Shown here: piece after piece, positions 1 to 64,000 of the stretch | How positions within the stretch are numbered: position 1 is the first letter of the stretch | Layout: each line of letters opens with the position of its first letter | Source of the DNA: a virus | Virus record (IMG/VR): IMGVR_UViG_3300048837_000795 | Coordinates: 1 to 64,000 of that record | Strand: one strand, 5' to 3' | Length of the DNA: 64,000 nt | Made by a program: the position numbers and the translations under genes | The notes under the pieces: model-generated | Database searches by the model: none | What the model saw: only the letters and a program-made list of their open reading frames with translations | Told to the model about the DNA's origin: nothing

Positions 1-744
1 GTCGACGTACTGGCGCGAAACACCAACGGTTTTTGCAAGTTGCGTTTTGGTTGCGTCTGGTTGCGTTTCGTGCAACTCAAGGATGCGCTCGCGGTTGCTC
101 TTTTGCTGTTCCGGTTGCGTTGGTTGCGCAACCAACGCCTCCTGGGTTGCCCGATTCGCAACCTTCTGGTTGCGCAAGTTGCGCATCTCTCGCATCGCCG
201 TTTTCTGCTCTTCCGCGGCTTCTAACCTGCGCGCGTGCTGCCCACGCACGGCTAATATCAGCGCGGCGATCACGCTCAGCGATGACAACAGCCCTTTAGC
301 CACCTTCTCAACCGCGCCAGAGTCGTCCAGCAGCACGTTGACTACCAACACAACGACCATGTAGAACACGCCGGCGCTCAGCGTGAGCCAAACCGGCGCT
401 AACCCGCGAACCTTGCGTGGTTTGATTTTCCTGCCTCTACCCTTTGCCGGCCCGCGCACGCTATCACGCTTGCGGTCGTTGTAATCCCAGAGCGTGATCG
501 TGGTCGACACGGCAGATAAGCCCAGAAACTCGACCACAATAGCACCCAACCAAGCAATGGCCGCCGGCATTCCAAGCGCGTCCCTGAGCCCGATGTGTAC
601 CATCCATGCCGGAAGAAGTGGCGCTAACCAGGGTGCTGAGGCCGCGATTATATCAATCAAAAGCGACTCGACCGCCTGGATTAGCCGTTTCGAGTTTTTC
701 AAGAAGGCAACGACACGGGCGACAAAATCAGGCCTAGTCTCCAT
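1..744 (-). CDS. Membrane-anchored protein with C-terminal helix-turn-helix, 3' end cut by window edge
   Basis: Reading leftward from ATG at 744, the frame stays open for 248 codons to the window edge, so the C terminus is missing. The N-terminal half has several hydrophobic stretches, including APWLAPLLPAWMVHIG and a segment around VFYMVVVLVVNVLL. A basic linker follows (KGRGRKIKPRKVRG). The distal part is Gln/Thr/Asn-rich and ends in a helix-turn-helix-like segment (ERILELHETQPD, then TKTQLAKTVGVSRQYV). The start overlaps the stop of the upstream gene. It could tether phage DNA or a regulator to the membrane, but this is inference and the family is not recognised. Confidence 0.65.
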   Translation of the reverse strand, partial: METRPDFVARVVAFLKNSKRLIQAVESLLIDIIAASAPWLAPLLPAWMVHIGLRDALGMPAAIAWLGAIVVEFLGLSAVSTTITLWDYNDRKRDSVRGPAKGRGRKIKPRKVRGLAPVWLTLSAGVFYMVVVLVVNVLLDDSGAVEKVAKGLLSSLSVIAALILAVRGQHARRLEAAEEQKTAMREMRNLRNQKVANRATQEALVAQPTQPEQQKSNRERILELHETQPDATKTQLAKTVGVSRQYVD

Positions 745-1225
745 CCGAGTCCCCCTCCCCCATCATTGGCAGGCGAATCGCCGGCAGCCGGTTGGTCAAA
801 ATATCCACGTCAATCTCGCCGGCAGTCGGCGGCAGGCCTGCGCCGGACATAGCCCCAGGCAGCTCCAAAAAACCAAACAGCGCATGCGGGTGAGCTTCCG
901 CTGCGGTGAGGATCGCCTTCACGAACCAGGCAGCAATGCGGCCCATTTGATAGCGCGCCTGCTCGGATCCCTTACGTTTCTTGCGGTCGAATGACCAGAC
1001 TTTATCCGGGTATTTACACGGCAGTGGGGTGAAGAGAAAGCGGTATCCCCGCCCCTGCCACTCGAAACGCACCACCCAGGCAAAGCGCCCGCCGGCCTGG
1101 CCCTGAGTGACCATCTGGTTGTCCGCGCCAAAATCTTCCAGCATCTCCTGGATTTCACCCAGGCTTTTGGCCGGGTGAACCGTGGTCGACCAGTAGTTAG
1201 CGTCTTCTGCGAAACGTATATTCAT
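734..1225 (-). CDS. Hypothetical protein, 163 aa
   Basis: The start at 1225 is chosen because it follows AGGAGAACAGCC; a longer frame back to 1279 has no ribosome binding site. The protein has WVVRFEWQGRGYRFLF and a central basic stretch (FDRKKRKGSEQARYQMG) typical of small conserved phage proteins, and it ends in an acidic tail. Its stop overlaps the next start. No function is assigned. Confidence 0.7.
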   Translation of the reverse strand: MNIRFAEDANYWSTTVHPAKSLGEIQEMLEDFGADNQMVTQGQAGGRFAWVVRFEWQGRGYRFLFTPLPCKYPDKVWSFDRKKRKGSEQARYQMGRIAAWFVKAILTAAEAHPHALFGFLELPGAMSGAGLPPTAGEIDVDILTNRLPAIRLPMMGEGDSDGD

Positions 1226-1614
1226 GGCTGTTCTCCTAAATGCTTCTCCGCATAGACCGCCCATAGAGCGGTGCGGCAAACGACCAACGAGACGTTACGG
1301 TTAAACAGCAAGTACACGCGGTGGTCAGACAAATCGGTTACCTGTCCTATCGGAGTGATAAAGCAAACTACCCCAATTGGATCGAACTGGATATTGACAG
1401 TCATCGACCGACGAATCGCATCAATCACAGACAAAGTGTCTTTCCAAACGTTTGAAGGATCAAACATGTTATGAATGGTGTAAGAGTAAGAGAAAGGGGA
1501 TTGACTAGTTTTTTCACTGCGGCCCTGTTTCCATCCCATCACGTGCTCACCGATCAGGAGATTTAATTCCTTGCCGGCTTCGAGCTCTTCAACAAACATA
1601 CGGTCAATAATCAT
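1222..1614 (-). CDS. Phage ABA-sandwich-domain-like protein, 130 aa
   Basis: The N terminus (EELEAGKELNLLIGEHVMGW) is typical of the phage ABA sandwich family, whose function is unknown. The C terminus (VCRTALWAVYAEKHLGE) also fits. The start at 1614 is preferred over 1626 because GAGAACAGCC precedes it, the same leader as the next gene. A motif A promoter candidate lies directly upstream, so this starts a small operon of three genes (with 734-1225 and 1-744). The family assignment is by pattern recall. Confidence 0.65.
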   Translation of the reverse strand: MIIDRMFVEELEAGKELNLLIGEHVMGWKQGRSEKTSQSPFSYSYTIHNMFDPSNVWKDTLSVIDAIRRSMTVNIQFDPIGVVCFITPIGQVTDLSDHRVYLLFNRNVSLVVCRTALWAVYAEKHLGEQP

Positions 1615-1621
1615 GGCTGTT

Positions 1622-1647
1622 CTCATATAGACTTACTTTAGTAATGC
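1622..1647 (-). promoter_or_regulatory. Motif A copy 1 (promoter-like)
   Basis: On the minus strand it reads TTACTAAAGTAA, GT, CTATATG. It ends inside the 5' leader of the 1222-1614 gene. It is one of nine copies of the TTATYWAAGTAA-N2-CKATAGR element in the window. Confidence 0.6.
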
Positions 1648-1689
1648 TATACAATCGCCTGTGAGGCATATAGAATGACGTTGCCTTGC

Positions 1690-1795
1690 CTGAATAGCCC
1701 TGTGAGGGCTCCTGTGCGGCCCTGTGCGGCCCTGTGCGGTTCCTGTGCGGTGCCTTTGAGGCCTATGAGAGCCTTAGAGGGCTACGTGCCCTGCG
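1690..1795. repeat. Degenerate 10-bp tandem repeat array
   Basis: Four near-identical units of CCTGTGCGGY lie at 1711-1750. They are flanked on both sides by weaker 10-11 bp relatives (CCTGTGAGGG, CCTTTGAGG, CCTATGAGAG, CCTTAGAGGG). The period matches one helical turn. The array fills most of the gap between the FtsK-like gene and the next operon and runs just into the last codons of the FtsK-like gene. Iteron- or partition-site-like arrays look like this, but the role is unproven. Confidence 0.6.
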
Positions 1796-3071
1796 CGGAA
1801 ATACCCGCCAATTTCTCCAGTTCGGGTGTAGTTTTCCGCGAAGAAACTGCGTCAACCGGATGGGTCAGCCAGCCGCGGCGCTCCCACTCCTCGGCGGTGG
1901 TACGGATCTTCCATTCCGTCGCGCGCCCGTCCATCATTTCAGCCAGCCGCTTGATCTTGAACTGCCCCCCCATCGTCTCAATCGCTAAGCGCACCAGCGT
2001 GCATTCAATCTCGGTCAGCGCGTTGACCGGCGCGGTCCCGCCGCCCAACCAATCCGACTCGGCCTGCGGGTCGAGCATGTAGGTCTGGATGGGCTGGTAT
2101 TGGCCGGCCAGGCGCAAGACGGCCCTGCCTGGTCGCTGGATCTGGTTGGCATACAGGCCCCACGAGCGGTTATCCAGCGTTACCGACCCGCCGGTATCGT
2201 CGGCCATGCGGAAACATAACCGGGTCTGGAGCATGCCCGACAGCTCGCGGCTCACATCTTTCGCGCGCCAGTTGTGCGCGGCCAAAACCATGTGCAGGCC
2301 CCACTTGCGCCCGCGCCTGGCCACCTCACCCAGTAGCCGCACGATCTCCTTATCACCCATGACCGTGTTGGCCTCATCGACCAGCAGCAGCACGCGCTTG
2401 AGTTTGTCGGGCGAGACCAAGTTATAGGCATCCATATCATCCGGCGGCATGTCACCAATTGAGCGATACAGCGCCGCGCGCCGGGCAATCTCCGACTCCA
2501 GCAGCTCCAATAACTCTAAAACATCGTCGCCCGAGGATGCGATGGGCCGGCCGGTGACCCGCTCCCAGGCCGCGCCAAACGTATGACCATCCGGGTCGGC
2601 AAGGTAAATATCCCAGCCGTGCACCCGCGCCGTGTGGGAAAGCACGCGCAGGAAGGTGCTTTTACCCGAGCCTTGTCCGCCGCCGATCAGCATGTTTTGC
2701 CATGCCCGCGCGTCGGCCATGATCGGCCCGCGCATACCTATGCCGAAGTCAAAGTTTTCCGGGCCGGGGAATGCCGGCAGTTGTGCGCTGTCTGGCAGCG
2801 CCGGTTTATTCGACAGTAGCACGGCGTATCTCAGGCCGGTCGAATTGGAAATGACTACAGGCCGGCCGCCCAGCGCGGTCGAAAGTGAGTGAACCAGGTC
2901 CTGGGTGATGTACGGCGCGAGTTTTGGCAGCGCGGGTAATACCCCGATCAGCCAGGCGTAGCCGTCGCGCTCGACCAGCAGCCAGCGTTCGGGCGTCTGT
3001 AGCTGGCGCGCCGTCATCATCTCGACAATCAGAGTCTTGACTGCCTGCGCCTGAGCCAGATAACTTTTCAC
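1782..3071 (-). CDS. FtsK/HerA-like DNA-translocating ATPase
   Basis: The 429-residue protein has Walker A GGGQGSGKST (about residues 130-139), Walker B RVLLLVDEAN (about 230-238) and a RecA-fold core typical of the FtsK/SpoIIIE-HerA superfamily. After it, EWKIRTTAEEWERRGWLT resembles a small winged-helix tail. It lacks the multi-pass membrane domain of cellular FtsK, but the upstream gene encodes a two-helix membrane protein and overlaps it by 4 bp, so the two may form a complex. It could move or pair phage DNA during replication, segregation or plasmid-like maintenance. It is not the packaging terminase, which lies at 61.6-63.1 kb. Confidence 0.8.
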   Translation of the reverse strand: MKSYLAQAQAVKTLIVEMMTARQLQTPERWLLVERDGYAWLIGVLPALPKLAPYITQDLVHSLSTALGGRPVVISNSTGLRYAVLLSNKPALPDSAQLPAFPGPENFDFGIGMRGPIMADARAWQNMLIGGGQGSGKSTFLRVLSHTARVHGWDIYLADPDGHTFGAAWERVTGRPIASSGDDVLELLELLESEIARRAALYRSIGDMPPDDMDAYNLVSPDKLKRVLLLVDEANTVMGDKEIVRLLGEVARRGRKWGLHMVLAAHNWRAKDVSRELSGMLQTRLCFRMADDTGGSVTLDNRSWGLYANQIQRPGRAVLRLAGQYQPIQTYMLDPQAESDWLGGGTAPVNALTEIECTLVRLAIETMGGQFKIKRLAEMMDGRATEWKIRTTAEEWERRGWLTHPVDAVSSRKTTPELEKLAGISAQGT

Positions 3072-4030
3072 TTTCCACCCCCTTGCATCAACAGTTTGCG
3101 CTCAACCTCATCCAGAATATTACCCATCGCCGGGTCGCCCGGGTCGATAATCTCAATCTCGCCGGCAGTGCGCGGCGCATCTAGTGCCGGCGGGGGAAAG
3201 CTGGAAGGCGTGGCCCGCAGCAGGTCAATCTTCTGTTCGTTTTGCTTGACCAGCAGCTGGACGGCCGGCGGGGTCTGCTCGGGCGCGGCGGTATTCATCA
3301 CCGGGTTGACCTGCAAATTGGGGTTGATCGCCAGGCCGTTTTTGATTTGCACCGGGTATTTGCCCTGGGCATTGGCGTGCACCTCTTTGTACTCGGTCTT
3401 TTTCCACACCCAGCGGTAAGCCAGCAGCCCCAGCAGGCCCAGTAAAAAGGTGGGAATCGCCCATTTGGTCACGGCCCAAACGGTGACCATCGTTTTGCGC
3501 GATTGGATATCCAGGGCGCGTTTCTCCTGCTCAGCGTCGTTTTTTTCGGCGATGGCTGTGGCGGCCTCGTTGGTCACCGCCATCTCCGCGCTGAAAACCG
3601 CCTGGGTCTGGGTGCTGGCAATGGCGGAGGCCTTCCTGCGCTCGATCGCGTTATCGGTGGACATGATCGAGCCTGCCGTGGCCGTTTGACCGTCGATGCG
3701 CAGCCGGTAAGCAAACTCGGTCGCCTGCGCGTACTCGCCGGCCACACGGAACGCCTCAGCCGTGTTGGCTGCGCGCCAGGTACTATCGGCGTCGGCTACC
3801 ATGCGGGCAGCCACGGCAGTCTCTTCCAGCCCGCTGTATCCGCGGGGAGCTTCGAGCACAGGCAGGCGAAAGACCGCTGCGCTGGCAGGTTGGTTCGGAT
3901 CGCCCAGCGCGGAAGAGGCAAACGCCGCCATACCCAAACACACCAGGATGATCAGGAAGATCATTACCCCTGAGTTCCCGCCGGAAGACCTGGAACCACC
4001 GCCCTCGTGATGACCGCCGTATCCACTCAT
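3068..4030 (-). CDS. Membrane protein with two transmembrane segments, 320 aa
   Basis: The start at 4030 follows GGGAGGGATAAC. A Gly/Ser/His-rich head precedes a first hydrophobic segment (VMIFLIILVCLGMAAFASS). An Ala/Thr-rich region, probably extracytoplasmic, follows, then a second segment (FLLGLLGLLAYRWVW), then a Pro-rich cytoplasmic-type tail. The stop overlaps the FtsK-like gene, so it may be that ATPase's membrane partner. No family is recognised. Confidence 0.7.
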   Translation of the reverse strand: MSGYGGHHEGGGSRSSGGNSGVMIFLIILVCLGMAAFASSALGDPNQPASAAVFRLPVLEAPRGYSGLEETAVAARMVADADSTWRAANTAEAFRVAGEYAQATEFAYRLRIDGQTATAGSIMSTDNAIERRKASAIASTQTQAVFSAEMAVTNEAATAIAEKNDAEQEKRALDIQSRKTMVTVWAVTKWAIPTFLLGLLGLLAYRWVWKKTEYKEVHANAQGKYPVQIKNGLAINPNLQVNPVMNTAAPEQTPPAVQLLVKQNEQKIDLLRATPSSFPPPALDAPRTAGEIEIIDPGDPAMGNILDEVERKLLMQGGGK

Positions 4031-4031
4031 G

Positions 4032-4949
4032 TTATCCCTCCCAAAAGGGGATGAACCCTTTAACCTGCTTTGCGATCGCCCGATAAACGTCTTTATCAAT
4101 CAGTACGATCTTTACTTCCGGGTAGTACTTCGCCATTCGATCCAGCTTTGTTTTTGACTTTTGATCCATCCAACCTTTAACCTCGTGGTACTCGATCGAC
4201 CCGTCGCAGCCGTAAACCTTGAAATCTGGAAGATAGGATCTTGTACCGCGCTTTATAGCGTGAAACTCAAAAACATCCGGCTCGAATTCCCACTTTGCAA
4301 TCTGACCAATGGAGATAAGCCAATTCAGGTATCTTGCGTAATTGGCCTCCCAGGCGGAGCGAAAATACTTTCCGTCCAGGTCATCGCGCCTGCCCATTCT
4401 CCCGCTACTATATCCCTGGCGAAGCTTCCCCTCTTTTTGCATTGCAGTCATACGATCAGAGCATGCCTGTGATCTTTCGTCCGAATTCAATTTAGAATCA
4501 GGATTTGCCCATGCGAGAGTGATACCTTTTGACATCAATTCTCTGGTGCTTTCAGTATGCGTTTTCCCTCTGTGTCCTTTCGGATGCTCATGGGTTTTAT
4601 GCCATTCCTTTACAAGCAAAGACATCTTTCTTATTTGACCCCGTGACTTCTTCCTGTTCTGGTTGGTCAACCCGAGCTCCCGGGCCTTGCGAGAAATATT
4701 TGCCTTATCACGTGAAAACAAAACTTCAAGCGCATCCAGATTTATTTCATCTCCCTGGTAGTGTTCACGCAGTATCTCGATCTCTTTGTCGGTCCAGAAT
4801 TCATGGCGCTTTCTCCAACCCATCTTCCAGCATAGGTTTCTTACAGATGTTTCGTTGCGTCCAAGAACTGAAGCAATGTCTTTATACTCCAGGGTCTGGT
4901 AATTCAGTTTGACCAGCTCGATCTCGTGATCCTGCCATTTTCCCATCAT
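4032..4949 (-). CDS. Homing-type endonuclease: N-terminal helix-turn-helix repeats and C-terminal PD-(D/E)XK nuclease
   Basis: Two N-terminal helix-turn-helix modules (YKDIASVLGRNETSVRNLC and a second around LEVLFSRDKANISRKARELG) are followed by a basic linker. A PD-(D/E)XK-type core comes next: SAWEANYARYL, YLPDFKVY, and YHEVKGWMDQKSK, with WE, PDF and EVK as the likely catalytic residues. Free-standing phage homing endonucleases have this layout. The start at 4949 follows GGAGGGAGCG. It is wedged between a 53-aa gene and a membrane-protein gene in the replication operon, overlapping the former, which fits a mobile intruder. Specificity is unknown. Confidence 0.7.
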   Translation of the reverse strand: MMGKWQDHEIELVKLNYQTLEYKDIASVLGRNETSVRNLCWKMGWRKRHEFWTDKEIEILREHYQGDEINLDALEVLFSRDKANISRKARELGLTNQNRKKSRGQIRKMSLLVKEWHKTHEHPKGHRGKTHTESTRELMSKGITLAWANPDSKLNSDERSQACSDRMTAMQKEGKLRQGYSSGRMGRRDDLDGKYFRSAWEANYARYLNWLISIGQIAKWEFEPDVFEFHAIKRGTRSYLPDFKVYGCDGSIEYHEVKGWMDQKSKTKLDRMAKYYPEVKIVLIDKDVYRAIAKQVKGFIPFWEG

Positions 4950-5107
4950 ACCGCGCTCCCTCCATCCTGGCATACTTGCGCGCCGGGCCACAGCTGCGAA
5001 TACAATTCCTGCCTGCGCTGGATCTCCGCGGCAAGCTGGCGCTCAGCCGGCCAGTCACCGCGCAGAATTGCTAAACAGCGCTCGATTTCCAGCCGGGTGT
5101 CAGTCAT
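4946..5107 (-). CDS. Small hypothetical protein, 53 aa
   Basis: The start at 5107 follows GAGG with 8-base spacing and overlaps the end of the helicase-loader gene. The protein is helical and charged (LEIERCLAILRGDW, AAEIQRRQELYSQL). It may be a small accessory to the replication pair, by position only. Confidence 0.6.
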   Translation of the reverse strand: MTDTRLEIERCLAILRGDWPAERQLAAEIQRRQELYSQLWPGAQVCQDGGSAV

Positions 5108-6056
5108 TGTAAAGGCCTCGCTGAGCGCGGGCGCCCAAAATCTCGCGCACGTCGCAGCCCTCGACTTCAACCGGCACCCCGCCCGAAATGCGAGAGGCCA
5201 AATAGGCCATATCCTCGGGCAGCGAGTCGGGGTTGTTTTTCATGGCCAGCACGGTCAGCAATCCGCTCGATTCGTAGCGGGTATCCAGCAGGCGGTGCAT
5301 TGTCTGCATCACCCACGGCGTGTGGGCAATCTGGTCAAGCTCATCGATGGCCAGCACCGGGATCTGCCGCGTCTCGCGGATCGCCGCCTCGACCGCAATG
5401 CCGCCACGGTCATCGCCGAACATATCGCGGATCTCGGCGATCAGGTCGGAGGCGTTGACGTAGCGCGAGCGCACGCCAATCCCCCGAAAGCCGTTGACCA
5501 GGCTTTTGAGCAAATGGCTCTTTCCCCGGCCAGGCTGGCCCCAGAACGTGACGAAGCCCTCGGGCCGCTCATTCATACCCAGCATGTTGCGCGCAGCGCG
5601 CTGCGCGAGCTGCTTTTCCGCAAAATCGCCGGTCACACGGAACTGCTCCAGTGAGACAGACAAATCATCGCCTTTTAAACCGCAGTTTGCGCGGAGGTAA
5701 TCCTTCCACGCCTCACCGGTGCACCGCGGGCAGGGGCTGGAATGCGTCTCGCCAGTGTACCAGCCTGGGACGGGTGTCGGCAGCCACTTGACCTTACCGC
5801 CATTGGGTTGGGCGTAGGGGCCGGAGACGGACACAAAGACAAACATCAGCCGCGCCCCGCCGCAGTTACGGCAGAGATTGGCAACGGCATTATCAGGCGC
5901 GTCGACCAGCAGCTTTGTCGCCTTCGGGTTATCCAGCAGCGCAACCAGGTCAGCCGGCCATATTCTCCCGTCAGGGATAGGCCGCTCGGGCGGAAGCGAT
6001 TCTAATTCCGGCGCGTCTATCTGAATATCGCTGAGTATATTCTGAATAGTGGTCAT
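5100..6056 (-). CDS. DnaC-like replicative helicase loader (AAA+)
   Basis: The 318-residue AAA+ protein has Walker A FWGQPGRGKSH (about 172-182) and Walker B IPVLAIDELDQ. Two CxxC pairs (CRNCGG near 62 and CPRC near 109) form an N-terminal zinc-ribbon-like module. This matches DnaC/DnaI-type loaders, which deliver the host replicative helicase to the phage origin. Its start overlaps the end of the initiator gene. No replicative helicase or polymerase is in the window, so the phage either borrows the host's or encodes them elsewhere. Confidence 0.85.
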   Translation of the reverse strand: MTTIQNILSDIQIDAPELESLPPERPIPDGRIWPADLVALLDNPKATKLLVDAPDNAVANLCRNCGGARLMFVFVSVSGPYAQPNGGKVKWLPTPVPGWYTGETHSSPCPRCTGEAWKDYLRANCGLKGDDLSVSLEQFRVTGDFAEKQLAQRAARNMLGMNERPEGFVTFWGQPGRGKSHLLKSLVNGFRGIGVRSRYVNASDLIAEIRDMFGDDRGGIAVEAAIRETRQIPVLAIDELDQIAHTPWVMQTMHRLLDTRYESSGLLTVLAMKNNPDSLPEDMAYLASRISGGVPVEVEGCDVREILGARAQRGLYND

Positions 6057-7144
6057 GCTTTCACCCCTTTCCCGCGCAGGTAAATCTGATAATCGTTCTC
6101 AGTCACCGTCTCGCCGAATAAGTCCAGGTTCTTACGCTGGAAAACCTCGAAAGAGTCCACGTCAGTGAACGCCGGCTTACTGGCGCGCAGCTCCGCAGCC
6201 TTAGCGGTCACATAGTACGTCAGCGACCCGGGCCGGCCTGGCATAAACCGTTTGTCAATCTGCTGGCCTTTCCAATCCTCGTGGTATGCCCGTAAAGCAT
6301 TTAGGCCGAATTCGCCGCAAGCCTCACGCAGATCGCGGGCCTCGTTGATCCATAGGCCATGCTGCCCGGCCTTTTTTCCAGCCTTTGCCGGCGGAACAAG
6401 TTTCCACAAACGGCAGACCTCCCGAATGATCTCGCGGGTATCTTCCGGATAAGAGGAAAAATCGATCTCCCCTTTCCGCGCCTCGAACTTCTGCAAGGCT
6501 GCCAACGCGCCGGCGTTTTTGACCGTTCCGTTTCCGTTGGAGGCAGCGGGCGCGTCAGCGCCCAAATCTTTGTTAGTCTCTGAAGTACCCTCTGTAGGAA
6601 TAGTCTCTGTTAATGGTTCTCGCCGTTTGGCGAGAAGGTTTTCGCCGTTTGGCAATTCCCTTTTCGCCGTTTGGCGAGAACCACCGTTTTCGCCGTTTGG
6701 CGAAAAGGGAATTTTGGCATTCGCGAGCTTCGCTTCCGGGGTGTATGGATTGATAAATGGTTTAGCCGCCCACTCATTCCACAAAGCCAAAAAGCGATCT
6801 TCGACCAGCCGCAGGTGCAAGGTTGGGTCGCGATTGAACTGGAAGAGTTTCTTTTCGATCAGCCCGGTTTTTACCAAAATCGCCAGGATCCGGTCTGATT
6901 GATCAGGGGTAATCCTGACCCGCTCATACCATTCGTAACGGCGGGCAGCGATCCAGAACTTACCCTCGTGTTCCACGCGCAGCTTTGAGCCGCCCTCTTT
7001 GGTTGGGAGATACCAATAGACAATCTCGCTCAACACCAGGCCGGCCAGTACATCCCCGCCGGCCATATCCACGTAGATCTTTTTGAAATCAATCGTGTCG
7101 CGGGAAGCGCGCTCCCACTGGAAGAACCGATCCATCGATGACAT
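6053..7144 (-). CDS. Replication initiator / replisome organizer with origin iterons inside the gene
   Basis: The 363-residue protein has an N-terminal winged-helix-like domain (YERVRITPDQSDRILAILV, then TGLIEKKLF), a low-complexity linker encoded by the iteron array, and a C-terminal helical region. It sits directly before a DnaC-like loader, as lambda O sits before P. The linker (around residues 145-180) is translated from four palindromic repeats at 6617-6706. NLDLFGE near the C terminus resembles a sliding-clamp-binding pentapeptide. The start at 7144 (ATG, preceded by GGGGGA) overlaps the upstream stop as TGATG. The family is inferred from domains and context. Confidence 0.75.
   Translation of the reverse strand: MSSMDRFFQWERASRDTIDFKKIYVDMAGGDVLAGLVLSEIVYWYLPTKEGGSKLRVEHEGKFWIAARRYEWYERVRITPDQSDRILAILVKTGLIEKKLFQFNRDPTLHLRLVEDRFLALWNEWAAKPFINPYTPEAKLANAKIPFSPNGENGGSRQTAKRELPNGENLLAKRREPLTETIPTEGTSETNKDLGADAPAASNGNGTVKNAGALAALQKFEARKGEIDFSSYPEDTREIIREVCRLWKLVPPAKAGKKAGQHGLWINEARDLREACGEFGLNALRAYHEDWKGQQIDKRFMPGRPGSLTYYVTAKAAELRASKPAFTDVDSFEVFQRKNLDLFGETVTENDYQIYLRGKGVKA
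6617..6706. repeat. Four palindromic iterons inside the initiator gene: candidate replication origin
   Basis: Copies lie at 6617-6636, 6639-6655, 6661-6680 and 6687-6706. All share CGCCGTTTGGC. The first is the perfect palindrome TTCTCGCC-GTTT-GGCGAGAA. Start-to-start spacing is 22, 22 and 26 bp, about two helical turns. Iterons within an initiator gene are the arrangement known from lambdoid origins. Confidence 0.8.
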
Positions 7145-7497
7145 CACTCAGAGTCCCCCTCGGCACTCGATTCGGCCTCTTCCTGGCCTTCCACGCTCCG
7201 GATAGAGCCGGTGAAAGACGGCACCGCCTCGACCTCGACGAAAACGGTATAGATCCGGTTCGTGCGCGGGTCGCTGACGGTAATCGTCATAGAATTTGGA
7301 TAATCAAAGTCACCGAAACGATCTTCGAGGTATTCTTCAGCGGCCTTCTCCGGACTATCCGCGTAAACCGGTACAAGATCTTCCGGGTCATAATCTTCAG
7401 GCCCGCAGAGATACATCGGCGGGCATTTGTGCCCGTATAGAAAAGTTCTTTCTTTGCATGTCGGGCATTCGCCCCAGCTGTTCGCCCAGTCGCTCAT
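7144..7497 (-). CDS. Small zinc-ribbon protein, 117 aa
   Basis: The start at 7497 follows GAGGGGAGCGTGGCT. The N terminus has a possible zinc site (CPTCKER, then HKCPP and a further Cys). An acidic middle and a Glu/Ser-rich tail follow. It is the first gene of the leftward replication operon, behind a motif B element at 7539-7570. Function is unknown. Confidence 0.65.
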   Translation of the reverse strand: MSDWANSWGECPTCKERTFLYGHKCPPMYLCGPEDYDPEDLVPVYADSPEKAAEEYLEDRFGDFDYPNSMTITVSDPRTNRIYTVFVEVEAVPSFTGSIRSVEGQEEAESSAEGDSE

Positions 7498-7538
7498 AGC
7501 CACGCTCCCCTCACCAGTCAGAATATAAAAACATCTAA

Positions 7539-7570
7539 CCTAAAACCGGTTTCGCGTGAATTAATTAAGC
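7539..7570 (-). promoter_or_regulatory. Motif B copy 1
   Basis: Minus-strand copy of the repeated element: GCTTAA, a 12-base spacer, GAAACCGGTTTTAGG. It overlaps the stop codon of 7565-7828 and precedes the leftward replication operon. Confidence 0.75.
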
Positions 7571-7828
7571 AGCGTCCCAGTTATTGGCCTGACCGGCTTG
7601 AAACTCGTGCCCGAGCTGGGCCTGCGCTGCCAGAATCGAGCGGCGCACCCGCTCGATATCCGTCAGTACGGGCGTGAGCAGCTCGCGCATTTCTTCGCGC
7701 CGGCTGATCGCCTGGCGCACGCGCAGCTCATCATGCTCAAGGATGGCCAGCGCCGTGCCCAGCGAGTAGAGGCGGTCCTCGACCGACGCCTGGCGCGCGT
7801 CGGCCGATCTGGATAATTGGCCCTTCAT
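7565..7828 (-). CDS. Small coiled-coil protein, 87 aa
   Basis: Almost entirely helical with heptad-like spacing (VEDRLYSLGTALAILEHDEL, RREEMRELLTPVLTDIERV). Its start overlaps the stop of the membrane-protein gene upstream, so the pair is co-translated. Its stop lies inside the motif B element. Function is unknown. Confidence 0.65.
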   Translation of the reverse strand: MKGQLSRSADARQASVEDRLYSLGTALAILEHDELRVRQAISRREEMRELLTPVLTDIERVRRSILAAQAQLGHEFQAGQANNWDAA

Positions 7829-8187
7829 GGCCGCTCTTCCATCTGCCGGGCCCGCAGCGCCTCGCGCTCTTCTGCCTCGCGGGCGCGCAAACCGCGCTCG
7901 TGCCAGCTATCCAGCGCGTATAGAGCGCCAACCGTCAGGCCGGCGGAAACCACAATTGCCCATAGCGCTAAGGCCGCTGTGTAGGGTGATATATAACCAA
8001 TTTCAAATTGGCACCAAATTAGTAGGGCTGTATAAGGCAGCAAAATCCCTAACAGTCCTAGAATATAGTTATAGATAGGATGGAGTCGATCACGACCAAC
8101 AAGATAACGCCACGGCCAGTAATGCTCCCCAACCATGACCACCGCGGCAAAAATCGCAGCCAACATTACGGAAAATAGAATACTCAT
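7825..8187 (-). CDS. Membrane protein, about four transmembrane segments, 120 aa
   Basis: The start at 8187 follows GGGAGGTCTTCC. Hydrophobic stretches include ILFSVMLAAIFAAVVMV, YILGLLGILLPYTALLIW and AALALWAIVVSAGLTVGALY. The C terminus is a charged helix. The start codon shares CATG with a possible integrase start on the other strand. It could be a holin-like or superinfection-exclusion protein; nothing in the sequence decides. Confidence 0.65.
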   Translation of the reverse strand: MSILFSVMLAAIFAAVVMVGEHYWPWRYLVGRDRLHPIYNYILGLLGILLPYTALLIWCQFEIGYISPYTAALALWAIVVSAGLTVGALYALDSWHERGLRAREAEEREALRARQMEERP

Positions 8188-8209
8188 GGAAGACCTCCCA
8201 GAAACGAAT

Positions 8210-9115
8210 ATGTCACGGGAGCGGATCCTCGCTATTATAAAAAGCATGCTCAACGACGTGGACCGCTTCCTGAACGAAACAGACTACAGCCCAGCCACCG
8301 CGGTATCCTACGGGTACCATCTCAAACGGTTGGCGGACTGGTTAGATGCTGTTTGCATCCCCCCTGAGCATCTCAATGCGTCCTTACTGCGCACCTATCT
8401 CGGGTCCCACGGCTGGCGCAACAACTGTCAGCGGCTGGCCGGCAATGCCGCGAAAAGTTTTTTGAAGTGGCGTTACGGCGCGACTCATGCGGCGCTGAGC
8501 CTCAAGCTGCCAAAGGACGACTCTGCCCCCGGCCGCGCATTGGACCAGGTCGAGGTCGACCGGCTGCTGGCTGTGTTCGACACGACCAAAGCCGTCGGCT
8601 GGCGCGACCTGGCCATGCTGGCGTTGATGGTTGAGTCAGGCATCCGCGAGGCAGAAGTCTGCCGTCTGGAGCTGGATTACCTCGACCTGCGCAAGATGCG
8701 CTTCGATGTGCTGGCCAAAGGACGCGACTGGCGAGAGGGCGTCTTTTCGCCCATTACCGCGCAGTACCTGGATATCTGGCTGAATGCCAGAAAGGAGTTT
8801 GCCTATCCACCAAAATGCCCTTATGTGTTTGTGAGTGTGAATGGCAAGACCAAAGGGCGTCGTATGACGCCCGGCGGTCTGCGGGCCAATTTTCGTAAAA
8901 TGGGAGTACGGGCAGAATTGGGGAAATTCTCTCCGCACGTCATGCGCCGTACAATGGCAACGCTATTGATTTTAAACGGCGCGCCTACCCGGCTGGTGCA
9001 GGAGCTCGGAGGCTGGAGTGATATCCAGATGGTCGAGCGCTACACGCGCACGATCAATCCTCAACAAATCGAGCAGTATTCCCCGCTCTGCAATCCTATA
9101 GGGTTATCAAAGTAA
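8210..9115 (+). CDS. int: Tyrosine-recombinase integrase
   Basis: The protein has an N-terminal SAM-like core-binding domain and a C-terminal catalytic domain with the full active-site set: Arg in SGIREAEVCRL (about 146), Lys in LAKGRDW (about 170), HxxR in SPHVMRRTMA (about 243-246), Trp in GGWSD, and the nucleophile Tyr in MVERYTRTI (about 278). It should catalyse site-specific integration and excision of the prophage. Start choice is uncertain: ATGs at 8135 and 8186 are also in frame, but none has a strong ribosome binding site and the earlier ones overlap the divergent gene. A terminator and a tRNA-like attachment candidate lie just downstream. Confidence 0.9.
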   Translation: MSRERILAIIKSMLNDVDRFLNETDYSPATAVSYGYHLKRLADWLDAVCIPPEHLNASLLRTYLGSHGWRNNCQRLAGNAAKSFLKWRYGATHAALSLKLPKDDSAPGRALDQVEVDRLLAVFDTTKAVGWRDLAMLALMVESGIREAEVCRLELDYLDLRKMRFDVLAKGRDWREGVFSPITAQYLDIWLNARKEFAYPPKCPYVFVSVNGKTKGRRMTPGGLRANFRKMGVRAELGKFSPHVMRRTMATLLILNGAPTRLVQELGGWSDIQMVERYTRTINPQQIEQYSPLCNPIGLSK

Positions 9116-9124
9116 TCCGATAAG
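9104..9124 (+). promoter_or_regulatory. Motif A copy 2
   Basis: Reads TTATCAAAGTAA, TC, CGATAAG. It overlaps the integrase stop codon. A strong hairpin follows about 25 bp later, so a transcript started here would have to read through a terminator to reach the 9299-9622 gene. Confidence 0.6.
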
Positions 9125-9147
9125 ATGACTCCTACCCTACCCAAAAC

Positions 9148-9188
9148 AGCGGTCCTGCGGTAAAATAATAGCCGCAAGACCGCTTTTC
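9148..9188 (+). terminator. Rho-independent terminator after integrase
   Basis: AGCGGTC and TGCGG (one mismatch between) pair with CCGCA and GACCGCT across an AT-rich loop. TTTTC follows. Confidence 0.8.
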
Positions 9189-9190
9189 TT

Positions 9191-9250
9191 GGCTCACTAG
9201 CTCAATTGGCAGAGCAATTGACTCTTAATCAATGGGATTTAGGGTCAACG
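9191..9250 (+). other. attP: Partial tRNA-Lys(CUU)-like segment, candidate attP core
   Basis: The first 43 bases fold as a tRNA 5' portion: GGCTCAC acceptor strand, GCTC...GAGC D-stem with AATTGGCA loop, and ATTGA-CTCTTAA-TCAAT anticodon arm (anticodon CTT, lysine). The T-arm then degenerates and no GTGAGCC acceptor partner follows, so it is not a working tRNA gene. Its place directly after the integrase and terminator fits an attachment site shared with a host tRNA-Lys gene. Most phages carry the tRNA 3' end, so a 5'-side match is unusual. Confidence 0.6.
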
Positions 9251-9298
9251 GATCCGAGAAAATGCGGTTTTTTTGTTGTTAACGTGCTAGGTGACTAC

Positions 9299-9622
9299 AT
9301 GACTGAGAGCCTGAAACTCTTCAACGTTTTTGGGATGGTGACAGTCAGGCATAACCGCATCGTCGCATTGGCGACGGCAATTTTGCCAGGTGGCAGCAGC
9401 TGTGAGCGGACTCTGGCGCGCGACATCGACCCACCACTGAGCGTGATCGCGGATAACAAATCATTAACCTTGCTGTTTGCGGCCTCCCTGCGCGGGGAAA
9501 CCCGGGCCGAGGTGGCCGTCCAGCAGGTATCCGCGCGGACGGGCGCGGCGTCGGTGATCGACGAGCCGGCCGTGCAAAGCGCGATTGAGGATGTGATTGG
9601 TCTGGTGCGCAAAGCTCTATAA
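9299..9622 (+). CDS. Hypothetical protein, 107 aa
   Basis: ATG at 9299 follows AGGTG with short spacing. The sequence has beta-type segments (LKLFNVFGMVTVRHNRIVAL, LTLLFAASLRGETRAEVAVQ) and a helical C terminus. It lies between the attachment candidate and the repressor, a position often used for lysogeny or conversion genes. No family is recognised. Confidence 0.5.
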   Translation: MTESLKLFNVFGMVTVRHNRIVALATAILPGGSSCERTLARDIDPPLSVIADNKSLTLLFAASLRGETRAEVAVQQVSARTGAASVIDEPAVQSAIEDVIGLVRKAL

Positions 9623-9703
9623 GCCTCTACAGCCTACCGGCTGATACGGCGCCGCTGATCCTGGTGACACCTGGCTGGATCGACAGTTCAGCGGACATCG
9701 ATG

Positions 9704-9736
9704 CCCGGCCCCCATTTTGAGGGGCTGGGTTGTTTT
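9704..9736. terminator. Terminator between convergent genes
   Basis: A CCC/GGCCCC arm pairs with GGGGCTGGG around an ATTTTGA loop. TTGTTTTTA follows on the plus strand. It separates the 9299-9622 gene from the leftward repressor. Confidence 0.75.
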
Positions 9737-9739
9737 TAA

Positions 9740-9988
9740 TTATTTGGGTATACCCGAATCTCCTCCTGGGGTGTAGAATAGGATATCGCCGGGGTCCACC
9801 TGGCGACCCAACCGAGATGAGAAAAAATCGCACAGCGTTACCAGGGTGGCATAGCTGATTGCCCCGCCCTTGCCGTTGCGCAGGTTATACGCCGTAGTGG
9901 GGGAAATACCGGCACGGGCCAGATCGATCGGTGTGGCCTCAGCCTCAACTAACAAACTTTCAACACGCAGCTCTATTGTTCCCGGCAT
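9740..9988 (-). CDS. CI/Cro-type (XRE) helix-turn-helix repressor, 82 aa
   Basis: The protein is a single DNA-binding domain: ATPIDLARAGISPTTAYNLR is the helix-turn-helix, followed by GGAISYATLVTLCDFFSSRL, typical of short XRE regulators. It lacks a LexA-type cleavage domain. It is transcribed leftward from a consensus promoter (10008-10036) whose spacer holds a dyad, so it probably represses itself and the rightward promoter at 10090-10118. This makes it the likely lysogeny regulator. Confidence 0.75.
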   Translation of the reverse strand: MPGTIELRVESLLVEAEATPIDLARAGISPTTAYNLRNGKGGAISYATLVTLCDFFSSRLGRQVDPGDILFYTPGGDSGIPK

Positions 9989-10007
9989 AAAACCTCCATT
10001 TCGGTTT

Positions 10008-10036
10008 ATTGTATACTGTTAGTATTCCACTGTCAA
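10008..10036 (-). promoter_or_regulatory. Leftward sigma-70 promoter for the repressor, with internal dyad operator
   Basis: On the minus strand TTGACA, 17 bp, TACAAT. The dyad ATACT-GTT-AGTAT at 10013-10025 overlaps the -10 box and spacer and is a plausible repressor operator. Confidence 0.8.
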
Positions 10037-10089
10037 CAAAGGAAATGTGCCTATAAACTCATATAATCTAAGGAAATTCTTTTACACTG

Positions 10090-10118
10090 TTGACAATGCA
10101 CTAGAAAAGCCTTACAAT
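10090..10118 (+). promoter_or_regulatory. Rightward sigma-70 promoter
   Basis: TTGACA at 10090-10095, exactly 17 bp, TACAAT at 10113-10118, the same -10 box as the leftward promoter. It should drive the 10184-10834 genes, including the first sigma factor, and so act as the early lytic promoter. Confidence 0.85.
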
Positions 10119-10183
10119 GAACGTACCAAACAAACTGATCCAGCCAATCAGATGCAAGACCAGTCACCAGGAGTACCGTATCA

Positions 10184-10327
10184 ATGTCAGCCGTTTTCTT
10201 CACCCTTCACCCCACTGCTGCCCGCTCATTTGAGCAATGCAAAACCATCGCCGACCTGGCCCGCTCCGCTGTGGAGCTCGCGCCGGGTTTTCTGACGTTT
10301 TTCAAGATGCTCACAATTGGCCTTTAG
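10184..10327 (+). CDS. Small protein, 47 aa, leader of the sigma-factor operon
   Basis: ATG at 10184 follows CCAGGAGTACCGTATCA. The product starts MSAVFFTLHPTAARSFEQC and ends FFKMLTIGL. It lies 65 bp downstream of the rightward promoter and 9 bp before the sigma gene. A longer frame from 10047 is rejected because it spans the promoter. No family is recognised; a Cro-like or regulatory peptide role would be a guess. Confidence 0.6.
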   Translation: MSAVFFTLHPTAARSFEQCKTIADLARSAVELAPGFLTFFKMLTIGL

Positions 10328-10336
10328 GGGGACACG

Positions 10337-10834
10337 ATGACTATTCAAATTACCGAACTTGCACCCACGCTCGAACGCGTAGCTTATAAATTCACCAGCA
10401 CCGACGAAGATGCCGCCGACTTCCTGCAGGACGCCATGCTGGGCCTGGTAGAATTTACCCAGTCAGACCCGAACGCGCTGAGTAATTCCAGAACCTACCT
10501 GGTCAACCGCGGCAAATGGGCCGGTCAGCAGGCCGCCGATAAACACCGCACAATGGAGAACACGCGGTCGACCAGCCTGGACGGCCCCGGCGTAACCTTC
10601 GCCGAGCTGCTGCCCGCCGGTACCCTCGACCCGCAGGAAGCCGCCGAGCAGGCCGAAACGATCGAGGAGCTGCTTTCGATGACCGACGATATCCCCGACG
10701 GTCCGAAAATGGTCAAGCTGATTTATCTCGGTTATTCCGAGAAAGAGATCGCCGAGACCCTGCACGTCTCCGCCGCGGCCATCAGCCAGCGCAAACATAA
10801 GTTGATCGCGCGCTGGCGCAATCTGCAAATCTAA
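10337..10834 (+). CDS. Sigma-70 family factor (ECF-like size), 165 aa
   Basis: It has a region-2-like helix set (DAADFLQDAMLGLVEF and following) and a region-4 helix-turn-helix near the C terminus (GYSEKEIAETLHVSAAAISQ). The linker is short, as in group IV sigma factors. It follows RBS AGGGGGACACG and is the main product of the rightward early promoter. It is a strong candidate to read motif B or A promoters downstream. A terminator follows. Confidence 0.8.
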   Translation: MTIQITELAPTLERVAYKFTSTDEDAADFLQDAMLGLVEFTQSDPNALSNSRTYLVNRGKWAGQQAADKHRTMENTRSTSLDGPGVTFAELLPAGTLDPQEAAEQAETIEELLSMTDDIPDGPKMVKLIYLGYSEKEIAETLHVSAAAISQRKHKLIARWRNLQI

Positions 10835-10854
10835 TTCACGAGCCACGCACCAGA

Positions 10855-10883
10855 AGCCCCACGGAAACCCGCGGGGCTTTTTT
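10855..10883 (+). terminator. Rho-independent terminator
   Basis: AGCCCC pairs with GGGGCT, followed by six T. It ends the early sigma operon before motif B copy 2. Confidence 0.85.
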
Positions 10884-10892
10884 GATTCTCGT

Positions 10893-10929
10893 GCTTAATT
10901 TTTTGCCGCGAAACCGGTTTTAAGTACAC
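10893..10929 (+). promoter_or_regulatory. Motif B copy 2
   Basis: GCTTAA, TTTTTTGCCGC, GAAACCGGTTTTA, then AGTACAC. It lies directly upstream of the AGGAG of the 10944 gene. Confidence 0.8.
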
Positions 10930-10943
10930 AGGAGAACGGAACG

Positions 10944-11351
10944 ATGGAGCAAAGCCAGCCTACCACCCGGCGCTATTTTGTGCCTGTGCCGGCAGGCGTA
11001 ACGGATGCGCACGGCCTGCCCGTGCCCGATATCGAGATTACCCGCATTGATTTTTTGGTAACAGGAGCCACCACCACCGTCAACAAAATGGGCATGAATG
11101 TTTTTGAAAAAACAATCGTAGCCGAGGGCAAAACGCATAAAAATTTTGACCTCGCCGCGGCGCTGGATTGGCTGCGCGTGCGCGGTTGGACCGTGCGCGA
11201 ATGGCCCGGCGGCGCCAGGGCGTGGCGTGATGGGCTCAAGCCGATCCGCAGCGCGCGTGAAATTATCCGGCTGCGGGATGAGCTTCGCGCTTATCCACGG
11301 CCGGAATTAGAGGGCAAGGCGCATACCCTTGACCTGGCATTTGATCTTTAG
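10944..11351 (+). CDS. Hypothetical protein, 135 aa
   Basis: It starts after AGGAGAACGGAACG, behind motif B. The N-terminal half has alternating beta strands (RRYFVPVPAG, EITRIDFLVTGATTTV). The middle has a tryptophan-rich helix (LDWLRVRGWTVREWPGG) and the C terminus is charged. It is co-transcribed with a possible single-strand-binding protein, so a replication or recombination role is possible. Not recognised. Confidence 0.65.
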   Translation: MEQSQPTTRRYFVPVPAGVTDAHGLPVPDIEITRIDFLVTGATTTVNKMGMNVFEKTIVAEGKTHKNFDLAAALDWLRVRGWTVREWPGGARAWRDGLKPIRSAREIIRLRDELRAYPRPELEGKAHTLDLAFDL

Positions 11352-11360
11352 GAGGCCAGA

Positions 11361-12128
11361 ATGGAACGGGAGAACTATTTAGAACTAATGTGCTTGCACC
11401 TCAGCCGGATTGCCGACTCGCTGGAGATTTTATCCCGACCGGGTAAGGACTATTCGCCCGATTATGTAATGCCCATCGGCGAGTTTGCCGGTTTTGATTG
11501 GGGATCAGTCAATATCACCGTGGTACGCGCTGACCGCGATGGGCCGACCCATTTGCAGTGGAACGGCCAGGTATATACCCGGCGCAGCCCCAGCAATAAG
11601 TTTGACCCGGCGATCTGGTACTCACGCGCTTCCGGCAAAAGCGAGGACGGCGAAACCGAATATACCCGCCTGATCACCTTCCGTGAGATCAAAGACGCTG
11701 ATCCGCTGGGGGATAAGACGCGGGCCGTGGTTGACCGCAACCGCCCCCAACAGCCCACGAACGGAACCAACAAAACGCCGGCACCTGCCGCCAACGGCGC
11801 GACCAAGCAGCAGCCAGCGCCCTCGCCCAGCCAGGCACCAGCCCCAACGACAAACAGCGCCGTCAAACCACTGGCGTCTGGTGAGCTGGTCTCTTACACC
11901 GAGTACATGCGCCGCGCGAAGGCCGGCAATATCACTGCCGAGGCCGCCATGTGGATTGCTCAGCAGATTCCCGTAAAGCCAGAAGATGATCACTCGGTAC
12001 CCGCCTCGTACCTGCAATTTTTCTACAATGCGAAGCACGCCGGATTTAAGCTGAGCGAGGCATGGAGCCATCTCAAGGAGTCCGGCTTCGATACTGAGGC
12101 CGCTACCGCAAAGCTGCCGCCCTTCTAA
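11361..12128 (+). CDS. Hypothetical protein, possibly single-stranded-DNA-binding-like, 255 aa
   Basis: Three parts are visible. An N-terminal beta-rich domain (HLQWNGQVYTRRSPSNKFDP, YTRLITFREI) could be an OB-type fold. A Pro/Ala/Gln-rich linker covers roughly residues 130-170. A C-terminal helical domain (EYMRRAKAGNITAEAAMWIA) follows. Compact fold plus disordered linker recalls phage SSB-like proteins, but no diagnostic motif is seen. RBS is AGGAGG. A terminator follows the stop. Confidence 0.55.
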   Translation: MERENYLELMCLHLSRIADSLEILSRPGKDYSPDYVMPIGEFAGFDWGSVNITVVRADRDGPTHLQWNGQVYTRRSPSNKFDPAIWYSRASGKSEDGETEYTRLITFREIKDADPLGDKTRAVVDRNRPQQPTNGTNKTPAPAANGATKQQPAPSPSQAPAPTTNSAVKPLASGELVSYTEYMRRAKAGNITAEAAMWIAQQIPVKPEDDHSVPASYLQFFYNAKHAGFKLSEAWSHLKESGFDTEAATAKLPPF

Positions 12129-12155
12129 CCCTACCAACTTCCCTTATCGGTACCC

Positions 12156-12190
12156 GGCCCGGCAGTTCCCCTGACTGCCGGGCCCCTTTT
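12156..12190 (+). terminator. Rho-independent terminator
   Basis: An 11-bp perfect stem, GGCCCGGCAGT with ACTGCCGGGCC, followed by CCCTTTTT. Confidence 0.85.
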
Positions 12191-12199
12191 TGCCAATTT

Positions 12200-12231
12200 G
12201 CTTAATTATTTCCCGCGAAACCGGTTTTAGG
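12200..12231 (+). promoter_or_regulatory. Motif B copy 3
   Basis: GCTTAA, TTATTTCCCGC, GAAACCGGTTTTAGG. It precedes the operon of the second sigma factor. Confidence 0.8.
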
Positions 12232-12257
12232 AAAACAAAACTATTAGGAGTAGATCT

Positions 12258-12455
12258 ATGCCCCCAAAAATCAAACCTCAGACAAAAGCCGTCGTGATGA
12301 TCACCCCCACCGGCACCTGCATTGTACGCACCGATGACGGCCGTCACGTCGCGCTGGCCCCTCAGCTGGCCGTAGACGTGGCGCGGACCATCCTCGATGA
12401 GGGCAAGCCCGCCATTTCACCGCCGCCGGCAAAAAGCGCCGGTTGGGTGCAGTGA
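12258..12455 (+). CDS. Small hypothetical protein, 65 aa
   Basis: ATG follows AGGAGTAGATCT. The product is a compact beta-type peptide (KAVVMITPTGTCIVRTDDGR) with a Pro-rich tail. It is the first gene behind motif B copy 3, 22 bp before the second sigma factor. Function is unknown. Confidence 0.6.
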   Translation: MPPKIKPQTKAVVMITPTGTCIVRTDDGRHVALAPQLAVDVARTILDEGKPAISPPPAKSAGWVQ

Positions 12456-12477
12456 CCCAGTTACCCAGGGGGACCGC

Positions 12478-13245
12478 ATGATACATGACCTGCTGACGGC
12501 TGAGGAAGAGATCGACCTGATCACCTGCGCGCGCGCCGGCGATACTGCCGCGCTGGAGTCGCTGGTCGAGCATAACCAGCGCCTGGTCTTCTCCATCGCC
12601 AACCGCTATTTTCATTCGGGTTTCGGCGGTGACCAGGACCTGGAAGACCTGGCGCAGTGGGGCAATATGGGCATGATCCATGCGATACGCAAATTTGACG
12701 CCCGCCGAGGCACGCGCTTCTCCACTTACGCAGTGCATTGGATCGACGCTTATATCCGGCGCTACGCCGGCGAACAAGCCAGGACCATCAGCATGACCCA
12801 GCGCGATACTGAGCGCCTGCGCAAGATCCGGCGCAGCCGTTCAGCGCTCACCATCCGGCTGCAGCGGGCGCCAACCGCCGCGGAGATCGCCGCCGACTGC
12901 GATATGGACGCCGCGTACGTCGCCGACTGGCTGCCGGCCCTGACCGCGCACGTGCGCCTCGACCGCGAGGTTGACCACGCTGCCGGCAATGATGACGCGC
13001 TGCACGAGATTATCAGCGCTGCCGACGATGACCATGACCCCGAGCGGGCCCTGGAACGCAAAGAGCTGGCCGAGCTGTTGGGCCGGCTCGACCCGCGCTG
13101 CCGGGAAGTAATCAACCGCCGCTTTTTCAACGAGCCGCCCGAGTCGCGCGCTCACATTGCCCAGCAGCTGGGCGTGTCGGTCGACTGCGTGCGCCGGCTC
13201 GAACAGCAGGCGCTGGAGATTATCCGGCCGCATTTTGGGGCTTAA
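12478..13245 (+). CDS. Sigma-70 family factor with regions 2, 3 and 4, 255 aa
   Basis: The start at 12478 follows AGGGGGACCGC; an upstream frame to 12397 lacks an RBS. Region 2 is clear (LVEHNQRLVFSIANRYFHSG, FSTYAVHWIDAYIRRYAGE). Region 3 is RAPTAAEIAADCDMDAAYVA. Region 4 is SRAHIAQQLGVSVDCVRRLE. It looks like a group-3 sigma factor lacking region 1. A second phage sigma factor implies a timed switch of promoter class. Its last codons lie inside motif B copy 4. Confidence 0.9.
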   Translation: MIHDLLTAEEEIDLITCARAGDTAALESLVEHNQRLVFSIANRYFHSGFGGDQDLEDLAQWGNMGMIHAIRKFDARRGTRFSTYAVHWIDAYIRRYAGEQARTISMTQRDTERLRKIRRSRSALTIRLQRAPTAAEIAADCDMDAAYVADWLPALTAHVRLDREVDHAAGNDDALHEIISAADDDHDPERALERKELAELLGRLDPRCREVINRRFFNEPPESRAHIAQQLGVSVDCVRRLEQQALEIIRPHFGA

Positions 13246-13276
13246 GTTTTCTGCGTGAAACCGGTTTTAAATCAGG
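13240..13276 (+). promoter_or_regulatory. Motif B copy 4
   Basis: GCTTAA (containing the sigma gene stop), GTTTTCTGCGT, GAAACCGGTTTTA, then the AGGAG of nrdG. Confidence 0.8.
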
Positions 13277-13288
13277 AGACCAAACACT

Positions 13289-13930
13289 ATGAAAATCAGA
13301 ATACACCGCATTATTCCCCAGTCCAGAGTCGACGGCCCAGGCGTGCGCACAGTTGTGTTTTTGCAGGGGTGCAGCCTGGCATGCAAGGGCTGCCAGAACC
13401 GCCATATCTGGCCGGCTGACGGCGGGCATGAGACCAACACCGCCGACCTGGCGCAGGCCCTGACCATCCTTTCCGGGCGCATCGGCAATGTCACCATCAG
13501 CGGCGGCGAGCCCTTCCAGCAGCCGGCAGCGCTGGCCGCGCTGATCACTGATCTGCGCAAGCACGGCACGGTCAAGCACCTGATCGTTTACACCGGCTAC
13601 ACCTGGGAAGAGCTGCACAGCGCCACCCACCCGGCCCGGCCATACCTGAGCGAGATTTTGCAGGGCGTGGACGTGCTGGTCGACGGGCGCTTTATCGCAA
13701 AGCTCGACGATCCGATGATCACCTACCGCGGCAGCCGCAATCAGCGGCCCATCGACGTGGCTGAGAGCCTGACCGTAGATGAGCTGGTGGTGCTGGACTG
13801 GGATCACCCCGAGGTGATCATCGGCGATGACGGCGAGCTGCTGCTGCCAATCGGACTCGCGGACGTATTTGCCAGCATGGGGGCTGTCAGGCAAAGTCGC
13901 ATGTGCGGCGAGACAGTCGATGTCAAATGA
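13289..13930 (+). CDS. nrdG: NrdG-like anaerobic ribonucleotide reductase activase (radical SAM)
   Basis: The CxxxCxxC iron-sulfur motif (GCSLACKGCQN, Cys 28, 32 and 35) and GGEP motif (ISGGEPFQQP) define a radical-SAM activase. Opening SRVDGPGVRTVVFLQGC matches NrdG. In anaerobes it makes the glycyl radical of class III ribonucleotide reductase. No nrdD is in the window, so it either serves a host or distal phage NrdD or has another glycyl-radical or peptide target. Start follows AGGAG. Confidence 0.85.
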   Translation: MKIRIHRIIPQSRVDGPGVRTVVFLQGCSLACKGCQNRHIWPADGGHETNTADLAQALTILSGRIGNVTISGGEPFQQPAALAALITDLRKHGTVKHLIVYTGYTWEELHSATHPARPYLSEILQGVDVLVDGRFIAKLDDPMITYRGSRNQRPIDVAESLTVDELVVLDWDHPEVIIGDDGELLLPIGLADVFASMGAVRQSRMCGETVDVK

Positions 13931-14130
13931 GCATATCCGAGGAGCGGGTTGCCCGGTTCGACGCGTACCGCGAAACGCTGAGCAAGGATGAGCGCGCGGA
14001 GCTGGATCGCATGGTCGTGGAGTGCTGCGACACGTTCCGCCGGCCCGGCGGCCAGTTTGGCGAGCGCATGGCCAAAGAATTGATTATTGCGCTGGTGGAC
14101 TTCAACCCCCGCCGGCAGGTAGTGAGGTGA
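13927..14130 (+). CDS. Small hypothetical protein, 67 aa
   Basis: ATG overlaps the nrdG stop as ATGA. The product is helical and charged (EERVARFDAYRETLSKDERA, MAKELIIALVDFNPRRQ). It is translationally coupled to nrdG and to the DUF5131 gene. Function is unknown. Confidence 0.6.
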   Translation: MSISEERVARFDAYRETLSKDERAELDRMVVECCDTFRRPGGQFGERMAKELIIALVDFNPRRQVVR

Positions 14131-14133
14131 GAG

Positions 14134-14940
14134 ATGGGCGAAACAACTGGTATTAGCTGGTGTGATCATACGTTCAACCCCTGGATAGGCTGCACGAAGG
14201 TGTCAGCCGGTTGTGATCTATGTTATGCGGAAACGCAGAACAACCGTTTTCAGTGGAATCCTGCCGGATGGGGCAAGGGCGCGCCGCGCAAACTTACGGC
14301 AGACGCCAATTGGATAAAGCCGCTGGCATGGGCAAAGCAGGCGATTACCGACGGCGTCTTGCGCCGCGTATTTGCCGGCAGTTTATGCGATCCGTTTGAT
14401 GACGAGGTTCCAAGCGCCTGGCGCGATCGCTACTTCACCTTGATCGATGACGTTGGAGAATACTGCCGACACTTCCGCACCGTTCCGGGGTCCGGTTTGG
14501 AATTTATGATCCTGACCAAACGAATCAAGGGCGCGTGGAAAAAACTTCCTGGCGAGTGGGTCGAGTACCTTCCCGAGTATGTACGGCTGGGCGTCACTGC
14601 CGAAAACCAACCAAATGCCGACCGCCGAATCCATGAGCTTTTCAGTACCTGGCGCGGCAAGAACTTTATCAGTGTCGAGCCAATGCTGGGCCCGCTCGAC
14701 TTAACCCATGATCTCGACGGTTACAACCCTTATGGCGCGAGTCTTGATTGGGTCATTGTTGGAGGAGAGTCTGGCGCCGGCTGTCGGCCCATGAACATAG
14801 ACTGGGCACGAAGCGTGCGCGATCAATGCAAAGAAGCTGGCGTTCCCTTTTTCTTCAAACAGATCGGTGGGCACCCGAATAAGCAGCACGACCCCGCCAG
14901 ATGGCCCGCCGACTTGCGTATCCAGGAGTTTCCAAAATGA
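14134..14940 (+). CDS. Phage Gp37/Gp68-family protein (DUF5131), radical-SAM-like
   Basis: The 268-residue protein opens with ISWCDHTFNPWIGCTKVS and a CX6CX2C cluster (GCTKVSAGCDLCYAE, Cys 20, 27, 30). It continues with FAGSLCDPFDD, EFMILTKR, ISVEPMLGPLD and WVIVGGESGAGCRPM, all hallmarks of the Gp37/Gp68 family common in phages. A metal- or FeS-dependent reaction is likely but the substrate is unknown. It lies two genes after nrdG, another FeS enzyme. Confidence 0.85.
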   Translation: MGETTGISWCDHTFNPWIGCTKVSAGCDLCYAETQNNRFQWNPAGWGKGAPRKLTADANWIKPLAWAKQAITDGVLRRVFAGSLCDPFDDEVPSAWRDRYFTLIDDVGEYCRHFRTVPGSGLEFMILTKRIKGAWKKLPGEWVEYLPEYVRLGVTAENQPNADRRIHELFSTWRGKNFISVEPMLGPLDLTHDLDGYNPYGASLDWVIVGGESGAGCRPMNIDWARSVRDQCKEAGVPFFFKQIGGHPNKQHDPARWPADLRIQEFPK

Positions 14941-16088
14941 CCATCGACACGAAACTGATCCTGCGCTCGATCGACCCGCGCCCTGGGTTTTTGCTCACCT
15001 GCTACCAGATGGAGCTCATGCAAGGCTACGTCCGCGAACTGGTCACCGCATATGAGGCCCAGGCGCAGCAGATCGAGGATCTGAAAGGGCAGTTGCCCAA
15101 ACGCGTATCTATCGCCGATGCATGGCCCGAAGAGTCGGAGTCGGTTCTGATCTTCCTGAACGGGGACGTTATACCGGCTTTCTGGCAGGAAGAGCAGGAA
15201 GGCGACTTTGAGAACGGCTACAAAAAATACCGTCAGTTCTATTACTGCCCCGACTGGGATAAATTCGAGCCGTTAGATGCTTATGGCTGTACGTTCGATT
15301 GGCAGGCGTTCCCAAAACCATCAGCCGGCGATCTAACCGACTATTCCCGCGCCCTGGCCAAAACTTACCCCTGGAAGGGCACCAGTCACCGCGCTGACGG
15401 CAATGCTGATGAGTTTGTCTGCATCCACTGCGGAGCAAGCATCGTAGATGACCCGGCGCAGTCTGAGCCGGAACACCACACAGATACCTGTATCTGGGCC
15501 AAAGCCGTGGCTTGCACGAAGGAAACGACCATGAAAAACAGATTGCTTGACCTGGTTGACCGCCTGGCAATGGCATGGATCAACCGCCGCATGGACCAGG
15601 AAGTTGCCGAGCTCAAGAAAGAGCCGGGTTACGAATCGATCCAGCTCCGCAAAGCCGAATTTGACGAAAACGGCTGGAGCATGGATATGGTGCACCGTGA
15701 CGTTGCCATCCTGGCAGCCAGCGCCGCCGAAATGCTCACGAAGCAAAACGCCAAAAACTATGTGCAGATGGTTATGTACCCAAAGGTTGATATGCAACCG
15801 GTTGAGGTCACCGTGCGCTGGTATTGGGGTGGGTTGACGCCGGCGCAATTAAACAGCCAGCTCCAGGATGAGCTGGACGCGGCAAAGGCTTTCCATCCGC
15901 GCGCGATGAAGCTGATCGGAAAACGTAAAAACTTTGTCGTGGTCGCTGAGGATGAGCCGTACTTTCCGACGGTTTACGCCCTGATCCGCGCCTACGAATT
16001 CTCCAATGGCCGCTGGACGGATGAAGATGAGCGTATCTATAGAGAGGCTATGCAAAAGGCAGGGGTTAGCGATGTGCCGACTGTATAA
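14937..16088 (+). CDS. Hypothetical protein with DUF551-like segment and zinc site, 383 aa
   Basis: ATG at 14937 overlaps the previous stop. The N-terminal third has a short coiled coil then a DUF551-like stretch (VLIFLNGDVIPAFWQEE, QFYYCPDW). A zinc-type module follows (FVCIHCGASIV, then EHHTDTC). The C-terminal half, helical then beta, may be a separate domain: MKNRLLDLVDRLAMAWINRR starts with its own internal ATG. It may be a fusion of two small phage genes. Function is unknown. Confidence 0.65.
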   Translation: MTIDTKLILRSIDPRPGFLLTCYQMELMQGYVRELVTAYEAQAQQIEDLKGQLPKRVSIADAWPEESESVLIFLNGDVIPAFWQEEQEGDFENGYKKYRQFYYCPDWDKFEPLDAYGCTFDWQAFPKPSAGDLTDYSRALAKTYPWKGTSHRADGNADEFVCIHCGASIVDDPAQSEPEHHTDTCIWAKAVACTKETTMKNRLLDLVDRLAMAWINRRMDQEVAELKKEPGYESIQLRKAEFDENGWSMDMVHRDVAILAASAAEMLTKQNAKNYVQMVMYPKVDMQPVEVTVRWYWGGLTPAQLNSQLQDELDAAKAFHPRAMKLIGKRKNFVVVAEDEPYFPTVYALIRAYEFSNGRWTDEDERIYREAMQKAGVSDVPTV

Positions 16089-16368
16089 GACCAAGAAGGG
16101 TGATTACGTCCGTCTATGCTACTACCACGGCAAGCGCAGGGGCGAGCGGATTCCGTTCTTTGATCTTCCAAAAGATATCGGTGATGATTTTATTTCCAGG
16201 CGCATCTTTCACATACCAAGAACCAAAGCAACGCTGAAAGTGATAAAACCATCTTACAACAAGGCACTGATGAAAAAAGAGCCTGTGCGCTGCCGGAAAT
16301 GTGGAGCGCCGATGAACCGGTCGAATTACGCAATCGGTATTTGTGACCTCTGCCAAAGGGGGAGATGA
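16072..16368 (+). CDS. Small zinc-ribbon protein, 98 aa
   Basis: ATG at 16072 lies inside the end of the previous gene. The basic body ends in a four-Cys ribbon (VRCRKCGAPMNRSNYAIG, then ICDLCQRG). It probably binds zinc and nucleic acid. Overlap with both neighbours shows coupling. Confidence 0.6.
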   Translation: MCRLYKTKKGDYVRLCYYHGKRRGERIPFFDLPKDIGDDFISRRIFHIPRTKATLKVIKPSYNKALMKKEPVRCRKCGAPMNRSNYAIGICDLCQRGR

Positions 16369-16790
16369 TGTGGCACAACACCTTCCCGACTAAACCTTAC
16401 GGCGCCCGCGGCATGTATTTCTACGAGGATATTCTCGCCGCCGGCATCCCAGAAACCGCAAAGCCGTACTGCTGCTATATCTGCACGATCATTTTCTACA
16501 AGCAGCCTTACAAAGTGGTCGACGGTGAGTTTGAGCGGTGGGGCGAGGCCGTCACGCGCTGGAATCTAATCGGGGAGCGCTGGACAGACCAGGACATGGG
16601 ATTCGGCTCGCTCGCCCCGCTGGTTTTGCACAACGGCCAGGTATACGAGCTGGCGACCGGGAACGTGATTTGGAAAGATGGCAAATGGGTAAATCAATGG
16701 ATCGGCTGGCGATTGCCTGCCGATGATAACAGAATAATCGAGCTCAAAAGGTTAGGCTGGGACCCATTCCAGCCAGGAGTGACGGAATGA
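16365..16790 (+). CDS. Hypothetical protein, 141 aa
   Basis: Rich in Trp and Tyr, with a Cys cluster (KPYCCYICTIIFYKQPY) and a beta-type end (VYELATGNVIWKDGKW). It overlaps the previous stop by 4 bp and the next start. No family is recognised. Confidence 0.6.
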   Translation: MMWHNTFPTKPYGARGMYFYEDILAAGIPETAKPYCCYICTIIFYKQPYKVVDGEFERWGEAVTRWNLIGERWTDQDMGFGSLAPLVLHNGQVYELATGNVIWKDGKWVNQWIGWRLPADDNRIIELKRLGWDPFQPGVTE

Positions 16791-16966
16791 ACGGGTTTGT
16801 TGTTTTCCTGGTAGTGGTGGTGATCATCCTTATTTTGGCGGCTCTGGCTGCCGTATTCGGTGGATTCCGGCAGGGGGCTGCGCGTGATGCCCAGATGCTG
16901 GCGCTGAACCATAAGAGCATGACGCCGGCCGAGTATGAAAAAGTGCGCCGGAATTACGAGGGGTAG
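16787..16966 (+). CDS. Small single-pass membrane protein, 59 aa
   Basis: ATG overlaps the upstream stop as ATGA. One N-terminal membrane helix (FVVFLVVVVIILILAALAAV) is followed by a short basic cytoplasmic-type tail (MTPAEYEKVRRNYEG). It lies in a run of three membrane-protein genes. Confidence 0.65.
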   Translation: MNGFVVFLVVVVIILILAALAAVFGGFRQGAARDAQMLALNHKSMTPAEYEKVRRNYEG

Positions 16967-16970
16967 ACCG

Positions 16971-17387
16971 ATGAACCCTATTTTACCAATCCTGATCCTG
17001 ATTGTAATTTTAATCTTCGTCAGCCTGTACGCCGGCAAGAAACAGCAGCGCGTCAAGCAGCTCGAAGCGAAGCTGAAACGCCAGCGAGTGGCGGCAGCCG
17101 CGAAGAAAGCGAAGGCTAAACGCCCCCGCCGCAAACTGTTCGGCCTGTTCACCCTGATGCTGCTGTTATCCGCATGCGGCGCGCGCGTGGAATACATCGA
17201 CCCTGCCGGCGCCTTTGTCTACCCGGTGGATGGGGTAGCGGTGCTGGTCACTGAGAGTGGTGAGTATACGCTCACCGGCGCGAGTCTGCCCGCCGGATGC
17301 TACCAGCTCGACCCGCCGGCAGCCGGCCAGACTCGCGGCGCTGCCTCGTGGGTGGACGCGGACAGCTGCAAGGATGGTGCGCAATGA
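16971..17387 (+). CDS. Membrane protein with internal lipobox-like motif, 138 aa
   Basis: An N-terminal membrane helix (ILPILILIVILIFVSLYAG) is followed by a strongly basic, helical segment (QLEAKLKRQRVAAAAKKAKA). A second hydrophobic run ends in LLLSAC, a lipobox. A beta-type domain with two Cys follows. The layout recalls a fused or nested spanin pair, or an internal start making a lipoprotein, but neither is shown. Confidence 0.6.
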   Translation: MNPILPILILIVILIFVSLYAGKKQQRVKQLEAKLKRQRVAAAAKKAKAKRPRRKLFGLFTLMLLLSACGARVEYIDPAGAFVYPVDGVAVLVTESGEYTLTGASLPAGCYQLDPPAAGQTRGAASWVDADSCKDGAQ

Positions 17388-17857
17388 GAGCGCTGATCTA
17401 CGCTTCCCCCATCCTCACTGCCGGCCTGGCCGCGTCCCTCTATGGATGGACCGCGCTGGACATTGGCACAATCGTCGGCCACTGCATGGCGTTCTTCTTT
17501 GCCTACCTGCTGGTCTTGCAGGTGATCACGCTCTTATTCCTGGGCCGGCTGGCCAGGGCGATGTATTTTCAGGCCGGCTTCGCCCCGGTCGCGCTCGGTA
17601 TGCTTACCCTGTTTGGCCTGCTGCTGGGTAAGGCCCTGAACGCGCCGCTGACAGCGCTTTACCAGACTACCGCACCCACGTCGGCGGCCTTCCAGCTGAC
17701 CAATGCGCTGTACGGGGTGGTTGGCATCGCCATGCTGCTGTGGCCAGTGGCGACCATCGTCTGGGCGATTGCCGTGCCGCACTGTGACGAGGCTGAGGCG
17801 GAGATGCTGGCAAAAGAGCGGGCGTGGTTGTCTAGGCCTGCACGAGCCCCTGAGTGA
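17384..17857 (+). CDS. Multi-pass membrane protein, 157 aa
   Basis: ATG at 17384 overlaps the previous stop. About four hydrophobic segments are visible: MRALIYASPILTAGLAASLY, CMAFFFAYLLVLQVITLLFL, a third around PVALGMLTLFGLLLGKAL, and YGVVGIAMLLWPVATIVWAI. It ends with a short charged tail whose codons form the terminator stem. Function is unknown. Confidence 0.65.
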   Translation: MRALIYASPILTAGLAASLYGWTALDIGTIVGHCMAFFFAYLLVLQVITLLFLGRLARAMYFQAGFAPVALGMLTLFGLLLGKALNAPLTALYQTTAPTSAAFQLTNALYGVVGIAMLLWPVATIVWAIAVPHCDEAEAEMLAKERAWLSRPARAPE

Positions 17858-17872
17858 TCAGGGGCTTTTTTA
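17845..17872 (+). terminator. Rho-independent terminator overlapping a stop codon
   Basis: AGCCCCTGA pairs with TCAGGGGCT around GTGA, followed by six T. The stop of the membrane-protein gene lies inside it. Confidence 0.85.
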
Positions 17873-17890
17873 TTCCAGGGTCATTTCAGA

Positions 17891-17922
17891 ACGGATAGTT
17901 GCAGTTTGTTCTATTTATCCGT
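17891..17922. repeat. Inverted repeat, possible operator
   Basis: ACGGATA and TATCCGT, 7 bp each, 18 bp apart, lie just upstream of the 17930-17956 promoter. Confidence 0.45.
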
Positions 17923-17929
17923 AACCCCT

Positions 17930-17976
17930 TGTATTGTTTGATTGCGTGTGTATAATATAAGCATACACACGCAATC
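17930..17976 (+). promoter_or_regulatory. Promoter with a perfect 14-bp inverted repeat around its -10 box
   Basis: TTGTAT (about 17929-17934) with roughly 16-bp spacing precedes a perfect TATAAT at 17951-17956. GATTGCGTGTGTAT (17940-17953) is inverted exactly at 17963-17976, so a dimeric regulator bound here would block the promoter. It drives 18002-18965. Confidence 0.75.
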
Positions 17977-18001
17977 AATAAAGCAAACAGGGAGATAACA
18001 A

Positions 18002-18346
18002 ATGGACGCACTAGAGGGTTTTGAACACAAGCACAACAATCAGATTACGCTCAATTCGAGCATCGGCAAGATCGAACTGACCTACCGCACGCACGACGGC
18101 GAAGCGCAGGAATGGAAAGAGGGGATGGGGAGCCTTTTCGAAACACTAGAGGATCTTCCATATGAAGAACCCGCCCGCAATCAGCCCTCCCATTTCCAGG
18201 CGGTACTCGTCAGCGAAGACAACAAAATCCGCTTTATGGCCCGCGAAACCACCGCAAGTGAAGCTATCAAATCGCTCTACAAACAGGAGGCGGTCAGCCG
18301 CTTCGAGGCTGAGTTTTACCCCCAGGGCGCTGAAATCAACTACTAA
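18002..18346 (+). CDS. Hypothetical protein, 114 aa
   Basis: ATG follows GGGAGATAACAA. The sequence is beta-rich then helical (NQITLNSSIGKIELTYRTHD, TASEAIKSLYKQEAV), ending in a short strand. It is first in an operon with a ribbon-helix-helix candidate and an HTH protein. No family is recognised. Confidence 0.6.
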   Translation: MDALEGFEHKHNNQITLNSSIGKIELTYRTHDGEAQEWKEGMGSLFETLEDLPYEEPARNQPSHFQAVLVSEDNKIRFMARETTASEAIKSLYKQEAVSRFEAEFYPQGAEINY

Positions 18347-18390
18347 AAATCTGCCCCGCTGGTCGGGCCAAAGTCCAGCAAGGATATTCG

Positions 18391-18732
18391 ATGACCCCAC
18401 GCGGTGGATCTGGCAGAGGGCAAGGGCGAAAGCCACGCGAAAACGCCAAACGGCACAACGTAATTTTAGAAAATGATGTCTGGGAATATCTCAGCAAAAC
18501 CAACGCATCGGCAGAGATCGAAAGGATTACCAGGATGGAAATGGAAAAGAAACACTTACTCGAATTGGCAGAGGCGATCTACTCAGAGGTCAGCGGCGCG
18601 GACAATAAGACGGAGCACGCCACCACGGTTGGGGAGATCTACGATTGGCTGTACGAGGGCGATGATGATTACGCGACTGCGGATCTGGCATACCTGGTGC
18701 GCGAGTGGCGTGCATACAACAGTGCAGAATGA
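18391..18732 (+). CDS. Putative ribbon-helix-helix DNA-binding protein, 113 aa
   Basis: The N terminus GGSGRGQGRKPRENAKRHNV is the Gly/Arg-rich head often found before small phage DNA-binding domains. A strand and helix (HNVILENDVWEYLSKTNA) fit a ribbon-helix-helix fold. The C-terminal half is acidic. RBS is AAGGATATTCG. It may bind the dyads upstream of the operon; that is inference. Confidence 0.55.
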   Translation: MTPRGGSGRGQGRKPRENAKRHNVILENDVWEYLSKTNASAEIERITRMEMEKKHLLELAEAIYSEVSGADNKTEHATTVGEIYDWLYEGDDDYATADLAYLVREWRAYNSAE

Positions 18733-18965
18733 GCGGGCGCCCAGACATCAAAAGCCTCAACCACGTGGCGCGCGTCATCGCCCTGCAGCGCGCCCGGCGC
18801 ATGGGGTGGCTGGAAGGCAGATCGCTCCAGGAGATTGGAGCGGAGCTGGGGGTGAATAGGTCAACGGTAATGCGCAATCTCCGCGACCTGGACGAAATCG
18901 AGGCACTGGCAGAGGAATACCTGACAGCACTTGGACCAAAGATCATCACCAAAGCCCCGGCATAG
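18729..18965 (+). CDS. Helix-turn-helix protein, 78 aa
   Basis: ATG overlaps the previous stop. A clear helix-turn-helix (SLQEIGAELGVNRSTVMRNL) is followed by a short helix. It resembles terminase-small-like or sigma-region-4-like HTH modules. It could be the autoregulator acting on the 17940-17976 dyad. The terminator stem lies in its last codons. Confidence 0.65.
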   Translation: MSGRPDIKSLNHVARVIALQRARRMGWLEGRSLQEIGAELGVNRSTVMRNLRDLDEIEALAEEYLTALGPKIITKAPA

Positions 18966-18981
18966 GCCCGGGGCTTTTTTT
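18953..18981 (+). terminator. Rho-independent terminator
   Basis: AGCCCCGG with CCGGGGCT around CATAGGC, then seven T. It is followed at once by motif A and motif B. Confidence 0.85.
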
Positions 18982-18994
18982 ATTCCCTATGCAA

Positions 18995-19015
18995 TTATCA
19001 AAGTAATCCGATAGA
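18995..19015 (+). promoter_or_regulatory. Motif A copy 3
   Basis: TTATCAAAGTAA, TC, CGATAGA. It sits between the terminator and motif B copy 5, heading the 19071 operon. Confidence 0.65.
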
Positions 19016-19017
19016 TC

Positions 19018-19054
19018 GCTTAATTTTTTGCGCCGAAACCGGTTTTAAGTACAC
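19018..19054 (+). promoter_or_regulatory. Motif B copy 5
   Basis: GCTTAA, TTTTTTGCGCC, GAAACCGGTTTTA, AGTACAC. It begins 2 bp after motif A copy 3, forming a tandem pair. Confidence 0.8.
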
Positions 19055-19070
19055 ACCAACGGAGGCGCAA

Positions 19071-20309
19071 ATGTTACAAACAACCGATCCAAAAACCAGT
19101 ATCTCCGACCTGACCGGCCTCGCGCCCGAGCAGATCGGCGCGCAGTATTTACAGGTTGACGTGCTCAAGCAGGAAGGCGTTTTGATCAACCTGGATATCG
19201 CCGGCAGCAGCATGTTTGTCTGCGGCGCAGACTGGGGCGAGCTGGGGGTGAGCGGCGACTCGACCCGCGCCGCGCGCATGACCCCGGGCCGCAAATTCCT
19301 ATACCCCAAAGCCGCGGTAAACAAAATCAACAGCGTGGTCACCAGCATGCGCCAGGCATTGGAGCGTTACTCCTACGACCTGACCGGCTTCCGGCCCTCG
19401 CGTTATATGCACTATAAGGTTTACGGCCACTGGCGCAAGGAATGGGACCAGCTCCTGGAGCGCTTCAACGCGGTCAAGGCGGAGCTGATCGCCATGCACG
19501 ACCAGGCGGTTGATGAGCTGGCCGACGAATTCCGCTCAATCGCCGCCGAGGCCTGGGCTGCCAACGGGCACCAGCCGCTCTTTTTCAAGGGCGTCAAATA
19601 CTCGGACCTGGACGAATTCACCGACGCGGTCGTGGCCCGAGTGCTGTCAAAGATGCCCGACGTGGAAACGATCGAGGCCGGCATGCACGCTGATTACCGC
19701 GTATCGATGCTCTACGGCCTGGAAGAGATTGCCCGGGCCGAGGCCAACGCTACCCGCATCCGCGAACAGGCCGAGGCTGAGCTGGCAAAGGCGAAGGACG
19801 AACAGCAAGCCGCGTACCTCAACAGCGCTATTCTCCAGGAGCAATACAACCACCAGGAACGTATGCTGCGGCTGGAAGAGCAGGAGAAAGAACTGGCGAT
19901 CGAGGCCATGATGCACGCCGAAGCTGAGCACGCTCGTGCTCAGCTGAAAGAAATCGTCAGCCCGTATCAAGAGGTATTCATCGCGCTGCGCAACCAGATC
20001 GCGCAGGACGCCACCGAGATGCTGGCCAGTGTCCAGAAGAACGGATTCTGTAAAGGAAAAATAGCTGAGCGGGGCAGGGGATTGCTTGACCTGTACGAGC
20101 TGATGACCATCGGCGAGGACGCCACGCTGCGGGGCCGGCTGGTCGAGCTGCGCAACGCCATCGGCACGATCGGCGATGACCGGCCCAAAGACGCTGCCCC
20201 GCGCGATACCGCGCAGGTTGTTTCCGCGCTGGAGTCGATCCGCGAACTGGCTCATTCAGCCGCGCAGGACCTGGCTGCCGGACCGTCAAGATTTTCATTT
20301 TTGGAATAA
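19071..20309 (+). CDS. Large coiled-coil protein, 412 aa, unknown function
   Basis: The N-terminal domain (about residues 1-170) includes LKQEGVLINLDIAGSSMFVC and a helix around SVVTSMRQALERYSYDLTGF; it faintly recalls DUF3150 proteins. The centre (about 225-300) is a long coiled coil rich in Glu, Ala and Gln (NATRIREQAEAELAKAKDEQ). The C terminus ends PSRFSFLE, echoed by PSRFALLE at the end of 27708-27998. RBS is GGAGGCGCAA behind the tandem A/B element, so high regulated expression is likely. Confidence 0.6.
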   Translation: MLQTTDPKTSISDLTGLAPEQIGAQYLQVDVLKQEGVLINLDIAGSSMFVCGADWGELGVSGDSTRAARMTPGRKFLYPKAAVNKINSVVTSMRQALERYSYDLTGFRPSRYMHYKVYGHWRKEWDQLLERFNAVKAELIAMHDQAVDELADEFRSIAAEAWAANGHQPLFFKGVKYSDLDEFTDAVVARVLSKMPDVETIEAGMHADYRVSMLYGLEEIARAEANATRIREQAEAELAKAKDEQQAAYLNSAILQEQYNHQERMLRLEEQEKELAIEAMMHAEAEHARAQLKEIVSPYQEVFIALRNQIAQDATEMLASVQKNGFCKGKIAERGRGLLDLYELMTIGEDATLRGRLVELRNAIGTIGDDRPKDAAPRDTAQVVSALESIRELAHSAAQDLAAGPSRFSFLE

Positions 20310-20319
20310 GGGGAATCGC

Positions 20320-20724
20320 ATGGACTATCCTGAAATCGCGTACGACGAAATCAAGCATTCCATCCCCGACGGCCTGGCCGAGCGGGTGCTGGCTGAGCTG
20401 CAAAAGCACGTCGGCAAGGATAACCGCATCTCACGCCTGGCGCTGGTCGAGTCTACCTGCAACGTGCATTTAGAGCGCTCAGCGCTGGCCAACAGCACCT
20501 ATGACCGGCAGGTGCGCCTCGTGCTGGATGAGCTGCAAGGGCGTTACCCGATTCTTTCATCCTCGGGCGCCGGCGGCTACTACTACGCATCCAGTGCCGA
20601 CGAAATCGCCGCGTATGCCGCTGAGCTCAACAGCCGGGCGATGAAGCTGCTCAACAAATCAAAGCGGTTGGTACGCCAGGCAAAGCGCTTCCAGCGCGAT
20701 GTGCAGATGGGGCTGGGGATATGA
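20320..20724 (+). CDS. Hypothetical protein with winged-helix-like fold, 134 aa
   Basis: The start at 20320 follows AAGGGGAATCGC; the longer frame overlaps the previous gene. The sequence alternates helices and a possible wing (ISRLALVESTCNVH, VRLVLDELQGRYPILSSSGA, GGYYYASSADEIAAYAAEL), as in small winged-helix phage proteins. The tail is basic (KSKRLVRQAKRFQR). DNA binding is plausible. Confidence 0.55.
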   Translation: MDYPEIAYDEIKHSIPDGLAERVLAELQKHVGKDNRISRLALVESTCNVHLERSALANSTYDRQVRLVLDELQGRYPILSSSGAGGYYYASSADEIAAYAAELNSRAMKLLNKSKRLVRQAKRFQRDVQMGLGI

Positions 20725-20909
20725 AAGACAAGATCCTCGAATACTGTTCAATCTGCGACGCGCCGCTGGACGCCGATAACTGCTACGGCACGGATGATTA
20801 CCCGCTCTGCCGTGAGCATCACGAAAAGTTTTATGACGCGGTCGATTTTATGTTAACGCTGTCTGGGCATGAAAAGGCAGCGCCGGTTCAGCTCAGCCTG
20901 GAGATTTAA
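20721..20909 (+). CDS. Small zinc-finger protein ending in a clamp-binding-like peptide, 62 aa
   Basis: A four-ligand site (EYCSICDAPL, then YPLCREHHEKF) fits a treble-clef or zinc ribbon. The last six residues, QLSLEI, match the QxxLxL/F hexapeptide by which bacterial proteins bind the DNA polymerase sliding clamp. This may be a clamp-tethered adaptor. It overlaps the previous gene by 4 bp. Confidence 0.6.
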   Translation: MKDKILEYCSICDAPLDADNCYGTDDYPLCREHHEKFYDAVDFMLTLSGHEKAAPVQLSLEI

Positions 20910-20911
20910 CC

Positions 20912-21148
20912 ATGACCCACAAAATGATCCTAGACACCCACACGCCCGACTCTGCCCCGCTTGAATTCTACTGCCCGACCTGCGGCCGGCGCATCCAGAT
21001 CACTACCCAGCCGGCCGGCAGAGTCGTGCTGGTGCCAGGCGACGCCAATGCCCAGCACGTGGGCGGCGTGGGCGTCGAGATCCAGGCCGAGATCACCGAC
21101 CCATATCTGGCAGTCTGGGAGGCGTATCTCAAGGATAAGCTGGCATGA
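20912..21148 (+). CDS. Small zinc-ribbon protein, 78 aa
   Basis: The CPTCGRR knuckle follows an acidic head. The second half is beta-type (AGRVVLVPGDANAQHVGGVG). Only one CxxC pair is seen, so metal binding may need dimerisation. It is coupled to its neighbours. Confidence 0.55.
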   Translation: MTHKMILDTHTPDSAPLEFYCPTCGRRIQITTQPAGRVVLVPGDANAQHVGGVGVEIQAEITDPYLAVWEAYLKDKLA

Positions 21149-21345
21149 TCTGCGCTGAGCGCAACCGGCTGATCGACAAAACCCGGGCCGATCCAAAGGC
21201 GATCAACGAGCTGCGCTCTCACATTGCCGGCTGCCCGGAGTGCCTGGATTTTATCCGGTCCTTTCCAGCCGATGGCCCGCCGCCGCCGGAAGAGCCAGAG
21301 CCTGGCCATGCGCCGGCGGTGATCGGGCAGATAGCCATCGAATAG
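21145..21345 (+). CDS. Mini anti-sigma-like zinc protein, 66 aa
   Basis: The HxxxCxxC signature (SHIAGCPECLDFI) is that of zinc-binding anti-sigma (zf-HC2/ZAS) domains, with a further Cys at residue 3. The rest is a helix and a Pro/Glu-rich tail, so it is much shorter than membrane anti-sigmas. In a phage with two sigma factors it may hold one of them in check. Assignment rests on the signature alone. Confidence 0.45.
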   Translation: MICAERNRLIDKTRADPKAINELRSHIAGCPECLDFIRSFPADGPPPPEEPEPGHAPAVIGQIAIE

Positions 21346-21380
21346 CTTAAGTTTTTGCCGCGAAACCGGTTTTAGATCAG
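21345..21380 (+). promoter_or_regulatory. Motif B copy 6
   Basis: GCTTAA, GTTTTTGCCGC, GAAACCGGTTTTA, GATCAG. The previous stop abuts its first base. Confidence 0.8.
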
Positions 21381-21394
21381 AGGAAAAATTACCT

Positions 21395-23833
21395 ATGATG
21401 ACCTACGAAGAATATCTAGCAAGCAAAGTCACCAAAACGGAAATATCAGGATTTGAAGTGTCACTAGAGGCGCTCCATCCGATCCTGAAAGGTTGGCAGA
21501 AAGTCATTGTCCAGCATGCGCTCAAGATGGGTAAATACGCGCTGTTGGAAAATACCGGACTGGGTAAGACCTTGCAATATGGCGAATGGGCTAAGCACGT
21601 GGCTGCGCACACCGGTATGAAAGTGCTGATTGTTACCCCGCTTTCCGTGGCTGATCAAACGATACGCGAGCTCGATAAGAAGCTCCAGGTGGCCGCGCGC
21701 TACTGCCGGTCACAGGAAGAGGCCGAGTCGTGCGAAGAGCAGATCATCGTTACCAATTACGACATGCTCAAGGTGTTTGACCCGGAATACTTTTCCGGCC
21801 TGGTCCTGGATGAGTCAAGCATTCTTAAAAGCTACATGGGCAAGCTCAAGCAGTACATCCTGGAAACCTTCGCCAATACGCCCTATAAGCTGGCCTGCAC
21901 CGCTACCGCCGCGCCAAACGATCACATGGAATACGGCAATCATGCCGAATTTATCGATGCGATGAGCTCGACCGATGTTTTGCAGCGCTTTTTCATCAAC
22001 GACACGATGGAGGCCGGCGGCTATCGCTTGCTGGGATGGGCCGACACGACCAAGCCAATGGGGTTTTGGACGTGGCTTTCTTCATGGGCTGCCTGCATTT
22101 CTAAGCCGTCCGATATTCCAGGCTTTACCGATGATGACTTTGTTTTGCCTAACCTGGTAATCCACGAGGAAGTCGTTTCGATCGACCATACCCGCGCCTT
22201 CGATCAAGGGCAGCTCGTGATCTCGGGCAAGCTCAGCGCCACGGGCGTATGGAAGGAAAAGGCCCTTACGCTGGAAGATCGTTGCATCCGCGCGCGTGAG
22301 GTATACGACCGCATCCAGACGCATGAGCCGGTCGTTGTCTGGTGCCAGACGAACGATGAAGCTGATCGACTGGTGCAGCTCTTCCCTGATTTTGTCGAGG
22401 TGCGCGGGGAAGAAAAGCGCGAGGTAAAGCTGGCCAAGCTGCGCGATTTTGGAGACGGCAAATATCCCGGAATTATTACCAAAGCCGAGATCGCCGGCTA
22501 CGGCATGAACTGGCAGCACGCCGGCAATCATATCTTTGTTGGGGTAACGTACTCATTCGAGGATTTTTACCAGTCGATTCGCCGCTCTTACCGCTATATG
22601 CGCGAGGGCGATGTGCATGCCTGGCTGATCTATGCGGAAACCGAGGGCAATGTGCGCAAGGCCCTGGAGATGAAACAAAAAGAGTATGACCGCATGCAAT
22701 CCCGCATGAATGAGGCCATGCGCATTTATGGACTCGACCGGGCAGTAGACCGCAAGCAGGCCAATATTGAGATCGACGAAGATGTGGCCAGCGGGGAGGG
22801 ATGGACGAATTATTTAGGTGACTGCGTTCTGACCGCCCGTAAACATATTGCCGCCGATAGTGTTGACTTCTCTATCTTCTCGCCGCCATTCGCTGAGCTT
22901 TACCGCTACACCGACAAAGTCGCCGATATGGGCAACGTAGCCAATATGGACGAATTCTTTGAGGGGTTTGATTATATGATCCACGAGCTGTACCGGGTGA
23001 TCAAACCGGGCCGGCTGGTCGCTGTGCACTGCAAAGACCTTCCCCTGTACATGAACCGTGACGCGGCCGCCGGGCTGCGCGACTTTCCCGGTGAGATCGT
23101 CAATCATTTCCAGAAATACCAGTACGATCGTGACCATATCCCCAGCGAAGACCCGCAGTACAAAAACCGGCGCTGGATCCTGCACTCAAAGGTCACGATC
23201 TGGAAAGATCCGGTCATCGAAATGCAGCGCACGAAAAACCACGGCCTGTTGTGGAAAAACTTCATGGAGCGCGGAGAGGTCGTGCGCCAGGGCATGGCAG
23301 ATTATCTGTATGTTTTCCGCAAGTGGGTGGATATGGACGAAATGCCAGACAAGCAAATTCAGCGCGTTATGAAAGCGCCTGGCTTTCACGATGGCGAAGA
23401 TGAGCATGTTTTTATCGGCGAAAACCCGCCCTTGCGTTTCGATGGTGACCGTGACTACTCGATCCAGGTATGGCAGAAATACGCTTCGCCGGTCTGGGAT
23501 GATATCCGTCAGACCAATGTGCTCAACGGCCGCATTGCCCGCGAGGACCGCGACCAGAAACATATCTGCCCGCTTCAGCTCGACGTGATCGACCGCGGGA
23601 TCGACCTGTGGACAAACCCCGGCGATCTGGTATATGACCCTTATAACGGGGTTGGGTCCACCACCAGCAGGGCTGTGCAAATGCACCGGCGCGCGGTTGG
23701 GAGTGAGCTCAAGAAAACCTATTGGAAGCTGGGCAACAAACACAATAAACAGGCCGAGCAGGAAGCGCGAAACGTGGACCTCTTTGCCTACGCCGCGTCG
23801 CTGCCCATCGAAGAACAGGCCGCCGCAGATTAG
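21395..23833 (+). CDS. Fusion of SNF2/DEAD-type helicase and DNA methyltransferase, 812 aa
   Basis: The N-terminal half is a superfamily-2 ATPase: ENTGLGKTLQYGEW (Walker A, about 52-60), LDESS (motif II, about 138-142), TATAAP (motif III) and a helicase C domain (VVVWCQTNDEADRLVQLF, FYQSIRRSYRYMREG). From about residue 470 follows a DNA methyltransferase with catalytic SPPF (about 495-498) and AdoMet loop YDPYNGVGSTTSRAV (about 746). SPPF suggests N4-cytosine methylation, or N6-adenine. The fusion resembles type III/ISP-like restriction enzymes without a nuclease. NVDLF near the C terminus is clamp-motif-like. RBS is AGAGG behind motif B. Confidence 0.85.
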   Translation: MMTYEEYLASKVTKTEISGFEVSLEALHPILKGWQKVIVQHALKMGKYALLENTGLGKTLQYGEWAKHVAAHTGMKVLIVTPLSVADQTIRELDKKLQVAARYCRSQEEAESCEEQIIVTNYDMLKVFDPEYFSGLVLDESSILKSYMGKLKQYILETFANTPYKLACTATAAPNDHMEYGNHAEFIDAMSSTDVLQRFFINDTMEAGGYRLLGWADTTKPMGFWTWLSSWAACISKPSDIPGFTDDDFVLPNLVIHEEVVSIDHTRAFDQGQLVISGKLSATGVWKEKALTLEDRCIRAREVYDRIQTHEPVVVWCQTNDEADRLVQLFPDFVEVRGEEKREVKLAKLRDFGDGKYPGIITKAEIAGYGMNWQHAGNHIFVGVTYSFEDFYQSIRRSYRYMREGDVHAWLIYAETEGNVRKALEMKQKEYDRMQSRMNEAMRIYGLDRAVDRKQANIEIDEDVASGEGWTNYLGDCVLTARKHIAADSVDFSIFSPPFAELYRYTDKVADMGNVANMDEFFEGFDYMIHELYRVIKPGRLVAVHCKDLPLYMNRDAAAGLRDFPGEIVNHFQKYQYDRDHIPSEDPQYKNRRWILHSKVTIWKDPVIEMQRTKNHGLLWKNFMERGEVVRQGMADYLYVFRKWVDMDEMPDKQIQRVMKAPGFHDGEDEHVFIGENPPLRFDGDRDYSIQVWQKYASPVWDDIRQTNVLNGRIAREDRDQKHICPLQLDVIDRGIDLWTNPGDLVYDPYNGVGSTTSRAVQMHRRAVGSELKKTYWKLGNKHNKQAEQEARNVDLFAYAASLPIEEQAAAD

Positions 23834-23850
23834 CGGCGGTCTGTTTTCTT
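23820..23850 (+). terminator. Terminator-like hairpin
   Basis: CCGCCGC pairs with GCGGCGG around AGATTA, followed by TCTGTTTTCTTT. Confidence 0.7.
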
Positions 23851-23855
23851 TGGAA

Positions 23856-23876
23856 TTATCTTAGTAAGTCTATAGG
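23856..23876 (+). promoter_or_regulatory. Motif A copy 4
   Basis: TTATCTTAGTAA, GT, CTATAGG. The AGGAG ribosome binding site of the next gene starts inside its 3' end, so a transcript starting at the final G would have a leader of about 14 nt. It stands alone here, without motif B. Confidence 0.65.
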
Positions 23877-23887
23877 AGTGCTTATAT

Positions 23888-24145
23888 ATGAAGAACCCTC
23901 AGTTAAAGCCTGAAATTGCTCAATCCGTGAGTGACGCCGTTGCGGCAATTCAAAAACTTTTCTTCGAAGAGTCGCAAGAACCCCCGCGCAAAGCAAGCAT
24001 GCCCGAGCGGGTTAGAGCGCGCCTGTACTACGTCATGTATGACGTGTTTTACTGGATCACCTATTTTGTGTGGTCTTTTTTCGCCGGCATTATTGACGGT
24101 GTGAAAGATGCTGTCGGGGCGGTAAACGTAAAGAGGGACGTATGA
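23888..24145 (+). CDS. Small membrane protein, 85 aa
   Basis: A charged N-terminal helix is followed by an aromatic-rich membrane segment (LYYVMYDVFYWITYFVWSFF) and a short tail. It is first in the operon behind motif A copy 4, and its stop overlaps the DndC-like gene. Function is unknown. Confidence 0.6.
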   Translation: MKNPQLKPEIAQSVSDAVAAIQKLFFEESQEPPRKASMPERVRARLYYVMYDVFYWITYFVWSFFAGIIDGVKDAVGAVNVKRDV

Positions 24146-25290
24146 AGAGCCAGCCCTCACTGTTCGAAGGCATGAGAATGGATTTGAATTCATCCATCGA
24201 ATTAAGCATACAGAGTCTGGCGTCATACGGGAGTAGCTACCGGCATTGGGCGGTTGCTTATAGCGGCGGCAAGGACTCGACCGCTACAGCCGCATTTGTC
24301 GCCTGGGCAATCAAGGAGCGCCTTGTTCCGGCGCCGGAAACCCTGACTTTTTTGTATGCAGACACTCGTATGGAGCTCCCTCCGCTGCAACAAGGCGCGA
24401 TGCGGCTGCTTGACGCGATGCGGCGCGATGGCTTCGAGGCGCAAGTTGTTCTGCCTACTCTCAACGAGCGGTTTTTTGTCTATATGCTGGGCCGTGGCGT
24501 TCCACCGCCCAAAAACCGATTCCGGTGGTGCACGGTCCAGATAAAGGTCGAGCCTATGCAGGCGGCGCTGGCCGGCTTACGAGAGCAGGCAGGGGAGAAG
24601 TTATTGATGCTGACCGGAGTGCGCATGGGCGAAAGCGCCGCGCGCGATCAGAGAATTGCCTTAAGCTGCTCGAAGGACTCGGGCGAGTGCGGTCAGGGAT
24701 GGTTCCAAACCGCTACGGATAGCGCGATAGCTGACACTCTTGCGCCCCTGCTGCACTGGCGATTGTGCCATGTTTATGACTGGCTTTACCTAGATGACCG
24801 GCACAAATACGACGTGAGCGGGATTGCGGCTATCTATGGCGATGAGGACGTGCGCACTGGCTGCGCTGGATGCAATCTTGTCGATCGAGACACGGCATTG
24901 GAGCGGCTGGTAAAAAATCCAGCATGGGCACATATCGCACCGCTTCTTGAGCTCAAGCCGCTGTACAGGGAGCTGACAAAATCAAAATGGCGAAAGCGCA
25001 AGGCCGAGCCGGAATTGCGCAAGGACGGCAAGTATTCCAAAAACGGGCAGCGCATGGGGCCGCTGACAATGGCCGGGCGTAAGTTTGGCCTGGATAAAGT
25101 GCTAGACATACAGCGACGGGCCGGGGTTGACCTGATCAACGCAGAGGAAGAGGCCGCTATCCGTGAAATGTGGCAGACCAATACTTGGCCGAATAAGTGG
25201 TCAGATCAAGATATTGATGCAAATAAGCCCATCGATCTTGCTATCTCGGATGGCAGTCGAATTATCAGACAGGCCCTATTGGTAAGGTAG
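24142..25290 (+). CDS. PAPS-reductase/DndC-like PP-loop sulfurtransferase-type protein, 382 aa
   Basis: The PP-loop ATP-pyrophosphatase signature SGGKDST lies at residues 41-47. Downstream RFRWCTVQIKVEPM, GVRMGESAARDQR and a GCAGC cysteine pair match the PAPS reductase/DndC branch. DndC activates sulfur for DNA phosphorothioation, but no dndB, D or E is in the window, and phage orphans of this family are common and mostly uncharacterised. The N terminus QPSLFEG fits a clamp-binding pentapeptide (QxSLF). A Mom-like gene follows two genes later. RNA modification or a sulfur-metabolism role is also possible. Confidence 0.75.
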   Translation: MKSQPSLFEGMRMDLNSSIELSIQSLASYGSSYRHWAVAYSGGKDSTATAAFVAWAIKERLVPAPETLTFLYADTRMELPPLQQGAMRLLDAMRRDGFEAQVVLPTLNERFFVYMLGRGVPPPKNRFRWCTVQIKVEPMQAALAGLREQAGEKLLMLTGVRMGESAARDQRIALSCSKDSGECGQGWFQTATDSAIADTLAPLLHWRLCHVYDWLYLDDRHKYDVSGIAAIYGDEDVRTGCAGCNLVDRDTALERLVKNPAWAHIAPLLELKPLYRELTKSKWRKRKAEPELRKDGKYSKNGQRMGPLTMAGRKFGLDKVLDIQRRAGVDLINAEEEAAIREMWQTNTWPNKWSDQDIDANKPIDLAISDGSRIIRQALLVR

Positions 25291-25294
25291 CCCC

Positions 25295-25732
25295 ATGACA
25301 ACCCAACCCATCCCTAACGTCTCCAGCCTGACCCCGCTGGAAGGGGAGCGCTACCAGTACCGCGCCTGCCCGCGCTGCAACGGGGTTTTCCGCTGCTCAA
25401 CCGGCAACGCCTATGATCTGTGCCAGGCCTGCCAGACAGCGACCAAGCTGCCAAAGATCGACAAACGCAAGCACGTTGAGACCGGCAACGGAATCCCCTT
25501 TACCCTCACCTATGACCCGACCGGGGATTTCCCCGCCGGCAGCACCTTCGACGTGCCCGACTTCGCTTTCTCGCTGTTGACCGGAGTCTGGCCCATCGGC
25601 GCGATATTCGAGCGCGACGGCAGCACCTATACCGTAACTGGCATCGGCGAGATGGTCGACCAGGACGGCCGGCCGCGCTACGCCACAACGCAGCGAATCC
25701 GCAAGACGAAAAAGCGGGAAAAGAAAAAATGA
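25295..25732 (+). CDS. Zinc-ribbon protein, 145 aa
   Basis: A four-Cys ribbon (RACPRCNGVFRC with LCQACQ) is followed by a beta-rich domain (GIPFTLTYDPTGDFPAGSTF, IFERDGSTYTVTGIGEMVD) and a very basic tail (KTKKREKKK), consistent with nucleic-acid binding. It lies between the DndC-like and Mom-like genes. Confidence 0.6.
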   Translation: MTTQPIPNVSSLTPLEGERYQYRACPRCNGVFRCSTGNAYDLCQACQTATKLPKIDKRKHVETGNGIPFTLTYDPTGDFPAGSTFDVPDFAFSLLTGVWPIGAIFERDGSTYTVTGIGEMVDQDGRPRYATTQRIRKTKKREKKK

Positions 25733-26034
25733 AATATTACCTTTACTCGAATATTACCGGCTGTCACCCGTCCTGGACGGTGGCTGTGCTTGCGGTGAGT
25801 CGAAGCGATGCAAATCAGCGCATCAACGGCCCGATGTGGCGCGGTGGGAAATTCGCCGGCGAAGTAGAGTCCGGAAATGTCAAGGCCGATTGCGGGGATG
25901 TGACGGAAAAAGCAGGAGCTATTTTGCATGAACAGCTCGAAGAAGAGTATCTAAGAGCAAAGGCTGTCCAGGCGCGACTTACCAGAGCACTGGGCAGGGA
26001 GCCGACTTTGATGGAAACGGTGAATTCCTTATGA
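25729..26034 (+). CDS. Hypothetical protein, 101 aa
   Basis: It opens with beta strands (MKYYLYSNITGCHPSWTVAV) and ends in helices (LHEQLEEEYLRAKAVQARLT). It overlaps both neighbours by 4 bp, directly before the Mom-like gene. It could be a partner of that protein, by position only. Confidence 0.6.
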   Translation: MKYYLYSNITGCHPSWTVAVLAVSRSDANQRINGPMWRGGKFAGEVESGNVKADCGDVTEKAGAILHEQLEEEYLRAKAVQARLTRALGREPTLMETVNSL

Positions 26035-26750
26035 TCACGTTGATCCCCCTCGACCGCAAAGGCATTGCCTGGACGCAGCGGGTCGTCACTGAATATCACT
26101 ACCTGCATAAGCCAGTTGATGCGCGCTGCTCCGTCGAGGGGTACGAAATCCAGCTGTCAAACTATGGGTTTGCCGGCGTGCTGCTGTTTGGGCGTCCTCA
26201 AGCAACGAAGTGCCGGGACTGGTACGGCTCGGTCGAAGATGCGCAGGCCGGGCGATGCGAAGTGACTCGCTGGCAGGTGCTCAATCTGGCCCGGGTCTGG
26301 ATTTGTCCCGAATTCCAACCGGGCGGAGCGCATTGGGAATATTGGAAAGAAAACGGCGGTAATACGGCGCTGCGCTATTACCTTCCGGGCTTTGTGGATC
26401 GCAAAGACGTCTTTCGCTCTACCCTGGCCAGCGACGTGCTCAGGCTGGCAGCGGCGCAGATTGGCCTTGATTATCTTCTACGCCGGCCGCCCTGCTTTCT
26501 GGAAGAGCCTTACGAGATCCGCTGGCTGCTCTCATACTGCGATACCCGACTGCACAAAGGCACGATCTACCAGGCCGCCGGCTTCGAGCTGTATAGCACA
26601 AACGATGACGGCATTCAGACCTGGCGCATCCAGCTGCCCGCCCTGACTGACGATCAAGATAACCAGGTGCGGCAGGCCTCGCTGATCTCCCCACGCTCCA
26701 ACCGGTACCGAGCACAAAGATCCCAGCTCACGTTTGATTTTTCCGCTTAA
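26031..26750 (+). CDS. Mom-like DNA-modification acyltransferase-fold protein, 239 aa
   Basis: Features shared with the phage Mu Mom/GNAT-like group: an early YHYLHK motif (about 23-28), FAGVLLFGRP, LNLARVWICPEF, and the late KGTIYQAAGFELYS. Mu Mom converts adenine in DNA to a carbamoylmethyl form that blocks restriction. The last residues, QLTFDF, fit a sliding-clamp-binding hexapeptide, which would place modification at the replication fork. Assignment is by motif memory. It ends inside motif B copy 7 (GCTTAA supplies its stop). Confidence 0.65.
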   Translation: MITLIPLDRKGIAWTQRVVTEYHYLHKPVDARCSVEGYEIQLSNYGFAGVLLFGRPQATKCRDWYGSVEDAQAGRCEVTRWQVLNLARVWICPEFQPGGAHWEYWKENGGNTALRYYLPGFVDRKDVFRSTLASDVLRLAAAQIGLDYLLRRPPCFLEEPYEIRWLLSYCDTRLHKGTIYQAAGFELYSTNDDGIQTWRIQLPALTDDQDNQVRQASLISPRSNRYRAQRSQLTFDFSA

Positions 26751-26780
26751 TTTTTCCGCGCGAACCCGGTTATAGATCAG
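26745..26780 (+). promoter_or_regulatory. Motif B copy 7 (most divergent)
   Basis: GCTTAA, TTTTTCCGCGC, GAACCCGGTTATA, GATCAGGAG. It has two substitutions in the otherwise fixed core. Confidence 0.7.
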
Positions 26781-26793
26781 GAGAACAAACACC

Positions 26794-27021
26794 ATGAAAG
26801 AAATATCACGTCTTATGGCTGCGGTGGGTTATGTTGCCGGCATTTACGGCGTACTCGCCATTATCTATGCCTTCTACATGGCCAGCGAGACTACCAAGAT
26901 CATCGGCTACACCGGCGGCTGGGTTGCGTGGGGTATGCTGTACGGCGCAGCCCCGGTGCTGGTGGGGGCTTTGCTGCTCTTTGCCTCGGATTGGGTCTTT
27001 ATGGCCGGGAGGATGAAATGA
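26794..27021 (+). CDS. Small membrane protein, 75 aa
   Basis: Two membrane segments (VGYVAGIYGVLAIIYAFYMA and LYGAAPVLVGALLLFASDWV). RBS is AGGAG behind motif B. It overlaps the next membrane-protein gene. Size and topology would allow a holin-like role; this is not shown. Confidence 0.6.
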   Translation: MKEISRLMAAVGYVAGIYGVLAIIYAFYMASETTKIIGYTGGWVAWGMLYGAAPVLVGALLLFASDWVFMAGRMK

Positions 27022-27704
27022 AATCACTGGGCATAATCCTGCTGATTGGCGGGATGGCCGGCACCGGCATATCCTCGCAGGTGATACCAGGCCCCAACCC
27101 GGAGTGGGCGCTGCAAATGCAGTGCTGGTCACCGGCCGCGTTTCTCGCCGGCTGCCTGCTGCTGCTGCTGTTTTGCCCAAAGCCCGATCGGGGACCGCTG
27201 GGCGTCTTCCTGCTTCTCGCTGGCGCGCTGGGCCTCGCAATCTCGGGCGGCGTGTTCACCGATATCAATAACGATACCCGCGCCGTGATATGGGTGATCT
27301 ACTCTTTCGTCGCCATCGTCGTCGGCCTGCTGCTGATCGTATGGCCCTATGGCGAGGTCGAAATGCGGCGCGAGGAAGCCATGCCCGACGGTGGCTGGGA
27401 TGGTACCAGGCGCGAGTATGTAGAACGCCAGCCGGCGACGATCCGGGAGGAAGATTTGACGCCCGTGTTTAAAGGCGGGCTGTTCGGCGGCCTGTTTGGC
27501 GGGTTGTACACCACCGAGCCGGCCCCCGAGAACAGGCTGGAGTCTGCGCAGGTCGAAAATCTACCGGCCGGCGATACCTTCATCGATGTTAAATACCGGG
27601 ACGCGAACCCGGCCCAGCTGCAAGACTACAACGCTGAGGAAGTCGGCTCAGCGACCTGGCTGCACCCACGCCGGGTGGAAAACGAAGAGCAAAGGCGGTG
27701 GTGA
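27018..27704 (+). CDS. Multi-pass membrane protein, 228 aa
   Basis: The first 110 residues have about four hydrophobic helices (SLGIILLIGGMAGTGISSQ, FLAGCLLLLLFCPK, GVFLLLAGALGLAISGGV, VIYSFVAIVVGLLLIVWP). The rest is soluble with a Gly/Phe repeat (GGLFGGLFGGLY) and an acidic tail. ATG overlaps the upstream stop. Unknown function. Confidence 0.6.
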   Translation: MKSLGIILLIGGMAGTGISSQVIPGPNPEWALQMQCWSPAAFLAGCLLLLLFCPKPDRGPLGVFLLLAGALGLAISGGVFTDINNDTRAVIWVIYSFVAIVVGLLLIVWPYGEVEMRREEAMPDGGWDGTRREYVERQPATIREEDLTPVFKGGLFGGLFGGLYTTEPAPENRLESAQVENLPAGDTFIDVKYRDANPAQLQDYNAEEVGSATWLHPRRVENEEQRRW

Positions 27705-27707
27705 GAA

Positions 27708-27998
27708 ATGAGCGACTTTTACCCCGGCTGCCATATCCCGATCGATGACAACGAGATTTATACCGGGTCGGGATACCGGCCTCAGCGGCCCGCGACCTGG
27801 GACAGGAATCCCGACCGGCTGCGCGTGCTGCCCGACTGCCGCCCGAGCCCGGCCACACTGCCGGCCGCCGCGCCGCAACCAGCAAAGTCGGCCTCGTGGA
27901 AAGAGGTTTTTGACCAGCTCCTGGCGCTGGAGATCAAAGCCCCGGCAGCGCCGGCCAGCACACCAGAACAACCGTCACGATTTGCATTGTTGGAATGA
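27708..27998 (+). CDS. Hypothetical protein, 96 aa, with SRFxxLE tail
   Basis: A Pro/Arg-rich, probably disordered body carries one helix (SWKEVFDQLLALEIK). It ends PSRFALLE, matching PSRFSFLE at the end of the 412-aa protein at 19071-20309. Function is unknown. Confidence 0.55.
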   Translation: MSDFYPGCHIPIDDNEIYTGSGYRPQRPATWDRNPDRLRVLPDCRPSPATLPAAAPQPAKSASWKEVFDQLLALEIKAPAAPASTPEQPSRFALLE

Positions 27999-28007
27999 GA
28001 GGGTGAT

Positions 28008-28571
28008 ATGAGCGAAATCGAATTGAAACCGTGTCCGCTTTGCGGAAAGCCGGCCGAGTCACGCAGTAATGGAAAACTTGCGGCTTGCTCTAATCAGTTG
28101 TGCTGGTGGGCAATGGACGTTCCTGTTAAGTATTGGAACACTCGCCCCATCGAAGACGCCATTACCAAGCGCGCAGAGCGGGCGGAAGCGGCGAATGAGT
28201 GTCAGATCGCAGCAACGAAACGCATGGGTGAAATCGCGCAAGAATTTTCCAACCGTGCACTACAGGCGTATGCGGAACTGAAAGCGGTCAAGGCCGAACT
28301 GGCCGATTACAAGGCCAGCTACCAGCGCGTGCTGGATGAGCAGTGTGGGGAAGATGAACAACACTGCACCTGCGTGCCGGCGCTGCGCATCGCACTGAAA
28401 GCGGCCCAGGAAGATGCTAACCGGCTGGCTGATGCGCTGACTAACCTGAATAGAGCGTGCTGGCTTGCAGATATAGATGGGGATCTGAGCGCCTGGATTG
28501 ATGGATCGATGCTCACCGATAGCGACTCCGCCATCGCTGCCCACAACGCCCTGAAAGGCCCGCAGCCATGA
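28008..28571 (+). CDS. Lar-like restriction-alleviation-domain protein, 187 aa
   Basis: The N terminus (LKPCPLCGKPAE, then CSNQLCWW and VKYWNTRP) matches the Lar/restriction-alleviation zinc-ribbon family. The C-terminal part is a helical extension (QAYAELKAVKAELADYKASY) with further Cys. Rac-prophage Lar modulates type I restriction-modification; many phage members are untested. Proximity to the DNA-modification genes fits a counter-defence region. Confidence 0.65.
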   Translation: MSEIELKPCPLCGKPAESRSNGKLAACSNQLCWWAMDVPVKYWNTRPIEDAITKRAERAEAANECQIAATKRMGEIAQEFSNRALQAYAELKAVKAELADYKASYQRVLDEQCGEDEQHCTCVPALRIALKAAQEDANRLADALTNLNRACWLADIDGDLSAWIDGSMLTDSDSAIAAHNALKGPQP

Positions 28572-28696
28572 CTCCCGCCGATTGGGCCCTTGTTTACCGC
28601 GTCGCCGCGCTGCTGTTCGTCCTGCTGGCCTGGTATGCCATATTCGTGGCAGTTATCTTCCTGTTTTTGGAGGCGCTCCGTGGAAAACACAGTTGA
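28568..28696 (+). CDS. Very small membrane protein, 42 aa
   Basis: ATG overlaps the Lar-like stop. One membrane helix (ALLFVLLAWYAIFVAVIFLF) and a basic tail. It overlaps the next small membrane gene. Confidence 0.55.
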   Translation: MTPADWALVYRVAALLFVLLAWYAIFVAVIFLFLEALRGKHS

Positions 28697-28817
28697 CCCT
28701 GACGACTCTGCTGGCTGTGCGTGGCTGCTGCTGGGCATGCTCGTTTACCTGGCCGTCTCTATCGGCGGGTACTTCTTGATCAAGCTTTTGATTGACGCCT
28801 ATGCGGTGACCGTATGA
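28680..28817 (+). CDS. Very small membrane protein, GTG start, 45 aa
   Basis: GTG at 28680 is preceded by GGAGGCGCTCC inside the previous gene. One long hydrophobic helix (WLLLGMLVYLAVSIGGYFLI). The overlapping pair of tiny membrane proteins could be holin/antiholin- or spanin-like, but evidence is positional only. Confidence 0.55.
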   Translation: MENTVDPDDSAGCAWLLLGMLVYLAVSIGGYFLIKLLIDAYAVTV

Positions 28818-29170
28818 AAACCTGTTCTAGCTGCGAACGAAATCTACCAACCCCGCTGGACGAATACGGGCCGGCTGACGCGCCGCTGTGCCTGGGCTGT
28901 TTCTTCGACGGCGTGGACCAGGGCGACCCCACGCGCGAGTTGCAAGAGGCTGAGTGTTACCGGGACTCAATCCTGGCCGACCTGCAGGACCAGCATAACC
29001 TAGTTTCCGAAATGGAGACCCAAGAACAGTACAAAGGTAGCCGCGATCTTTACTACGAGCGCCGGGAATTAGAAGAGCTGAAAGCGCGCTACGACAATGC
29101 CTGCCGTCACGCGCAGGCAATCAAAGACCGGCCATTGCGCCAGTTGAAAGCATGGGGAGGGAAAGCATGA
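28814..29170 (+). CDS. Zinc-finger coiled-coil protein, 118 aa
   Basis: An N-terminal zinc site (TCSSCERNL, then LCLGCFF) is followed by a helical, coiled-coil body (YYERRELEELKARYDNACRH). It overlaps the previous stop. Confidence 0.6.
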   Translation: MKTCSSCERNLPTPLDEYGPADAPLCLGCFFDGVDQGDPTRELQEAECYRDSILADLQDQHNLVSEMETQEQYKGSRDLYYERRELEELKARYDNACRHAQAIKDRPLRQLKAWGGKA

Positions 29171-29379
29171 GTCTGGATTATATACGCAATTTTTACCAGG
29201 TCCCCGCTTACCGTGGAATGCCGGTCAAAGAAAAGCGCAGCGGCAAGCAGGGCATTATTAAATCCTCTCACGGTTCGCACCTGGTGGTTGTTCTGGATGG
29301 CGAAACAATCCGCAAATACTACCATCCTGGCGATCTGGAATATTTGGTTCATGAGTACAAGAAGGACGGCAAGCCATGA
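29167..29379 (+). CDS. Hypothetical protein, 70 aa
   Basis: Start at 29167 follows GGGAGGGAAAGC. Beta-type core (GKQGIIKSSHGSHLVVVLDG) resembling a small SH3-like barrel. It overlaps neighbours. Unknown function. Confidence 0.55.
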   Translation: MSLDYIRNFYQVPAYRGMPVKEKRSGKQGIIKSSHGSHLVVVLDGETIRKYYHPGDLEYLVHEYKKDGKP

Positions 29380-29909
29380 GCTACACCACGCTTTACAAAA
29401 TAACACCGTCGGGCAGAATCAGTGAGTATGCCGAATTCAAGAATTCGCACCGCGGGGCTATGCTGGTATGGTGCAACGTCTACAAGTGTTATCTGCCAGA
29501 GCGCATCGAAGCCGAAAAACTTATGAATGGCTTTGAGCCGCACGGCCCATTCAGGGAGGCCGATTACAAGGCATTATGGCCGTTGTTCAGAGACGTGCGC
29601 CTGCCCGATTACGTGCGCGCTGTGCTGGGATCAACGTATGACCGGGTTGTTTTGGAAAAGAAATATTTTCAGCGCTTCTATGATGACGTTCTGAAATATG
29701 CCGGCATGTTTGAGGCAGGAACGATGATCGAGCAGGCGCAGTCTATCCTTAGACTGCGCGGTAAGAAGGTTTTTGGCGTGTGCTGGAATCAAACCAGTGT
29801 AGGCAGTGGCTTCTGGCACAAAGGCAATATCCATAAAGTTGATGGTCCCTGGTCGCTGTACGGAGCGATTGACAGGATCAGCGCCGGCGAGAAAGGCGGT
29901 GAGGCATGA
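29376..29909 (+). CDS. Hypothetical protein, 177 aa
   Basis: Recurrent phage-type sequence: SHRGAMLVWCNVYKCYLP early, GFEPHGPFREADYKALWPLF in the middle, and KKVFGVCWNQTSVG later. No catalytic motif is recognised. It is coupled to the ASCH-domain gene. Confidence 0.6.
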   Translation: MSYTTLYKITPSGRISEYAEFKNSHRGAMLVWCNVYKCYLPERIEAEKLMNGFEPHGPFREADYKALWPLFRDVRLPDYVRAVLGSTYDRVVLEKKYFQRFYDDVLKYAGMFEAGTMIEQAQSILRLRGKKVFGVCWNQTSVGSGFWHKGNIHKVDGPWSLYGAIDRISAGEKGGEA

Positions 29910-30535
29910 AACAGCGACCGATTATTATGACGGCTGAAAGCGTGCGCGCGATCGAGGGCGATTGCAAAACGCAGACAAGGCGGGTGATCATGCCGCAGCC
30001 AACAGGCGGGTTTCTCGGTTTTATCAGAGAGCGCAAAACCCACTGGTTCAGGGGCGAAACAAGAACGCTTGAGGTCAAATGCCCCTACGGCCAACCTGGA
30101 GACCGACTCTGGGTGCGCGAAACGTGGGCATGCGTGAAATGGTTCGATCACTTCAAACCGAGCGAGATCCCGAAAGGTGACGAACGCTGGCCGTCCGTTT
30201 TTTTTAGCGCATGGACTGGAGCCGCGCGGAATGCCTGGTGCCGCGGCAAGTGGCGGTCAGCAAGGTTCATGCCCCGCTGGGCATCGCGATTCACCCTGGA
30301 GGTTATCAGCGTGCGAGTCGAGCGGCTGAATGAAATCAGCAAAGAAGACGCAAAAGCCGAGGGTATGTATTGCGGCTTCATCGGCGGAAGTTACGACTTC
30401 CCTATCGGCCCATACGATGCTTACACGGCAAATTACCGCAAAGCCTGGGATGAAATCAACGCCAAACGCGGCTATCCCTGGGAGTCAAATTGTTGGGTCT
30501 GGGTCATCGAATTCAAAAGGATCGAGCAGCCATGA
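29906..30535 (+). CDS. ASCH/PUA-like domain phage protein, 209 aa
   Basis: The opening RPIIMTAESVRAIEGDCKTQ, then CPYGQPGDRLWVRETW, FMPRWASRFTLEVISVRVER and LNEISKEDAKAEG are standard for the phage ASCH-like family. ASCH domains are RNA-binding-type beta barrels; the phage members are uncharacterised. The gene is coupled at both ends. Confidence 0.75.
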   Translation: MKQRPIIMTAESVRAIEGDCKTQTRRVIMPQPTGGFLGFIRERKTHWFRGETRTLEVKCPYGQPGDRLWVRETWACVKWFDHFKPSEIPKGDERWPSVFFSAWTGAARNAWCRGKWRSARFMPRWASRFTLEVISVRVERLNEISKEDAKAEGMYCGFIGGSYDFPIGPYDAYTANYRKAWDEINAKRGYPWESNCWVWVIEFKRIEQP

Positions 30536-30750
30536 TCGAAAAAATAGAGCTGGCCTGGGTGCCGATGAGTGAGCGACTGCCGCCTGCACCCGGAAAATAT
30601 CTTACCCAGCGCGTCACGCGCGTGACTGAGCATGGCCACGGCAAGCGCACCATCTACAGCGTGATCCTGTCCGCATATTGGGACGGGCAAACATTCAACC
30701 TACACGACCAGCCAACGCACTGGCGTGATCTACCAAAGGATATGCAATGA
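30532..30750 (+). CDS. DUF551-like small protein, 72 aa
   Basis: WVPMSERLPPAPGKYLTQRV and a YWDGQTFNLHD/THWRDLP ending fit DUF551, a small phage domain of unknown function. The start at 30532 overlaps the previous stop. Confidence 0.65.
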   Translation: MIEKIELAWVPMSERLPPAPGKYLTQRVTRVTEHGHGKRTIYSVILSAYWDGQTFNLHDQPTHWRDLPKDMQ

Positions 30751-31052
30751 GCGAAGATGTGCAGGAACTAACAGCAGAGGAAAAGCACGAGTCATGGCTG
30801 GAGTCTGGCAAGTGGGCCGGCATGACTCTGGGCGAGCTGGTCTCTAATATGATCGACGGGGGAGGCGGCGACGACGTACCCTTCGTGAGGGTTACAGAGC
30901 AGACTGAACGAAACGATCAGGGTGAATACATCATGCAGATGGAGATTCGTCTCGTACCTAACGGGCAAGTGATAGAAGAGGCCGCCAAAATCGGCTGCAA
31001 CCTATTCCACAACCGGCTGATCGAGGCGATCAACAAAGGATTGGTGAAATGA
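30747..31052 (+). CDS. Hypothetical protein, 101 aa
   Basis: An acidic helical head (AEEKHESWLESGKWAGMTLG) and a beta-type tail (IMQMEIRLVPNGQVI). It overlaps neighbours. No family is recognised. Confidence 0.55.
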   Translation: MSEDVQELTAEEKHESWLESGKWAGMTLGELVSNMIDGGGGDDVPFVRVTEQTERNDQGEYIMQMEIRLVPNGQVIEEAAKIGCNLFHNRLIEAINKGLVK

Positions 31053-31276
31053 GCGGTGATATCGGCAGCATACTCGAACTAGGGGCGATCGTCCAGAATG
31101 AGCTGAAGCTGCGTGATGAGGCCAACCGCCTGGCTGAGGCAATGCTTCATCCCAAACCGGCGCCGCGCAAAACCCCACGGCCAAAGCGCGCCCGCCCCGA
31201 TGCGCAGCTCGCAAAGCCGCACAAGCCGACCAACCGCGAGAAACGCCGGCAGCGCCGGCAGGCAAAGCGCAAGTAA
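31049..31276 (+). CDS. Very basic small protein, 75 aa
   Basis: A short helix (AIVQNELKLRDEANRLAEAM) is followed by an extremely basic tail of Lys, Arg and Pro ending in REKRRQRRQAKRK. This charge suggests nucleic-acid binding or condensation. Last gene of its operon; a terminator follows. Confidence 0.55.
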   Translation: MSGDIGSILELGAIVQNELKLRDEANRLAEAMLHPKPAPRKTPRPKRARPDAQLAKPHKPTNREKRRQRRQAKRK

Positions 31277-31280
31277 CCCA

Positions 31281-31310
31281 AAGGCCCCATCCCCGGGGCC
31301 TTTTATTTTT
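31281..31310 (+). terminator. Rho-independent terminator
   Basis: AAGGCCCC with GGGGCCTT around ATCCCC, then TTATTTTT. Confidence 0.85.
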
Positions 31311-31319
31311 CCTAACGAG

Positions 31320-31340
31320 TTATCAAAGTAACCCTATAGA
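31320..31340 (+). promoter_or_regulatory. Motif A copy 5
   Basis: TTATCAAAGTAA, CC, CTATAGA. It begins 10 bp after the terminator and 3 bp before motif B copy 8. Confidence 0.65.
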
Positions 31341-31342
31341 CT

Positions 31343-31380
31343 GCTTAATTTCTTGCGCTGAAACCGGTTTTAAGTACAGG
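31343..31380 (+). promoter_or_regulatory. Motif B copy 8
   Basis: GCTTAA, TTTCTTGCGCT, GAAACCGGTTTTA, AGTACAGG. It heads the AAA+ gene. Confidence 0.8.
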
Positions 31381-31391
31381 AGAACACGACC

Positions 31392-32936
31392 ATGAACCAG
31401 ATCCAAGCCATTGAAATTTTAGAGCGCTATATCCGCGCTCGTTATCCGATCATCGCCACACTCAGCCACGAAGAGACCCGCGTCATGGCGGCCATCCGCG
31501 CCGCCGCCAACAGCCGCAAGATGGAGCTCGTCGAATGGTCCATCACCACCGGCCTGTTGGGGGAGGGCTTTGACGCTTCCGGCACGCGCGACGTGGTCGC
31601 CGCGTTCGAGGCTATGCTGGGCGCATCCACTGACCGCTCGATCCTGTTTGTCATGCGCGACCTGCACGGCGCGCTGGGCAACGCGGACCGTGGGCATGAT
31701 CCGCTGATCACGCGCTACCTGCGCGACCTGGCTGAGAAATTCGCCGCCTGCCGCAATACTCTGGTGCTGCTGTCGCCGGCCTTCTCGATCCCCTCGGACC
31801 TCGACAAAACCATCGTACTGATCGACTGGCCGCTGCCCGACTCGGAAGAGCTGGGCGCGGTGCTCACAAAGGCCGAGATCGACCTGCCGGCGTCTATCCC
31901 CTACACCCTCAACGGCAACCGCGACCGGGTTATCCAGGCCATGCGCGGCCTGACGCTGTTCGAGGCCGAGTCGGTGCTCTCTTCCGGCATTGTCGCCACG
32001 CGGCAGTTGGGCGATAACATCATCCCCTTTATCGTCAAGGAAAAGGCGCAGATCATCCGCAAGGCCGGCGTGTTGGAATACTACGACACCGACGTGACCA
32101 TGAACCAGGTGGGCGGGCTGCAATATCTCAAGGAATATTCCGCGATCAAGCGCAAAGCCTTCTCACGCGAGGCTGCCGCCGCGGGTGTGGATGCGCCAAA
32201 GGGCTTGCTGCTGGTCGGCATCCCCGGCACCGGTAAATCCCTGGCCGCCAAAGCCATTGCCGGCGGGCAAATGCCCCTGCTGCGCATGGACGTGGGCGCG
32301 CTGATGGGTGGGCTGGTCGGGCAGAGTGAGGGCAATATGCGCGCCGCGCTCAAGGTTGCAGAGGCCGTTGCCCCGTGTGCGCTCTGGTTGGATGAAATCG
32401 AGAAAGCAATCTCGGGCGGCGGTGGGGAGCTGGACGGCGGCACGAGTGCGCGCGTCTTTGGCACGCTGCTGACCTGGATGCAGGAGACCACGGCGCCGGT
32501 TTACGTAATAGCCACCGCAAACGATATCCGCTCCCTGCGCCCCGAGCTGATCCGGCGCTTTGACGATATGATGTGGGTCGACCTGCCCAACCAGGCGGCG
32601 CGCGTCGAGATCCTGACGGTACACCTGTCCAAACGCCGGCAGGACGCTTCCCGCATCGACCTAGAGTCGGCCGCCCGGGCCACCTGGGGTTTCTCGGGCG
32701 CGGAGATCGAAAAGACGGTCAAGAGCGCGTTGGAACGGGCATTCTCACAGGGCCAGGAGCTCAGCACGGATTACCTGCTCAAGGCTGCCTCGAAAATTGT
32801 CCCCATCGCCGTGACGATGGAAAACAAGATCAAAGACCTGCGCGCCCAGGCCCAGCACGCGCTGCAGGCCGGCGATCCGCTGGAGACAAAGCCGGCAGCC
32901 GTTGCAAGCCGGGCGGTCGACCTGAGCGATTTATAA
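31392..32936 (+). CDS. Ycf46-like AAA+ ATPase, 514 aa
   Basis: An N-terminal domain with Ycf46-like features (ILERYIRARYPIIATLSHEE, WSITTGLLGEGF) is followed by one classical AAA+ module: LVGIPGTGKSLAAKAI (Walker A, about 275), CALWLDEIEKA (Walker B), VIATANDI (sensor 1) and LRPELIRRFDD (Arg finger). Ycf46 proteins are known from chloroplasts and cyanobacteria and their substrates are unsettled. It has its own A+B promoter pair, and DUF1257 and DUF2997 genes follow, so the set likely works as one system. Confidence 0.8.
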   Translation: MNQIQAIEILERYIRARYPIIATLSHEETRVMAAIRAAANSRKMELVEWSITTGLLGEGFDASGTRDVVAAFEAMLGASTDRSILFVMRDLHGALGNADRGHDPLITRYLRDLAEKFAACRNTLVLLSPAFSIPSDLDKTIVLIDWPLPDSEELGAVLTKAEIDLPASIPYTLNGNRDRVIQAMRGLTLFEAESVLSSGIVATRQLGDNIIPFIVKEKAQIIRKAGVLEYYDTDVTMNQVGGLQYLKEYSAIKRKAFSREAAAAGVDAPKGLLLVGIPGTGKSLAAKAIAGGQMPLLRMDVGALMGGLVGQSEGNMRAALKVAEAVAPCALWLDEIEKAISGGGGELDGGTSARVFGTLLTWMQETTAPVYVIATANDIRSLRPELIRRFDDMMWVDLPNQAARVEILTVHLSKRRQDASRIDLESAARATWGFSGAEIEKTVKSALERAFSQGQELSTDYLLKAASKIVPIAVTMENKIKDLRAQAQHALQAGDPLETKPAAVASRAVDLSDL

Positions 32937-32943
32937 AAATGAC

Positions 32944-32975
32944 CGGGCCGGATTGGGGTTACCTGATCCGGCCCG
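32944..32975 (+). terminator. Strong hairpin after AAA+ gene
   Basis: CGGGCCGGAT pairs with ATCCGGCCCG over 10 bp. No T-run follows, so it may be an mRNA-stabilising hairpin or weak terminator. Confidence 0.5.
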
Positions 32976-33053
32976 TAGCTTCACAGGAAGGCACTACAGC
33001 GATTTTGTGCACCAGAGTCGTATTTTCTCCCATTGGTTGATTATTCTATAACG

Positions 33054-33074
33054 TTGTTTAAGTAATTCGATAGG
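33054..33074 (+). promoter_or_regulatory. Motif A copy 6
   Basis: TTGTTTAAGTAA, TT, CGATAGG. It lies 13 bp before motif B copy 9. Confidence 0.65.
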
Positions 33075-33087
33075 ATTTAGGATTTGT

Positions 33088-33125
33088 GCTTAAGTTTTGG
33101 TGCTGAAACCGGTTTTAAGTACAGG
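33088..33125 (+). promoter_or_regulatory. Motif B copy 9
   Basis: GCTTAA, GTTTTGGTGCT, GAAACCGGTTTTA, AGTACAGG. It heads the DUF1257/DUF2997 operon. Confidence 0.8.
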
Positions 33126-33137
33126 AGGATCAAACAC

Positions 33138-33386
33138 ATGGCAGATCAAGAATTACCGACTCGTCTAAAATCGCTAACGCCCCGCAGCGCGCAGAACGCT
33201 ATCCGGCCCGAGCTGAGCGCGGCGGTTATCGATATGCTGAATGCGATTCTGTCCGGCTTCGTGGATGAAACCAGGGGCAGCAAAGTCAAGGTGCATGAAA
33301 ACATGGATAGCGTAAACATCCCCCTGCTGGTCAATGGCCAGCAGTTCACCGTCAAAGTTGAGATCTGGAACGGAGACCATCAGTAA
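33138..33386 (+). CDS. Small protein of the AAA+/DUF1257 cassette, 82 aa
   Basis: The start at 33138 follows AGGAGGATCAAACAC. The sequence is helical then beta (ELSAAVIDMLNAILSGFVDE, VNIPLLVNGQQFTVKVEIW). It ends 1 bp into the DUF1257 gene. It is not recognised, but its position makes it a likely fourth component. Confidence 0.6.
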   Translation: MADQELPTRLKSLTPRSAQNAIRPELSAAVIDMLNAILSGFVDETRGSKVKVHENMDSVNIPLLVNGQQFTVKVEIWNGDHQ

Positions 33387-33826
33387 TGTCAAAATATCGC
33401 GTTATCCAAACAGAATTCCGCAACCTGGACAGCCTGAAAAAGGCACTGGCCGATCTCGGCGTACCATACGACCTGGCAAAGAACCCGCTGCAACCCGACC
33501 TGCCGCTGTACGGGTATCTCGGCGATGAACGTCCGGAGCGCGGCTCGATCGTTATCCGCCGCAGCTGGCTGGATAACAACTGGTCAGGCAATGAGCACAT
33601 GGTTGGGCTGTCAAACGACATCGGCTTTGCCTGGGACGGGAAAGAGCTGACCGCACAGGTAAGCGAGTACGACGAAAGCAATCTCGGGGTAACCGCGGCA
33701 ATGAAGCACCTTCGCCAGCGCTACGCCTACCACGAGGTCATGCGCCTGGCGCACTCCCACGGCTACAACGTGCGCGAGTCGACCTCGCAAAACGGACAGA
33801 TGCGGGTCAAGATTGTGAGGATATGA
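33386..33826 (+). CDS. DUF1257 (Ycf35-like) protein, 146 aa
   Basis: The N terminus (RVIQTEFRNLDSLKKALADL) and C terminus (LRQRYAYHEVMRLAHSHGYN, then MRVKIVRI) match DUF1257, which includes chloroplast Ycf35. The family often neighbours DUF2997 and an AAA+ ATPase in bacteria and phages; function is unknown. It overlaps the gene before it. Confidence 0.8.
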   Translation: MSKYRVIQTEFRNLDSLKKALADLGVPYDLAKNPLQPDLPLYGYLGDERPERGSIVIRRSWLDNNWSGNEHMVGLSNDIGFAWDGKELTAQVSEYDESNLGVTAAMKHLRQRYAYHEVMRLAHSHGYNVRESTSQNGQMRVKIVRI

Positions 33827-33828
33827 TC

Positions 33829-34029
33829 ATGGCCACCAAACCACAACCGCACGAGATCACCATCATCATTGACGCCGACGGGCACATCGAGTCGACCGTC
33901 GGCGGGGTAGAGGGCCCGGCCTGTGCTGAGCTCACCAAATGGCTGGAAGAGTTGGGCACCGTCGAGATCGACTCCCAGACGGCCGACTTCCGCAAGCTGC
34001 CCAGGCAGACCACCCGGGCAGGAAAATAA
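33829..34029 (+). CDS. DUF2997-like small protein, 66 aa
   Basis: HEITIIIDADGHIESTVGGV followed by GPACAELTKWLEELG fits DUF2997, the usual partner of DUF1257. ATG at 33829 is preferred to 33823 because of GAGG spacing. Confidence 0.75.
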   Translation: MATKPQPHEITIIIDADGHIESTVGGVEGPACAELTKWLEELGTVEIDSQTADFRKLPRQTTRAGK

Positions 34030-34055
34030 TTATCAGGAACGAAAGGAAAATCACC

Positions 34056-34229
34056 ATGAGCGAAGAGAGAAAGGACGGTGCGAGCTGCGGTCAGTTATTG
34101 GCCGTGTTTGCTATACTGATCGTCGGGGCATTGATCATCAACGCGATCGGCGGAGATGCGTTCTCATTGTCACGGGCGCTCGGAATTCCCGACTGGGTAA
34201 TTCCGACGATGATCATCTTCTCGAAATAA
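34056..34229 (+). CDS. Small membrane protein, 57 aa
   Basis: Start follows GAAAGGAAAATCACC. One hydrophobic helix (LLAVFAILIVGALIINAIGG) and a second weaker one. Last gene of the DUF1257 operon. It could anchor the cassette to the membrane. Confidence 0.55.
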   Translation: MSEERKDGASCGQLLAVFAILIVGALIINAIGGDAFSLSRALGIPDWVIPTMIIFSK

Positions 34230-34231
34230 AG

Positions 34232-34264
34232 ACCGCAGCCAGCGAGGGGGGCGCTGGCTGCGGT
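34232..34264 (+). terminator. Long hairpin, probable terminator
   Basis: A 13-bp stem (ACCGCAGCCAGCG with CGCTGGCTGCGGT) around a G-rich loop, with only TTGG after it. Confidence 0.55.
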
Positions 34265-34271
34265 TGGCCGG

Positions 34272-34330
34272 CTGCGTTATTTGCCCGGCGAAAATTATTA
34301 TAACGCAGAAATCTGGGTCTATAATCATGG
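34272..34330 (+). promoter_or_regulatory. Inverted repeat and TATAAT box upstream of 34354 gene
   Basis: CTGCGTTAT (34272-34280) is inverted exactly at 34300-34308. A TATAAT follows near 34320. The inverted half reads GCGTTATAAT on the minus strand, the motif C core. It is a regulated promoter candidate. Confidence 0.45.
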
Positions 34331-34353
34331 TATCACCTGCATAGGAGCCAACC

Positions 34354-34620
34354 ATGACTACAGACCCAGATTTATTATTTGAGAAGGTCGTTACCAAATT
34401 CAACGCCATCCGCGTCTACCGCAACCGCGTCGTTTACTCCGAGGGCACGTTCTTTGCCAAAGAGACCACCATCCTGATACGCTCGATTACTGCCGTAACG
34501 CTGGACGGGCCGGCGAAGTTCCTCAAGATCACCACCCAGGACGGGCAGGTACATAAACCCAAATTCGCCGCAGGCAGCATTGCCCAGGAAGCGCAGAAAG
34601 CCATCCTGAGCGTGTTGTAA
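34354..34620 (+). CDS. Small PH-like-fold protein, 88 aa
   Basis: A run of beta strands (VYRNRVVYSEGTFFAKETTI, ITAVTLDGPAKFLKITTQDG) and a C-terminal helix (SIAQEAQKAILSVL) is the pattern of short bacterial PH (bPH/YokE-like) domains. RBS is AGGAGCCAACC. Role unknown. Confidence 0.55.
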   Translation: MTTDPDLLFEKVVTKFNAIRVYRNRVVYSEGTFFAKETTILIRSITAVTLDGPAKFLKITTQDGQVHKPKFAAGSIAQEAQKAILSVL

Positions 34621-34628
34621 ACAAAAAG

Positions 34629-34654
34629 CCCGGCAAATGCCGGGCTCATTTTCT
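34629..34654. terminator. Bidirectional terminator
   Basis: AGCCCGGCA with TGCCGGGCT, A-run before and TTTT after. It separates the rightward module from the leftward late module. Confidence 0.85.
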
Positions 34655-34665
34655 ACAGGGGCCGT

Positions 34666-34980
34666 TTACCGCGGGCCGTTGGGCGGCCAGATCGGGTGCT
34701 TGACCCATTTGACGCACTTACGCGCGCCACCGGTCTGCACCACATACTGAAGACAGCGCCCAGCCGCGCCGCCGATGATTTTATCGGCCGGCTGTTTTGC
34801 GATATCGACCGGGCGCGACTCGGCCCGGTTGTCATCAACCGTCACGACCTGCGCCGGTGGGCTGGTCATCCTGGAGCCGGCAGGCACGCGCCCGGGGCTT
34901 GCGTCTGGCATGGGCTTTGCGGCGGTCAGCAGCAGCACGATCAGGATCACGAGGATCAAACGATACAGATTGGTTTTCAT
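34666..34980 (-). CDS. Secreted or membrane-anchored small protein, 104 aa
   Basis: N-terminal signal or anchor (LYRLILVILIVLLLTAAKP) without lipobox, followed by a Pro/Ser-rich then basic periplasmic-type domain with two Cys. It lies just downstream of the lysin gene. A role in lysis is possible. RBS is GGGGAGTAAGGCA. Confidence 0.6.
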   Translation of the reverse strand: MKTNLYRLILVILIVLLLTAAKPMPDASPGRVPAGSRMTSPPAQVVTVDDNRAESRPVDIAKQPADKIIGGAAGRCLQYVVQTGGARKCVKWVKHPIWPPNGPR

Positions 34981-34984
34981 TGCC

Positions 34985-36910
34985 TTACTCCCCTTTCACA
35001 AATGGTTTTACTTCAACGGTAACAGCCCATTCTTCGAGCTGCGTAATCCTGTTCTCCTGCCTCGTGTCCGCGCCTTTCAGCGCGTCGCCCATGACCTTCG
35101 TCAGCTCGACCAGACCCCTCACTGCCGACTCTGCCGCGTCCAGTCTTGCTAATATTGCGGTCAGGTCCTGGGGTGGGGGAGGGGTGGCAACGGTCACAGA
35201 AACGGTATTGCTCTTTGCGGAGCGGTTGCCAGCGGCGTCATACGCCTCGACCTGGTACTGATAGGTGCCGGCGGGTTTGTTGAGCAGGGTAAACGTCGGG
35301 CTGGTGGTGTTGTAGGTCTGCACGCCGTTCTCGAACAGGTGATACCCAACCGCGCCACCAGCGCTGTCTGTGGACGGCTGCCAGTTCAAAACGACGGTGC
35401 TGCCGGCTACCTGCGCGGTCAGCCCGGCCGGGGCAGTGGGCGGGGTGGTGTCGGCGGGAGGCGGCTGCGTTGGTTTGCCCAGGGCGGCCGCGAGCTGCGC
35501 AGCAGTGCCTTTGTAGAGATAGAGCGTCGGGCGATAGCTCACAAACTCCCAGCCGTCGCTCGCCCCGATGTGGGCGGGCCGTGTATCAGCAGGCGGGTAT
35601 GATTCGTCAAGCGCGCCAAGCGGAAGCTGCTGGTCGACGATGGTCTCGTGCTGGTGTATCCATGCCAGCGCGCCAGGCGCGTACTGCGCCAGAAACGCGT
35701 GGCTGGTGCGTACATACACTTTTACGCCCGGATGCGCCTTTTCCGCGATTTCTTTCGCCTTGTTGATAAACTCGCGCATGGTGAAATTGAGCCACGCCGC
35801 GTTGCCCGGCTTGCCGCTGTGATCGTTGGGATCGAGCACGGTGATAATATAACCATCAGCATTGCGCGGCTTGCAGATATCCGCGAAGGTCTGCAACGGA
35901 TAGTCCTGGTCAAAGTCGGGCCACATTGCCGGGTCGAGAGGGTACTGGTTTTCGGTGTAGTACGCCATTGAAAACCGGTATTCGATCAATACCTGCTTGC
36001 CTTGCGCGCGTGCCTTCTCCTCCATCGGCTTGAGCACCTGGTTGGGCTGCTCGTAGCCCGCGCCGCCGGCCAAAACGTAGAAGTGGTACCCCGGATTGCC
36101 CCAGCCGGAATCGGTCGGCGTTTTGGCGTAGTAGCCAATCGCATTGTCCTTGTAAAGATTCGCCATCATTTCACCTTCCTTTAGCCATTCAGTGAACTGC
36201 TCTTCCGAGCCAAAGAAAACATCCCAGTCGATGTCTTTGCTGCCGTCCATGCCCAGCTCCAACCCATACGCCGGGGTGCCAGCCTGCCAGAACGTAGCCC
36301 GCTCCCACTGGCCCAGCGTGTTGGGGGTAAAACCCAGCCGCTCGATATAATCGATAAACGCTTCCAGAGTCATGCCTGCCGGCAGCTTTGGCCAGGCCGC
36401 AATCCACAAAGGCATGACCCGCAGCCAGGCAGGCAGCGGCACAAAAACGCCGTTTTCACTGGTCAGGTATTGGATCATCGCCAGGTTCATGTAAGCGCCC
36501 ATGCGTTTCCCGCTGGCTAGCTCGCCGGCGTCTTTGTAAAGCTTCATCTTGGCGAGGCACTGCGCACGCGGGGGCAGGGGCGGCCAGTCTGCGCCAGGCT
36601 TTTCCCAGTCGCCCCAGATCACGGGCATCTCGGATGGATAAGCGCGTTCGACCTCGCCAAATGCGCGGCCCTGGACAGCGTCGGCCGCTGCGCCTATACG
36701 GTAATCCCACCAGCCATATGCGCCGCGCACATAACCATGCACGGCCTGCGCAGTGTAGTTGCGCACAAAGTCGGCGTCAATCGTTGCGGCGTTGGTCAAC
36801 CGGTTGATCACAAAGCGCACGTGCCGCGTTTTGGGTTTCGACCAGTCGATCACCTGCGGGGTGTCGGGATTATCCTGATGGGTAGATACATCAATGCCGT
36901 GTACTCTCAT
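34985..36910 (-). CDS. GH25-type endolysin with extra domains, 641 aa
   Basis: The N-terminal GH25 lysozyme-like domain has GIDVSTHQ at residues 5-12 and the catalytic-type IWGDWEKP. A second TIM-barrel-like domain covers about residues 245-490. A fibronectin type III domain follows (PTAPAGLTAQVAGSTVVLNW, YQVEAYDAAGNRS). A C-terminal coiled coil ends the protein. It should cut peptidoglycan glycan strands at lysis or, given the FN3 and coiled coil, act as a virion-associated lysin. It is the last large late gene. Upstream TTATCAAAATCAACTAGG is a weak relative of motif A. Confidence 0.8.
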   Translation of the reverse strand: MRVHGIDVSTHQDNPDTPQVIDWSKPKTRHVRFVINRLTNAATIDADFVRNYTAQAVHGYVRGAYGWWDYRIGAAADAVQGRAFGEVERAYPSEMPVIWGDWEKPGADWPPLPPRAQCLAKMKLYKDAGELASGKRMGAYMNLAMIQYLTSENGVFVPLPAWLRVMPLWIAAWPKLPAGMTLEAFIDYIERLGFTPNTLGQWERATFWQAGTPAYGLELGMDGSKDIDWDVFFGSEEQFTEWLKEGEMMANLYKDNAIGYYAKTPTDSGWGNPGYHFYVLAGGAGYEQPNQVLKPMEEKARAQGKQVLIEYRFSMAYYTENQYPLDPAMWPDFDQDYPLQTFADICKPRNADGYIITVLDPNDHSGKPGNAAWLNFTMREFINKAKEIAEKAHPGVKVYVRTSHAFLAQYAPGALAWIHQHETIVDQQLPLGALDESYPPADTRPAHIGASDGWEFVSYRPTLYLYKGTAAQLAAALGKPTQPPPADTTPPTAPAGLTAQVAGSTVVLNWQPSTDSAGGAVGYHLFENGVQTYNTTSPTFTLLNKPAGTYQYQVEAYDAAGNRSAKSNTVSVTVATPPPPQDLTAILARLDAAESAVRGLVELTKVMGDALKGADTRQENRITQLEEWAVTVEVKPFVKGE

Positions 36911-36971
36911 GGTAATTTCCTAGTTGATTTTGATAAGATTTATTAAGAAAAGAATGAATTTATCAGAAACA

Positions 36972-37442
36972 TCACGCACCCGCGCTCTTGCTGTGGGAGT
37001 AAATTCCCCAAATCCAAACTGCTAGCCGTTGCCATTTCTCCATTTCGGCAGCCACATGCACATGATCCATGCTGTTCTGCTGCTGGTTGCCAAGCGCGAG
37101 ATTTTCCAGACGGTTATCTTTCTTGTCTCCATTCAGGTGACGCACAACCTCACGAGTCATGAGAGGCCGCCCGATATGTCGGGCCATCACTAAACGATGC
37201 TCAAGCACATAATGCAGTTTGGTATTCGCTAGTATCCGATCATTATCGGAAAGAGCATTAACCGGAACCGCGTTATAACCCTGAACGTCATGCGTTCTGT
37301 AACCCCGGTTTATATTTGCGGTATGCGTCATTCCAGACAAAACACCGGCGCATTTTCGGCTGCACGCTGTTCGGTTGGCCGGGCTTTTGTAAAAAGCCCT
37401 GGTAATTCCTTTTCCGCAAACAACACAATTTCTTGTTTCCAT
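36972..37442 (-). CDS. HNH homing endonuclease, 156 aa
   Basis: The HNH core is YVLEHRLVMARHIGRPL then EVVRHLNGDKKDNRLENLAL. The N terminus has two CxxC-type pairs (CVVCGKG and CSRKCAG). ATG at 37442 follows GGGGAGCGGTG. Inserted between tail and lysin genes with its own motif C box, as free-standing homing endonucleases are. Confidence 0.85.
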   Translation of the reverse strand: METRNCVVCGKGITRAFYKSPANRTACSRKCAGVLSGMTHTANINRGYRTHDVQGYNAVPVNALSDNDRILANTKLHYVLEHRLVMARHIGRPLMTREVVRHLNGDKKDNRLENLALGNQQQNSMDHVHVAAEMEKWQRLAVWIWGIYSHSKSAGA

Positions 37443-37482
37443 CACCGCTCCCCTTTTTAGAACACCTATTCGGTCTCACTGT

Positions 37483-37494
37483 CAGTATAACGCG
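37483..37494 (-). promoter_or_regulatory. Motif C box before HNH gene
   Basis: Minus strand reads CGCGTTATACTG. It shares GCGTTATAMTG with boxes at 52.7, 55.7 and 58.9 kb. Confidence 0.5.
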
Positions 37495-37513
37495 CCGGCC
37501 ATTTTGGCCTTTT

Positions 37514-38284
37514 TCACACCCCAAACGCCGCGCGAGTCTGCTGGAAGAGATTGTCGATCGCGGCCAACGGCACCGCTGCGGCGGACACAAAACACAGCCC
37601 GGCATAACCGTTGAACGCCGCGGCTGCGCTGATTCCGCCCACCAGCAACGCAGCGGATGAGTCCTTGATACTGGCCGGCACGCCAGCCACAACAGTGGTT
37701 CGAACCCCGTTGCAGGAGACCGACAACTGGCTTGACGGGATAAACCGCCCGACCGTAAAGCTCCACGCTCCCTCCGCCACGCAGCCGGCCGCGGAGGACG
37801 CAAACACCGCCGCGCCGGCGGTGCCGTCTGGCGAAACGCCCATGATCGCCTCGCCCGTGGTTGCTACTTGCAGCGAGTAGCTGCGCTGGTCGCCGGACGC
37901 GTCCCATTTCGACATAGCTACCTGCGCAGCCAGCAAGCTGTTATGTTTGAACCACCCCCCCAGGGTCAGCGTTCCGGTAATATCCAGCCCGGCATCATCC
38001 GCCCGTGAGAAATACTGCGTGGTGCCGTTCATGCTGGCGTAGGGTACCAGCCCCTCCGTGCTGCGCGGCGCGCCGCCGTTATTAGTCAGGGTCCTGCCCT
38101 GCCCCGACAGGTCGATGGCGTTGCCCGATTCGTTGATCGAGGAAAACGACCAGAGCGCGCGCAGGCCCGGCAGCATGAGCATGGTCGGGATTGCATTTGC
38201 AATGGCGAACTGCGGCTCGTTGCGGCCCTGAAAATCAATTGACATCAAGTTGGCCAGCTCGGCGTTATGTTTTTGGGTTGTCAT
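37514..38284 (-). CDS. LamG-like (concanavalin fold) tail protein, 256 aa
   Basis: The start at 38284 overlaps the upstream stop as ATGA; the frame to 38488 is not used. After a helical head, a jelly-roll lectin domain is visible (GTLTLGGWFKHNSLLAAQVA, SYSLQVATTGEAIMGVSPDG, AWSFTVGRF). It probably decorates the tail tip and binds host sugars. Two other LamG proteins lie at 53.0-54.7 and 57.7-58.5 kb. Confidence 0.7.
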   Translation of the reverse strand: MTTQKHNAELANLMSIDFQGRNEPQFAIANAIPTMLMLPGLRALWSFSSINESGNAIDLSGQGRTLTNNGGAPRSTEGLVPYASMNGTTQYFSRADDAGLDITGTLTLGGWFKHNSLLAAQVAMSKWDASGDQRSYSLQVATTGEAIMGVSPDGTAGAAVFASSAAGCVAEGAWSFTVGRFIPSSQLSVSCNGVRTTVVAGVPASIKDSSAALLVGGISAAAAFNGYAGLCFVSAAAVPLAAIDNLFQQTRAAFGV

Positions 38285-39423
38285 GCAGCACCTCCACCCA
38301 GACCCAACTGCGCCAATATCTGCGGCAGCCGGCGCACCTTGCCGCCGTTGATCGATATACCGTAGGGCGCGGTGAAATTGACCGATTCGATAAAGACGCT
38401 GCGCGGATCGCGGCGCAGCTTCGCGCCCGAGGCGCTGCCGGGTAGGAAGTCGGGGTAAAACAGCCACTGGCCGGGCCGCACGTTCCACGGATTGACCACG
38501 TCGCCGTGATAAACGCTCAGCAGGCTTTCCGCCAGGCTGTATTCGTAGGCATACGTGGTCGGAGCCGGCGCGTAGACCGGCTCGCGGTTCTCGTAGACCC
38601 CAAAGGTATAGCGGTTGTAAGCAACGTCGCCCAGCGCTACCAATCCCTTGATCACATCCAGCCCCATACGGTCGTTGTTTTCAAGCAGCGGCACGAGGAT
38701 GGTATTACTGGCAATCGAGCGGGCATTGACTGCCAGCCAGCCGTTTGGCTCGGCATTCAGCACGGCCAGAATCTTGTCACTCAGCGCCCCGGTGCCGGTC
38801 GCGGCCGAGTTATAAACCGCCTTTTTGAGGATTTCACCATAGCCGGCGCATTTGACGGTCACCGACGCCACGCCGCCTTCCAGCGACAGCGTCTCGGTGG
38901 TTTCCGGCCAGGCGTTCTCTTCCAGGAAGGTCGCCACAATATTGGCGACAGTCGCCGCGGCGCTCGCCGCATCAACGTTTGAGGTCGAGTAGACCCCGCC
39001 CATAATGCCGTACAGCGCCTGTGAGTCGAGCTGATTGGTAAAGGCGGGCTTTTCGCCGGCGGCAACGGGAGCCGGCGTCACGGTCGTGTTGATTGTGGTG
39101 TAGAGCATGCGCAGATGGTTGACGATATCCAGCACCGGTCCGCGCTCGACAGAACGCCCGCCAATGGTCAGCGCCACCGCGTTGACAAAACCCTGCCATA
39201 CCACCGCGCCGGCTTCGTCCCGCGTGGTTACTTCGCGCATCAGCCCGTTCTCGTACCAATCCTCCAGGTAACCCAGCGGTCCGGTCAGGCTGAAATTGGC
39301 GCTTTTGAACCCGCCAAACACCTCGCTGGCGTGGTCGTAGCCGGTGACAATATCCGCCAGCGTTTCCAGCGGAGCCGCGCCCTTTAAGCGCGGCTCGCTC
39401 ACGTCGATCGATATACCTATCAT
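38281..39423 (-). CDS. Tail-tip (baseplate hub-like) protein, 380 aa
   Basis: Position after the tape measure and distal-tail-like genes, plus NFSLTGPLGYLEDWYENGLM, an EVTTRDEAGAVVWQGFV stretch and a C-terminal LRRDPRSVFIESVNFTAPYG, fit the hub/Tal family of siphovirus tails. No enzymatic motif is seen. It overlaps neighbours by 4 bp. Confidence 0.6.
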   Translation of the reverse strand: MIGISIDVSEPRLKGAAPLETLADIVTGYDHASEVFGGFKSANFSLTGPLGYLEDWYENGLMREVTTRDEAGAVVWQGFVNAVALTIGGRSVERGPVLDIVNHLRMLYTTINTTVTPAPVAAGEKPAFTNQLDSQALYGIMGGVYSTSNVDAASAAATVANIVATFLEENAWPETTETLSLEGGVASVTVKCAGYGEILKKAVYNSAATGTGALSDKILAVLNAEPNGWLAVNARSIASNTILVPLLENNDRMGLDVIKGLVALGDVAYNRYTFGVYENREPVYAPAPTTYAYEYSLAESLLSVYHGDVVNPWNVRPGQWLFYPDFLPGSASGAKLRRDPRSVFIESVNFTAPYGISINGGKVRRLPQILAQLGLGGGAA

Positions 39424-41918
39424 GAGTCGCCTCGCATGGACAAATAACGGAAGACCGCCTCGGTCTCCAGCTTGATCACCTGCGACGGCGAGGGCCAGGT
39501 TTCCAGGATCTGGATGCCAATCAATTGATCTTTATTGGGCGCCAGAGACAGCGGAGCCACGGTCACCGCCGAAAAGCCGCCGTCGGCAATCACCCCGCCA
39601 GTCGTGTCCAACACGCCGAATGTGCGGTGCATGCGCCGCGGGTAAATCGCGTCAACCAGGGCGTGTTTGGTATTGCTGATCTCGCTGACCGTGCCGGCCG
39701 GGGTTATCTCTACCACCGACTCGTCGATCGGGATCAGGATCAGGTCGTAAAGCCGCACAACGCTGCCACTAGACCCCGCTGCGCCGTCCAGCCGGATATG
39801 GAATTGGATTTCATCTATCGTTATGGCGCTGCCAATCTCCAGGCTGGGTATCTGCACCTTGCCCAGGTCGAGCAGGCTAAACTGGGTAGCGTGCACCAGG
39901 TTGATATACGCCTTCGGCCCGGCCACCTGTGATGTCGAAACGGTGAGCAGCCTGGCCGAAACGGTGCTGACGGCGCCGGCGGTCTGCTTGACCCGCAGGA
40001 AGGCCCGGAACACTCCCTTGTAGTGGTTGGCCAGCGGCGCGGTCATCTTGATATAAAACGTGGCCGTCGGGTTGATCACCGGAACGGTCCACTGCACCGC
40101 GCGCCCGGTCGGGGCTGCTCCGTCAGTAACCCATGCCTGGGAGGCCACAAATGAGGCGAACATGCTAATCTCGGAATTGTCCTGGATATCCGACAGGTTG
40201 ATATAGGGCGTGAAGCGCGTTCCTCGAGACAGTGTACGCGACCACAAGATAAAGCGCCTGTTGAGTCCCCCAACGCTCATCATTGAAAAGCGGTGCCGCA
40301 GTAGAGCGCGGATATCGCCGCCAACCAGCCCGCCGCGCACGTTGACGGACGGCCAGCTGGCCGCGTAGATCTCCCGGTTTTGCTGGCGCGGAACCGGAAC
40401 GCCGCCGGTCACCGCTGTGACCCGCAGGCGTACCCAGTAGCCGTACGCGCCGTTGATAGTAATCTTGCCCCAGTCGCTGGGAGCCTCCCAGGCCATCCCG
40501 CACACACCCGCGCCGCCCAACTGGCCCTCGGTGGTCGGCGCGCTCGAGAGGCGCGTCTCGTCTTCGTAAGCCGCGATCTGCGTCCAGGTGGCCGGCGAGT
40601 ATTCCAGCACCATCGCCAGGTAGCCCGTGCCGGCCTGCACCAGATCAAAGACCAGCGAGCGGAACGTGCCGCTGATCACCGCCGCGTCATCCACGCCGAA
40701 ATAGATGCAGTCATTCACGGCCGGCGCGGCCGGCAGCAAATTGACCGGTTTGGCCGCGCCCAGCAAATTGGCCGAGAAAGTGCCGGCCGAGTCGTCGTAA
40801 TGATAAATATCCGAGATCTGGCCCTGCTGCGCCTGGCCAAAGTAGGACTCGCGCTCACATATCTCTGTCCGCCCGAGCGTTACCGCTGTTTCCCGGCGCA
40901 GCACCACGTAATCAAAGCGCGCCTCCTGACCGTTGGTATTGGGACATTGCAGCACCAGGCCGATGGTATTGCAGCCAGGTGGGACGGAAATGCGCTGGCT
41001 GAGCGTGCGGAAAGGGACGGTCGCAACGTCCGGGATTGGGGTAGGAGAAAGCGAATTGATCGGAATGATATCCCCGCCAGATGTGATGTTGGCGACTCGG
41101 AAACGCGGCGCGTCGACAAAGCTGGGTGACAGCGTCCGGCTGGCGTAGAAAAATAAGCGGTAATTGGCCCCGGCCGTGACGGCAATATTCTGCTGGATGT
41201 TTGTGTTGCGGTTTGGCCCGGCCGTCAGCAAGGCCCGCTTTGTTCCGTGCGGTCCGCCCGCCTCGGATACGATGGACCCGTCGCTGGCCGTCTCTGTCCA
41301 GTTGGCAAACACATCCGCCCCACCCCCGCCGGCCGTCTCGAATGAGCCGTTCAGCACCAGATTCGCCCCGTAGGTGTAGGCCGCGCCATTGGCCGACAAT
41401 GGCAAACATGCGCCCACGTCCGGAATCTCGGACAGCCAGTGCCCGCGCTCAAGGCTAAGTGGCCAGTCACTCATCATGGGCAGCGGGCCGCCAAATTCCG
41501 GGGCATACGGGTCGCCGTCGGACGGCGCGCGGTAATCGTGGATGATGGCATAGCGGCTGTATGTTTCGCGGCTGGAACGCGCCTCGATCCACACCGGGCC
41601 ATACAGCGCCGGATCTGTCCAGTAGCCGCGCCCCTGCTCGAGTAGCGCCCGCAGCGCCCGTGTATCCTCGATGACCGCCTCCTGGGTCAGTCCGTTCACA
41701 TCCAGGGTCAGCGCTTCGATCACCGTCGCCCATCTGCGCATGACCATTCTCCGCCCATCAGCCAGCGGCGAGTCGCTCCATACCCCGCCGCCTTTTGGTT
41801 CGGCAATAGCCGGACGCATGCTGTTCAAGTGAAAGCCGTGCTCGCCCGCGAGTTTGATCAGATTGATAGACGTTGTGCCGTCCGTAATTTTGAGTATTGC
41901 GTAATTGAGCTCTGGCAT
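39420..41918 (-). CDS. Distal-tail-like protein with carbohydrate-binding insert, 832 aa
   Basis: The N terminus (AILKITDGTTSINLIKLA) and early ALTLDVNGLTQEAVIEDTRA resemble distal tail (Dit-like) proteins. A CBM-type module starts with NLVLNGSFETAGGG and continues through beta strands. Several further beta-sandwich segments follow. Such evolved Dit proteins carry sugar-binding inserts that help host recognition. A motif A element lies 9 bp upstream of the start. Confidence 0.65.
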   Translation of the reverse strand: MPELNYAILKITDGTTSINLIKLAGEHGFHLNSMRPAIAEPKGGGVWSDSPLADGRRMVMRRWATVIEALTLDVNGLTQEAVIEDTRALRALLEQGRGYWTDPALYGPVWIEARSSRETYSRYAIIHDYRAPSDGDPYAPEFGGPLPMMSDWPLSLERGHWLSEIPDVGACLPLSANGAAYTYGANLVLNGSFETAGGGGADVFANWTETASDGSIVSEAGGPHGTKRALLTAGPNRNTNIQQNIAVTAGANYRLFFYASRTLSPSFVDAPRFRVANITSGGDIIPINSLSPTPIPDVATVPFRTLSQRISVPPGCNTIGLVLQCPNTNGQEARFDYVVLRRETAVTLGRTEICERESYFGQAQQGQISDIYHYDDSAGTFSANLLGAAKPVNLLPAAPAVNDCIYFGVDDAAVISGTFRSLVFDLVQAGTGYLAMVLEYSPATWTQIAAYEDETRLSSAPTTEGQLGGAGVCGMAWEAPSDWGKITINGAYGYWVRLRVTAVTGGVPVPRQQNREIYAASWPSVNVRGGLVGGDIRALLRHRFSMMSVGGLNRRFILWSRTLSRGTRFTPYINLSDIQDNSEISMFASFVASQAWVTDGAAPTGRAVQWTVPVINPTATFYIKMTAPLANHYKGVFRAFLRVKQTAGAVSTVSARLLTVSTSQVAGPKAYINLVHATQFSLLDLGKVQIPSLEIGSAITIDEIQFHIRLDGAAGSSGSVVRLYDLILIPIDESVVEITPAGTVSEISNTKHALVDAIYPRRMHRTFGVLDTTGGVIADGGFSAVTVAPLSLAPNKDQLIGIQILETWPSPSQVIKLETEAVFRYLSMRGDS

Positions 41919-41926
41919 TTGTTGCC

Positions 41927-41947
41927 CCTATAGAATTATTTAAATAA
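41927..41947 (-). promoter_or_regulatory. Motif A copy 7
   Basis: Minus strand TTATTTAAATAA, TT, CTATAGG; GGGGC and the ATG at 41918 follow at once, so it would start a nearly leaderless tail-tip transcript. Confidence 0.65.
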
Positions 41948-41958
41948 CCGCAAAGGAT

Positions 41959-44343
41959 TTATGCCTTTACTGCCCTGGCCACGACCTGCTCGATGCGTGC
42001 CTCAAGCACGGAGAAATCGAGGGCGCTGTTGATGTTATTGCCGCCAAAGTTGAAGGCGTTGTTGATGGTGGTCGAGCGCGTCATCGCCGGGGTGGAAGGC
42101 ATGGAGCTGAATGAGCCTGCACTGCCGCGCACACCCGCGCCCTGACTGCCCGCGCCTGGGGATTTGGCATTGTGTACCACCACGCCGTCTACCAGGTAGG
42201 TATGGTCGGGATGGTCGACTTCGATGTTATAGATATCAAACTCGCCCGGGTAGGCTTCTACAAACGCGACAAAGGCCGGCGTTTTGGAAACCAGCATCTC
42301 GCCGGGCGCAAGATCGCATGCTTCGACCCAGCCGCGGGCAAATGTTTTAAATCTGTGATTGGGTGAGCAGTGATACTGCCGTCCGTCATCGATATACACG
42401 CTGACCAGGTCGCTGCGCACCGAATGGATGGTCTTTGCCACCAGCGCCGCGACTTGCTCGCCGTCATCGCGCATCAACAAAACTTTGTCGCCCACGCGCA
42501 GATCAGCAATCATGGTCATGCCGCCCGGCACATTGACCGGGGTTGACGCCACAAAGCAGGTGCCAGGCGGGTCAGATGCCGGGCCTGAGCGCGCGCCGTT
42601 GATCAGCCGCACCAAATTGTTAAACCACTTGGTCAGGTCCTGGAGTTTGCCCGACGCCCACTCGAAGGCCCGCCCTAAAACGTCGCGGATGGTTTTGGCG
42701 GCGTCCTCGATCAGCGGGCCAAATGTCTGCGAGAGCCAGTCGCCAAACCCGGTCAGCAGCGGGAACAGGGTCTCGCTGATAAACTTCCACACTTCGGTCA
42801 GCGCGGGTAACAGCGTCTCGGTCCAGACCTTACCCAATTCCTCCAGCGCCAGGCCAAACACCGCGCCGAGGAAATCGGTAAACGACTGGAAAAACGGGAA
42901 CAGCACCGTGGTCATCCATGTCCACACACGCTGGATTGCCGGCAGCAGCGTATCTTCCCAGAAGGCCCTGAGTGACTCGATAGCCAGCGGAATATTGGTC
43001 GCCAGCCAGTCCCACATGGTTTGGAAGAGCGGGAAGAGGTTGGCCTGGATCCACTCCCACACCGACATAATCGCCGGCAGTAATGTCTCTTCCCAGAAGC
43101 CTTTCAAAATCTCGATGGCCGCCGGCACGTTGACCGCCAGCCAGTTCCACAGCTGCTGTAAGGCCGGCCTTACCGTACCCTCCCAGAACTGGGTCAGGGC
43201 GTCGCGCATGCCCAAAAAGTTGTTTTCCCAGGCGTAGGCCAGCGCGGCCACGACCGCGGCGACCAGCAGCAGCACGCCGATCAGCGGCGCGGCAGCGGTG
43301 ACCATCGCTACGATCGCCGGGATGGCCGCGGCGATGGTGGTATAGGCCCATACTGCCACAGCCACGGCAATGGCCGCCAGCACCCCCACAATAATAGGCT
43401 TATTGGCCATCAGCCAGTTGAATCCGGCCTGGAGGATATTAAAGGCGATGGGCATGGCGGTAATAATCACGTTGGCAATGCGCGAGATAAGGCCGGCGAT
43501 TTGCGGCAATATCTCGCGCACCTTCGGCAGCGCTTTGCGGGCCAGCTCCATAAAACGTTTGGCCAGGTCCATCACTGCCGGCATAAGTTCTTTGCCAAGC
43601 TGCACAAACAGGCCCTGCCCGGCCATCTTCAAAAACTCAAGCTGTTTCTGCAGCTCGATCGACCCGTCAACAGTATCCCCGCTCAGCGACAGGCCCAATT
43701 CTTTGGCCATCGCGTCAGCCTCGGCAAAGCCGTCGGTGGTCAGCGCGCCTAACGTGTCGGTCAAATCTTTGCCCGACTTGCCAAACAGCTCAACCATCAG
43801 CTTGGTCTTTTCCAGCCCGTCCGGCATGAGCGCCAGTTTATCGGCCACGGCGGTGATGATATCGGTCGACGGTAGTATGTTGCCGTTCGCGTCGCGGAAA
43901 GCAATGCCCAGCTTATCCATTACCGCCCCGGTTGCGCCCAGCTCGCCCTTGCTGTCGACCAGCCCGCGGGTAAGGAAGGCCATCTGCCCGGTAATGCCCT
44001 CGACATTGCCGCCCACGCGCTGGATTGCCACGGCCAGCGCCGACGACTCTTCGGCCGACGTGCCCAGCACATCGCCAATGCTGTCGACCGTGCCGGCCCA
44101 GCCCATCATGGCCGGGATCGCCGCGAGCGCCGCGCCGGCCAGCGTGCCGACCGCCGCGGCGGCAGCGCCTAACGCCCCCATCACCACCGCCCCACCCACG
44201 CGGGACAAACCTTCGGTCATACGCGCGCCCGCGCTCTCAGTCTCATCCTTGCCGGTCTTTGTCGCGGCTAAGTATTCCCGCATACCAGCCAGGAAGTCCG
44301 CGTTTTTGAAAATAGCCTCAAGGCCGATCTGCTCTAAACCCAT
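41959..44343 (-). CDS. Tail tape measure protein with internal Hint domain, 794 aa
   Basis: The N-terminal third is Ala/Gly-rich helical (LSRVGGAVVMGALGAAAAAV). Central hydrophobic helices (IIVGVLAAIAVAVAVWAYTT, LIGVLLLVAAVVAALAYAW) are typical of tape measures. Trp-rich repeats (TLLPAIQRVWTWMTTVLFPF and relatives) follow. From Cys596 to Asn725 lies a Hint/intein-like domain. A short Ser/Asn-rich tail ends the protein. It sets tail length and aids DNA ejection. Start follows AAAGGACGGTAATC. Confidence 0.85.
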   Translation of the reverse strand: MGLEQIGLEAIFKNADFLAGMREYLAATKTGKDETESAGARMTEGLSRVGGAVVMGALGAAAAAVGTLAGAALAAIPAMMGWAGTVDSIGDVLGTSAEESSALAVAIQRVGGNVEGITGQMAFLTRGLVDSKGELGATGAVMDKLGIAFRDANGNILPSTDIITAVADKLALMPDGLEKTKLMVELFGKSGKDLTDTLGALTTDGFAEADAMAKELGLSLSGDTVDGSIELQKQLEFLKMAGQGLFVQLGKELMPAVMDLAKRFMELARKALPKVREILPQIAGLISRIANVIITAMPIAFNILQAGFNWLMANKPIIVGVLAAIAVAVAVWAYTTIAAAIPAIVAMVTAAAPLIGVLLLVAAVVAALAYAWENNFLGMRDALTQFWEGTVRPALQQLWNWLAVNVPAAIEILKGFWEETLLPAIMSVWEWIQANLFPLFQTMWDWLATNIPLAIESLRAFWEDTLLPAIQRVWTWMTTVLFPFFQSFTDFLGAVFGLALEELGKVWTETLLPALTEVWKFISETLFPLLTGFGDWLSQTFGPLIEDAAKTIRDVLGRAFEWASGKLQDLTKWFNNLVRLINGARSGPASDPPGTCFVASTPVNVPGGMTMIADLRVGDKVLLMRDDGEQVAALVAKTIHSVRSDLVSVYIDDGRQYHCSPNHRFKTFARGWVEACDLAPGEMLVSKTPAFVAFVEAYPGEFDIYNIEVDHPDHTYLVDGVVVHNAKSPGAGSQGAGVRGSAGSFSSMPSTPAMTRSTTINNAFNFGGNNINSALDFSVLEARIEQVVARAVKA
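42169..42558 (-). other. Hint (intein-like / BIL) domain inside the tape measure protein
   Basis: 130 residues. They begin with CFVASTPVNVPGGM (N1 Cys), carry HCSPNHRF (TxxH-like block B), and end YLVDGVVVHN (His-Asn terminus). The residue after Asn is Ala, not Ser, Thr or Cys, so normal splicing is unlikely. Bacterial intein-like domains of this type cleave or splice weakly. No homing endonuclease is inserted. Confidence 0.75.
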
Positions 44344-44345
44344 GA

Positions 44346-44531
44346 TTACCGTCCTTTCTTACCACGTTTGGATGTGGCCTCTTCCGACTTGCGCTCCTGT
44401 TCCTGCGCTTCCCAGCTGCGCATCCTGGAAACAGTCGAGGAGTAGGCCATCATTACCGCTAAGTCATCTTCGGGCAGGCACAGATCAAATTCGCTTGGCA
44501 GCCGGTTCCAGTCGTGGCAGGTATCGATCAT
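44346..44531 (-). CDS. Downstream tail assembly chaperone frame (frameshift product part), at least 61 codons
   Basis: This frame is open upstream through the end of the 44566-45168 gene (readable as LKEGDWSYQAYFAM before MIDTCHDW), in the +1 (equivalently -2) frame. That is the usual arrangement of tail chaperone G/GT pairs. WNRLPSEFDLCLPEDD and a basic tail (TSKRGKKGR) fit the T domain. It is probably made mainly as a frameshift extension rather than from its own ATG. Confidence 0.65.
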   Translation of the reverse strand: MIDTCHDWNRLPSEFDLCLPEDDLAVMMAYSSTVSRMRSWEAQEQERKSEEATSKRGKKGR

Positions 44532-44565
44532 GGCGAAATACGCCTGGTAGCTCCAGTCACCTTCT

Positions 44566-45168
44566 TTAAGCGGAAGGCTTAAGACCTTCTGCCGCTTTTT
44601 CCATTTGACGCCGAAACATATCTTGCGCGGCGGCCCGAGCCTCCTCGCTCACGTTGGTTACCGTGGAAGTCACGGAGAAAATCAGCTCGGTAATATCGTC
44701 GGTCGAGCGGATAACCCAGGTACGACCAAACAGCAATAATCGCTCGCCCTCATCCTCGGGGATGGTGATTTTCAGCGCCTTCATGCGCATTTTCCAGCGA
44801 GGGTAATCGTTGGGCTCAGCATCGATGCACAGATAGCACGAGGCCATAAATCGCTCGGTGAAATCGGCCTGGAATGCGGTTTCGGTCTTTTCGTAGGCGT
44901 CCCACATCGCTATGAGTTCCGGCGTGTCGGCGTCTTCGCGGCTGTCCAGCTCGATGCGCTGCACTTCGCCGGCGGCAGTGGTGGCCTCGTAGTACGGCTT
45001 TGTTGGCAGCTCGCGCCCCGCCTCTAGCCACTCCGACTCGACCTGCTGTTGGATGACCTGCTCTTCGAGCGGGTTGAGCGGGAAAAGCTTAAATGTTTCT
45101 TTTTGTGAATTGGTAAAGGCGAATTCTTTCTTCGCCGGTTTTGCCACTTTTGGTTTCGACTGTTTCAT
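44566..45168 (-). CDS. Tail assembly chaperone, 200 aa
   Basis: It lies between tail tube and tape measure genes. It has a basic N terminus, ETFKLFPLNPLEEQVIQQQV, a central helical body and an end at LKPSA, where the overlapping +1 frame takes over. This is the position and size of G-type chaperones. RBS is GGGGAGTATTGGC. Confidence 0.7.
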   Translation of the reverse strand: MKQSKPKVAKPAKKEFAFTNSQKETFKLFPLNPLEEQVIQQQVESEWLEAGRELPTKPYYEATTAAGEVQRIELDSREDADTPELIAMWDAYEKTETAFQADFTERFMASCYLCIDAEPNDYPRWKMRMKALKITIPEDEGERLLLFGRTWVIRSTDDITELIFSVTSTVTNVSEEARAAAQDMFRRQMEKAAEGLKPSA

Positions 45169-45287
45169 GCCAATACTCCCCAGTGTTGGTGTCTTCGCAC
45201 CAGACCATCCAGGAGGCGGGGGAGCGGCGCCTGTTCCCTGGATGATCCGTGCGCAAAGTTTTAATGAACGACTCCCCGACGGTGTTG

Positions 45288-46769
45288 TTAGTTTTCGTTG
45301 ATCTTGAGCAGCAGCCCGGTGCCGCCGTTGGCCTCGCCAACCGCGTAGCAGCTGTTTTCCGTCAGCGCCTTGACCGCGTTCAGCCCGCTGTTGAGCGGGG
45401 TGGTCAGCGCTAACCAGTTAGCCCCACCGTCAATGGTGCGCAGCACGGTGCCGACCGGAGCCGCGGTGTTGGAGGCCATAAACCCAACGAAGTCATTGAC
45501 GTAATCGATATCGCGCACCTGTCCGATGCCCGAGCCTGTCCAACCAGTGATGCCGACCCAGGTCGTGCCGAAATCGTTGGACTGGTAGAGCAGGCCTGTC
45601 GCGGTGCCGACCTGCACGCGCCGGTCGTTGAAGACAAAGACGCAGTTGAGGCCAGGTGTACCGGTCACTACCGCGCCGGCGGTCCAGGTCTCGCCGCCGT
45701 CGCGGGTCACCGCGGTCACGCCAGAAGCTGCCACGGCCACGCCGTATTTTTCGTCGGCAAAATGCACGTGGCTGTATGCGCCGGCAGTGATCACGCCGCT
45801 TTCAACCGCGCGCCAGGTCTCGCCGCCGTCAGTCGATTTGTAGATATAACCAGCCTTGCCGGCCAGCAAAATCATGTCACGCGATAAGGCAAACAGGCAG
45901 CCGCCTGCCGAAGCGCCGTGGCCAGCCGCCGCGCCGCCAATCGATTTCAGCGTCCAGGATGCCCCGGCGTTGTCCGAGTATGCGACCTGACCCTGACCGC
46001 CCGCCGGGCCTTCCTTACCGGCTAAATATCGCCGGCCTGTTTTGCCAATCGGGAAGGCGGTGATGGCCATCGTGTTGATCCCTGCCCCAAACGGGTCCGC
46101 AGCGCCGGCGGCCCAGGTCGCACCGTCCGAGGTGAACAGAATATTGCCGGTGGCGGGTCCTGCCGCGCTGTCAGCCGCGATAACAGCCACGTCGCCAGGA
46201 TCGACCGCCTGGCCGCAGTCGCCCAAACACTGCCCGGCCGCGTCGGCCCAGATATCATTCAGCGACTGGGTTTCGGACAGCGCCACGCGCCCCACCGAAA
46301 CCTCCACCGCCTCGATCAGCGGAGGCCAGGCCTGCACGCTCATGGCGTGGGTAGCGTCGTTGGCCTCATTGTGATGCACGCGGCCTGCGTAGGTGATCGA
46401 GTCGATGTTGATGTGATGCAGCACCTGCGCCCGCTCGTAGTTGAGCGGGTTGCTTTTATTGCTGCAGGTCGACAGCATGATGTACAGCGCGCCGTTGGAG
46501 CAGCGCGCCTTTTCGAGATAGTCGCGGGTTTTCTTGCTCATGCCGGTAATGGTGGTGGTCACCGGCTCAGGCGGGGCTTTGCGCTGTCCGATCACGTCCC
46601 AGCCAGAGCGGTCGGCGCGAAAAGCTTGATTGATTTCAATTTCCCCCTGGGGGGCCTCAATATCATCGACGTCGTGGCAGCCGAGCCATTTGAGCTCAGT
46701 TCCCGGCCCATCGGGCTGGAAGAAAACTGACCCGTCGCCGGAATTGTATACATAATCACCAGTAGGCAT
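45288..46769 (-). CDS. Major tail tube protein fused to a six-bladed Asp-box beta-propeller, 493 aa
   Basis: The N-terminal 180 residues sit at the tail tube position and have tube-like features (KWLGCHDVDDIEAPQGEIEI, VTTTITGMSKKTRDYLEKAR). After it come six Asp boxes (S/T-x-D-x-G-x-T-W type) near residues 213, 265, 312, 355, 397 and 445, such as KSTDGGETWRAV and TRDGGETWTAG. This is a BNR/sialidase or Ycf48-type propeller. No sialidase active-site set is evident, so a binding role is likelier. If every tube subunit carries it, the whole tail is decorated. Confidence 0.75.
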   Translation of the reverse strand: MPTGDYVYNSGDGSVFFQPDGPGTELKWLGCHDVDDIEAPQGEIEINQAFRADRSGWDVIGQRKAPPEPVTTTITGMSKKTRDYLEKARCSNGALYIMLSTCSNKSNPLNYERAQVLHHINIDSITYAGRVHHNEANDATHAMSVQAWPPLIEAVEVSVGRVALSETQSLNDIWADAAGQCLGDCGQAVDPGDVAVIAADSAAGPATGNILFTSDGATWAAGAADPFGAGINTMAITAFPIGKTGRRYLAGKEGPAGGQGQVAYSDNAGASWTLKSIGGAAAGHGASAGGCLFALSRDMILLAGKAGYIYKSTDGGETWRAVESGVITAGAYSHVHFADEKYGVAVAASGVTAVTRDGGETWTAGAVVTGTPGLNCVFVFNDRRVQVGTATGLLYQSNDFGTTWVGITGWTGSGIGQVRDIDYVNDFVGFMASNTAAPVGTVLRTIDGGANWLALTTPLNSGLNAVKALTENSCYAVGEANGGTGLLLKINEN

Positions 46770-46771
46770 TT

Positions 46772-47149
46772 TTACGCTCCTTGATGCGCCGCTGTTTCCG
46801 CGGCATGGATCAGCGCCGCTAAATCGACGCCGTAAACAGACTGAATCGCGCCAAACGCCGCCGGCTGGTTGCGTTCCAGGTCGGCCAGCGTCCAGATACC
46901 GCGCACGCGCAGCGCATTGGCCAGCGATGCGCCGGTAGCGCTCAGCACGGCAATCGACTCCCAGGGCAGGCCGTAGGGTACGCCCATATCAAGATCGGTT
47001 TCGCTGGCCTGATCCTCGACAATTGCATCCGCCGGCACGATCACCCGGTATAACCCGACGCCGGCCTTGTCGTATTCGACCACGGCCGATTCGCCGCGCT
47101 GTTCTACCAGCCGGACACTGACCATGATTACCTCAGACTCTTCGCTCAT
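46772..47149 (-). CDS. Hypothetical tail/connector protein, 125 aa
   Basis: The start at 47149 follows AGGAAAAAGCAA; the ATG at 47164 supplies that RBS. It sits in the tail-terminator position. Beta strands come first (MVSVRLVEQRGESAVVEYDK), and the C-terminal helices (LANALRVRGIWTLADLERNQ) look like a helix-hairpin-helix. Role inferred from place only. Confidence 0.55.
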   Translation of the reverse strand: MSEESEVIMVSVRLVEQRGESAVVEYDKAGVGLYRVIVPADAIVEDQASETDLDMGVPYGLPWESIAVLSATGASLANALRVRGIWTLADLERNQPAAFGAIQSVYGVDLAALIHAAETAAHQGA

Positions 47150-47160
47150 TTGCTTTTTCC

Positions 47161-47676
47161 TCATGTGCCGTGCCCGGAGGCTTTCGCGGCGTTGCGCATG
47201 GCCGCGCTCATCCAGCGCTCAAACAGCGGCTGGTTATCCTTGATAATCAGGTCCTTCCATTCCCGCGCCGCGGTGCCGGGGTGGTTGACCTCGTCTTTCG
47301 AGGCCCATCCGCCCGACCTGGATGCGCGGCTGGTAAAGGTGGTGCCGGGTTTGGAGCCTGCCGAATACCCGGTCTGGAAGTGCAGGCGCTTGCCGGCCTT
47401 CGCGCGGATCTTATGCGGCTTGGTGCCGTAGTTGAGCCAGTTCCATTTCTCGCGGCCGTGCGCGCTGCCGGCGAGCCGGATCTGGATGGTGATGCCTGCG
47501 CCGTCCATCTTCAGCACGGGGGTGAATTTTGGCTTGTCGCCCTGCCAGCCGGCGGTGGTTTTCTCGAAGTCTTTGACCAGGAACGGCGCGAATTTCTCCA
47601 TCTCGCCGCGCAATGTGCGCATCACGGCGTCGGAGTTGAATTCCTTTGGAACGATCGCCCGTACCTGTCCTGGCAT
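47161..47676 (-). CDS. HK97 gp10-like head-tail joining protein, 171 aa
   Basis: LNYGTKPHKIRAKAGKRLHF and NHPGTAAREWKDLIIK are typical of the HK97-gp10 family, found between connector and tail tube genes. TAATG coupling links it to the 47676-47864 gene. Confidence 0.8.
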   Translation of the reverse strand: MPGQVRAIVPKEFNSDAVMRTLRGEMEKFAPFLVKDFEKTTAGWQGDKPKFTPVLKMDGAGITIQIRLAGSAHGREKWNWLNYGTKPHKIRAKAGKRLHFQTGYSAGSKPGTTFTSRASRSGGWASKDEVNHPGTAAREWKDLIIKDNQPLFERWMSAAMRNAAKASGHGT

Positions 47677-47864
47677 TAGATCCTCTCAAAAACCTTGAAA
47701 CCATCCTCGACTGTTTCGAGCAGCGCCTGCGCGTCTCTTGCGTCGACATAACCGCGCTGGTGGAAGAGCCCAAAGGGGTAAGCCGTTCCGGTCACCTGGC
47801 CGGGGTAGGTGTCGATATCCATGTACCCGGTGTATCGCACCGCGACTAAGCCCGCCTCGCCAAT
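47676..47864 (-). CDS. Small head-tail gene with a non-ATG start, about 62 codons
   Basis: The frame is open from a stop at 47913-47915 to the TAA at 47676-47678. It reads IGEAGLVAVRYTGYMDIDTY, then PGQVTGTAYPFGLFHQRGYV, ending ETVEDGFKVFERI. No ATG occurs before the internal Met; AGGGA lies upstream of an ATT codon at 47862-47864, with GTG at 47838-47840 as an alternative. The TAATG junction with gp10 shows it is translated. It fills an otherwise empty gap in the connector cluster. Confidence 0.6.
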   Translation of the reverse strand: MGEAGLVAVRYTGYMDIDTYPGQVTGTAYPFGLFHQRGYVDARDAQALLETVEDGFKVFERI

Positions 47865-47923
47865 TGTTAATTCCCTCGCCGAGGGCGCCGGTTGTGTCCG
47901 GCTGCGTCCCCCTCAGCCCATCG

Positions 47924-48364
47924 CTACGGCCGCCGCCTGCGCGCATTGTCGATAATCTGCGCCTCGTTCCAGACGGTATATCCAAACTCGGCCACGCCAA
48001 AAGCCGGGAAGTCCGCGCCGGTATCACCCGCACACAGCGGCACACGCCCCGTGCGGATCAGCTCGTACTGGCGTTCCAGCCATTCGCCCAGCACCTGCTT
48101 TCGTTCGTTATCGATGCGGCCGCAAGGGCAGCCCTTGATCACGGCCGCATCGATGATGTTGAGCTTTTTCAAATATTCCGCCGCCCATGACTCTAATGTG
48201 CAGTTGCATGCCCCTGCGGCGGCCAGCGCCACGTGGATATCCGAAGCGGCCAGGTCGAGGTAGGTATTGACAGTGTTTACCTCGCCGGCGTTGCCTAAAT
48301 CAACTCCAGCGCAGAACAGGTTTTCATAATCCGCCGCTTGAGCATATCGACCAGTACAGGGCAT
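47924..48364 (-). CDS. Head-tail connector-like protein, 146 aa
   Basis: Acidic helical N terminus, four or more Cys (AGACNCTLESWAAEYLKKL, IKGCPCGRIDNERKQVLGEW), and the gp6-like position after capsid genes suggest a head completion adaptor. The Cys could bind metal. Start ATG at 48364. Confidence 0.6.
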   Translation of the reverse strand: MPCTGRYAQAADYENLFCAGVDLGNAGEVNTVNTYLDLAASDIHVALAAAGACNCTLESWAAEYLKKLNIIDAAVIKGCPCGRIDNERKQVLGEWLERQYELIRTGRVPLCAGDTGADFPAFGVAEFGYTVWNEAQIIDNARRRRP

Positions 48365-48421
48365 GGGTTTCTCCTTGCCGGCAGGCGCAGTAGTAAAGGC
48401 GCAGCACCGGTAAGCCAGGGA

Positions 48422-49096
48422 TTAGGCCGCGGCAGTCACGACCGAAGCGGGTGATAACGGCTTGTAGACCATGTACCACTTGATGTTCCCGGTCTGCGGA
48501 GCGCTTGCCAACGCGGCAACCGTGCCAGGCGACAGGATCAGATCGGTTTCCTCGACAGTGACCGGGTCAGACAGTACAAGACCCAGCGCGGTCGAAGGAG
48601 TAAAGACCGATGTTGCGCCCACGTTGCGGTAGAAGGTGCCAACCGCATCGTTGTCAATCGCAACCGGTGCGGCGCTGAGCGTCACGGTAGCGGCCGGCGC
48701 GACGGTAGCGATTTGCAAACTCATATTGGCCGCCCCGCCGATGACAGTTGTCACCAGGCCGAAAATCTTGGCTTTCACCGGCCCGCCGGAAACGACGAAA
48801 ATGGGATCGCCCACGCCGGCAGCGTTGAGCACCGCGCCGTCCGACTTTTCGACGCAGCGCTCCGCCAGGGCAGGCACGTATGACTGCAAGAATTCCAGCC
48901 GCTCCATAACCGAGCCGTCCGCGTTGGCGGCAACCAGGTTAGAGGCAAAGGCATTGTTCGCGCTGTTCGCGCCAATCGCGCCGAGCACGGAGAGAGCTGA
49001 GTCCGTGACGGTTGTTCCGTCCGTCCCCAGCGCGGCTTCCGGGTCGCCGACGTCGGTGGGGTCTATGCCCCAGTTAATAGGTTTGAGAGGAAACAT
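48422..49096 (-). CDS. Hypothetical virion protein, 224 aa
   Basis: Ala/Val/Thr-rich with many beta strands (AATVTLSAAPVAIDNDAVGT) after a helical head. This composition fits a capsid decoration or head fibre protein. Adjacent genes abut. No family is recognised. Confidence 0.55.
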   Translation of the reverse strand: MFPLKPINWGIDPTDVGDPEAALGTDGTTVTDSALSVLGAIGANSANNAFASNLVAANADGSVMERLEFLQSYVPALAERCVEKSDGAVLNAAGVGDPIFVVSGGPVKAKIFGLVTTVIGGAANMSLQIATVAPAATVTLSAAPVAIDNDAVGTFYRNVGATSVFTPSTALGLVLSDPVTVEETDLILSPGTVAALASAPQTGNIKWYMVYKPLSPASVVTAAA

Positions 49097-49375
49097 TTAG
49101 CCCTCCAGGGTCCGATCTCTTGTCCAGCCGGGCTTAGTCGAGATCACCACGGGCTGCGCGCCGAGCTGTGCCAGGAAGGCTTCCGCCTTCTCTTGCATCT
49201 CATAGGGCCAGCTTTGCGGGTTGGCTTTGCGCTCTTTGATGATGGTCTCGGCCTTTTCTTTGGTCATCTGATAGCCGATTTGAACCATCTGCTCGTGCTG
49301 CTGTGAGCCGGGCTTGACATAGTTTTTCTCACGCAGTGCATCGGCGAGTTTTTGGGTTTTTGGTTGAGTTGCCAT
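49097..49375 (-). CDS. Hypothetical small protein, 92 aa
   Basis: Charged helical sequence (MTKEKAETIIKERKANPQSW, PYEMQEKAEAFLAQLGAQPV). It lies between capsid and the 224-aa virion protein. Unknown. Confidence 0.55.
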   Translation of the reverse strand: MATQPKTQKLADALREKNYVKPGSQQHEQMVQIGYQMTKEKAETIIKERKANPQSWPYEMQEKAEAFLAQLGAQPVVISTKPGWTRDRTLEG

Positions 49376-49422
49376 TGGATAGGTGCTCCCCTATTTTGAG
49401 TGAATATGATTTGGCGCGGCTC

Positions 49423-50571
49423 TTAAGGAGTCGTGCCGCTGGAGTAGTAGATCCCGTTGGGGTCGATGACTCCGACCCAGGCCGCGTCATCCCATCCGCC
49501 GATGACGTCGTTGACCATATACTCGATATCGCCAGTCTCGAAAGAGCCCATCAGGAACGCGGCCGGCGCGCTGCCGGAGATAACGCTGATGTTCGAGGTC
49601 TTCTGGGCAACCAGCGGGGCCTCCCAGCCGGTAAGGCGGGCCACGGGCAGGGCCTGGATTTCGTTCGGGTCAGCGAACAGATACCAGGGGATATTCGGCG
49701 CGGCGGTGCCAATGTAGGGGTCGACCCGGTAACCGCGGATGAACTGCGGGATAACGTTTTTGTCGTTGAGTGCCGAGCCGGCAGCCAGCGTCGAGCCCAG
49801 AATGACCTGCGCCTGCATTTCCAGGATCTTAGGAATTACCAGCCAGATCCCGTTGATCGTGATCGGGTTGCCGGCAGCGTCCAGGCGCGAATTCATGGCG
49901 TTGATACCGATCGCCAGGTTGGCCGAGGTAAGGCGGCCGGTGCCGGCATACGCAGCACCCAAAGCGATCAGCGCGGCCTGCGTCAGGGCATTGTCGTACT
50001 GCGCCGAAACAAAGCTGTCCTCGAAGCGGCGTACCGCGTTGAGCATGCGCATCGGTGTCTGGCGGATCTTGCCCAGATCGTCATTCATAACGGCGCGCCA
50101 GGAAACGTCAAACTGGCGGGCGAATTCTTCCACGCCGTAGGAAACAACCGAGTCGGAGATGTGCGTGGCCTTCGCCTCCGCTTTCTCGCGCCGGCGGTGG
50201 AGCGTGCCGGGCTCGGTCATGCGGAACCGGTCCACATCCCGGAAGTCGGGCGCGCTGTCGGGGAAGGTGTAATCGCGCCACGATCCACCCTGATAGGCGT
50301 AATCCTTGAGGAACGCCCGACTGATCGCATCGGCGAAGTACACGTCAAAATGCGCGGTTGTCATGGCTTCACGGAACTGGCCGATATCCATGTGTTTGTA
50401 CGTGTTTTGCAACTCGATCATGGCGTGGAATTCAGCCTGACCGGACTCGCCCAACCGTTCCGCTGCCCACTGGGGGACGGCGGAGGCGCGAGACAGCGCT
50501 TCGATCTGATTTGCATCGAAACCGCGCTCGGCCAGAGCGATTGATTTAACCCACTGCATTACCTGATACAT
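49423..50571 (-). CDS. Major capsid protein, 382 aa
   Basis: HK97-fold size and place, after the protease-scaffold and decoration genes. Features include a helical N arm, SVVSYGVEEFARQFDVSWRA (Mu gpT-like), a spine around ALTQAALIALGAAYAG, and a C-terminal VVIGGWDDAAWVG-like end. No long scaffolding delta domain is seen, consistent with the separate scaffold region at 51.1 kb. Confidence 0.8.
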   Translation of the reverse strand: MYQVMQWVKSIALAERGFDANQIEALSRASAVPQWAAERLGESGQAEFHAMIELQNTYKHMDIGQFREAMTTAHFDVYFADAISRAFLKDYAYQGGSWRDYTFPDSAPDFRDVDRFRMTEPGTLHRRREKAEAKATHISDSVVSYGVEEFARQFDVSWRAVMNDDLGKIRQTPMRMLNAVRRFEDSFVSAQYDNALTQAALIALGAAYAGTGRLTSANLAIGINAMNSRLDAAGNPITINGIWLVIPKILEMQAQVILGSTLAAGSALNDKNVIPQFIRGYRVDPYIGTAAPNIPWYLFADPNEIQALPVARLTGWEAPLVAQKTSNISVISGSAPAAFLMGSFETGDIEYMVNDVIGGWDDAAWVGVIDPNGIYYSSGTTP

Positions 50572-50607
50572 AGTAGAGTCCTCCTCTTTTTCAGGTTTCG
50601 ACGAATG

Positions 50608-51105
50608 TTAGCGACCAGCGCCAACCTGCATCACGCCAACGGTCTGCGTGGAAGCCACTCCGCCGGCGCCCTTCGGGTACAGGGCCATATCTGCGTCGGA
50701 CATGGGAACGATAAAGCCAAAGAGCGGGTTGGCCGTGCCGGCCGAGTCCAGCGGGGACTTCGACAGGTAGGTGCCGACCGGCATGGTGGCGCTGCGATCG
50801 TAGTACACGGGGTCGCCAATCGCCTCGGTGCCCCAGGTAGCCTCGACGTTCGCCGCGTAGGTCAGTACGTTGCGCACTGTCTGGCGGTACACCATCGAGC
50901 TGGTCACGTCCAGAATGGCGACGCTGGTGCCCGGGTCTACGGTCAGGATGGTCCCGGTGAGCTGCGTGCCGGGGACGGCAGACAGAACAGCAGCGGGGTT
51001 GGACGGAGTCGGGGTAGCGTCTTCCAGGCGAGCATAAGGAACTTCCCAATGCCGCACTGCGCCCTCAGAGCTCACTTCATAGTCGTTGTGGATAATTTCA
51101 GTCAT
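50608..51105 (-). CDS. Capsid decoration protein (DUF2190-like), 165 aa
   Basis: GTILTVDPGTSVAILDVTSS, EAIGDPVYYDRSATMPVG and LFGFIVPMSDADM fit DUF2190-type head decoration proteins lying between protease and capsid. Confidence 0.7.
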   Translation of the reverse strand: MTEIIHNDYEVSSEGAVRHWEVPYARLEDATPTPSNPAAVLSAVPGTQLTGTILTVDPGTSVAILDVTSSMVYRQTVRNVLTYAANVEATWGTEAIGDPVYYDRSATMPVGTYLSKSPLDSAGTANPLFGFIVPMSDADMALYPKGAGGVASTQTVGVMQVGAGR

Positions 51106-51111
51106 CTTGCA

Positions 51112-52629
51112 TTACCTCCCAATACCAAAGCGAGTATTGATCTTGTCCATCGTCTCCTCGATCTGCGACCGCGAGACTGGACGTGTGCTATCGGGCGCGG
51201 CTGCGCTTTCGCCCAGTCCAAATGGACGCCCGGAACCGCTGATTTCTTTCAGCCGCCGCACCTCGGCTGCGACCGCGGCGCTCAAGGCCGCTTCGTTCTC
51301 CCACCTGTTGAAAGCCAGCGTCAAGAGCGATTCGGCCGGCAGCCGGGTCTTGGATAACACCGCGCGCACCTCGGCCTCACCCAAAACCGGGTCAGGCGCG
51401 GGAGGCTCTTCCACGGGGGCCGGCGCTTCAACCTGGTCTGCGTCAGCGGCCGGGGGAGTCTCTTCCCCGCTCTCGGGCTGCTCGACCTGCACGGCGGTCT
51501 GGTCTTCCTCGCGGATCGTGACTTCCGCGGTCGGCTCCGCCTCGGTGGCAGGCACCGTCTCCTCGGTCTGCGCGTCGCTTTCAGCCAGCGCGAGCGCTTT
51601 ACCGCCTGCCCCGGCCCTGGTTACCCAGTCGACGCTGGCAACGGCAACGATTGACTCGACCACCTTGCCCTTGCGCCCATCCCGCTCGAAGCCTGGCCGG
51701 GCTTTGCCGTCGGCTAAGATCGAGCATTCCAGGCTTTCCAGCATGCCGGCTTTGGCGCGGTTGCGGGCCGCCTCGGCAAAGTCGGGGTCGAACACCACCA
51801 CGCGGGCAATCGGCGCGCCCTGCTCGGTAAAGCCGACAATGCGCTTGATCTGTGAGACCTCGCTGCGCACGTTCTTCTCCGACTGCACGTGATCGGTGGC
51901 GTACATTTTCGCGCCCTCAAACACTTTTGCATCGCGCCTGAGCATATCCGCCGGGTAGTAATGGTTGTCTCTGTTATTGCCCCACCCAGGCCGGATAATT
52001 TGCACGTCCATTTCCAGCGGCCCGCGCGGATTGGTCACCGCGTCGCCCTCGGCCTCGACCAGCGCGATGGCCGGCGCGAACGATTCAGTAAACGACTCGG
52101 CCTCACCGCCCATCACGCTGGCGTCTTCGTCCTGACCGGTCAGGACGTCGCCAACCACCTGCACAAATTCATCGAAGAGCGTCTGCGCCGCGGCGATTTT
52201 GTCGGGGGCGTCGCTCCAAAAGAAGATATTGTTGAGCATGCTTTGAAACTGGCCCACACGCTCGCGCATGTTCTCAGCCACTTCGCGGGCCGCGTTGGCC
52301 TGGTCGAGCTGGGTAAAGGTGATCACGCTGGACGGCACATAGTCACCGTAGTAATCTCCTTCCTCGATATCTGATTCCTTCGCCCCAGCTACGCCGCGAT
52401 GACCCTGCTCCTGGCCGGCCTCCTTCTCCAGCTCTGCCCATGTCTTTTTGAGCGAGCTGCTGAAAGTTTCGACCTGCTTGCGCAGCGCCTCTGGCAAAGT
52501 CTTGTTGGCCAGCAAGCTGGCCAGCTCGCGCGATAACCTGCGCACGTTGGCCTTGATGGTTGCCGCCTCAGCTACGGGCGCGGCGTCGTTTTCCCACAAA
52601 ACAACATCTTCAATTATGGTTTCTGGCAT
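51112..52629 (-). CDS. Prohead protease fused to scaffold-like C terminus, 505 aa
   Basis: Central region has RPGWGNNRDNHYYPADMLRR, MYATDHVQSEKN (His in DH) and GMLESLECSILADG (Ser candidate), a pattern of herpes/Mu-type prohead proteases. About 100 residues of Glu/Pro/Ala-rich linker follow, then a helical C terminus (ESLLTLAFNRWENEAALSAA), the usual scaffold layout. It also has a long helical N-terminal region. It should self-process and shape the procapsid. Confidence 0.7.
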   Translation of the reverse strand: MPETIIEDVVLWENDAAPVAEAATIKANVRRLSRELASLLANKTLPEALRKQVETFSSSLKKTWAELEKEAGQEQGHRGVAGAKESDIEEGDYYGDYVPSSVITFTQLDQANAAREVAENMRERVGQFQSMLNNIFFWSDAPDKIAAAQTLFDEFVQVVGDVLTGQDEDASVMGGEAESFTESFAPAIALVEAEGDAVTNPRGPLEMDVQIIRPGWGNNRDNHYYPADMLRRDAKVFEGAKMYATDHVQSEKNVRSEVSQIKRIVGFTEQGAPIARVVVFDPDFAEAARNRAKAGMLESLECSILADGKARPGFERDGRKGKVVESIVAVASVDWVTRAGAGGKALALAESDAQTEETVPATEAEPTAEVTIREEDQTAVQVEQPESGEETPPAADADQVEAPAPVEEPPAPDPVLGEAEVRAVLSKTRLPAESLLTLAFNRWENEAALSAAVAAEVRRLKEISGSGRPFGLGESAAAPDSTRPVSRSQIEETMDKINTRFGIGR

Positions 52630-52644
52630 TATGTACCTCGCAAA

Positions 52645-52679
52645 ACAAAAAGCGCCAATCCCGGTCAGGAGATTGGCGC
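52645..52679 (-). terminator. Terminator immediately upstream of the protease gene
   Basis: On the minus strand GCGCCAATC pairs with GATTGGCGC, then TTTTTG. Only about 16 bp separate it from the protease start, and a motif C box lies upstream. Confidence 0.8.
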
Positions 52680-52711
52680 AGAGGCTCAGAAAATAGGGTT
52701 GTTATCGAATT

Positions 52712-52730
52712 GTCATAATCATTATAACGC
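52712..52730 (-). promoter_or_regulatory. Motif C box
   Basis: Minus strand GCGTTATAATGATTATGAC, with a perfect TATAAT. It lies between the 52738 stop and the leader terminator. Confidence 0.6.
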
Positions 52731-52737
52731 AGCCCAT

Positions 52738-53046
52738 TTACGGGTAAAAATGCGACTGCGCCACGCTCAGCGCGCCTTCGCCGGCTACGACCCGGCTGCC
52801 CGTGCCCTCCACCCTGTAGAACCAGGTGCCGGCGCGGGTAAAGGTGACATAGAAGTGGTACTGGCCCTGCGAGTCTCGGACTACCTCGGGAGCAGCGCCG
52901 TAGACCCAGGTCGTGCGCAGACCGCCCGGGTCGGGCGAGTCGACCTTGACGGTAACCACATCCGGGTCGAGCGGCAGGCCGGTGACCAGGTCGGTAAATA
53001 TTACGGTGATCAGTGCGCGGTCACCAACGTTCCAGATATTCTCCAT
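52738..53046 (-). CDS. Ig-like/BppU-type small structural protein, 102 aa
   Basis: NVGDRALITVIFTDLVTGLP and GQYHFYVTFTRAGTWFYRVE show a single immunoglobulin-like beta sandwich, common in phage baseplate and adhesin gene sets. It directly follows the repeat protein. Confidence 0.6.
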   Translation of the reverse strand: MENIWNVGDRALITVIFTDLVTGLPLDPDVVTVKVDSPDPGGLRTTWVYGAAPEVVRDSQGQYHFYVTFTRAGTWFYRVEGTGSRVVAGEGALSVAQSHFYP

Positions 53047-54723
53047 CTATGCCTCGCTTTCCACGAATGTTAACGCTGTCTCGCGCGCCTCGTAAAACAT
53101 CAAGGCGGCCTGGGCCTCCTCGGAAATTGTCACACCGGTATTCCGGCTGACCCACCATTGCAGCCCGCCCAGACTCGCCCCGCTGCCAACGTGGCCCGCG
53201 CCCGTACCTGTAATGTCACCAATCGTGGCCGCGCCCTCACCCTGTACCAGAGTCGTCCCCGATGCACTGCCGGTAATATCCGCAATGGCAGCTGCGCCCT
53301 CGCCCTGCACGAGCACCGTTCCCGCGCCTGATCCGACGATATCGCCGATGGTGGCAGCGCCTTCCCCGGTGATCGGCGTAGAACCAACCACGCCCGTACC
53401 GGTGCCAATGATATTGGCAATCGTTGCGCTGCCAGATCCTTGCACCAGAGTCTTTCCTGCCCCGCTGCCGGTAATGTCGCCAATTGCAGCGCTACCTGCG
53501 CCCTGAATGAGAACCGTGCCGGCTCCTGTGCCGGTGATATCCGCGATGGTAGCAGCGCCCGAGCCGGTGATCGGCGACGATCCGACTGTTCCTGTGCCTG
53601 ATCCGGTAATATCGTCGACGGCAGCACTTCCCGCGCCTTGTACCAGTACGGTGCCGGCACCCGAACCGGTCAGGTCGGCAATGGTCGCGCTGCCTGCGCC
53701 TTGTACTAATACAGTACCTGCCGCGGACCCGGTAATATCAGCGATGGTAGAAGCACCTGCGCCCTGCACGAGAGTCTTGCCAGTGCTAGCGCCGGTTATG
53801 TCGCCGACCGTAGATGTCCCGGCTCCCTGCACCAACACCGTTCCCGCGCCAGAGACGGTCACATCGCCGATGACAGCCGCGCCCGCGCCAGTGATGGGCG
53901 CAGGAGCCGGCGGAGGAACCAGCCAGGGCATCTGGCTGACCGGGATACGAAAAAGGTCGTATTGGGTTTGTGGCGCGTACATGTGCGCGGCCAGGCTGTC
54001 ACCAGGGTATTTTTTGTAGACGCGTAAATCAGACAGCGCGCCGCGAAAATTCCAGATTGTGCCGGTTCCGCCTGCAACATAGATCCCGCCAAATCTCGGA
54101 ACGCCGCCCGATGGAATACCAGTGGCCCCGGTGGCGTCTGCGGTGGTGTCACGCAGCACCCCATTTACCAACAGCCGCCATTCGCCGCCCTTCCAGCCGC
54201 CAAGCGCATGCGTCCACTTATTGGCCGCGATAGTGCTGTCATAAGTCCAGCTCGCTACCACGTGAGTCGCGCCTGCGTTCCACCGCCCGACCTTGATCTG
54301 CTTGACGCCCGAAACATCATCGAGCCACATGCCCCAACCCAATGCGAACGTTGAGGAAGCGCCGCCGCCGCCGATGGCAATGCCGTCATTTACGCCGCTC
54401 GGCAGCACCGTGGGGTAAATCCATGCGCTGATCGCAATTTCCCCGCTGATATTGAGGTTCGCCGGGGCGTTTGCAGTCAATTGACCGTATGGGGAGATTG
54501 ACGGCTCGTTGCTGTCGGGCAGATACAGGCCCCGCCGGCCATCTGCCTCCACCCATGACATAACTTCGGGATGCACCAGCTCGCCCTGGTTGCCGCTGAT
54601 TTTGTCGATGAAATGATTTTGAGAGATGGTGATCGACTCTTCACCCATTAACGGCAGCCAATACGCAAGATTGGCTGCTTGCGGGCTGAGGTAATTAGGG
54701 GTGATCGGTGAAAACCGGTTCAT
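53047..54723 (-). CDS. LamG domain plus glycine-rich tandem repeat adhesin, 558 aa
   Basis: An N-terminal LamG jelly roll (ISGEIAISAWIYPTVLPSGV, WRLLVNGVLRD) is followed by about eleven 21-residue repeats of the form QGAGSATIADITGSGAGTVL. The repeats may form a beta-solenoid or flexible stalk. A 55-residue C-terminal tail follows. It is likely a receptor-binding or capsid-surface fibre. Confidence 0.7.
   Translation of the reverse strand: MNRFSPITPNYLSPQAANLAYWLPLMGEESITISQNHFIDKISGNQGELVHPEVMSWVEADGRRGLYLPDSNEPSISPYGQLTANAPANLNISGEIAISAWIYPTVLPSGVNDGIAIGGGGASSTFALGWGMWLDDVSGVKQIKVGRWNAGATHVVASWTYDSTIAANKWTHALGGWKGGEWRLLVNGVLRDTTADATGATGIPSGGVPRFGGIYVAGGTGTIWNFRGALSDLRVYKKYPGDSLAAHMYAPQTQYDLFRIPVSQMPWLVPPPAPAPITGAGAAVIGDVTVSGAGTVLVQGAGTSTVGDITGASTGKTLVQGAGASTIADITGSAAGTVLVQGAGSATIADLTGSGAGTVLVQGAGSAAVDDITGSGTGTVGSSPITGSGAATIADITGTGAGTVLIQGAGSAAIGDITGSGAGKTLVQGSGSATIANIIGTGTGVVGSTPITGEGAATIGDIVGSGAGTVLVQGEGAAAIADITGSASGTTLVQGEGAATIGDITGTGAGHVGSGASLGGLQWWVSRNTGVTISEEAQAALMFYEARETALTFVESEA
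53185..53905 (-). repeat. Eleven 63-bp (some 72-bp) coding repeats
   Basis: Units encode QGAG-SATIADITGSGAG-TVLV variants. Third-base divergence between units is high, so the array is old or selected at protein level. Two units carry a 3-residue insertion (GSSPI or GSTPI). Confidence 0.75.
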
Positions 54724-55169
54724 TAGCTGGCTTGCATGTTGTAACGGCTGTAGCTGAGGATGTTCCCGCTGGCGGCAAACGCCTGCCCAGTCACGTTGAA
54801 AATCACTATTTTAAAATCAAAGGGTGGCAGCGGAATTTGCCTGGCGATGACCAGCCGCGCCGTGGTAGCTGCGTCAAGCTGGAAGTTTGCGACCAGTAGC
54901 GCGCCGGCAGGCTTCAGGTTGGTCGCGCCATACGAATAGTTTGAGCCGTCCAGCGTCGGCACAAGGTACAGCTCGCACACGGCCCCGGCTTCGCGGGCGC
55001 CGCCCTGCGTAGCCAGGTTAAGCGCGAAGTCGGCATACAGGTACAACTCCGCCGCGTCGTCGTTGGAAACGTTCGCCGAGACAACGCCGGTATCGTCGGC
55101 CAGCGAGTTCAGCTCGGTGGTCAGTAGATTCGCGGGGGATGTTGGCCCGCCCCATTTAATTACACCCAT
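54723..55169 (-). CDS. Small virion protein, 148 aa
   Basis: WGGPTSPANLLTTELNSLAD opens a compact beta fold with ELYLYADFALNLATQGG and IVIFNVTGQAFAASG. It resembles structural proteins found next to phage adhesins. It overlaps the LamG-repeat gene by 1 bp. Confidence 0.6.
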   Translation of the reverse strand: MGVIKWGGPTSPANLLTTELNSLADDTGVVSANVSNDDAAELYLYADFALNLATQGGAREAGAVCELYLVPTLDGSNYSYGATNLKPAGALLVANFQLDAATTARLVIARQIPLPPFDFKIVIFNVTGQAFAASGNILSYSRYNMQAS

Positions 55170-55178
55170 AACCCCTCC

Positions 55179-55580
55179 TTACGCGTTTGGCCCGGTGAGG
55201 GTAAAGCTGGTGATGGTGATCTGCTGGGTAGCCACAACTACGTTGTTATCCAGGGTAATATCCCCGCCCCCACCTGTGATGGTGACCGAGCCTTGATCGT
55301 GACAGGTCGCGCCCTGCTTGATGCGGAAGTGCGCGACGGTGCCGGGATTGTCAGCGCTCAAATCCTGCCACGTACCCAACAACGCCTTGCTGCCGGCATT
55401 GGCTGCCGCCATCCAGTCAGCCGGTAATGCCAACGACGCGACTAACGTGCCGCTGTCTGCCGCGGCGCAGTTGGCCGGCTGCGCGCCGGTGCGCAGCTCA
55501 AGCGTCGGGGAAGCGCCGATAGTCGACTCGTACACGTCCAGGATCGCATTGCGGACCGCCACGGAAAATTGATGTGCCAT
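55179..55580 (-). CDS. Small virion protein, 133 aa
   Basis: FSVAVRNAILDVYESTIGAS, LELRTGAQPANCAAADSGTL and VAHFRIKQGATCHDQGSVTI match a family of phage appendage proteins seen near tail fibres. It has an RBS (AAGGAGC) right after a terminator. Confidence 0.65.
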   Translation of the reverse strand: MAHQFSVAVRNAILDVYESTIGASPTLELRTGAQPANCAAADSGTLVASLALPADWMAAANAGSKALLGTWQDLSADNPGTVAHFRIKQGATCHDQGSVTITGGGGDITLDNNVVVATQQITITSFTLTGPNA

Positions 55581-55600
55581 TTTTATGCTCCTTAAAAATA

Positions 55601-55630
55601 AAGCGCCAGTCTCGGGGTGAGAAAGGCGCA
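55601..55630 (-). terminator. Terminator immediately upstream of 55179-55580 gene
   Basis: Minus strand GCGCC, TCTC, then GAGA, GGCGC and TTTATTTTT. The flank GGCGCAGAGGCTCA is shared with the 52.65 kb terminator. Confidence 0.75.
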
Positions 55631-55647
55631 GAGGCTCAAATCGTTAC

Positions 55648-55661
55648 AGTCATTATAACGC
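55648..55661 (-). promoter_or_regulatory. Motif C box
   Basis: Minus strand CGCGTTATAATGAC. It lies between motif A copy 8 and the leader terminator. Confidence 0.6.
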
Positions 55662-55687
55662 GGAGAGCAAAACCGTTTCTTTCGAAG

Positions 55688-55708
55688 TCTATAGAATTAT
55701 TTTAGTAA
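55688..55708 (-). promoter_or_regulatory. Motif A copy 8
   Basis: Minus strand TTACTAAAATAA, TT, CTATAGA, upstream of motif C and the terminator. Confidence 0.65.
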
Positions 55709-55714
55709 TCGAAT

Positions 55715-55930
55715 AACCATTTTGATATAGATCGATGTATAATTAATTGTATGAACAACGCAGCGTGCTTTTGTGTGAAAGGCTCAACGGCGGGATCTAG
55801 CCCGCCAAAGCGGGTGCAACGCCCACCAAAGCGCGAACGGTAAACGATCCTGGCGGCCACCGGGGTCGTTTGCGTTTAATGGGTGGTAAAGAGCTGCAAA
55901 ACAGCTAGAACAGGTAATAAGAATTAGCGG
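55715..55930. other. Structured intergenic region, possible non-coding RNA
   Basis: No credible gene in about 215 bp. TATAAT at 55738-55743 (plus strand) precedes dense hairpins: GGCGGG/CCCGCC, GGTG/CACC, an 8-bp CGCGAACG/CGTTTGCG stem enclosing AACGATCC/GGGTCGTT, and AGCTG/CAGCT. A tiny frame at 55752 would give only about 30 codons. An RNA on either strand, or a 3' UTR of the tail spike gene, is possible. Confidence 0.45.
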
Positions 55931-55932
55931 AC

Positions 55933-57645
55933 TTAGTCCGGGTCGTAGACCGTGTTATTGTCCTGTGTGCTGTTGACTCCCAGCGCCGTGACTAGCAACG
56001 GCGTGGATACCCGATAAATCAGGTTGTCATCAACCTTGACGTAATTAATCGCGGTCAGACTGCCCTTTGCGAACGAAATCCCTATCTGTGTGTTGAGCGT
56101 GCCGTCCTCGTCAATCCACAGCCGGTTACCCGATACGCTTGCCATACTGTACGTTCCCACCTCGCCAGCGTCCAGCGCCATTTCTAGGTAGATCCCCGAT
56201 CTCCCCGCCTGAGCCGCACCCCAATCGCGGATGATGTTTTTATCCACCACCAAACCAATGATCCCGTTGGTTGCGTCCAGGTAGGCGGTAGACGAATATT
56301 TGACGTGCAACCCGGCGTATGCGGAGGTCAGAATGGTATTGTCGATAATGATGGGCTGTTTAGAATTTTGTACGTAGATACCCCGCGCCGTAGAGGACAG
56401 CACTTGATTACCCTCAATGGTCAGATCGTTGATCTGTGAACAGTAGATCCCCGCATCAGTGGCGGTGGCGGTGGCGGTAGAAACAACGTTATTGACAATC
56501 CGTGCCTGGGAGCCATCATTCACCCCATCGCGCAGGTAGATCGGCATTGATCCACTGCTGACAATGCGGTTGTCGCTTATTTCTAATCCCTGCACGCCCA
56601 CGCCATAAATACCATAGCCGGGTACTTCGATCTCGCAACCCCGAATTTGCACGTCCTTATGGGCAAGAACCCCATCGGCCAGGGAAATCCCCAACGCACC
56701 GCTTTGCGCGCTGACCAGCGTGCAGTTAGATATAGTTAGATGCTGACAAGCCGGAGTGGTTTCCTGATCCTGGTAATATGCGATTATTCCGCGTGCTGTA
56801 AAATCATACGCCTGTACGTTGTTTATCTTGATCCCGTTCCAGGGTATATTGCCCTCGGTCTTGATCCTGATGGCCGTGTCCCATCCTTTTAGCACACAAT
56901 CACTCAGGATAAAATTTGTCACGCTGGAAATATCAAATGCCTCGTCAGCGGTCGCCAGGGTTTGTTCCCCCCGAATGTGCTGGCAAACCACATTGTCCGT
57001 CTGGTAGAAATCAACCAACTCGCCCACGTCCAGCCCAAACACATTTTGAATGAGTACATACCGGCAGTCATGCAAAAAGGAAATCAACCCCTCGCCGTTG
57101 TCGTACCCCTCGCAGCCATCAATCTTGATCCAATCAGCCTGTTTCCACTCCAAGAAGCCGTGACCGCCCTCTTGCCACACATTATCAACCTCGGTGCGGT
57201 CTGCGTTCTCGAAATAGATGCGCCCGAACCCGTGGTTATCAGGGGTTGGCACTACCCCGTCCCAGTTGGTCGCGTCAATACCCATGTCACGGACAGTGAT
57301 ATTGGTCAGATGCGGGGAGGCCGGGCCAATCGCGTACAGTACCCGCCCGTCCATTGCAGCATCTGGTTTGAGTAGGGTCAGGCGCATCCCTGCGCCAATA
57401 ATCGTCAGGTTGGATTTCATCACCAGGGGAGCCGTTACCCGGTAGGTTCCAGGCGGCAGGTAAATCACGCTCTCACCGTCAATGGCCGCCTGAAGTGCTA
57501 TGGTGTCATCGGTTGTGCCATCCCCCACCACACCGTACTCCTTGACACTGGCCGCCCTGCCGTTGAGCCGCTTGCCGATCAGGTTATGCTCGGCTACGTG
57601 CGCGGCATTCCCCGCCGCCCAATCAATCTTGAATGTAGTTGTCAT
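55933..57645 (-). CDS. Tail spike with pectate-lyase-type beta-helix, 570 aa
   Basis: A short N-terminal head precedes VKEYGVVGDGTTDDTIALQA, the classic start of Pectate_lyase_3 beta-helix spikes. About 15 coils follow with repeated NxxI/NxI turns (ISNCTLVSA, LTIEGNQVLSS, PIIIDNTILTS). It probably binds or degrades host surface polysaccharide. No virion-binding domain is obvious beyond the first 35 residues. Confidence 0.85.
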   Translation of the reverse strand: MTTTFKIDWAAGNAAHVAEHNLIGKRLNGRAASVKEYGVVGDGTTDDTIALQAAIDGESVIYLPPGTYRVTAPLVMKSNLTIIGAGMRLTLLKPDAAMDGRVLYAIGPASPHLTNITVRDMGIDATNWDGVVPTPDNHGFGRIYFENADRTEVDNVWQEGGHGFLEWKQADWIKIDGCEGYDNGEGLISFLHDCRYVLIQNVFGLDVGELVDFYQTDNVVCQHIRGEQTLATADEAFDISSVTNFILSDCVLKGWDTAIRIKTEGNIPWNGIKINNVQAYDFTARGIIAYYQDQETTPACQHLTISNCTLVSAQSGALGISLADGVLAHKDVQIRGCEIEVPGYGIYGVGVQGLEISDNRIVSSGSMPIYLRDGVNDGSQARIVNNVVSTATATATDAGIYCSQINDLTIEGNQVLSSTARGIYVQNSKQPIIIDNTILTSAYAGLHVKYSSTAYLDATNGIIGLVVDKNIIRDWGAAQAGRSGIYLEMALDAGEVGTYSMASVSGNRLWIDEDGTLNTQIGISFAKGSLTAINYVKVDDNLIYRVSTPLLVTALGVNSTQDNNTVYDPD

Positions 57646-57700
57646 GTGATCCTCTCCTGCATAATGTCACCTATCGCGCTGTAACCCGTAAGCCCGGCGG

Positions 57701-58480
57701 CTAGTGAAAATTTGCGTAATCACTTGCTACCTCCGCGATGGTCGCCGCCCGGTTGAGCAGAACCACATGAGCGATATACCCGTCCCATACGTTTGTACCG
57801 CTGGTAGAGTGGTTGCCAATAACGGTGTTAATAGCCGCTGGTTTGGTCGCTCCCCACGCGCCGTTTGCCGCCTTATCAGTATCGACTTGCGCACCGTTGA
57901 TAAAGCCGCGAAAAGCATTTCCAGCCACGTCCCAAGTCAGCGCAAGGCGCAGCCAGCCCGAAACATTGTAGGCGGGCGCGGCGATCAATACACTCGCTGT
58001 GGAGGTCACGCCCCCCGCGACACGCTGCAACCAGAGTTGATTAACGGTGGTTGTCTTGCGTATTCGCACAAAGGTGGTGGTCGTATTGGCGGCGATGTTG
58101 AACAGGTTGCGGTTTGTCACGCCAGCCCACACGTCCGGACTGAGGGGCTTCATCCACAAAAACAGCGATCCTGCATCACCGTTGAACGCATCCCGCAGGC
58201 TGACGGTGTACCAGTCAATCACAGAGGTGGAGGCTGGCACAAACAGTGCGGCGGTTTTACCATCCCCAATACCGGCATCTCCCAAAGTTACATTAGAGTA
58301 TGACCCGTTGCGACTGTTCCCGCTGATGTCCTCAGCAGTCGTACTGCCTGCCGCATCCCACAAAGGCAGGTAAGCGAGGATCGACGTGCCAAACAACGCC
58401 TTGACCTTTTCGGCGTATGGTGGTGCCCCGCCCCCTCCCTGCCCCAGCCGCCTGACCCTGCTCAATCGTTGCATCCTCAT
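57701..58480 (-). CDS. LamG-like protein, 259 aa
   Basis: Signature LamG segments: ILAYLPLWDAAGSTTAEDIS, AGSLFLWMKPLSPDVWAGVT and GWLRLALTWDVAGNAFRGFI. Probably a sugar-binding accessory to the spike just downstream. A 55-bp gap with no signal separates it from the spike gene. Confidence 0.7.
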   Translation of the reverse strand: MRMQRLSRVRRLGQGGGGAPPYAEKVKALFGTSILAYLPLWDAAGSTTAEDISGNSRNGSYSNVTLGDAGIGDGKTAALFVPASTSVIDWYTVSLRDAFNGDAGSLFLWMKPLSPDVWAGVTNRNLFNIAANTTTTFVRIRKTTTVNQLWLQRVAGGVTSTASVLIAAPAYNVSGWLRLALTWDVAGNAFRGFINGAQVDTDKAANGAWGATKPAAINTVIGNHSTSGTNVWDGYIAHVVLLNRAATIAEVASDYANFH

Positions 58481-58529
58481 GCCCCACCTCCCTCAGTACA
58501 GGTAATGTTCGTTATCCTGCACACCTCGA

Positions 58530-58847
58530 TCACGCCTGCCACTGATACTCAAGCACAGCGCCGGCGGCTTCGCGGAAGAAGCGGATATCCGCGCCAGCCA
58601 CGCCGATGATGACCGGCGTGATTTCCTTCTGGAGCTGGAAACCGATTGCCGCGGTCGGGTCTACACCGTCCAGGCGGAATCGGGCATTTTGAGCAGTGAC
58701 CTGCACCATGATCTGCACCGCGCCGGCGGGCCGGGTCAGCACCGCGGCAGCCGCGCCCAGCGCAACCTGGGTATGCGCGCCGACGGGCTCGTAGTATTCG
58801 GTCAGGTAAACGGGAGTAACCTCTTGTCCATTATCGAGTGATTTCAT
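58530..58847 (-). CDS. Small virion protein, 105 aa
   Basis: TRPAGAVQIMVQVTAQNARF and AGADIRFFREAAGAVLEYQW form a small beta sandwich common in phage virion gene sets. RBS is GGAGGCAGA. A terminator sits just upstream. Confidence 0.6.
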   Translation of the reverse strand: MKSLDNGQEVTPVYLTEYYEPVGAHTQVALGAAAAVLTRPAGAVQIMVQVTAQNARFRLDGVDPTAAIGFQLQKEITPVIIGVAGADIRFFREAAGAVLEYQWQA

Positions 58848-58870
58848 TCTGCCTCCAAAACTTGGCTAAA

Positions 58871-58903
58871 CAAAAAGCCCCCACGAATATACTCGTGAGG
58901 GCT
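58871..58903 (-). terminator. Terminator immediately upstream of 58530-58847 gene
   Basis: Minus strand AGCCCTCACGA/TCGTGGGGGCT hairpin, then TTTTTG. Confidence 0.8.
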
Positions 58904-58917
58904 CAAGGCGCTGATAT

Positions 58918-58928
58918 CAGTATAACGC
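58918..58928 (-). promoter_or_regulatory. Motif C box
   Basis: Minus strand GCGTTATACTG, directly after the 58934 stop and before the terminator. Confidence 0.5.
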
Positions 58929-58933
58929 GAATC

Positions 58934-59158
58934 CTATTCCGCCTCAGCCCGCCGCTTCAGCTCGATAAACGCCAGGTTCAACCGCAGCGGACCAGCCTCG
59001 CATCGGTAGTCACACCGCTCTAGCTGCGACACAATCTCGCTTAGCGTCGCGTCGGCAAAGATGTTGGGCTGCGCCGGCTCGATGCGGAAATAGCCCGACA
59101 CTACCGGCAGCGCCGGCTGAGTTCCCGCTGGCTTTGGACAGCGGTTATATTTACGCAT
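58934..59158 (-). CDS. Hypothetical small protein, 74 aa
   Basis: The start at 59158 follows GGGGAGCACGACC; the ATG at 59173 is too early. It has four Cys (NRCPKPAG, LERCDYRCEAG) and a helical end. Unknown; in the portal operon. Confidence 0.55.
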   Translation of the reverse strand: MRKYNRCPKPAGTQPALPVVSGYFRIEPAQPNIFADATLSEIVSQLERCDYRCEAGPLRLNLAFIELKRRAEAE

Positions 59159-59375
59159 GGTCGTGCTCCCCATCCTCTCTATGAGATTGTTTAAGTAAGT
59201 CTATAAAGGTTTCCAGCGCCTCGAAAGGCACGACAAACCGCGGCCCGCCCAGCAGGGCCGCGCGGTGCGGGTCTTTCTCGTAGAACTCCAGGCCCTGGCT
59301 GCCGTTGTATTTAAACGGCAGCTTCGCGCCCTTCCACCAGACAAAGCCGTCAGCAGCCACGATCAAATCAGACAT
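59151..59375 (-). CDS. Hypothetical small protein, 74 aa
   Basis: LIVAADGFVWWKGAKLPFKY opens a beta-type fold. The C-terminal helix (FEALETFIDLLKQSHR) is encoded by an antisense copy of motif A. One base separates it from the portal stop. Confidence 0.55.
   Translation of the reverse strand: MSDLIVAADGFVWWKGAKLPFKYNGSQGLEFYEKDPHRAALLGGPRFVVPFEALETFIDLLKQSHREDGEHDHA
59187..59207 (+). promoter_or_regulatory. Motif A copy 9, antisense within a gene
   Basis: Plus strand TTGTTTAAGTAA, GT, CTATAAA. It points against the portal and terminase genes, unlike the other eight copies. Confidence 0.45.
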
Positions 59376-59376
59376 A

Positions 59377-61566
59377 TCATCCCCCTGGCCGGCGCGGGTG
59401 GCCGCGAGTGAGGCGCGTACCTTTTGGCACCGGGATTAAAGAACATTTACAGTTGTAACCATGACATGCCAAATCAGGACTCTGAGTCTCCCATCCATAT
59501 TTCGCCCATGTACTGGCGCGGTAGACCTTTCCGTTAGCATATACGCAGTCATCGCAATGGTCGGTGTCCCCGTACTGCCAACGGAGCGGCGGATTGCTCC
59601 CCGCCATCAGCAGCGCCCTGCTGCGCAGCTGGTTCCAGCGGTTTGCCCACAGCTCGATCCGCCCTTGCAGCGCGGCTAACTTGCCGCCGTTGGCTTTGCT
59701 GCCGGCCTCGATCGCGTCAGCAAAGCCGGCGATGTGCCGGTATTCATCCAGCACGGCCTGGGTCAGGGCATTCTCCTCTTCCTGGGTAAAATCCTCCGCG
59801 CCAATACCCAGCGCGTCCATGCCCTCCGCCCACGCGCCGTGCAAACCCGACTCGATGGCGGTTTTCATCGCCCCGGTAAAATCCGTGCGGGATAATGCCC
59901 CGGTCCATAAACCGCGGACAATGCTGCGCAGCGCCGAACGATATTGGCCCACGGTCGCCTTAGCCTCTACCAGCGAAAAAGGGGGCTGGCTCTCGCCGGC
60001 CTCCGTTGGCTCGGGCTCGGGCGGCGCGTTTGGATCAGGCGGAACGGGCGGAACTATTGGCGGCGGCATGGGATTTTCCTCGGGCGGCTTGATCAGCTTC
60101 AGCAGCTCATCAAAGCCATGCAAGCCCAACGTTTCGAAGACGACTCTCAACAGGCTCTTGATAATCTCCTGGCCGGCCTCATCATCCAGTAGCCCGCGGT
60201 CAATCATGTCATAAACCATGTCGCTGGCAGCTTTGATATCTTCTTGTGACATGGTAATAATGCGGTCGGTGGATATGGTCGACTCCAGCGACTGAAACGA
60301 CTTGCCGCCGTGGCGCTCGGCCATCATCGCCACGATGCAAAACAAATCGCGCCACACCGATGACCAGAAAGCCTGGTAGCGGTTAAAGCTTTTCAGCGTC
60401 GGGCCTTCCATCGCCGTGGATGTGGCTAACCGGTAGGTATCGCCGCGGCCTAAATAGTGCGGGTACAGCTTCGCGGCTAAACCCAGCTGGGTTAAGAGCG
60501 CCATGCCGTCTTTCTCGGCGTCGGCTGAATTGGTCGGGCGGTTCATCCACTGCCGGTCGACCGCGTCATTTTCCAGCCAGGCAGAGCCGGCCGGCGGCGG
60601 CGGGTTGGTGTCGAAGGCGTCATTCGCATTGCCCAGCGTCGAGCCGATGCGGCTTTTCATCATGTCGACCGCGCGCTGACCGCCCTTGACTTTGATCTTT
60701 TCCACCGCCGACGCGGCAGCCCTGGCCACGGCGGCGCGGTTGGTGAGGAACTGCTTGTACTCACGCGACCAGTCAATGCCGGCGGTCATCAGCGGCCATC
60801 CGCGCCCGCCCACCTCGCGGAAAGCAGCCTGCATTACCACCACGTCGGTCCAACTGTCTAAGCTGGTCTCGTTGGCCTTTTTGGCGTCGGGCGGCAGCTT
60901 TGCGCGGCTCAAAGCCTCGGGGCTGGCTGACCAATCTGGATAATAGACGGTCTCAAAATTACCATTGGCGGTCACGCTGTCACGGCGGTAATACAGGTTA
61001 ATGCTGGCGTCGGCAGGGTCTTTGACAACCTCCTTGATCTGATCGGTAGGGATGGTGCGCACGGTCGAAAGCCCGTCCAGAGTCGAGACAAAGATCACGA
61101 AGAAAATCTCACCGTCGACCAGCAGAGTTTCAGATTGTTTGTGCAGCTTGCGGTCACCTAATACCGGCGCGTTGCGGTCCGCAGTCCAGAACTCTTCCCA
61201 CAGCTCCTGCGCGGTCTTGTCCTCTGCGGTCAAGTTGGGGGTATTGCCAAAGGCATAGTCTGTCCACAGCTCGACCGCGAACTGGGTGACCGGGTCGGTC
61301 AGGTACAGTGAGCGCGACTCGCGAACGATCTGCAAGCGGAAGTTTTCCGACGTGTCCATGCCGAAGGAGTAGTCCTGGATGCGCCTTGTTAGCAGGTCGG
61401 CCAGCCGGCTGTCAAACTCGGCCAGCTGCTCGATAAGCGCCTCGGGCGAGCGCTGGGCAAGGTACGGCACCATGCGCCAGTCGTTGGCGACTTCGCGGGT
61501 TAATGCGCTCAGCCGTTCCATTTCCGGCCTGAGCAGCCATCGTGATAATATTTTTCGTAGATCCAT
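59377..61566 (-). CDS. Portal protein fused to a MuF-like head morphogenesis domain, 729 aa
   Basis: The start at 61566 follows AGGACGGTACATATA; upstream Mets lack an RBS. The first 480 residues fit a portal (NFRLQIVRESRSLYLTDPVT, MAFGNT-like wing, TNRAAVARAAASAVEKI). The C-terminal 200 residues are MuF-like, ending with a Cys-rich module (DTDHCDDCVYANGKVYRAST, LACHGYNCKCSLIPVPKGTR). The portal is the DNA gate; MuF-type proteins join the head interior. Fusion of the two is uncommon but known. Confidence 0.75.
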   Translation of the reverse strand: MDLRKILSRWLLRPEMERLSALTREVANDWRMVPYLAQRSPEALIEQLAEFDSRLADLLTRRIQDYSFGMDTSENFRLQIVRESRSLYLTDPVTQFAVELWTDYAFGNTPNLTAEDKTAQELWEEFWTADRNAPVLGDRKLHKQSETLLVDGEIFFVIFVSTLDGLSTVRTIPTDQIKEVVKDPADASINLYYRRDSVTANGNFETVYYPDWSASPEALSRAKLPPDAKKANETSLDSWTDVVVMQAAFREVGGRGWPLMTAGIDWSREYKQFLTNRAAVARAAASAVEKIKVKGGQRAVDMMKSRIGSTLGNANDAFDTNPPPPAGSAWLENDAVDRQWMNRPTNSADAEKDGMALLTQLGLAAKLYPHYLGRGDTYRLATSTAMEGPTLKSFNRYQAFWSSVWRDLFCIVAMMAERHGGKSFQSLESTISTDRIITMSQEDIKAASDMVYDMIDRGLLDDEAGQEIIKSLLRVVFETLGLHGFDELLKLIKPPEENPMPPPIVPPVPPDPNAPPEPEPTEAGESQPPFSLVEAKATVGQYRSALRSIVRGLWTGALSRTDFTGAMKTAIESGLHGAWAEGMDALGIGAEDFTQEEENALTQAVLDEYRHIAGFADAIEAGSKANGGKLAALQGRIELWANRWNQLRSRALLMAGSNPPLRWQYGDTDHCDDCVYANGKVYRASTWAKYGWETQSPDLACHGYNCKCSLIPVPKGTRLTRGHPRRPGG

Positions 61567-61582
61567 TATATGTACCGTCCTT

Positions 61583-63103
61583 TTATGCCTCACGAACACT
61601 GATGCGCTCTCTGCTCGCCCATTCTTCTTCAATCAGCAGCGGCCCGACAATAGCCTGGATAACCGAGTCGCCGTAGTCTGTAGACTTCCCGCGCCGGCGT
61701 CTGATCAAATCCTTCGACTCGATCAGGATCTGGCCGCTGGATGTGTAGGTGTAGCGCGGCGCGACTAAATCGTTGAATAACTCCTGGTTCGGCGGCAAAC
61801 ACACCTCGAAACCCGAGCCGGGTTCCAGCATTTCCCGCAGCAGCCACCATGCACAGGCCCGCCAGTTAGCGAAGCCGTACAAATTCGACTTATCGCGCAG
61901 CTCGGTCGAAGCCGCGGCCTTGAACGGGTACACCCGCATTCCCAATTCTGCGGCCCGGTGGTAAACGCCGGCGCCAATGCCGATCACGTCGATATAGCCG
62001 GCTGCCTGACGCTGGCTATCCAGCAATGCGGTGAGCTGCCCAACGACCTCCATCGTGACCTGGTCAGGATTGGAAATTACCAGCTCTTCAACACTTTTGA
62101 CTTTGACCCCGTCGTAGGTCGGTGCGAATGTGGATTTATCGCTCTGCGCCCCACCCCCGCCGACGTCGTTGCCAACCGCAGTTAGAACGCCGGGAAAGCC
62201 CTCTTTCTCCCACTGCCGCCAGCGCAGAATCGCATCACGGACGTGCGTCGCCGGGATGACCTGGTAATCGGCATCCCGCGCGCCGGCCATCCAATCGCCG
62301 TGCAGTAGCTGCGAGCGGAAAGGCTCAGGCATGGCGTTGAGGTTGCGCCGGTATTGGTCGTCGTTGGCCAGGAATGGGTTATCTTCCAGCTTGGCCGGGA
62401 TGAAGGTGCGGCTGACCCCGTCAGGATCATCCGCCGTGGTCTCGATCTCGGTCTTGCCGTCATCGGCCCGTTTGTAGTAGCGCAGCTCGCCGGCCTTCGC
62501 CGGCCGCGGATGGGCCGGGTCAAGCCATGCTGCCCAGCGCCGGAACACCCACCCGCCCGGGTCGGGGTTCGCGCAGGCCAGCATGCGCACGCGCTGGTAG
62601 CGTTTATCCGTGCGCGCGCGAGAAACCATGTACTCGTACTGCAACTGCGAGAACTGCGGCAGTTCATCGAAGCCAATAAAATCATACGCCGCGGACTGGT
62701 GACCAAACACCGAGTCGTCGCGTTCTAAGTGGCTGAACCAGATTATTCGATTGTCAAGGTGCCATGTATATTTCGATCCGTTGAAACCATCACTTGTGCC
62801 GCGGTTGTAAAACTCTATTGATCTTGGGATAACCGACTGTTCCAGGTCTTTGTACGTGCGCCGGAAGATGACCGCCCGGCGGTGCTCGAACCGCGCGATA
62901 CCGAGCAGCAAATCGCTCTTGCCTCCGCCGGCTGCCCCGCCGTACAAAGTCTCAAACGCTCTCGTCAGCAGCGCCATCCACTGCGGCTGACTCTGCGGAG
63001 CCCAGGGGATTCGCCTCTCCTGTACCGCCTGTAGATATGAGAGCTCCGAGGGCTTGAGCGAGTGCAGATACTGTTCGATCATGCTGCTCGTCGTTAAGCT
63101 CAA
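61583..63103 (-). CDS. terL: Terminase large subunit, TTG start, 506 aa
   Basis: Walker A LYGGAAGGGKSDLLL, Walker B AYDFIGFDELPQF and a nuclease domain with TAVGNDVGGGG, YIDVIGIGAG and RGKSTDYGDSV. It is the packaging motor and endonuclease. TTG at 63103 is chosen because GGAGGACCGA precedes it; ATG at 63082 is the alternative. It overlaps TerS by about 150 bp. Confidence 0.9.
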   Translation of the reverse strand: MSLTTSSMIEQYLHSLKPSELSYLQAVQERRIPWAPQSQPQWMALLTRAFETLYGGAAGGGKSDLLLGIARFEHRRAVIFRRTYKDLEQSVIPRSIEFYNRGTSDGFNGSKYTWHLDNRIIWFSHLERDDSVFGHQSAAYDFIGFDELPQFSQLQYEYMVSRARTDKRYQRVRMLACANPDPGGWVFRRWAAWLDPAHPRPAKAGELRYYKRADDGKTEIETTADDPDGVSRTFIPAKLEDNPFLANDDQYRRNLNAMPEPFRSQLLHGDWMAGARDADYQVIPATHVRDAILRWRQWEKEGFPGVLTAVGNDVGGGGAQSDKSTFAPTYDGVKVKSVEELVISNPDQVTMEVVGQLTALLDSQRQAAGYIDVIGIGAGVYHRAAELGMRVYPFKAAASTELRDKSNLYGFANWRACAWWLLREMLEPGSGFEVCLPPNQELFNDLVAPRYTYTSSGQILIESKDLIRRRRGKSTDYGDSVIQAIVGPLLIEEEWASRERISVREA

Positions 63104-63731
63104 TCGGTCCTCCGTTCTTGCCCGTCATTTCGTGCTTGGAAATACGCCCGCCGGTCTCCTTCGCCAGATCATCCAGCACGCCGCGGTACTGGTCGAGAAT
63201 GGCGCTGTTGAAGCGGTAGATATCGACCCGCTGCGCGCCGGCGCCCTGGCCGATGGATTTGACATCGTGTACCCAGATATTGGGGTAGGTCGAGCCCACT
63301 GTGAATGAGGTTGCTTCGCCGGCATTTTCCGAATCGCTATCGGCTTGCGGGGTAGTGGTGATGATGATCGGCGCTTGAGCGTAGACCTGCGCTTCGAGAA
63401 AATCGGCCATCTTTTTGAGCTTGACCACCCGCTCATAATCCAGCGCCAGGCCCGAATCCATAATCTCTTTCGCCCGTAGATTCTTCTCTTCTTCCAGGCG
63501 TTTGTCGTACGTGGCGGCGCGGTCAGCCCAAGTGAACCTTGATGACCACTGCTCTAATGTCTGCTTTGAGTGTGTCGGCGCTGAATTTACTTGACTCGTA
63601 TTGAATTTCTGGATCAAAAGCACCAACGACCGTCCAGGCCCGAGACGCAAATAATCGTTGCAGGCCTGGACGGCTTTATTACTTTCTCCAGGTTGGCGTT
63701 CCCCCGCCAACGGCTCGACTCTGTCTGCCAT
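62952..63731 (-). CDS. terS: Terminase small subunit, 259 aa
   Basis: LRLGPGRSLVLLIQKF followed by LEQWSSRFTWADRAATYDKR is the usual start of this TerS family. A coiled coil and a Gly/Glu-rich tail follow. It selects phage DNA for packaging. The long overlap with terL is unusual. TAATG links it to the gene at 63731. Confidence 0.8.
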   Translation of the reverse strand: MADRVEPLAGERQPGESNKAVQACNDYLRLGPGRSLVLLIQKFNTSQVNSAPTHSKQTLEQWSSRFTWADRAATYDKRLEEEKNLRAKEIMDSGLALDYERVVKLKKMADFLEAQVYAQAPIIITTTPQADSDSENAGEATSFTVGSTYPNIWVHDVKSIGQGAGAQRVDIYRFNSAILDQYRGVLDDLAKETGGRISKHEMTGKNGGPIELNDEQHDRTVSALAQALGALISTGGTGEANPLGSAESAAVDGAADESV

Positions 63732-64000
63732 TAGATCTTCTTTCTGGGTCTCTGCGCCGCCGTCGCTACCTGCGCATCGATCGCCTGGCGCTGCTGGTCG
63801 CTGAGAAGCACGTCAAACCTGGCATCATCGACGGCGATATGGTTGGTCACCGTTCCGGTCAGGTGGGTAACCTTTTCGATCAGGCCGTCCACCAGCTCCG
63901 CGACTTTGCGGCTGCTGTCCGACAGTTGATTGATCGATGTAGCCATGTCAGCCAGTTGTTCGCGGTTGCGCTCCTCTTCCCGCGCCGATACTGCCTGCAT
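63731..64000 (-). CDS. Coiled-coil protein at window edge, at least 89 aa
   Basis: Helical with heptads (NQLSDSSRKVAELVDGLIEK, THLTGTVTNHIAVDDARFDV) and a basic tail. An ATG falls on the last base of the window, so the true start may lie beyond. It is coupled to terS. Confidence 0.5.
   Translation of the reverse strand: MQAVSAREEERNREQLADMATSINQLSDSSRKVAELVDGLIEKVTHLTGTVTNHIAVDDARFDVLLSDQQRQAIDAQVATAAQRPRKKI

What the first reader, a model, noticed from the sequence alone, without database searches (positions are those of the whole stretch)
10337..21345. Two phage sigma factors and a possible mini anti-sigma protein
An ECF-sized factor under the early promoter and a group-3-like factor under motif B form a plausible cascade. 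A 66-aa HxxxCxxC protein could be a minimal anti-sigma.
Basis: partly seen in the sequence, partly recalled or inferred. Interest (0 to 1): 0.75.

Follow-up and report, generated by a model that had tools for sequence, protein, structure and literature searches.

The report
Phage two-step sigma factor cascade
A complete temperate phage of an uncultured Chloroflexota bacterium carries two of its own RNA-polymerase sigma factors and two phage-specific classes of promoter-like sites, laid out so that one sigma probably switches on the next; the tiny 'anti-sigma' protein suggested with them is most likely just a small zinc finger.

Summary
Both sigma genes are real. Sigma1 (10337-10834, 165 aa) is ECF-like. 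Sigma2 (12478-13245, 255 aa) has regions 2, 3 and 4. The window is 64,000 nt of a 65,423-nt phage record whose ends overlap by 130 nt (closed genome). It has an integrase, a Cro/C1-type repressor, divergent near-perfect sigma-70 promoters and an attP-like tRNA-Lys piece whose 11 exact genome matches are all Chloroflexota. The early promoter is followed only by a 47-aa ORF, sigma1 and an intrinsic terminator. Motif B (GCTTAA-N11-GAAACCGGTTTTA) starts right behind: 9 copies, none in shuffles, each 19-37 nt before a ribosome site plus ORF; one heads the sigma2 unit. It is not a promoter class of 386 host-class genomes. A different motif, GCGTTATAMT, occurs 8 times, all on the late strand. Simplest reading: host sigma -> sigma1 -> motif B -> sigma2 -> late motif C; which sigma reads which motif is inferred. 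The 66-aa protein has zinc ligands C3-H26-C30-C33, but scores below Pfam's cut-off, lacks the fourth helix, lies 8-10 kb from both sigma genes and has no detectable relatives: its anti-sigma role is weakly supported. A new variant of SPO1/PBSX-type phage sigma control.

The parts
9740..9988 (-). Cro/C1-type repressor-like protein, 82 aa
   Evidence: Pfam HTH_26 27.1 bits, cut-off 22
10008..10036 (-). sigma-70-type promoter of the repressor gene, TTGACA-17-TACAAT
   Evidence: 11 of 12 consensus bases
10090..10118 (+). early sigma-70-type promoter, TTGACA-17-TACAAT
   Evidence: 11 of 12 consensus bases; its -35 box lies in YTGTTGACARTG, found only at the two divergent -35 boxes
10184..10327 (+). 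47-aa ORF with AGGAG, first ORF of the early unit
   Evidence: sequence
10337..10834 (+). sigma1, ECF-like sigma factor, 165 aa
   Evidence: TIGR02937 above cut-off; top PDB fold matches are ECF sigma factors
10852..10885 (+). intrinsic terminator closing the early unit
   Evidence: hairpin of -19 to -20 kcal/mol with T run
10893..10922 (+). motif B, right behind the early unit
   Evidence: 0 mismatches
12156..12187 (+). intrinsic terminator before the sigma2 unit
12200..12229 (+). motif B heading the sigma2 unit
12258..12455 (+). 65-aa ORF ahead of sigma2
   Evidence: AGGAG, 28 nt after motif B
12478..13245 (+). sigma2, 255-aa sigma factor with regions 2, 3 and 4
   Evidence: Pfam r2 61.5, r3 29.4, r4 33.5 bits, all above cut-off
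13240..13269 (+). motif B, overlapping the sigma2 stop codon
7541..7570 (-). motif B heading the leftward replication unit
   Evidence: DnaD/DnaC-like helicase loaders and a Holliday-junction resolvase downstream
19018..19047 (+). motif B heading the unit that ends with the 66-aa gene
21145..21345 (+). 66-aa C3-H26-C30-C33 protein (the candidate mini anti-sigma)
   Evidence: zf-HC2 E 0.015, 15.8 bits, below the 22.2 cut-off
21345..21374 (+). motif B heading the helicase-methylase unit
26745..26774 (+). motif B, variant copy
   Evidence: 2 mismatches
31343..31372 (+). motif B heading the AAA-ATPase unit
33088..33117 (+). motif B, copy
34297..34306 (-). motif C (weakest)
37484..37493 (-). motif C
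52721..52730 (-). motif C
55652..55661 (-). motif C
58919..58928 (-). motif C (three more at 64779, 65099 and 65226 of the record, outside the window)

Best explanation
The phage runs its lytic programme through its own sigma factors. (1) A Cro/C1-type repressor covers two divergent host-sigma promoters [promoters and shared -35 sequence shown; repression inferred]. (2) When repression lifts, host polymerase makes a short early transcript with a 47-aa ORF and sigma1, stopped by an intrinsic terminator [anatomy shown]. (3) Sigma1 joins host core polymerase and starts the motif B units: both DNA-metabolism arms and the sigma2 unit [motif B as a phage-specific promoter: strong; sigma1 as its reader: inferred]. 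(4) Sigma2 then directs polymerase to motif C promoters of the virion and lysis genes on the opposite strand [inferred]. The 66-aa protein, last gene of a motif B unit, is most likely a small zinc-binding phage protein of other function.
For: Sigma1 and sigma2 are sigma factors. The only two TTGACA-(15-19)-TAnnnT matches in the whole record are the divergent pair at 10008-10118. A terminator follows sigma1 and motif B starts a few bases later. Motif B: 9 copies with one fixed spacing, none in shuffles; each 19-37 nt before a Shine-Dalgarno plus ORF on the same strand; 4 of 9 directly after a terminator. CTTAAT and GTTTTA stand 17 bp apart, sigma-70-family spacing. Motif B is phage-specific: 386 host-class genomes hold 11 matches at up to 2 mismatches, against 34 for the reversed control. 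Motif C: 8 GCGTTATAMT sites, all on the late strand, shuffle mean 0.18; 6 of 8 lie 40-93 nt before an SD plus ORF.
Against: No transcription or binding data, and no relatives in which sigma and motif could be seen to change together. The conserved GAAACC just upstream of the -10 looks like an extended -10 that a sigma with region 3 (sigma2) would read more naturally than an ECF-type sigma. Motif C has no clear -35, and 5 of 8 copies are followed within about 45 nt by the start of an intrinsic terminator, so late genes may need something more, such as antitermination.
Confidence: 0.55

Rival explanations
1. Sigma2, not sigma1, reads motif B and amplifies itself (its own unit has motif B), first made by read-through past the terminator after sigma1; sigma1 serves motif C or another set.
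For: Sigma2 has region 3, which suits the long conserved GAAACC next to the -10; the -35 CTTAA resembles sigma-32's CTTGAA, and sigma2's VHWIxAxI in region 2.4 resembles RpoH (own knowledge).
Against: It leaves the early unit, with only sigma1 and a 47-aa ORF before a strong terminator, without an obvious purpose; sigma2's family scores do not favour RpoH (RpoS 143.6, SigBFG 140.9, RpoH 108.7 bits).
Confidence: 0.2
2. Motif B is an operator (palindrome AAACCGGTTT) for a phage regulator on top of promoters read by the host sigma; the two phage sigma factors act elsewhere, for instance on the host.
For: The core contains a perfect 10-bp palindrome (sequence); phages with sigma factors that alter host programmes are known (PMC9429907).
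Against: The rigid GCTTAA at -35 distance and the TTTTA end are as conserved as the palindrome, and sigma-70-like promoter matches in 9-28 kb are no more than in shuffles (7 found, mean 9.7).
Confidence: 0.15
3. The 66-aa protein is a minimal zinc-binding anti-sigma (ZAS-like) that restrains sigma1 or sigma2.
For: C3-x22-H26-x3-C30-x2-C33 fits the ZAS ligand pattern (definition PMC4598750); AlphaFold2 gives three helices at 4-13, 17-28 and 31-38; weak zf-HC2 match.
Against: Below the Pfam cut-off; model confidence low (pLDDT 64) and no anti-sigma among fold matches; no fourth, sigma2-domain-binding helix, which defines class I anti-sigma domains (PMC7406223); the tail is proline-rich; not next to either sigma gene; no relatives.
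Confidence: 0.12
4. One or both phage sigma genes are decayed passengers and do not direct phage transcription.
For: Sigma1's region 4 is below the Pfam cut-off (19 vs 25.7 bits).
Against: Both ORFs are intact, with ribosome sites and positions in compact units; phage-specific promoter classes need some phage specificity factor.
Confidence: 0.07

Closest known systems
Bacillus phage SPO1 (gp28 middle sigma, gp34 late) and SP10
   Same: Phage-encoded sigma factors serve middle and late genes in sequence (PMC9429907).
   Different: SPO1 is strictly lytic (PMC9429907); here the phage is temperate, sigma1 is ECF-sized and sits directly under a switch promoter next to a repressor gene.
PBSX defective prophage of B. 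subtilis (Xre repressor, Xpf sigma)
   Same: Temperate element with an Xre repressor and a group IV (sigma2 plus sigma4 domains) sigma, Xpf, as positive control factor (PMC10141391; Xre from the reference list of PMC4243946 and own knowledge).
   Different: As far as I know PBSX has one sigma step; here a second, larger sigma follows, with two separate promoter classes.
Phages phiEco32 (gp36) and 7-11 (gp47)
   Same: Host sigma-70 early promoters, then a phage sigma with its own promoter class; 7-11's is bipartite, GTAAtg-(16)-aCTA (PMC8948821).
   Different: One sigma per phage; podoviruses of enterobacteria; promoter sequences unrelated.
Class I zinc-binding anti-sigma factors (RsrA, ChrR, RsiW)
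   Same: HxxxCxxC plus a further Cys ligand in the 66-aa protein.
   Different: No fourth helix, no adjacent sigma gene, below family cut-off.

Membership tests
ECF (group 4) sigma factor, for sigma1 | member of the sigma-70/ECF superfamily by curated model | tested here: met
   TIGR02937 54.4 bits, cut-off 42.9
ECF (group 4) sigma factor, for sigma1 | only sigma2 and sigma4 domains, no region 3 | tested here: met
   165 aa; r2 at 6-56 and r4-type matches at about 102-160, no r3; two helical parts joined by a low-confidence linker 74-97
ECF (group 4) sigma factor, for sigma1 | region 4 match above the Pfam cut-off | tested here: inconclusive
   Sigma70_r4_2 19 bits, cut-off 25.7: below it; but the whole-length ECF model passes and the fold search ranks ECF sigma factors first over the full length
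ECF (group 4) sigma factor, for sigma1 | binds core polymerase and a specific promoter | not testable with these tools
   needs biochemistry
Group 3 sigma factor, for sigma2 | regions 2, 3 and 4 present, no region 1.1 | tested here: met
   r2, r3, r4 above cut-offs; 255 aa
Group 3 sigma factor, for sigma2 | closest to group 3 rather than group 1 or 2 | tested here: inconclusive
   RpoS 143.6, cyanobacterial RpoD/SigA 142.9, SigBFG 140.9 bits, none near its cut-off
Class I zinc-binding anti-sigma (ZAS), for the 66-aa protein | HxxxCxxC plus a fourth Cys/His ligand | tested here: met
   C3, H26, C30, C33
Class I zinc-binding anti-sigma (ZAS), for the 66-aa protein | family model above cut-off | tested here: not met
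   zf-HC2 15.8 bits, cut-off 22.2; no NCBIfam match
Class I zinc-binding anti-sigma (ZAS), for the 66-aa protein | three-helix bundle plus a fourth helix binding the sigma2 domain | tested here: not met
   three helices, then no structure from residue 39 (low confidence)
Class I zinc-binding anti-sigma (ZAS), for the 66-aa protein | gene next to the sigma gene it controls (usual, not universal) | tested here: not met
   about 10.3 kb from sigma1 and 7.9 kb from sigma2
Class I zinc-binding anti-sigma (ZAS), for the 66-aa protein | binds and inhibits a sigma factor | not testable with these tools
   needs co-purification and transcription assays
SPO1-type phage sigma cascade | sequential phage sigma factors with separate promoter classes | tested here: inconclusive
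   two sigma genes and two phage promoter-like classes found; order in time and readers not shown

The most novel reading that the evidence does not exclude
A temperate phage whose lysis-lysogeny switch has essentially one output, an ECF-type sigma factor, which by itself opens a two-step sigma cascade over almost the whole genome, with late promoters that sit in front of terminators and so add an antitermination or small-RNA step, and a checkpoint by a minimal anti-sigma.
Probability: 0.15. Interest if true: 0.75.

Novelty: new variant of a known kind. Interest (0 to 1): 0.5.

Why it matters
Most well-studied temperate phages use antitermination or activators after the switch; a repressor that gates little more than an ECF sigma, followed by a second sigma, would be a compact design in a phylum (Chloroflexota) whose phages are little studied. 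The promoter classes and two sigma factors form a small, testable and probably host-orthogonal expression set.

Tried and rejected
Relatives: sigma1, sigma2, the 66-aa protein and motif B in IMG/VR gave none; the single motif B pattern match, L011, lies inside a polymerase-like gene of an unrelated contig. Sigma1 in 396 host-class genomes: only cellular ECF factors. Sigma2: matches are cellular principal-type sigma factors with longer frames. Portal relatives exist in 29 genomes; stretches around eight of them were read, and they share only portal, capsid, terminase or integrase with this phage; the one sigma match among them (G090) is a 400-aa cellular-type factor. Motif B read with GAAAC as an ECF -35 (which would put starts on the ATG codons) was rejected: the sequence 22 bp further on is not conserved and all units have a Shine-Dalgarno there. 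Motif A as a promoter was rejected at the sites where its TATA half runs into the Shine-Dalgarno; an operator fits better. The 66-aa match in a host genome (L033) lies in no convincing gene. A first shuffle test of motif B used a wrong spacing and is void (corrected).
Full report
What the window is. The window is bases 1-64,000 of a 65,423-nt virus record. The record's first and last 130 nt are the same with one mismatch, so the genome is very likely closed. It has an integrase (8135-9115), a Cro/C1-type repressor-like gene on the minus strand (9740-9988), terminase, portal, capsid and endolysin-like genes on the minus strand from about 35 kb on, and helicase loaders and a resolvase leftward of 7.5 kb. 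Right behind the integrase lies a tRNA-Lys-like stretch (about 9190-9250). A 39-nt piece of it matches 11 genome records exactly, all Chloroflexota, mostly Anaerolineales. I infer a temperate phage of an Anaerolineae bacterium.

The two sigma factors. Sigma1 passes the curated sigma-70/ECF model (54.4 vs 42.9 bits). Pfam region 2 is just above its cut-off and region 4 below. It aligns with cellular ECF factors of the host class at 21-27% identity, with the DxxQ of region 2.2 and the region 4.2 helix-turn-helix kept. Its predicted structure, of moderate confidence (pLDDT 68), finds ECF sigma factors first in the PDB: M. tuberculosis SigH, E. coli SigE, B. quintana RpoE, B. subtilis SigW. Sigma2 has regions 2, 3 and 4 above cut-off and scores about equally with RpoS, RpoD/SigA and SigB/F/G models. 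'Group-3-like' describes its layout but not a proven descent.

The early unit. The only two TTGACA-(15-19)-TAnnnT matches in the record are divergent, one for the repressor gene and one for the rightward unit. Both -35 boxes lie in the same 12-mer YTGTTGACARTG, found nowhere else in the record, as expected if one repressor covers both. The rightward unit holds a 47-aa ORF (10184-10327) and sigma1, and then a -20 kcal/mol hairpin with a T run. Motif B begins a few bases behind it.

Motif B. GCTTAA-N11-GAAACCGGTTTTA occurs nine times (up to two mismatches to the reference pattern) and in none of 100 shuffles. All copies keep the same spacing, point along the genes and lie 19-37 nt before a start codon with a Shine-Dalgarno. 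Four follow directly on intrinsic terminators; two overlap the stop codon of the gene before, that of sigma2 and that of the 66-aa gene. CTTAAT and GTTTTA are 17 bp apart. It is not a host promoter class: 386 genomes of the host class hold 11 matches at up to two mismatches against 34 for the reversed pattern, and the viral contigs hold one chance match. So a phage factor should read it. The units it heads include replication, helicase-methylase, AAA-ATPase and sigma2.

Motif C. GCGTTATAMT occurs eight times, all on the minus strand from 34.3 to 65.2 kb, against 0.18 in shuffles. Six copies lie 40-93 nt before a Shine-Dalgarno plus ORF. There is no clear -35. At five copies a terminator hairpin starts within about 45 nt (a looser form of the same test is met by 20% of random stretches).

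How it most likely works. The layout is explained most simply by a relay: repressor lifted, host polymerase makes sigma1, sigma1 opens motif B units, one of these makes sigma2, sigma2 opens the late strand. Shown: the genes, promoter-like motifs, terminators and their order. Inferred: which sigma reads which motif. The best rival is sigma2 reading motif B, because the conserved GAAACC beside the -10 would suit a sigma with region 3.

The 66-aa protein. C3, H26, C30 and C33 make a complete set of zinc ligands of the ZAS type (PMC4598750), and the model has three helices. But the family match is below cut-off, the defining fourth helix (PMC7406223) is missing, the gene is in the motif B unit 19071-21345 and far from both sigma genes, no relative was found, and at least four other small proteins of this phage carry CxxC pairs (20721-20909, 20912-21148, 16114-16368, 25295-25732). 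If an anti-sigma exists, the small ORFs that share units with the sigma genes (47 aa before sigma1, 65 aa before sigma2) are at least as good candidates by position; they show no anti-sigma signature that I could recognise.

Comparison. Sequential phage sigma factors are known from SPO1 and SP10 (PMC9429907), a group IV sigma in a temperate element from PBSX (PMC10141391), and bipartite phage-sigma promoters from 7-11 (PMC8948821). What I have not found described is the combination: temperate, ECF-type sigma first, larger sigma second, two separate promoter classes. The paper search covers open-access papers only, so this is no proof of novelty.

Noticed in passing
1626-1651, 9104-9122, 18995-19013, 23856-23874, 31320-31338, 33054-33072, 41929-41947, 55690-55715, 59187-59205: Palindromic motif TATAGnnTTAYnnnARTAAnnCTATA, both halves clear at 1626-1651 and partial elsewhere; three copies sit 3-14 nt upstream of motif B and others at gene starts: looks like a dispersed operator.
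   Followed up: partly
34306, 52730, 55661, 58928 (-) and 64779 of the record: At these late motif C copies a strong intrinsic terminator begins within about 45 nt, before the next gene: suggests antitermination or short RNAs.
   Followed up: partly
17938-17978: Perfect 16-bp inverted repeat around a TATAAT-containing stretch, upstream of the gene at 18002-18346: looks like a strong operator-promoter.
   Followed up: no
26031-26750: Mom-family protein (Pfam Mom, 35 bits, above cut-off), a DNA-modification family; a PAPS-reductase-like gene (24142-25290) and a helicase-methylase (21395-23833) lie nearby.
   Followed up: no
18705-18965: 86-aa protein with a sigma-region-4/HTH_38-like helix-turn-helix; a candidate binder of the palindromic motif.
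   Followed up: no
1-130 and the record end (L009): 130-nt overlap of the record's ends with one mismatch: very likely a closed genome.
   Followed up: yes
9190-9250: tRNA-Lys(CTT)-like 5' half behind the integrase gene, probably attP; points to Anaerolineales hosts.
   Followed up: yes
34309-34373: 23-nt inverted repeat (91%) around the start of the gene at 34354.
   Followed up: no

What the first reader, a model, noticed from the sequence alone, without database searches (positions are those of the whole stretch)
31320..34229. Phage-borne Ycf46-like AAA+ / small protein / DUF1257 (Ycf35-like) / DUF2997 / membrane peptide cassette
Families best known from chloroplasts and cyanobacteria, with no settled function, lie together under two dual promoters. 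The set looks like a self-contained machine: ATPase, two small conserved partners, an unassigned 82-aa protein and a membrane anchor. It could remodel host complexes, guard the prophage or act against other phages.
Basis: partly seen in the sequence, partly recalled or inferred. Interest (0 to 1): 0.85.

Follow-up and report, generated by a model that had tools for sequence, protein, structure and literature searches.

The report
Phage copy of plastid-type protein remodeller
A virus of bacteria carries a widespread but unexplained three-gene set, a ring-type protein-remodelling motor of a kind named from algal chloroplasts plus two small partner proteins, and comparison with other viruses and microbes gives first clues to how its parts may dock.

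Summary
A Ycf46-like AAA+ ATPase, DUF1257 and DUF2997 lie in order, with an 82-aa and a 57-aa ORF that match no family and for which no relative was found. The core trio is co-conserved: 43 of 110 usable viral loci with a related ATPase carry DUF1257 and/or DUF2997 nearby (30 both), as do bacteria and archaea. Another 57 carry a different pair, F1 and F3.

The ATPase has a p97-like tandem-AAA fold: first domain without Walker A, second intact. I read the trio as an ATP-driven protein remodeller with two small adaptors.

New here: (i) many of these ATPases end in a short tail (R-x-[ILVM]-[DE]-hydrophobic) that tracks partner genes and recurs in F1 and other neighbours; (ii) an NrdG-like radical-SAM gene, mostly without NrdD, matches strongly in 11 of 43 DUF-type viral records and 0 of 35 F1/F3-type ones, the window included (13289-13930). 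Tree-aware tests of both point the right way but are underpowered.

The 'dual promoter' is a nine-copy phage-wide element. Defence is not supported. The client is unknown.

The parts
31392..32936 (+). Ycf46-like tandem-AAA ATPase, 514 aa: N-terminal AAA domain (about 1-225) without a Walker A; active AAA domain (about 226-490: GIPGTGKS 276-283, DE 334-335, R389); low-confidence linker; C-terminal RAVDLSDL
   Evidence: Pfam AAA 1e-25, phrog_8638 1.1e-122, model mean pLDDT 93.2, p97 Z 27.1 over 468 residues, column counts
33386..33826 (+). DUF1257 protein, 146 aa
   Evidence: PF06868 7.4e-11; alignment of 51; model mean pLDDT 88.5
33823..34029 (+). DUF2997 protein, 68 aa, with conserved G20, G31 and C34
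   Evidence: PF11211 1.2e-9; these three columns invariant in all 34 aligned rows
33138..33386 (+). 82-aa ORF, no family, probably lineage-specific; not shown to belong to the machine
34056..34229 (+). 57-aa hydrophobic ORF, no family; not shown to belong to the machine
13289..13930 (+). NrdG-like radical-SAM protein, 213 aa, away from the cassette but behind the same upstream element; possible partner
   Evidence: Fer4_12 7.6e-36, NrdG equivalog 123.4 bits, cut-off 126.1, no NrdD in the record
31343..31382 (+). copy of the phage-wide upstream element (GCTTAA...GAAACCGGTTTTA...AGGAG) before the ATPase
33088..33127 (+). copy of the same element before the 82-aa ORF, DUF1257 and DUF2997
13240..13269 (+). 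copy of the same element before the radical-SAM gene

Best explanation
The core (ATPase, DUF1257, DUF2997) is a phage-borne copy of a widespread protein-remodelling module. The ATPase folds like the D1-D2 body of p97/Cdc48, with a conserved D1 that has no P-loop and a D2 that keeps every ATPase motif checked (shown from sequence and model). It probably works as a ring that pulls on or takes apart a client complex (inferred from family). DUF1257 and DUF2997 are its two small adaptors or regulators (inferred from co-conservation). In many related systems the ATPase ends in a flexible linker and a short tail which also occurs in other proteins of the same locus; I infer that this tail is a docking peptide that brings ATPase and clients to one receptor, probably DUF1257/DUF2997 in one class of system and F3 in the other. 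The window's ATPase keeps such a sequence (RAVDL) three residues from its end. In the window and some relatives an NrdG-like radical-SAM protein without an NrdD partner is a likely further component (association shown, role inferred). The phage probably makes all this under its own promoters to remodel a host or phage assembly; the client is unknown.
For: Co-conservation: of 121 viral rows (the window's own locus included) 110 have a complete ATPase and over 1.5 kb downstream: 43 with DUF1257 and/or DUF2997 nearby (30 with both, 20 of these with both within 1.5 kb downstream of the ATPase), 57 with F1/F3, 10 with neither detected. Cultured examples: Rhizobium phage RHph_I4 (annotated so by depositors), Aeromonas HJ05, Agrobacterium JP1, Rhodobacter RcKickapoo. 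Cells: 17 of 66 usable loci (80 fetched). Fold: p97 Z 27.1, rmsd 8.2, 468 aligned; Rix7 Z 24.9, rmsd 4.3, 458 aligned. D2 motifs G276, G279, G281, K282, D334, E335, R389 in 46 of 46 rows; D1 P-loop place holds [TS]-x-E-E-x-x-R (E27 44 of 46, R30 43 of 46). Tails: cells 13 of 17 with DUF neighbours against 2 of 49 without, Fisher 1e-8; F1/F3-type viral 49 of 57; F1 motif in the last 75 residues in 37 of 56 distinct sequences, mean 1.5 and maximum 5 in 300 shuffles; of 1396 other ORFs of 80+ aa in the first 135 loci 16 have the tail, 15 of them HhH proteins or F1 in the ATPase locus. Radical SAM: 11 of 43 DUF-type records against 0 of 35 F1/F3-type, p 8e-4; 10 of these 11 have no NrdD.
Against: No client, no interaction and no activity was tested. 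Tree-aware pairs do not establish the tail association (cells: 5 well-supported pairs, same way 1.6, other way 0.0 on average, not significant) nor that of the radical SAM with DUF genes (8 pairs, 1.3 against 0.1, not significant). In DUF-type phages the strict tail is rare (2 of 41, and 0 of 2 that also carry F1/F3); their ends look basic and hydrophobic instead, which I did not test. The window's own tail misses the strict pattern by one extra residue. The radical SAM is absent from most DUF-type records, including those of L008 and L139 from the window's own clade (L139's record is a 28-kb piece). DUF1257 has no convincing fold relative.
Confidence: 0.5

Rival explanations
1. The cassette helps phage replication or virion assembly directly: the ATPase remodels a phage nucleoprotein or capsid intermediate, and the cell-borne copies do something else.
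For: Present in many different tailed phages; p97/Rix7/Drg1-like remodellers act on large assemblies (family knowledge). The F1/F3 trait needs one change on the ATPase tree, as expected of a phage-adapted form.
Against: The same trio occurs in bacteria and archaea. No fixed place next to replication or head genes was seen in the loci read.
Confidence: 0.2
2. Anti-phage or anti-plasmid defence carried by the prophage.
For: An integrase (8135-9115, PF00589 4.7e-29) suggests a temperate phage; PADLOC's IetA models match (2.7e-26); some cellular neighbours look like conflict-system parts (a weak PLD-like and an AAA_16 match in L064).
Against: PADLOC hits cover only the shared AAA module; DUF1257 and DUF2997 have no meaningful match in PADLOC; no protease gene lies among the five ORFs. 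The ATPase and the 82-aa/DUF1257/DUF2997 group share the upstream element with other phage genes, unlike a typical cargo gene.
Confidence: 0.12
3. An auxiliary stress or metabolism set: the phage keeps an Fe-S or radical enzyme of the host active during infection, with the ATPase as a reactivase.
For: Cyanobacterial DUF2997-ycf35-fed7 cluster with a ferredoxin (PMC4284462, passages); the Ycf46 operon responds to iron deficiency and oxidative stress, and inactivation of Ycf46 reduces activity of carbonic anhydrase EcaB (PMC7496141, passages); orphan NrdG-like activases with the module.
Against: No glycyl-radical enzyme was identified as the client; most module-bearing phage records lack the activase.
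Confidence: 0.13
4. Independent small genes that happen to sit together, of no joint function.
For: The ATPase and the DUF1257/DUF2997 pair lie behind separate copies of the element and order varies elsewhere.
Against: Repeated adjacency in cells and phages of different kinds.
Confidence: 0.05

Closest known systems
Ycf46 family (cyanobacteria, algal plastids; Synechocystis slr0374)
   Different: Phage copy, next to DUF1257/DUF2997, with a C-terminal tail that cellular copies without DUF neighbours mostly lack (2 of 49 have it).
p97/Cdc48, Rix7, NVL, Drg1 (tandem AAA remodellers)
   Same: Same two-domain body in the model.
   Different: No N-domain; N-terminal AAA domain without Walker A; about 20% identity in the structural alignments.
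DUF2997-Ycf35-Fed7 gene cluster of Synechocystis
   Same: DUF1257 and DUF2997 side by side (PMC4284462, passages).
   Different: A ferredoxin instead of the ATPase in that cluster; nothing about phages in the passages read.
PHROG families 8638, 11021, 11784 (for example mycobacteriophage Catdawg)
   Same: The window's ATPase falls in phrog_8638.
   Different: In Catdawg the ATPase is followed by F1 and F3, not DUF1257/DUF2997.
IetAS / IteA anti-phage ATPase
   Same: Shared AAA module.
   Different: Far below the NCBIfam cut-off, other partners.

Membership tests
Ycf46-like AAA | whole-length similarity including the N-terminal domain | tested here: met
phrog_8638 1.1e-122 over residues 6-502; cyanobacterial L066, L073, L078 38-41% over nearly all of the query.
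AAA ATPase, active | Walker A, Walker B, arginine in D2 | tested here: met
   46 of 46 rows
p97/Cdc48 family | two ATP-binding AAA domains plus N-domain | tested here: not met
   D1 has no Walker A and the protein starts at D1; CDC48 model 95 bits, cut-off 802.65. It works like one at most.
DUF1257 (PF06868) | score over the gathering cut-off | tested here: met
   42.6 bits, cut-off 22.2
DUF2997 (PF11211) | score over the gathering cut-off | tested here: met
   38.3 bits, cut-off 24.1
NrdG (anaerobic RNR activase), window 13289-13930 | NCBIfam equivalog cut-off and an NrdD partner | tested here: not met
   123.4 bits, cut-off 126.1; no NrdD in the 65-kb record
IetAS / IteA | equivalog score | tested here: not met
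   87.9 bits, cut-off 510
IetAS / IteA | serine-protease partner gene | not tested
   the partner was not searched as a profile over the record
Hexameric unfoldase | ring formation and ATP-driven unfolding | not testable with these tools
   no complex prediction or assay available

The most novel reading that the evidence does not exclude
Ycf46-type ATPases are the motors of a family of modular remodelling systems shared by phages, bacteria and archaea, in which ATPase, clients and helpers recognise one another by short C-terminal peptides specific to each cassette type (GRALDL-like; QRMEF-like; LRQExxNPFI-like), and in which an orphan NrdG-like radical-SAM enzyme modifies or reactivates the client held open by the motor.
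Probability: 0.22. Interest if true: 0.85.

Novelty: new variant of a known kind. Interest (0 to 1): 0.6.

Why it matters
Ycf46 and Ycf35 (DUF1257) are plastid and cyanobacterial genes without a settled mechanism. Finding them with DUF2997 as a compact module in phages, including cultured ones, gives small testable systems outside photosynthesis. The tails make concrete predictions: cut the last residues and docking should fail; the proteins carrying the tail are candidate clients.

Tried and rejected
DUF1257 by sequence alone reaches little: tblastn in cultured phages no match, IMG/VR patterns none, single-sequence HMM iteration nothing new; a seed of several proteins was needed.

Fold of DUF1257: no Foldseek match under 0.001 in PDB or BFVD; best VIA Z 6.8, rmsd 2.9, 78 aligned (AMPK alpha-subunit C-terminal region, KA1-like), below the level the tool calls meaningful. 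Sequence profiles of DUF1257 and DUF2997 against PDB: nothing credible.

F3 as a relative of DUF2997: hairpin only, probability 45% over 18 columns; radical-SAM C-terminus against DUF2997 14%, against F3 7%: not claimed. F1 reminded me of DUF3150 (recalled); Pfam gave no such family.

Radical SAM as a core part: rejected as core, since most DUF-type records lack it. Shared promoter element in relatives: one match with a mismatch in 6 records, so it is this phage's own.

A first, narrower tail pattern gave 6 of 21 DUF-type cellular loci and 3 of 58 others, Fisher 0.009; it missed the cyanobacterial form, so I widened it after seeing the data. The tail pattern is therefore post hoc, as is the definition of the two cassette types. 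Near-identical loci (for example L019/L021, L032/L035, L154/L183, L178/L179, L186/L187) were not merged before the counts. L139 was counted as 'neither', although its next two ORFs look like the DUF1257/DUF2997 forms of L008 by eye; in the whole-record count I counted it as DUF-type. The 43 loci and the 43 records are overlapping but different sets.

Literature: DUF1257/DUF2997 gave 3 papers, ycf46/ycf35 48 papers with 30 listed, ycf46 with AAA and phage 2 papers, the slr0374 operon 4. I read passages of PMC4284462, PMC13131479, PMC8875361 and PMC7496141, the rest only in listings. In these searches I saw no report of the module in phages, beyond a remark in PMC13131479 that DUF2997 is also found in some viruses.
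Full report
What is there. The window is 64000 of 65423 bases of an IMG/VR virus record. Profiles confirm a Ycf46-like AAA ATPase, DUF1257 and DUF2997; the 82-aa and 57-aa ORFs match nothing.

Other phages. tblastn of the ATPase finds 130 of 50,697 phage records, but only 5 cover 80% of it, and many of the weaker ones look like general AAA matches. Rhizobium phage RHph_I4 is annotated ATPase - 212 aa - DUF1257 - DUF2997. Aeromonas HJ05 has the same order by Pfam; Agrobacterium JP1 and Rhodobacter RcKickapoo have DUF2997 by Pfam and DUF1257 only by my profile. IMG/VR gave 48 loci from the window's ATPase and 80 from an alignment, part of them shared. In one search I examined 121 viral rows (the window's own locus, 6 cultured phages, 114 IMG/VR loci). 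110 have a complete ATPase and over 1.5 kb downstream. Of these 43 have DUF1257 and/or DUF2997 in the flanks on the same strand (2 of them also F1/F3), 57 have F1/F3 (phrog_11021 and phrog_11784) and 10 neither. 30 have both DUFs, 20 of them both within 1.5 kb downstream. L038 carries ATPase - F1 - DUF1257 - DUF2997, so F1 is not DUF1257.

The window's clade. On a FastTree of 195 ATPases the window falls in a fully supported set of five; its nearest rows by path are L138, L139, L140 and L008. L138 has a 147-aa and L140 a 97-aa ORF where the window has 82 aa; L008 has neither. The 82-aa and 57-aa ORFs found no relative in IMG/VR, but at this sensitivity neither did DUF1257 itself, so absence is weak evidence.

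Cells. A scan of GTDB genomes kept 80 of 144 relatives. In the same locus as the ATPase, DUF1257 and/or DUF2997 occur in deltaproteobacterial MAGs, a Thermoguttaceae MAG, a rumen bacterium, an archaeal MAG, Microbacterium, Neobacillus and cyanobacteria: 17 of 66 usable loci. The other cellular copies stand without them in the stretch held; their DUF genes may lie elsewhere.

The motor. The model (mean pLDDT 93.2) aligns over residues 2-491 with p97 D1-D2, Z 27.1, rmsd 8.2, 468 residues, and with Rix7, Z 24.9, rmsd 4.3, 458 residues. In 46 aligned relatives the second domain keeps GxxGxGK[ST], DE and R389 throughout; the first has [TS]xEExxR where a P-loop would be and an aspartate-x-histidine pair (D90 39 of 46, H92 38 of 46) at the Walker B place. 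So D1 is conserved but not a normal ATPase; it may be a structural or sensing ring (inference).

The small partners. DUF2997 has G20, G31 and C34 invariant in all 34 aligned rows: the window plus 33 of 39 extracted members; I left out six (L064, L091, L144, L156, L170, L192: near copies, no clear start, cut or odd). The DUF2997-like ORFs of L008 and L139 lack this cysteine and are histidine-rich. DUF1257 was aligned with 50 of 56 extracted members; left out were L077, L086, L099, L102, L150 and L192. Its model is good (mean pLDDT 88.5) but no solved structure or viral model is a convincing relative.

The tail. Printing the last 22 residues of the ATPases showed endings such as GRALDL in F1/F3 phages, QRMEF in cyanobacteria with DUF1257 next door and GGRTLDF or GGRAVDF in the rumen bacterium and Neobacillus, whereas most stand-alone copies stop soon after the last helix. 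With the pattern R-x(0,1)-[ILVM]-[DE]-[ILVFMYW]-x(0,2)-end, cells with DUF neighbours have it in 13 of 17 and the others in 2 of 49 (Fisher 1e-8; with a 1.2-kb limit 13 of 19 and 2 of 49, 7e-8). F1/F3 phages have it in 49 of 57, DUF-type phages in 2 of 41, DUF plus F1/F3 in 0 of 2, neither in 2 of 10. Of 1396 other ORFs of 80 or more residues, 16 have the narrower pattern: eleven HhH-like ones (seven in L061, two in L072, one each in L089 and L098), four F1-like, one other. F1 carries the motif in its last 75 residues in 37 of 56 distinct sequences, against 1.5 on average in shuffles. Against this: the pattern was chosen after seeing the data; related sequences inflate the Fisher test; the tree-aware test has too few pairs; and the window's ATPase, ending RAVDLSDL, is one residue too long for the pattern. 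In the window no other ORF of 40 or more residues has even a looser form, except a 43-aa one at 55574.

Radical SAM. NrdG-like genes lie in the ATPase locus in 11 cellular loci and in the flanks of 8 of 43 DUF-type viral loci, 0 of 57 F1/F3-type (p 8e-4). Over whole records, strong PF13353 matches (E under 1e-15) occur in 11 of 43 DUF-type records (the window; L138 and L140, its close relatives; eight more) and in 0 of 35 F1/F3-type ones; two records of neither type (L007, L045) had none. Of the 80 records searched so, the five F1/F3 ones were added as controls; DUF-type records there tend to be larger, which favours finding any gene. Ten of the eleven records have no NrdD; in the eleventh (G039) the best match lies near an NrdD and a second, weaker one in the stretch of the ATPase locus. 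Seven of eight tested radical-SAM proteins fall below the NrdG equivalog cut-off. The window's is 50% and 49% identical to those of L138 and L140 and 30-45% to the others, a presumed true NrdG among them at 36%, so it is not shown to be a cassette-specific lineage beyond its own clade.

Expression. An element with GCTTAA, a T-run and GAAACCGGTTTTA occurs nine times (eight exact in the 13-mer, one with two mismatches), before genes for a 119-aa, 135-aa, 65-aa and 412-aa protein, the radical SAM, a helicase-methyltransferase, a 75-aa protein, the ATPase and the 82-aa ORF. The phage also encodes two sigma-70-like proteins; that one of them reads this element is a guess. It was not found in relatives, apart from one inexact match.

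Mechanism. I commit to a p97-like remodeller with DUF1257 and DUF2997 as adaptors (0.5). Shown: families, modelled fold, co-conservation, intact D2. Inferred: ring, client pulling, adaptor role, docking by the tail, partnership with the radical SAM. p97's own C-terminus and the proteasomal HbYX tail are docking peptides (recalled), which is why I read the tail so; that is likeness of working, not membership.

Verdict. Real and co-conserved; two of the five parts are probably bystanders. A new setting and perhaps a new variant of a known kind of motor, with testable docking peptides. Interest 0.6.

Noticed in passing
window 7553 (-), 10910, 12217, 13257, 19035, 21362, 26762, 31360, 33105 (+): Nine copies of a phage-wide upstream element with palindromic AAACCGGTTT in eight, each with a start codon 32-50 nt after its first base; two sigma-like genes at 10337-10834 and 12397-13245.
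   Followed up: partly
window 41959-44343 (-): Tape-measure-like protein with a weak Hint/intein-like domain near its C-terminus (PT-HINT 9.5e-5, below cut-off).
   Followed up: no
window 21395-23833, 24142-25290, 26031-26750 (+): Helicase-methyltransferase, PAPS-reductase-like protein and Mom-like protein: a possible DNA-modification group; PAPS-like ORFs also follow the cassette in L141 and L142 by eye.
   Followed up: no
L003 (mycobacteriophage Catdawg) and 57 of 110 viral loci: A second cassette: ATPase, F1 (about 265 aa, phrog_11021), F3 (about 113 aa, phrog_11784, Cys- and His-containing ends), no Pfam family; one change on the ATPase tree.
   Followed up: partly
L064, L081, L082, L091: A third ATPase ending, LRQExxNPFI-like, seen by eye in archaeal, Tenericutes and Bacteroidales loci; PLD-like or prefoldin-like neighbours gave weak matches in L064 and L091.
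   Followed up: no
L066, L073, L076, L077, L079, L085, L090, L099, L102: Cyanobacterial loci: a 116-135-aa protein with CPxC-like motif, mostly ending LVPC, precedes the tailed ATPase and DUF1257.
   Followed up: no
L061, L072, L089, L098: HhH-like proteins (HHH_3 in the two tested), several per locus in L061 and L072, end in the same kind of tail as the ATPase.
   Followed up: partly
window 13289-13930, L204, L205: The radical-SAM proteins of the window, L138 and L140 share a C-terminal SRMCG[EQ]T.
   Followed up: no
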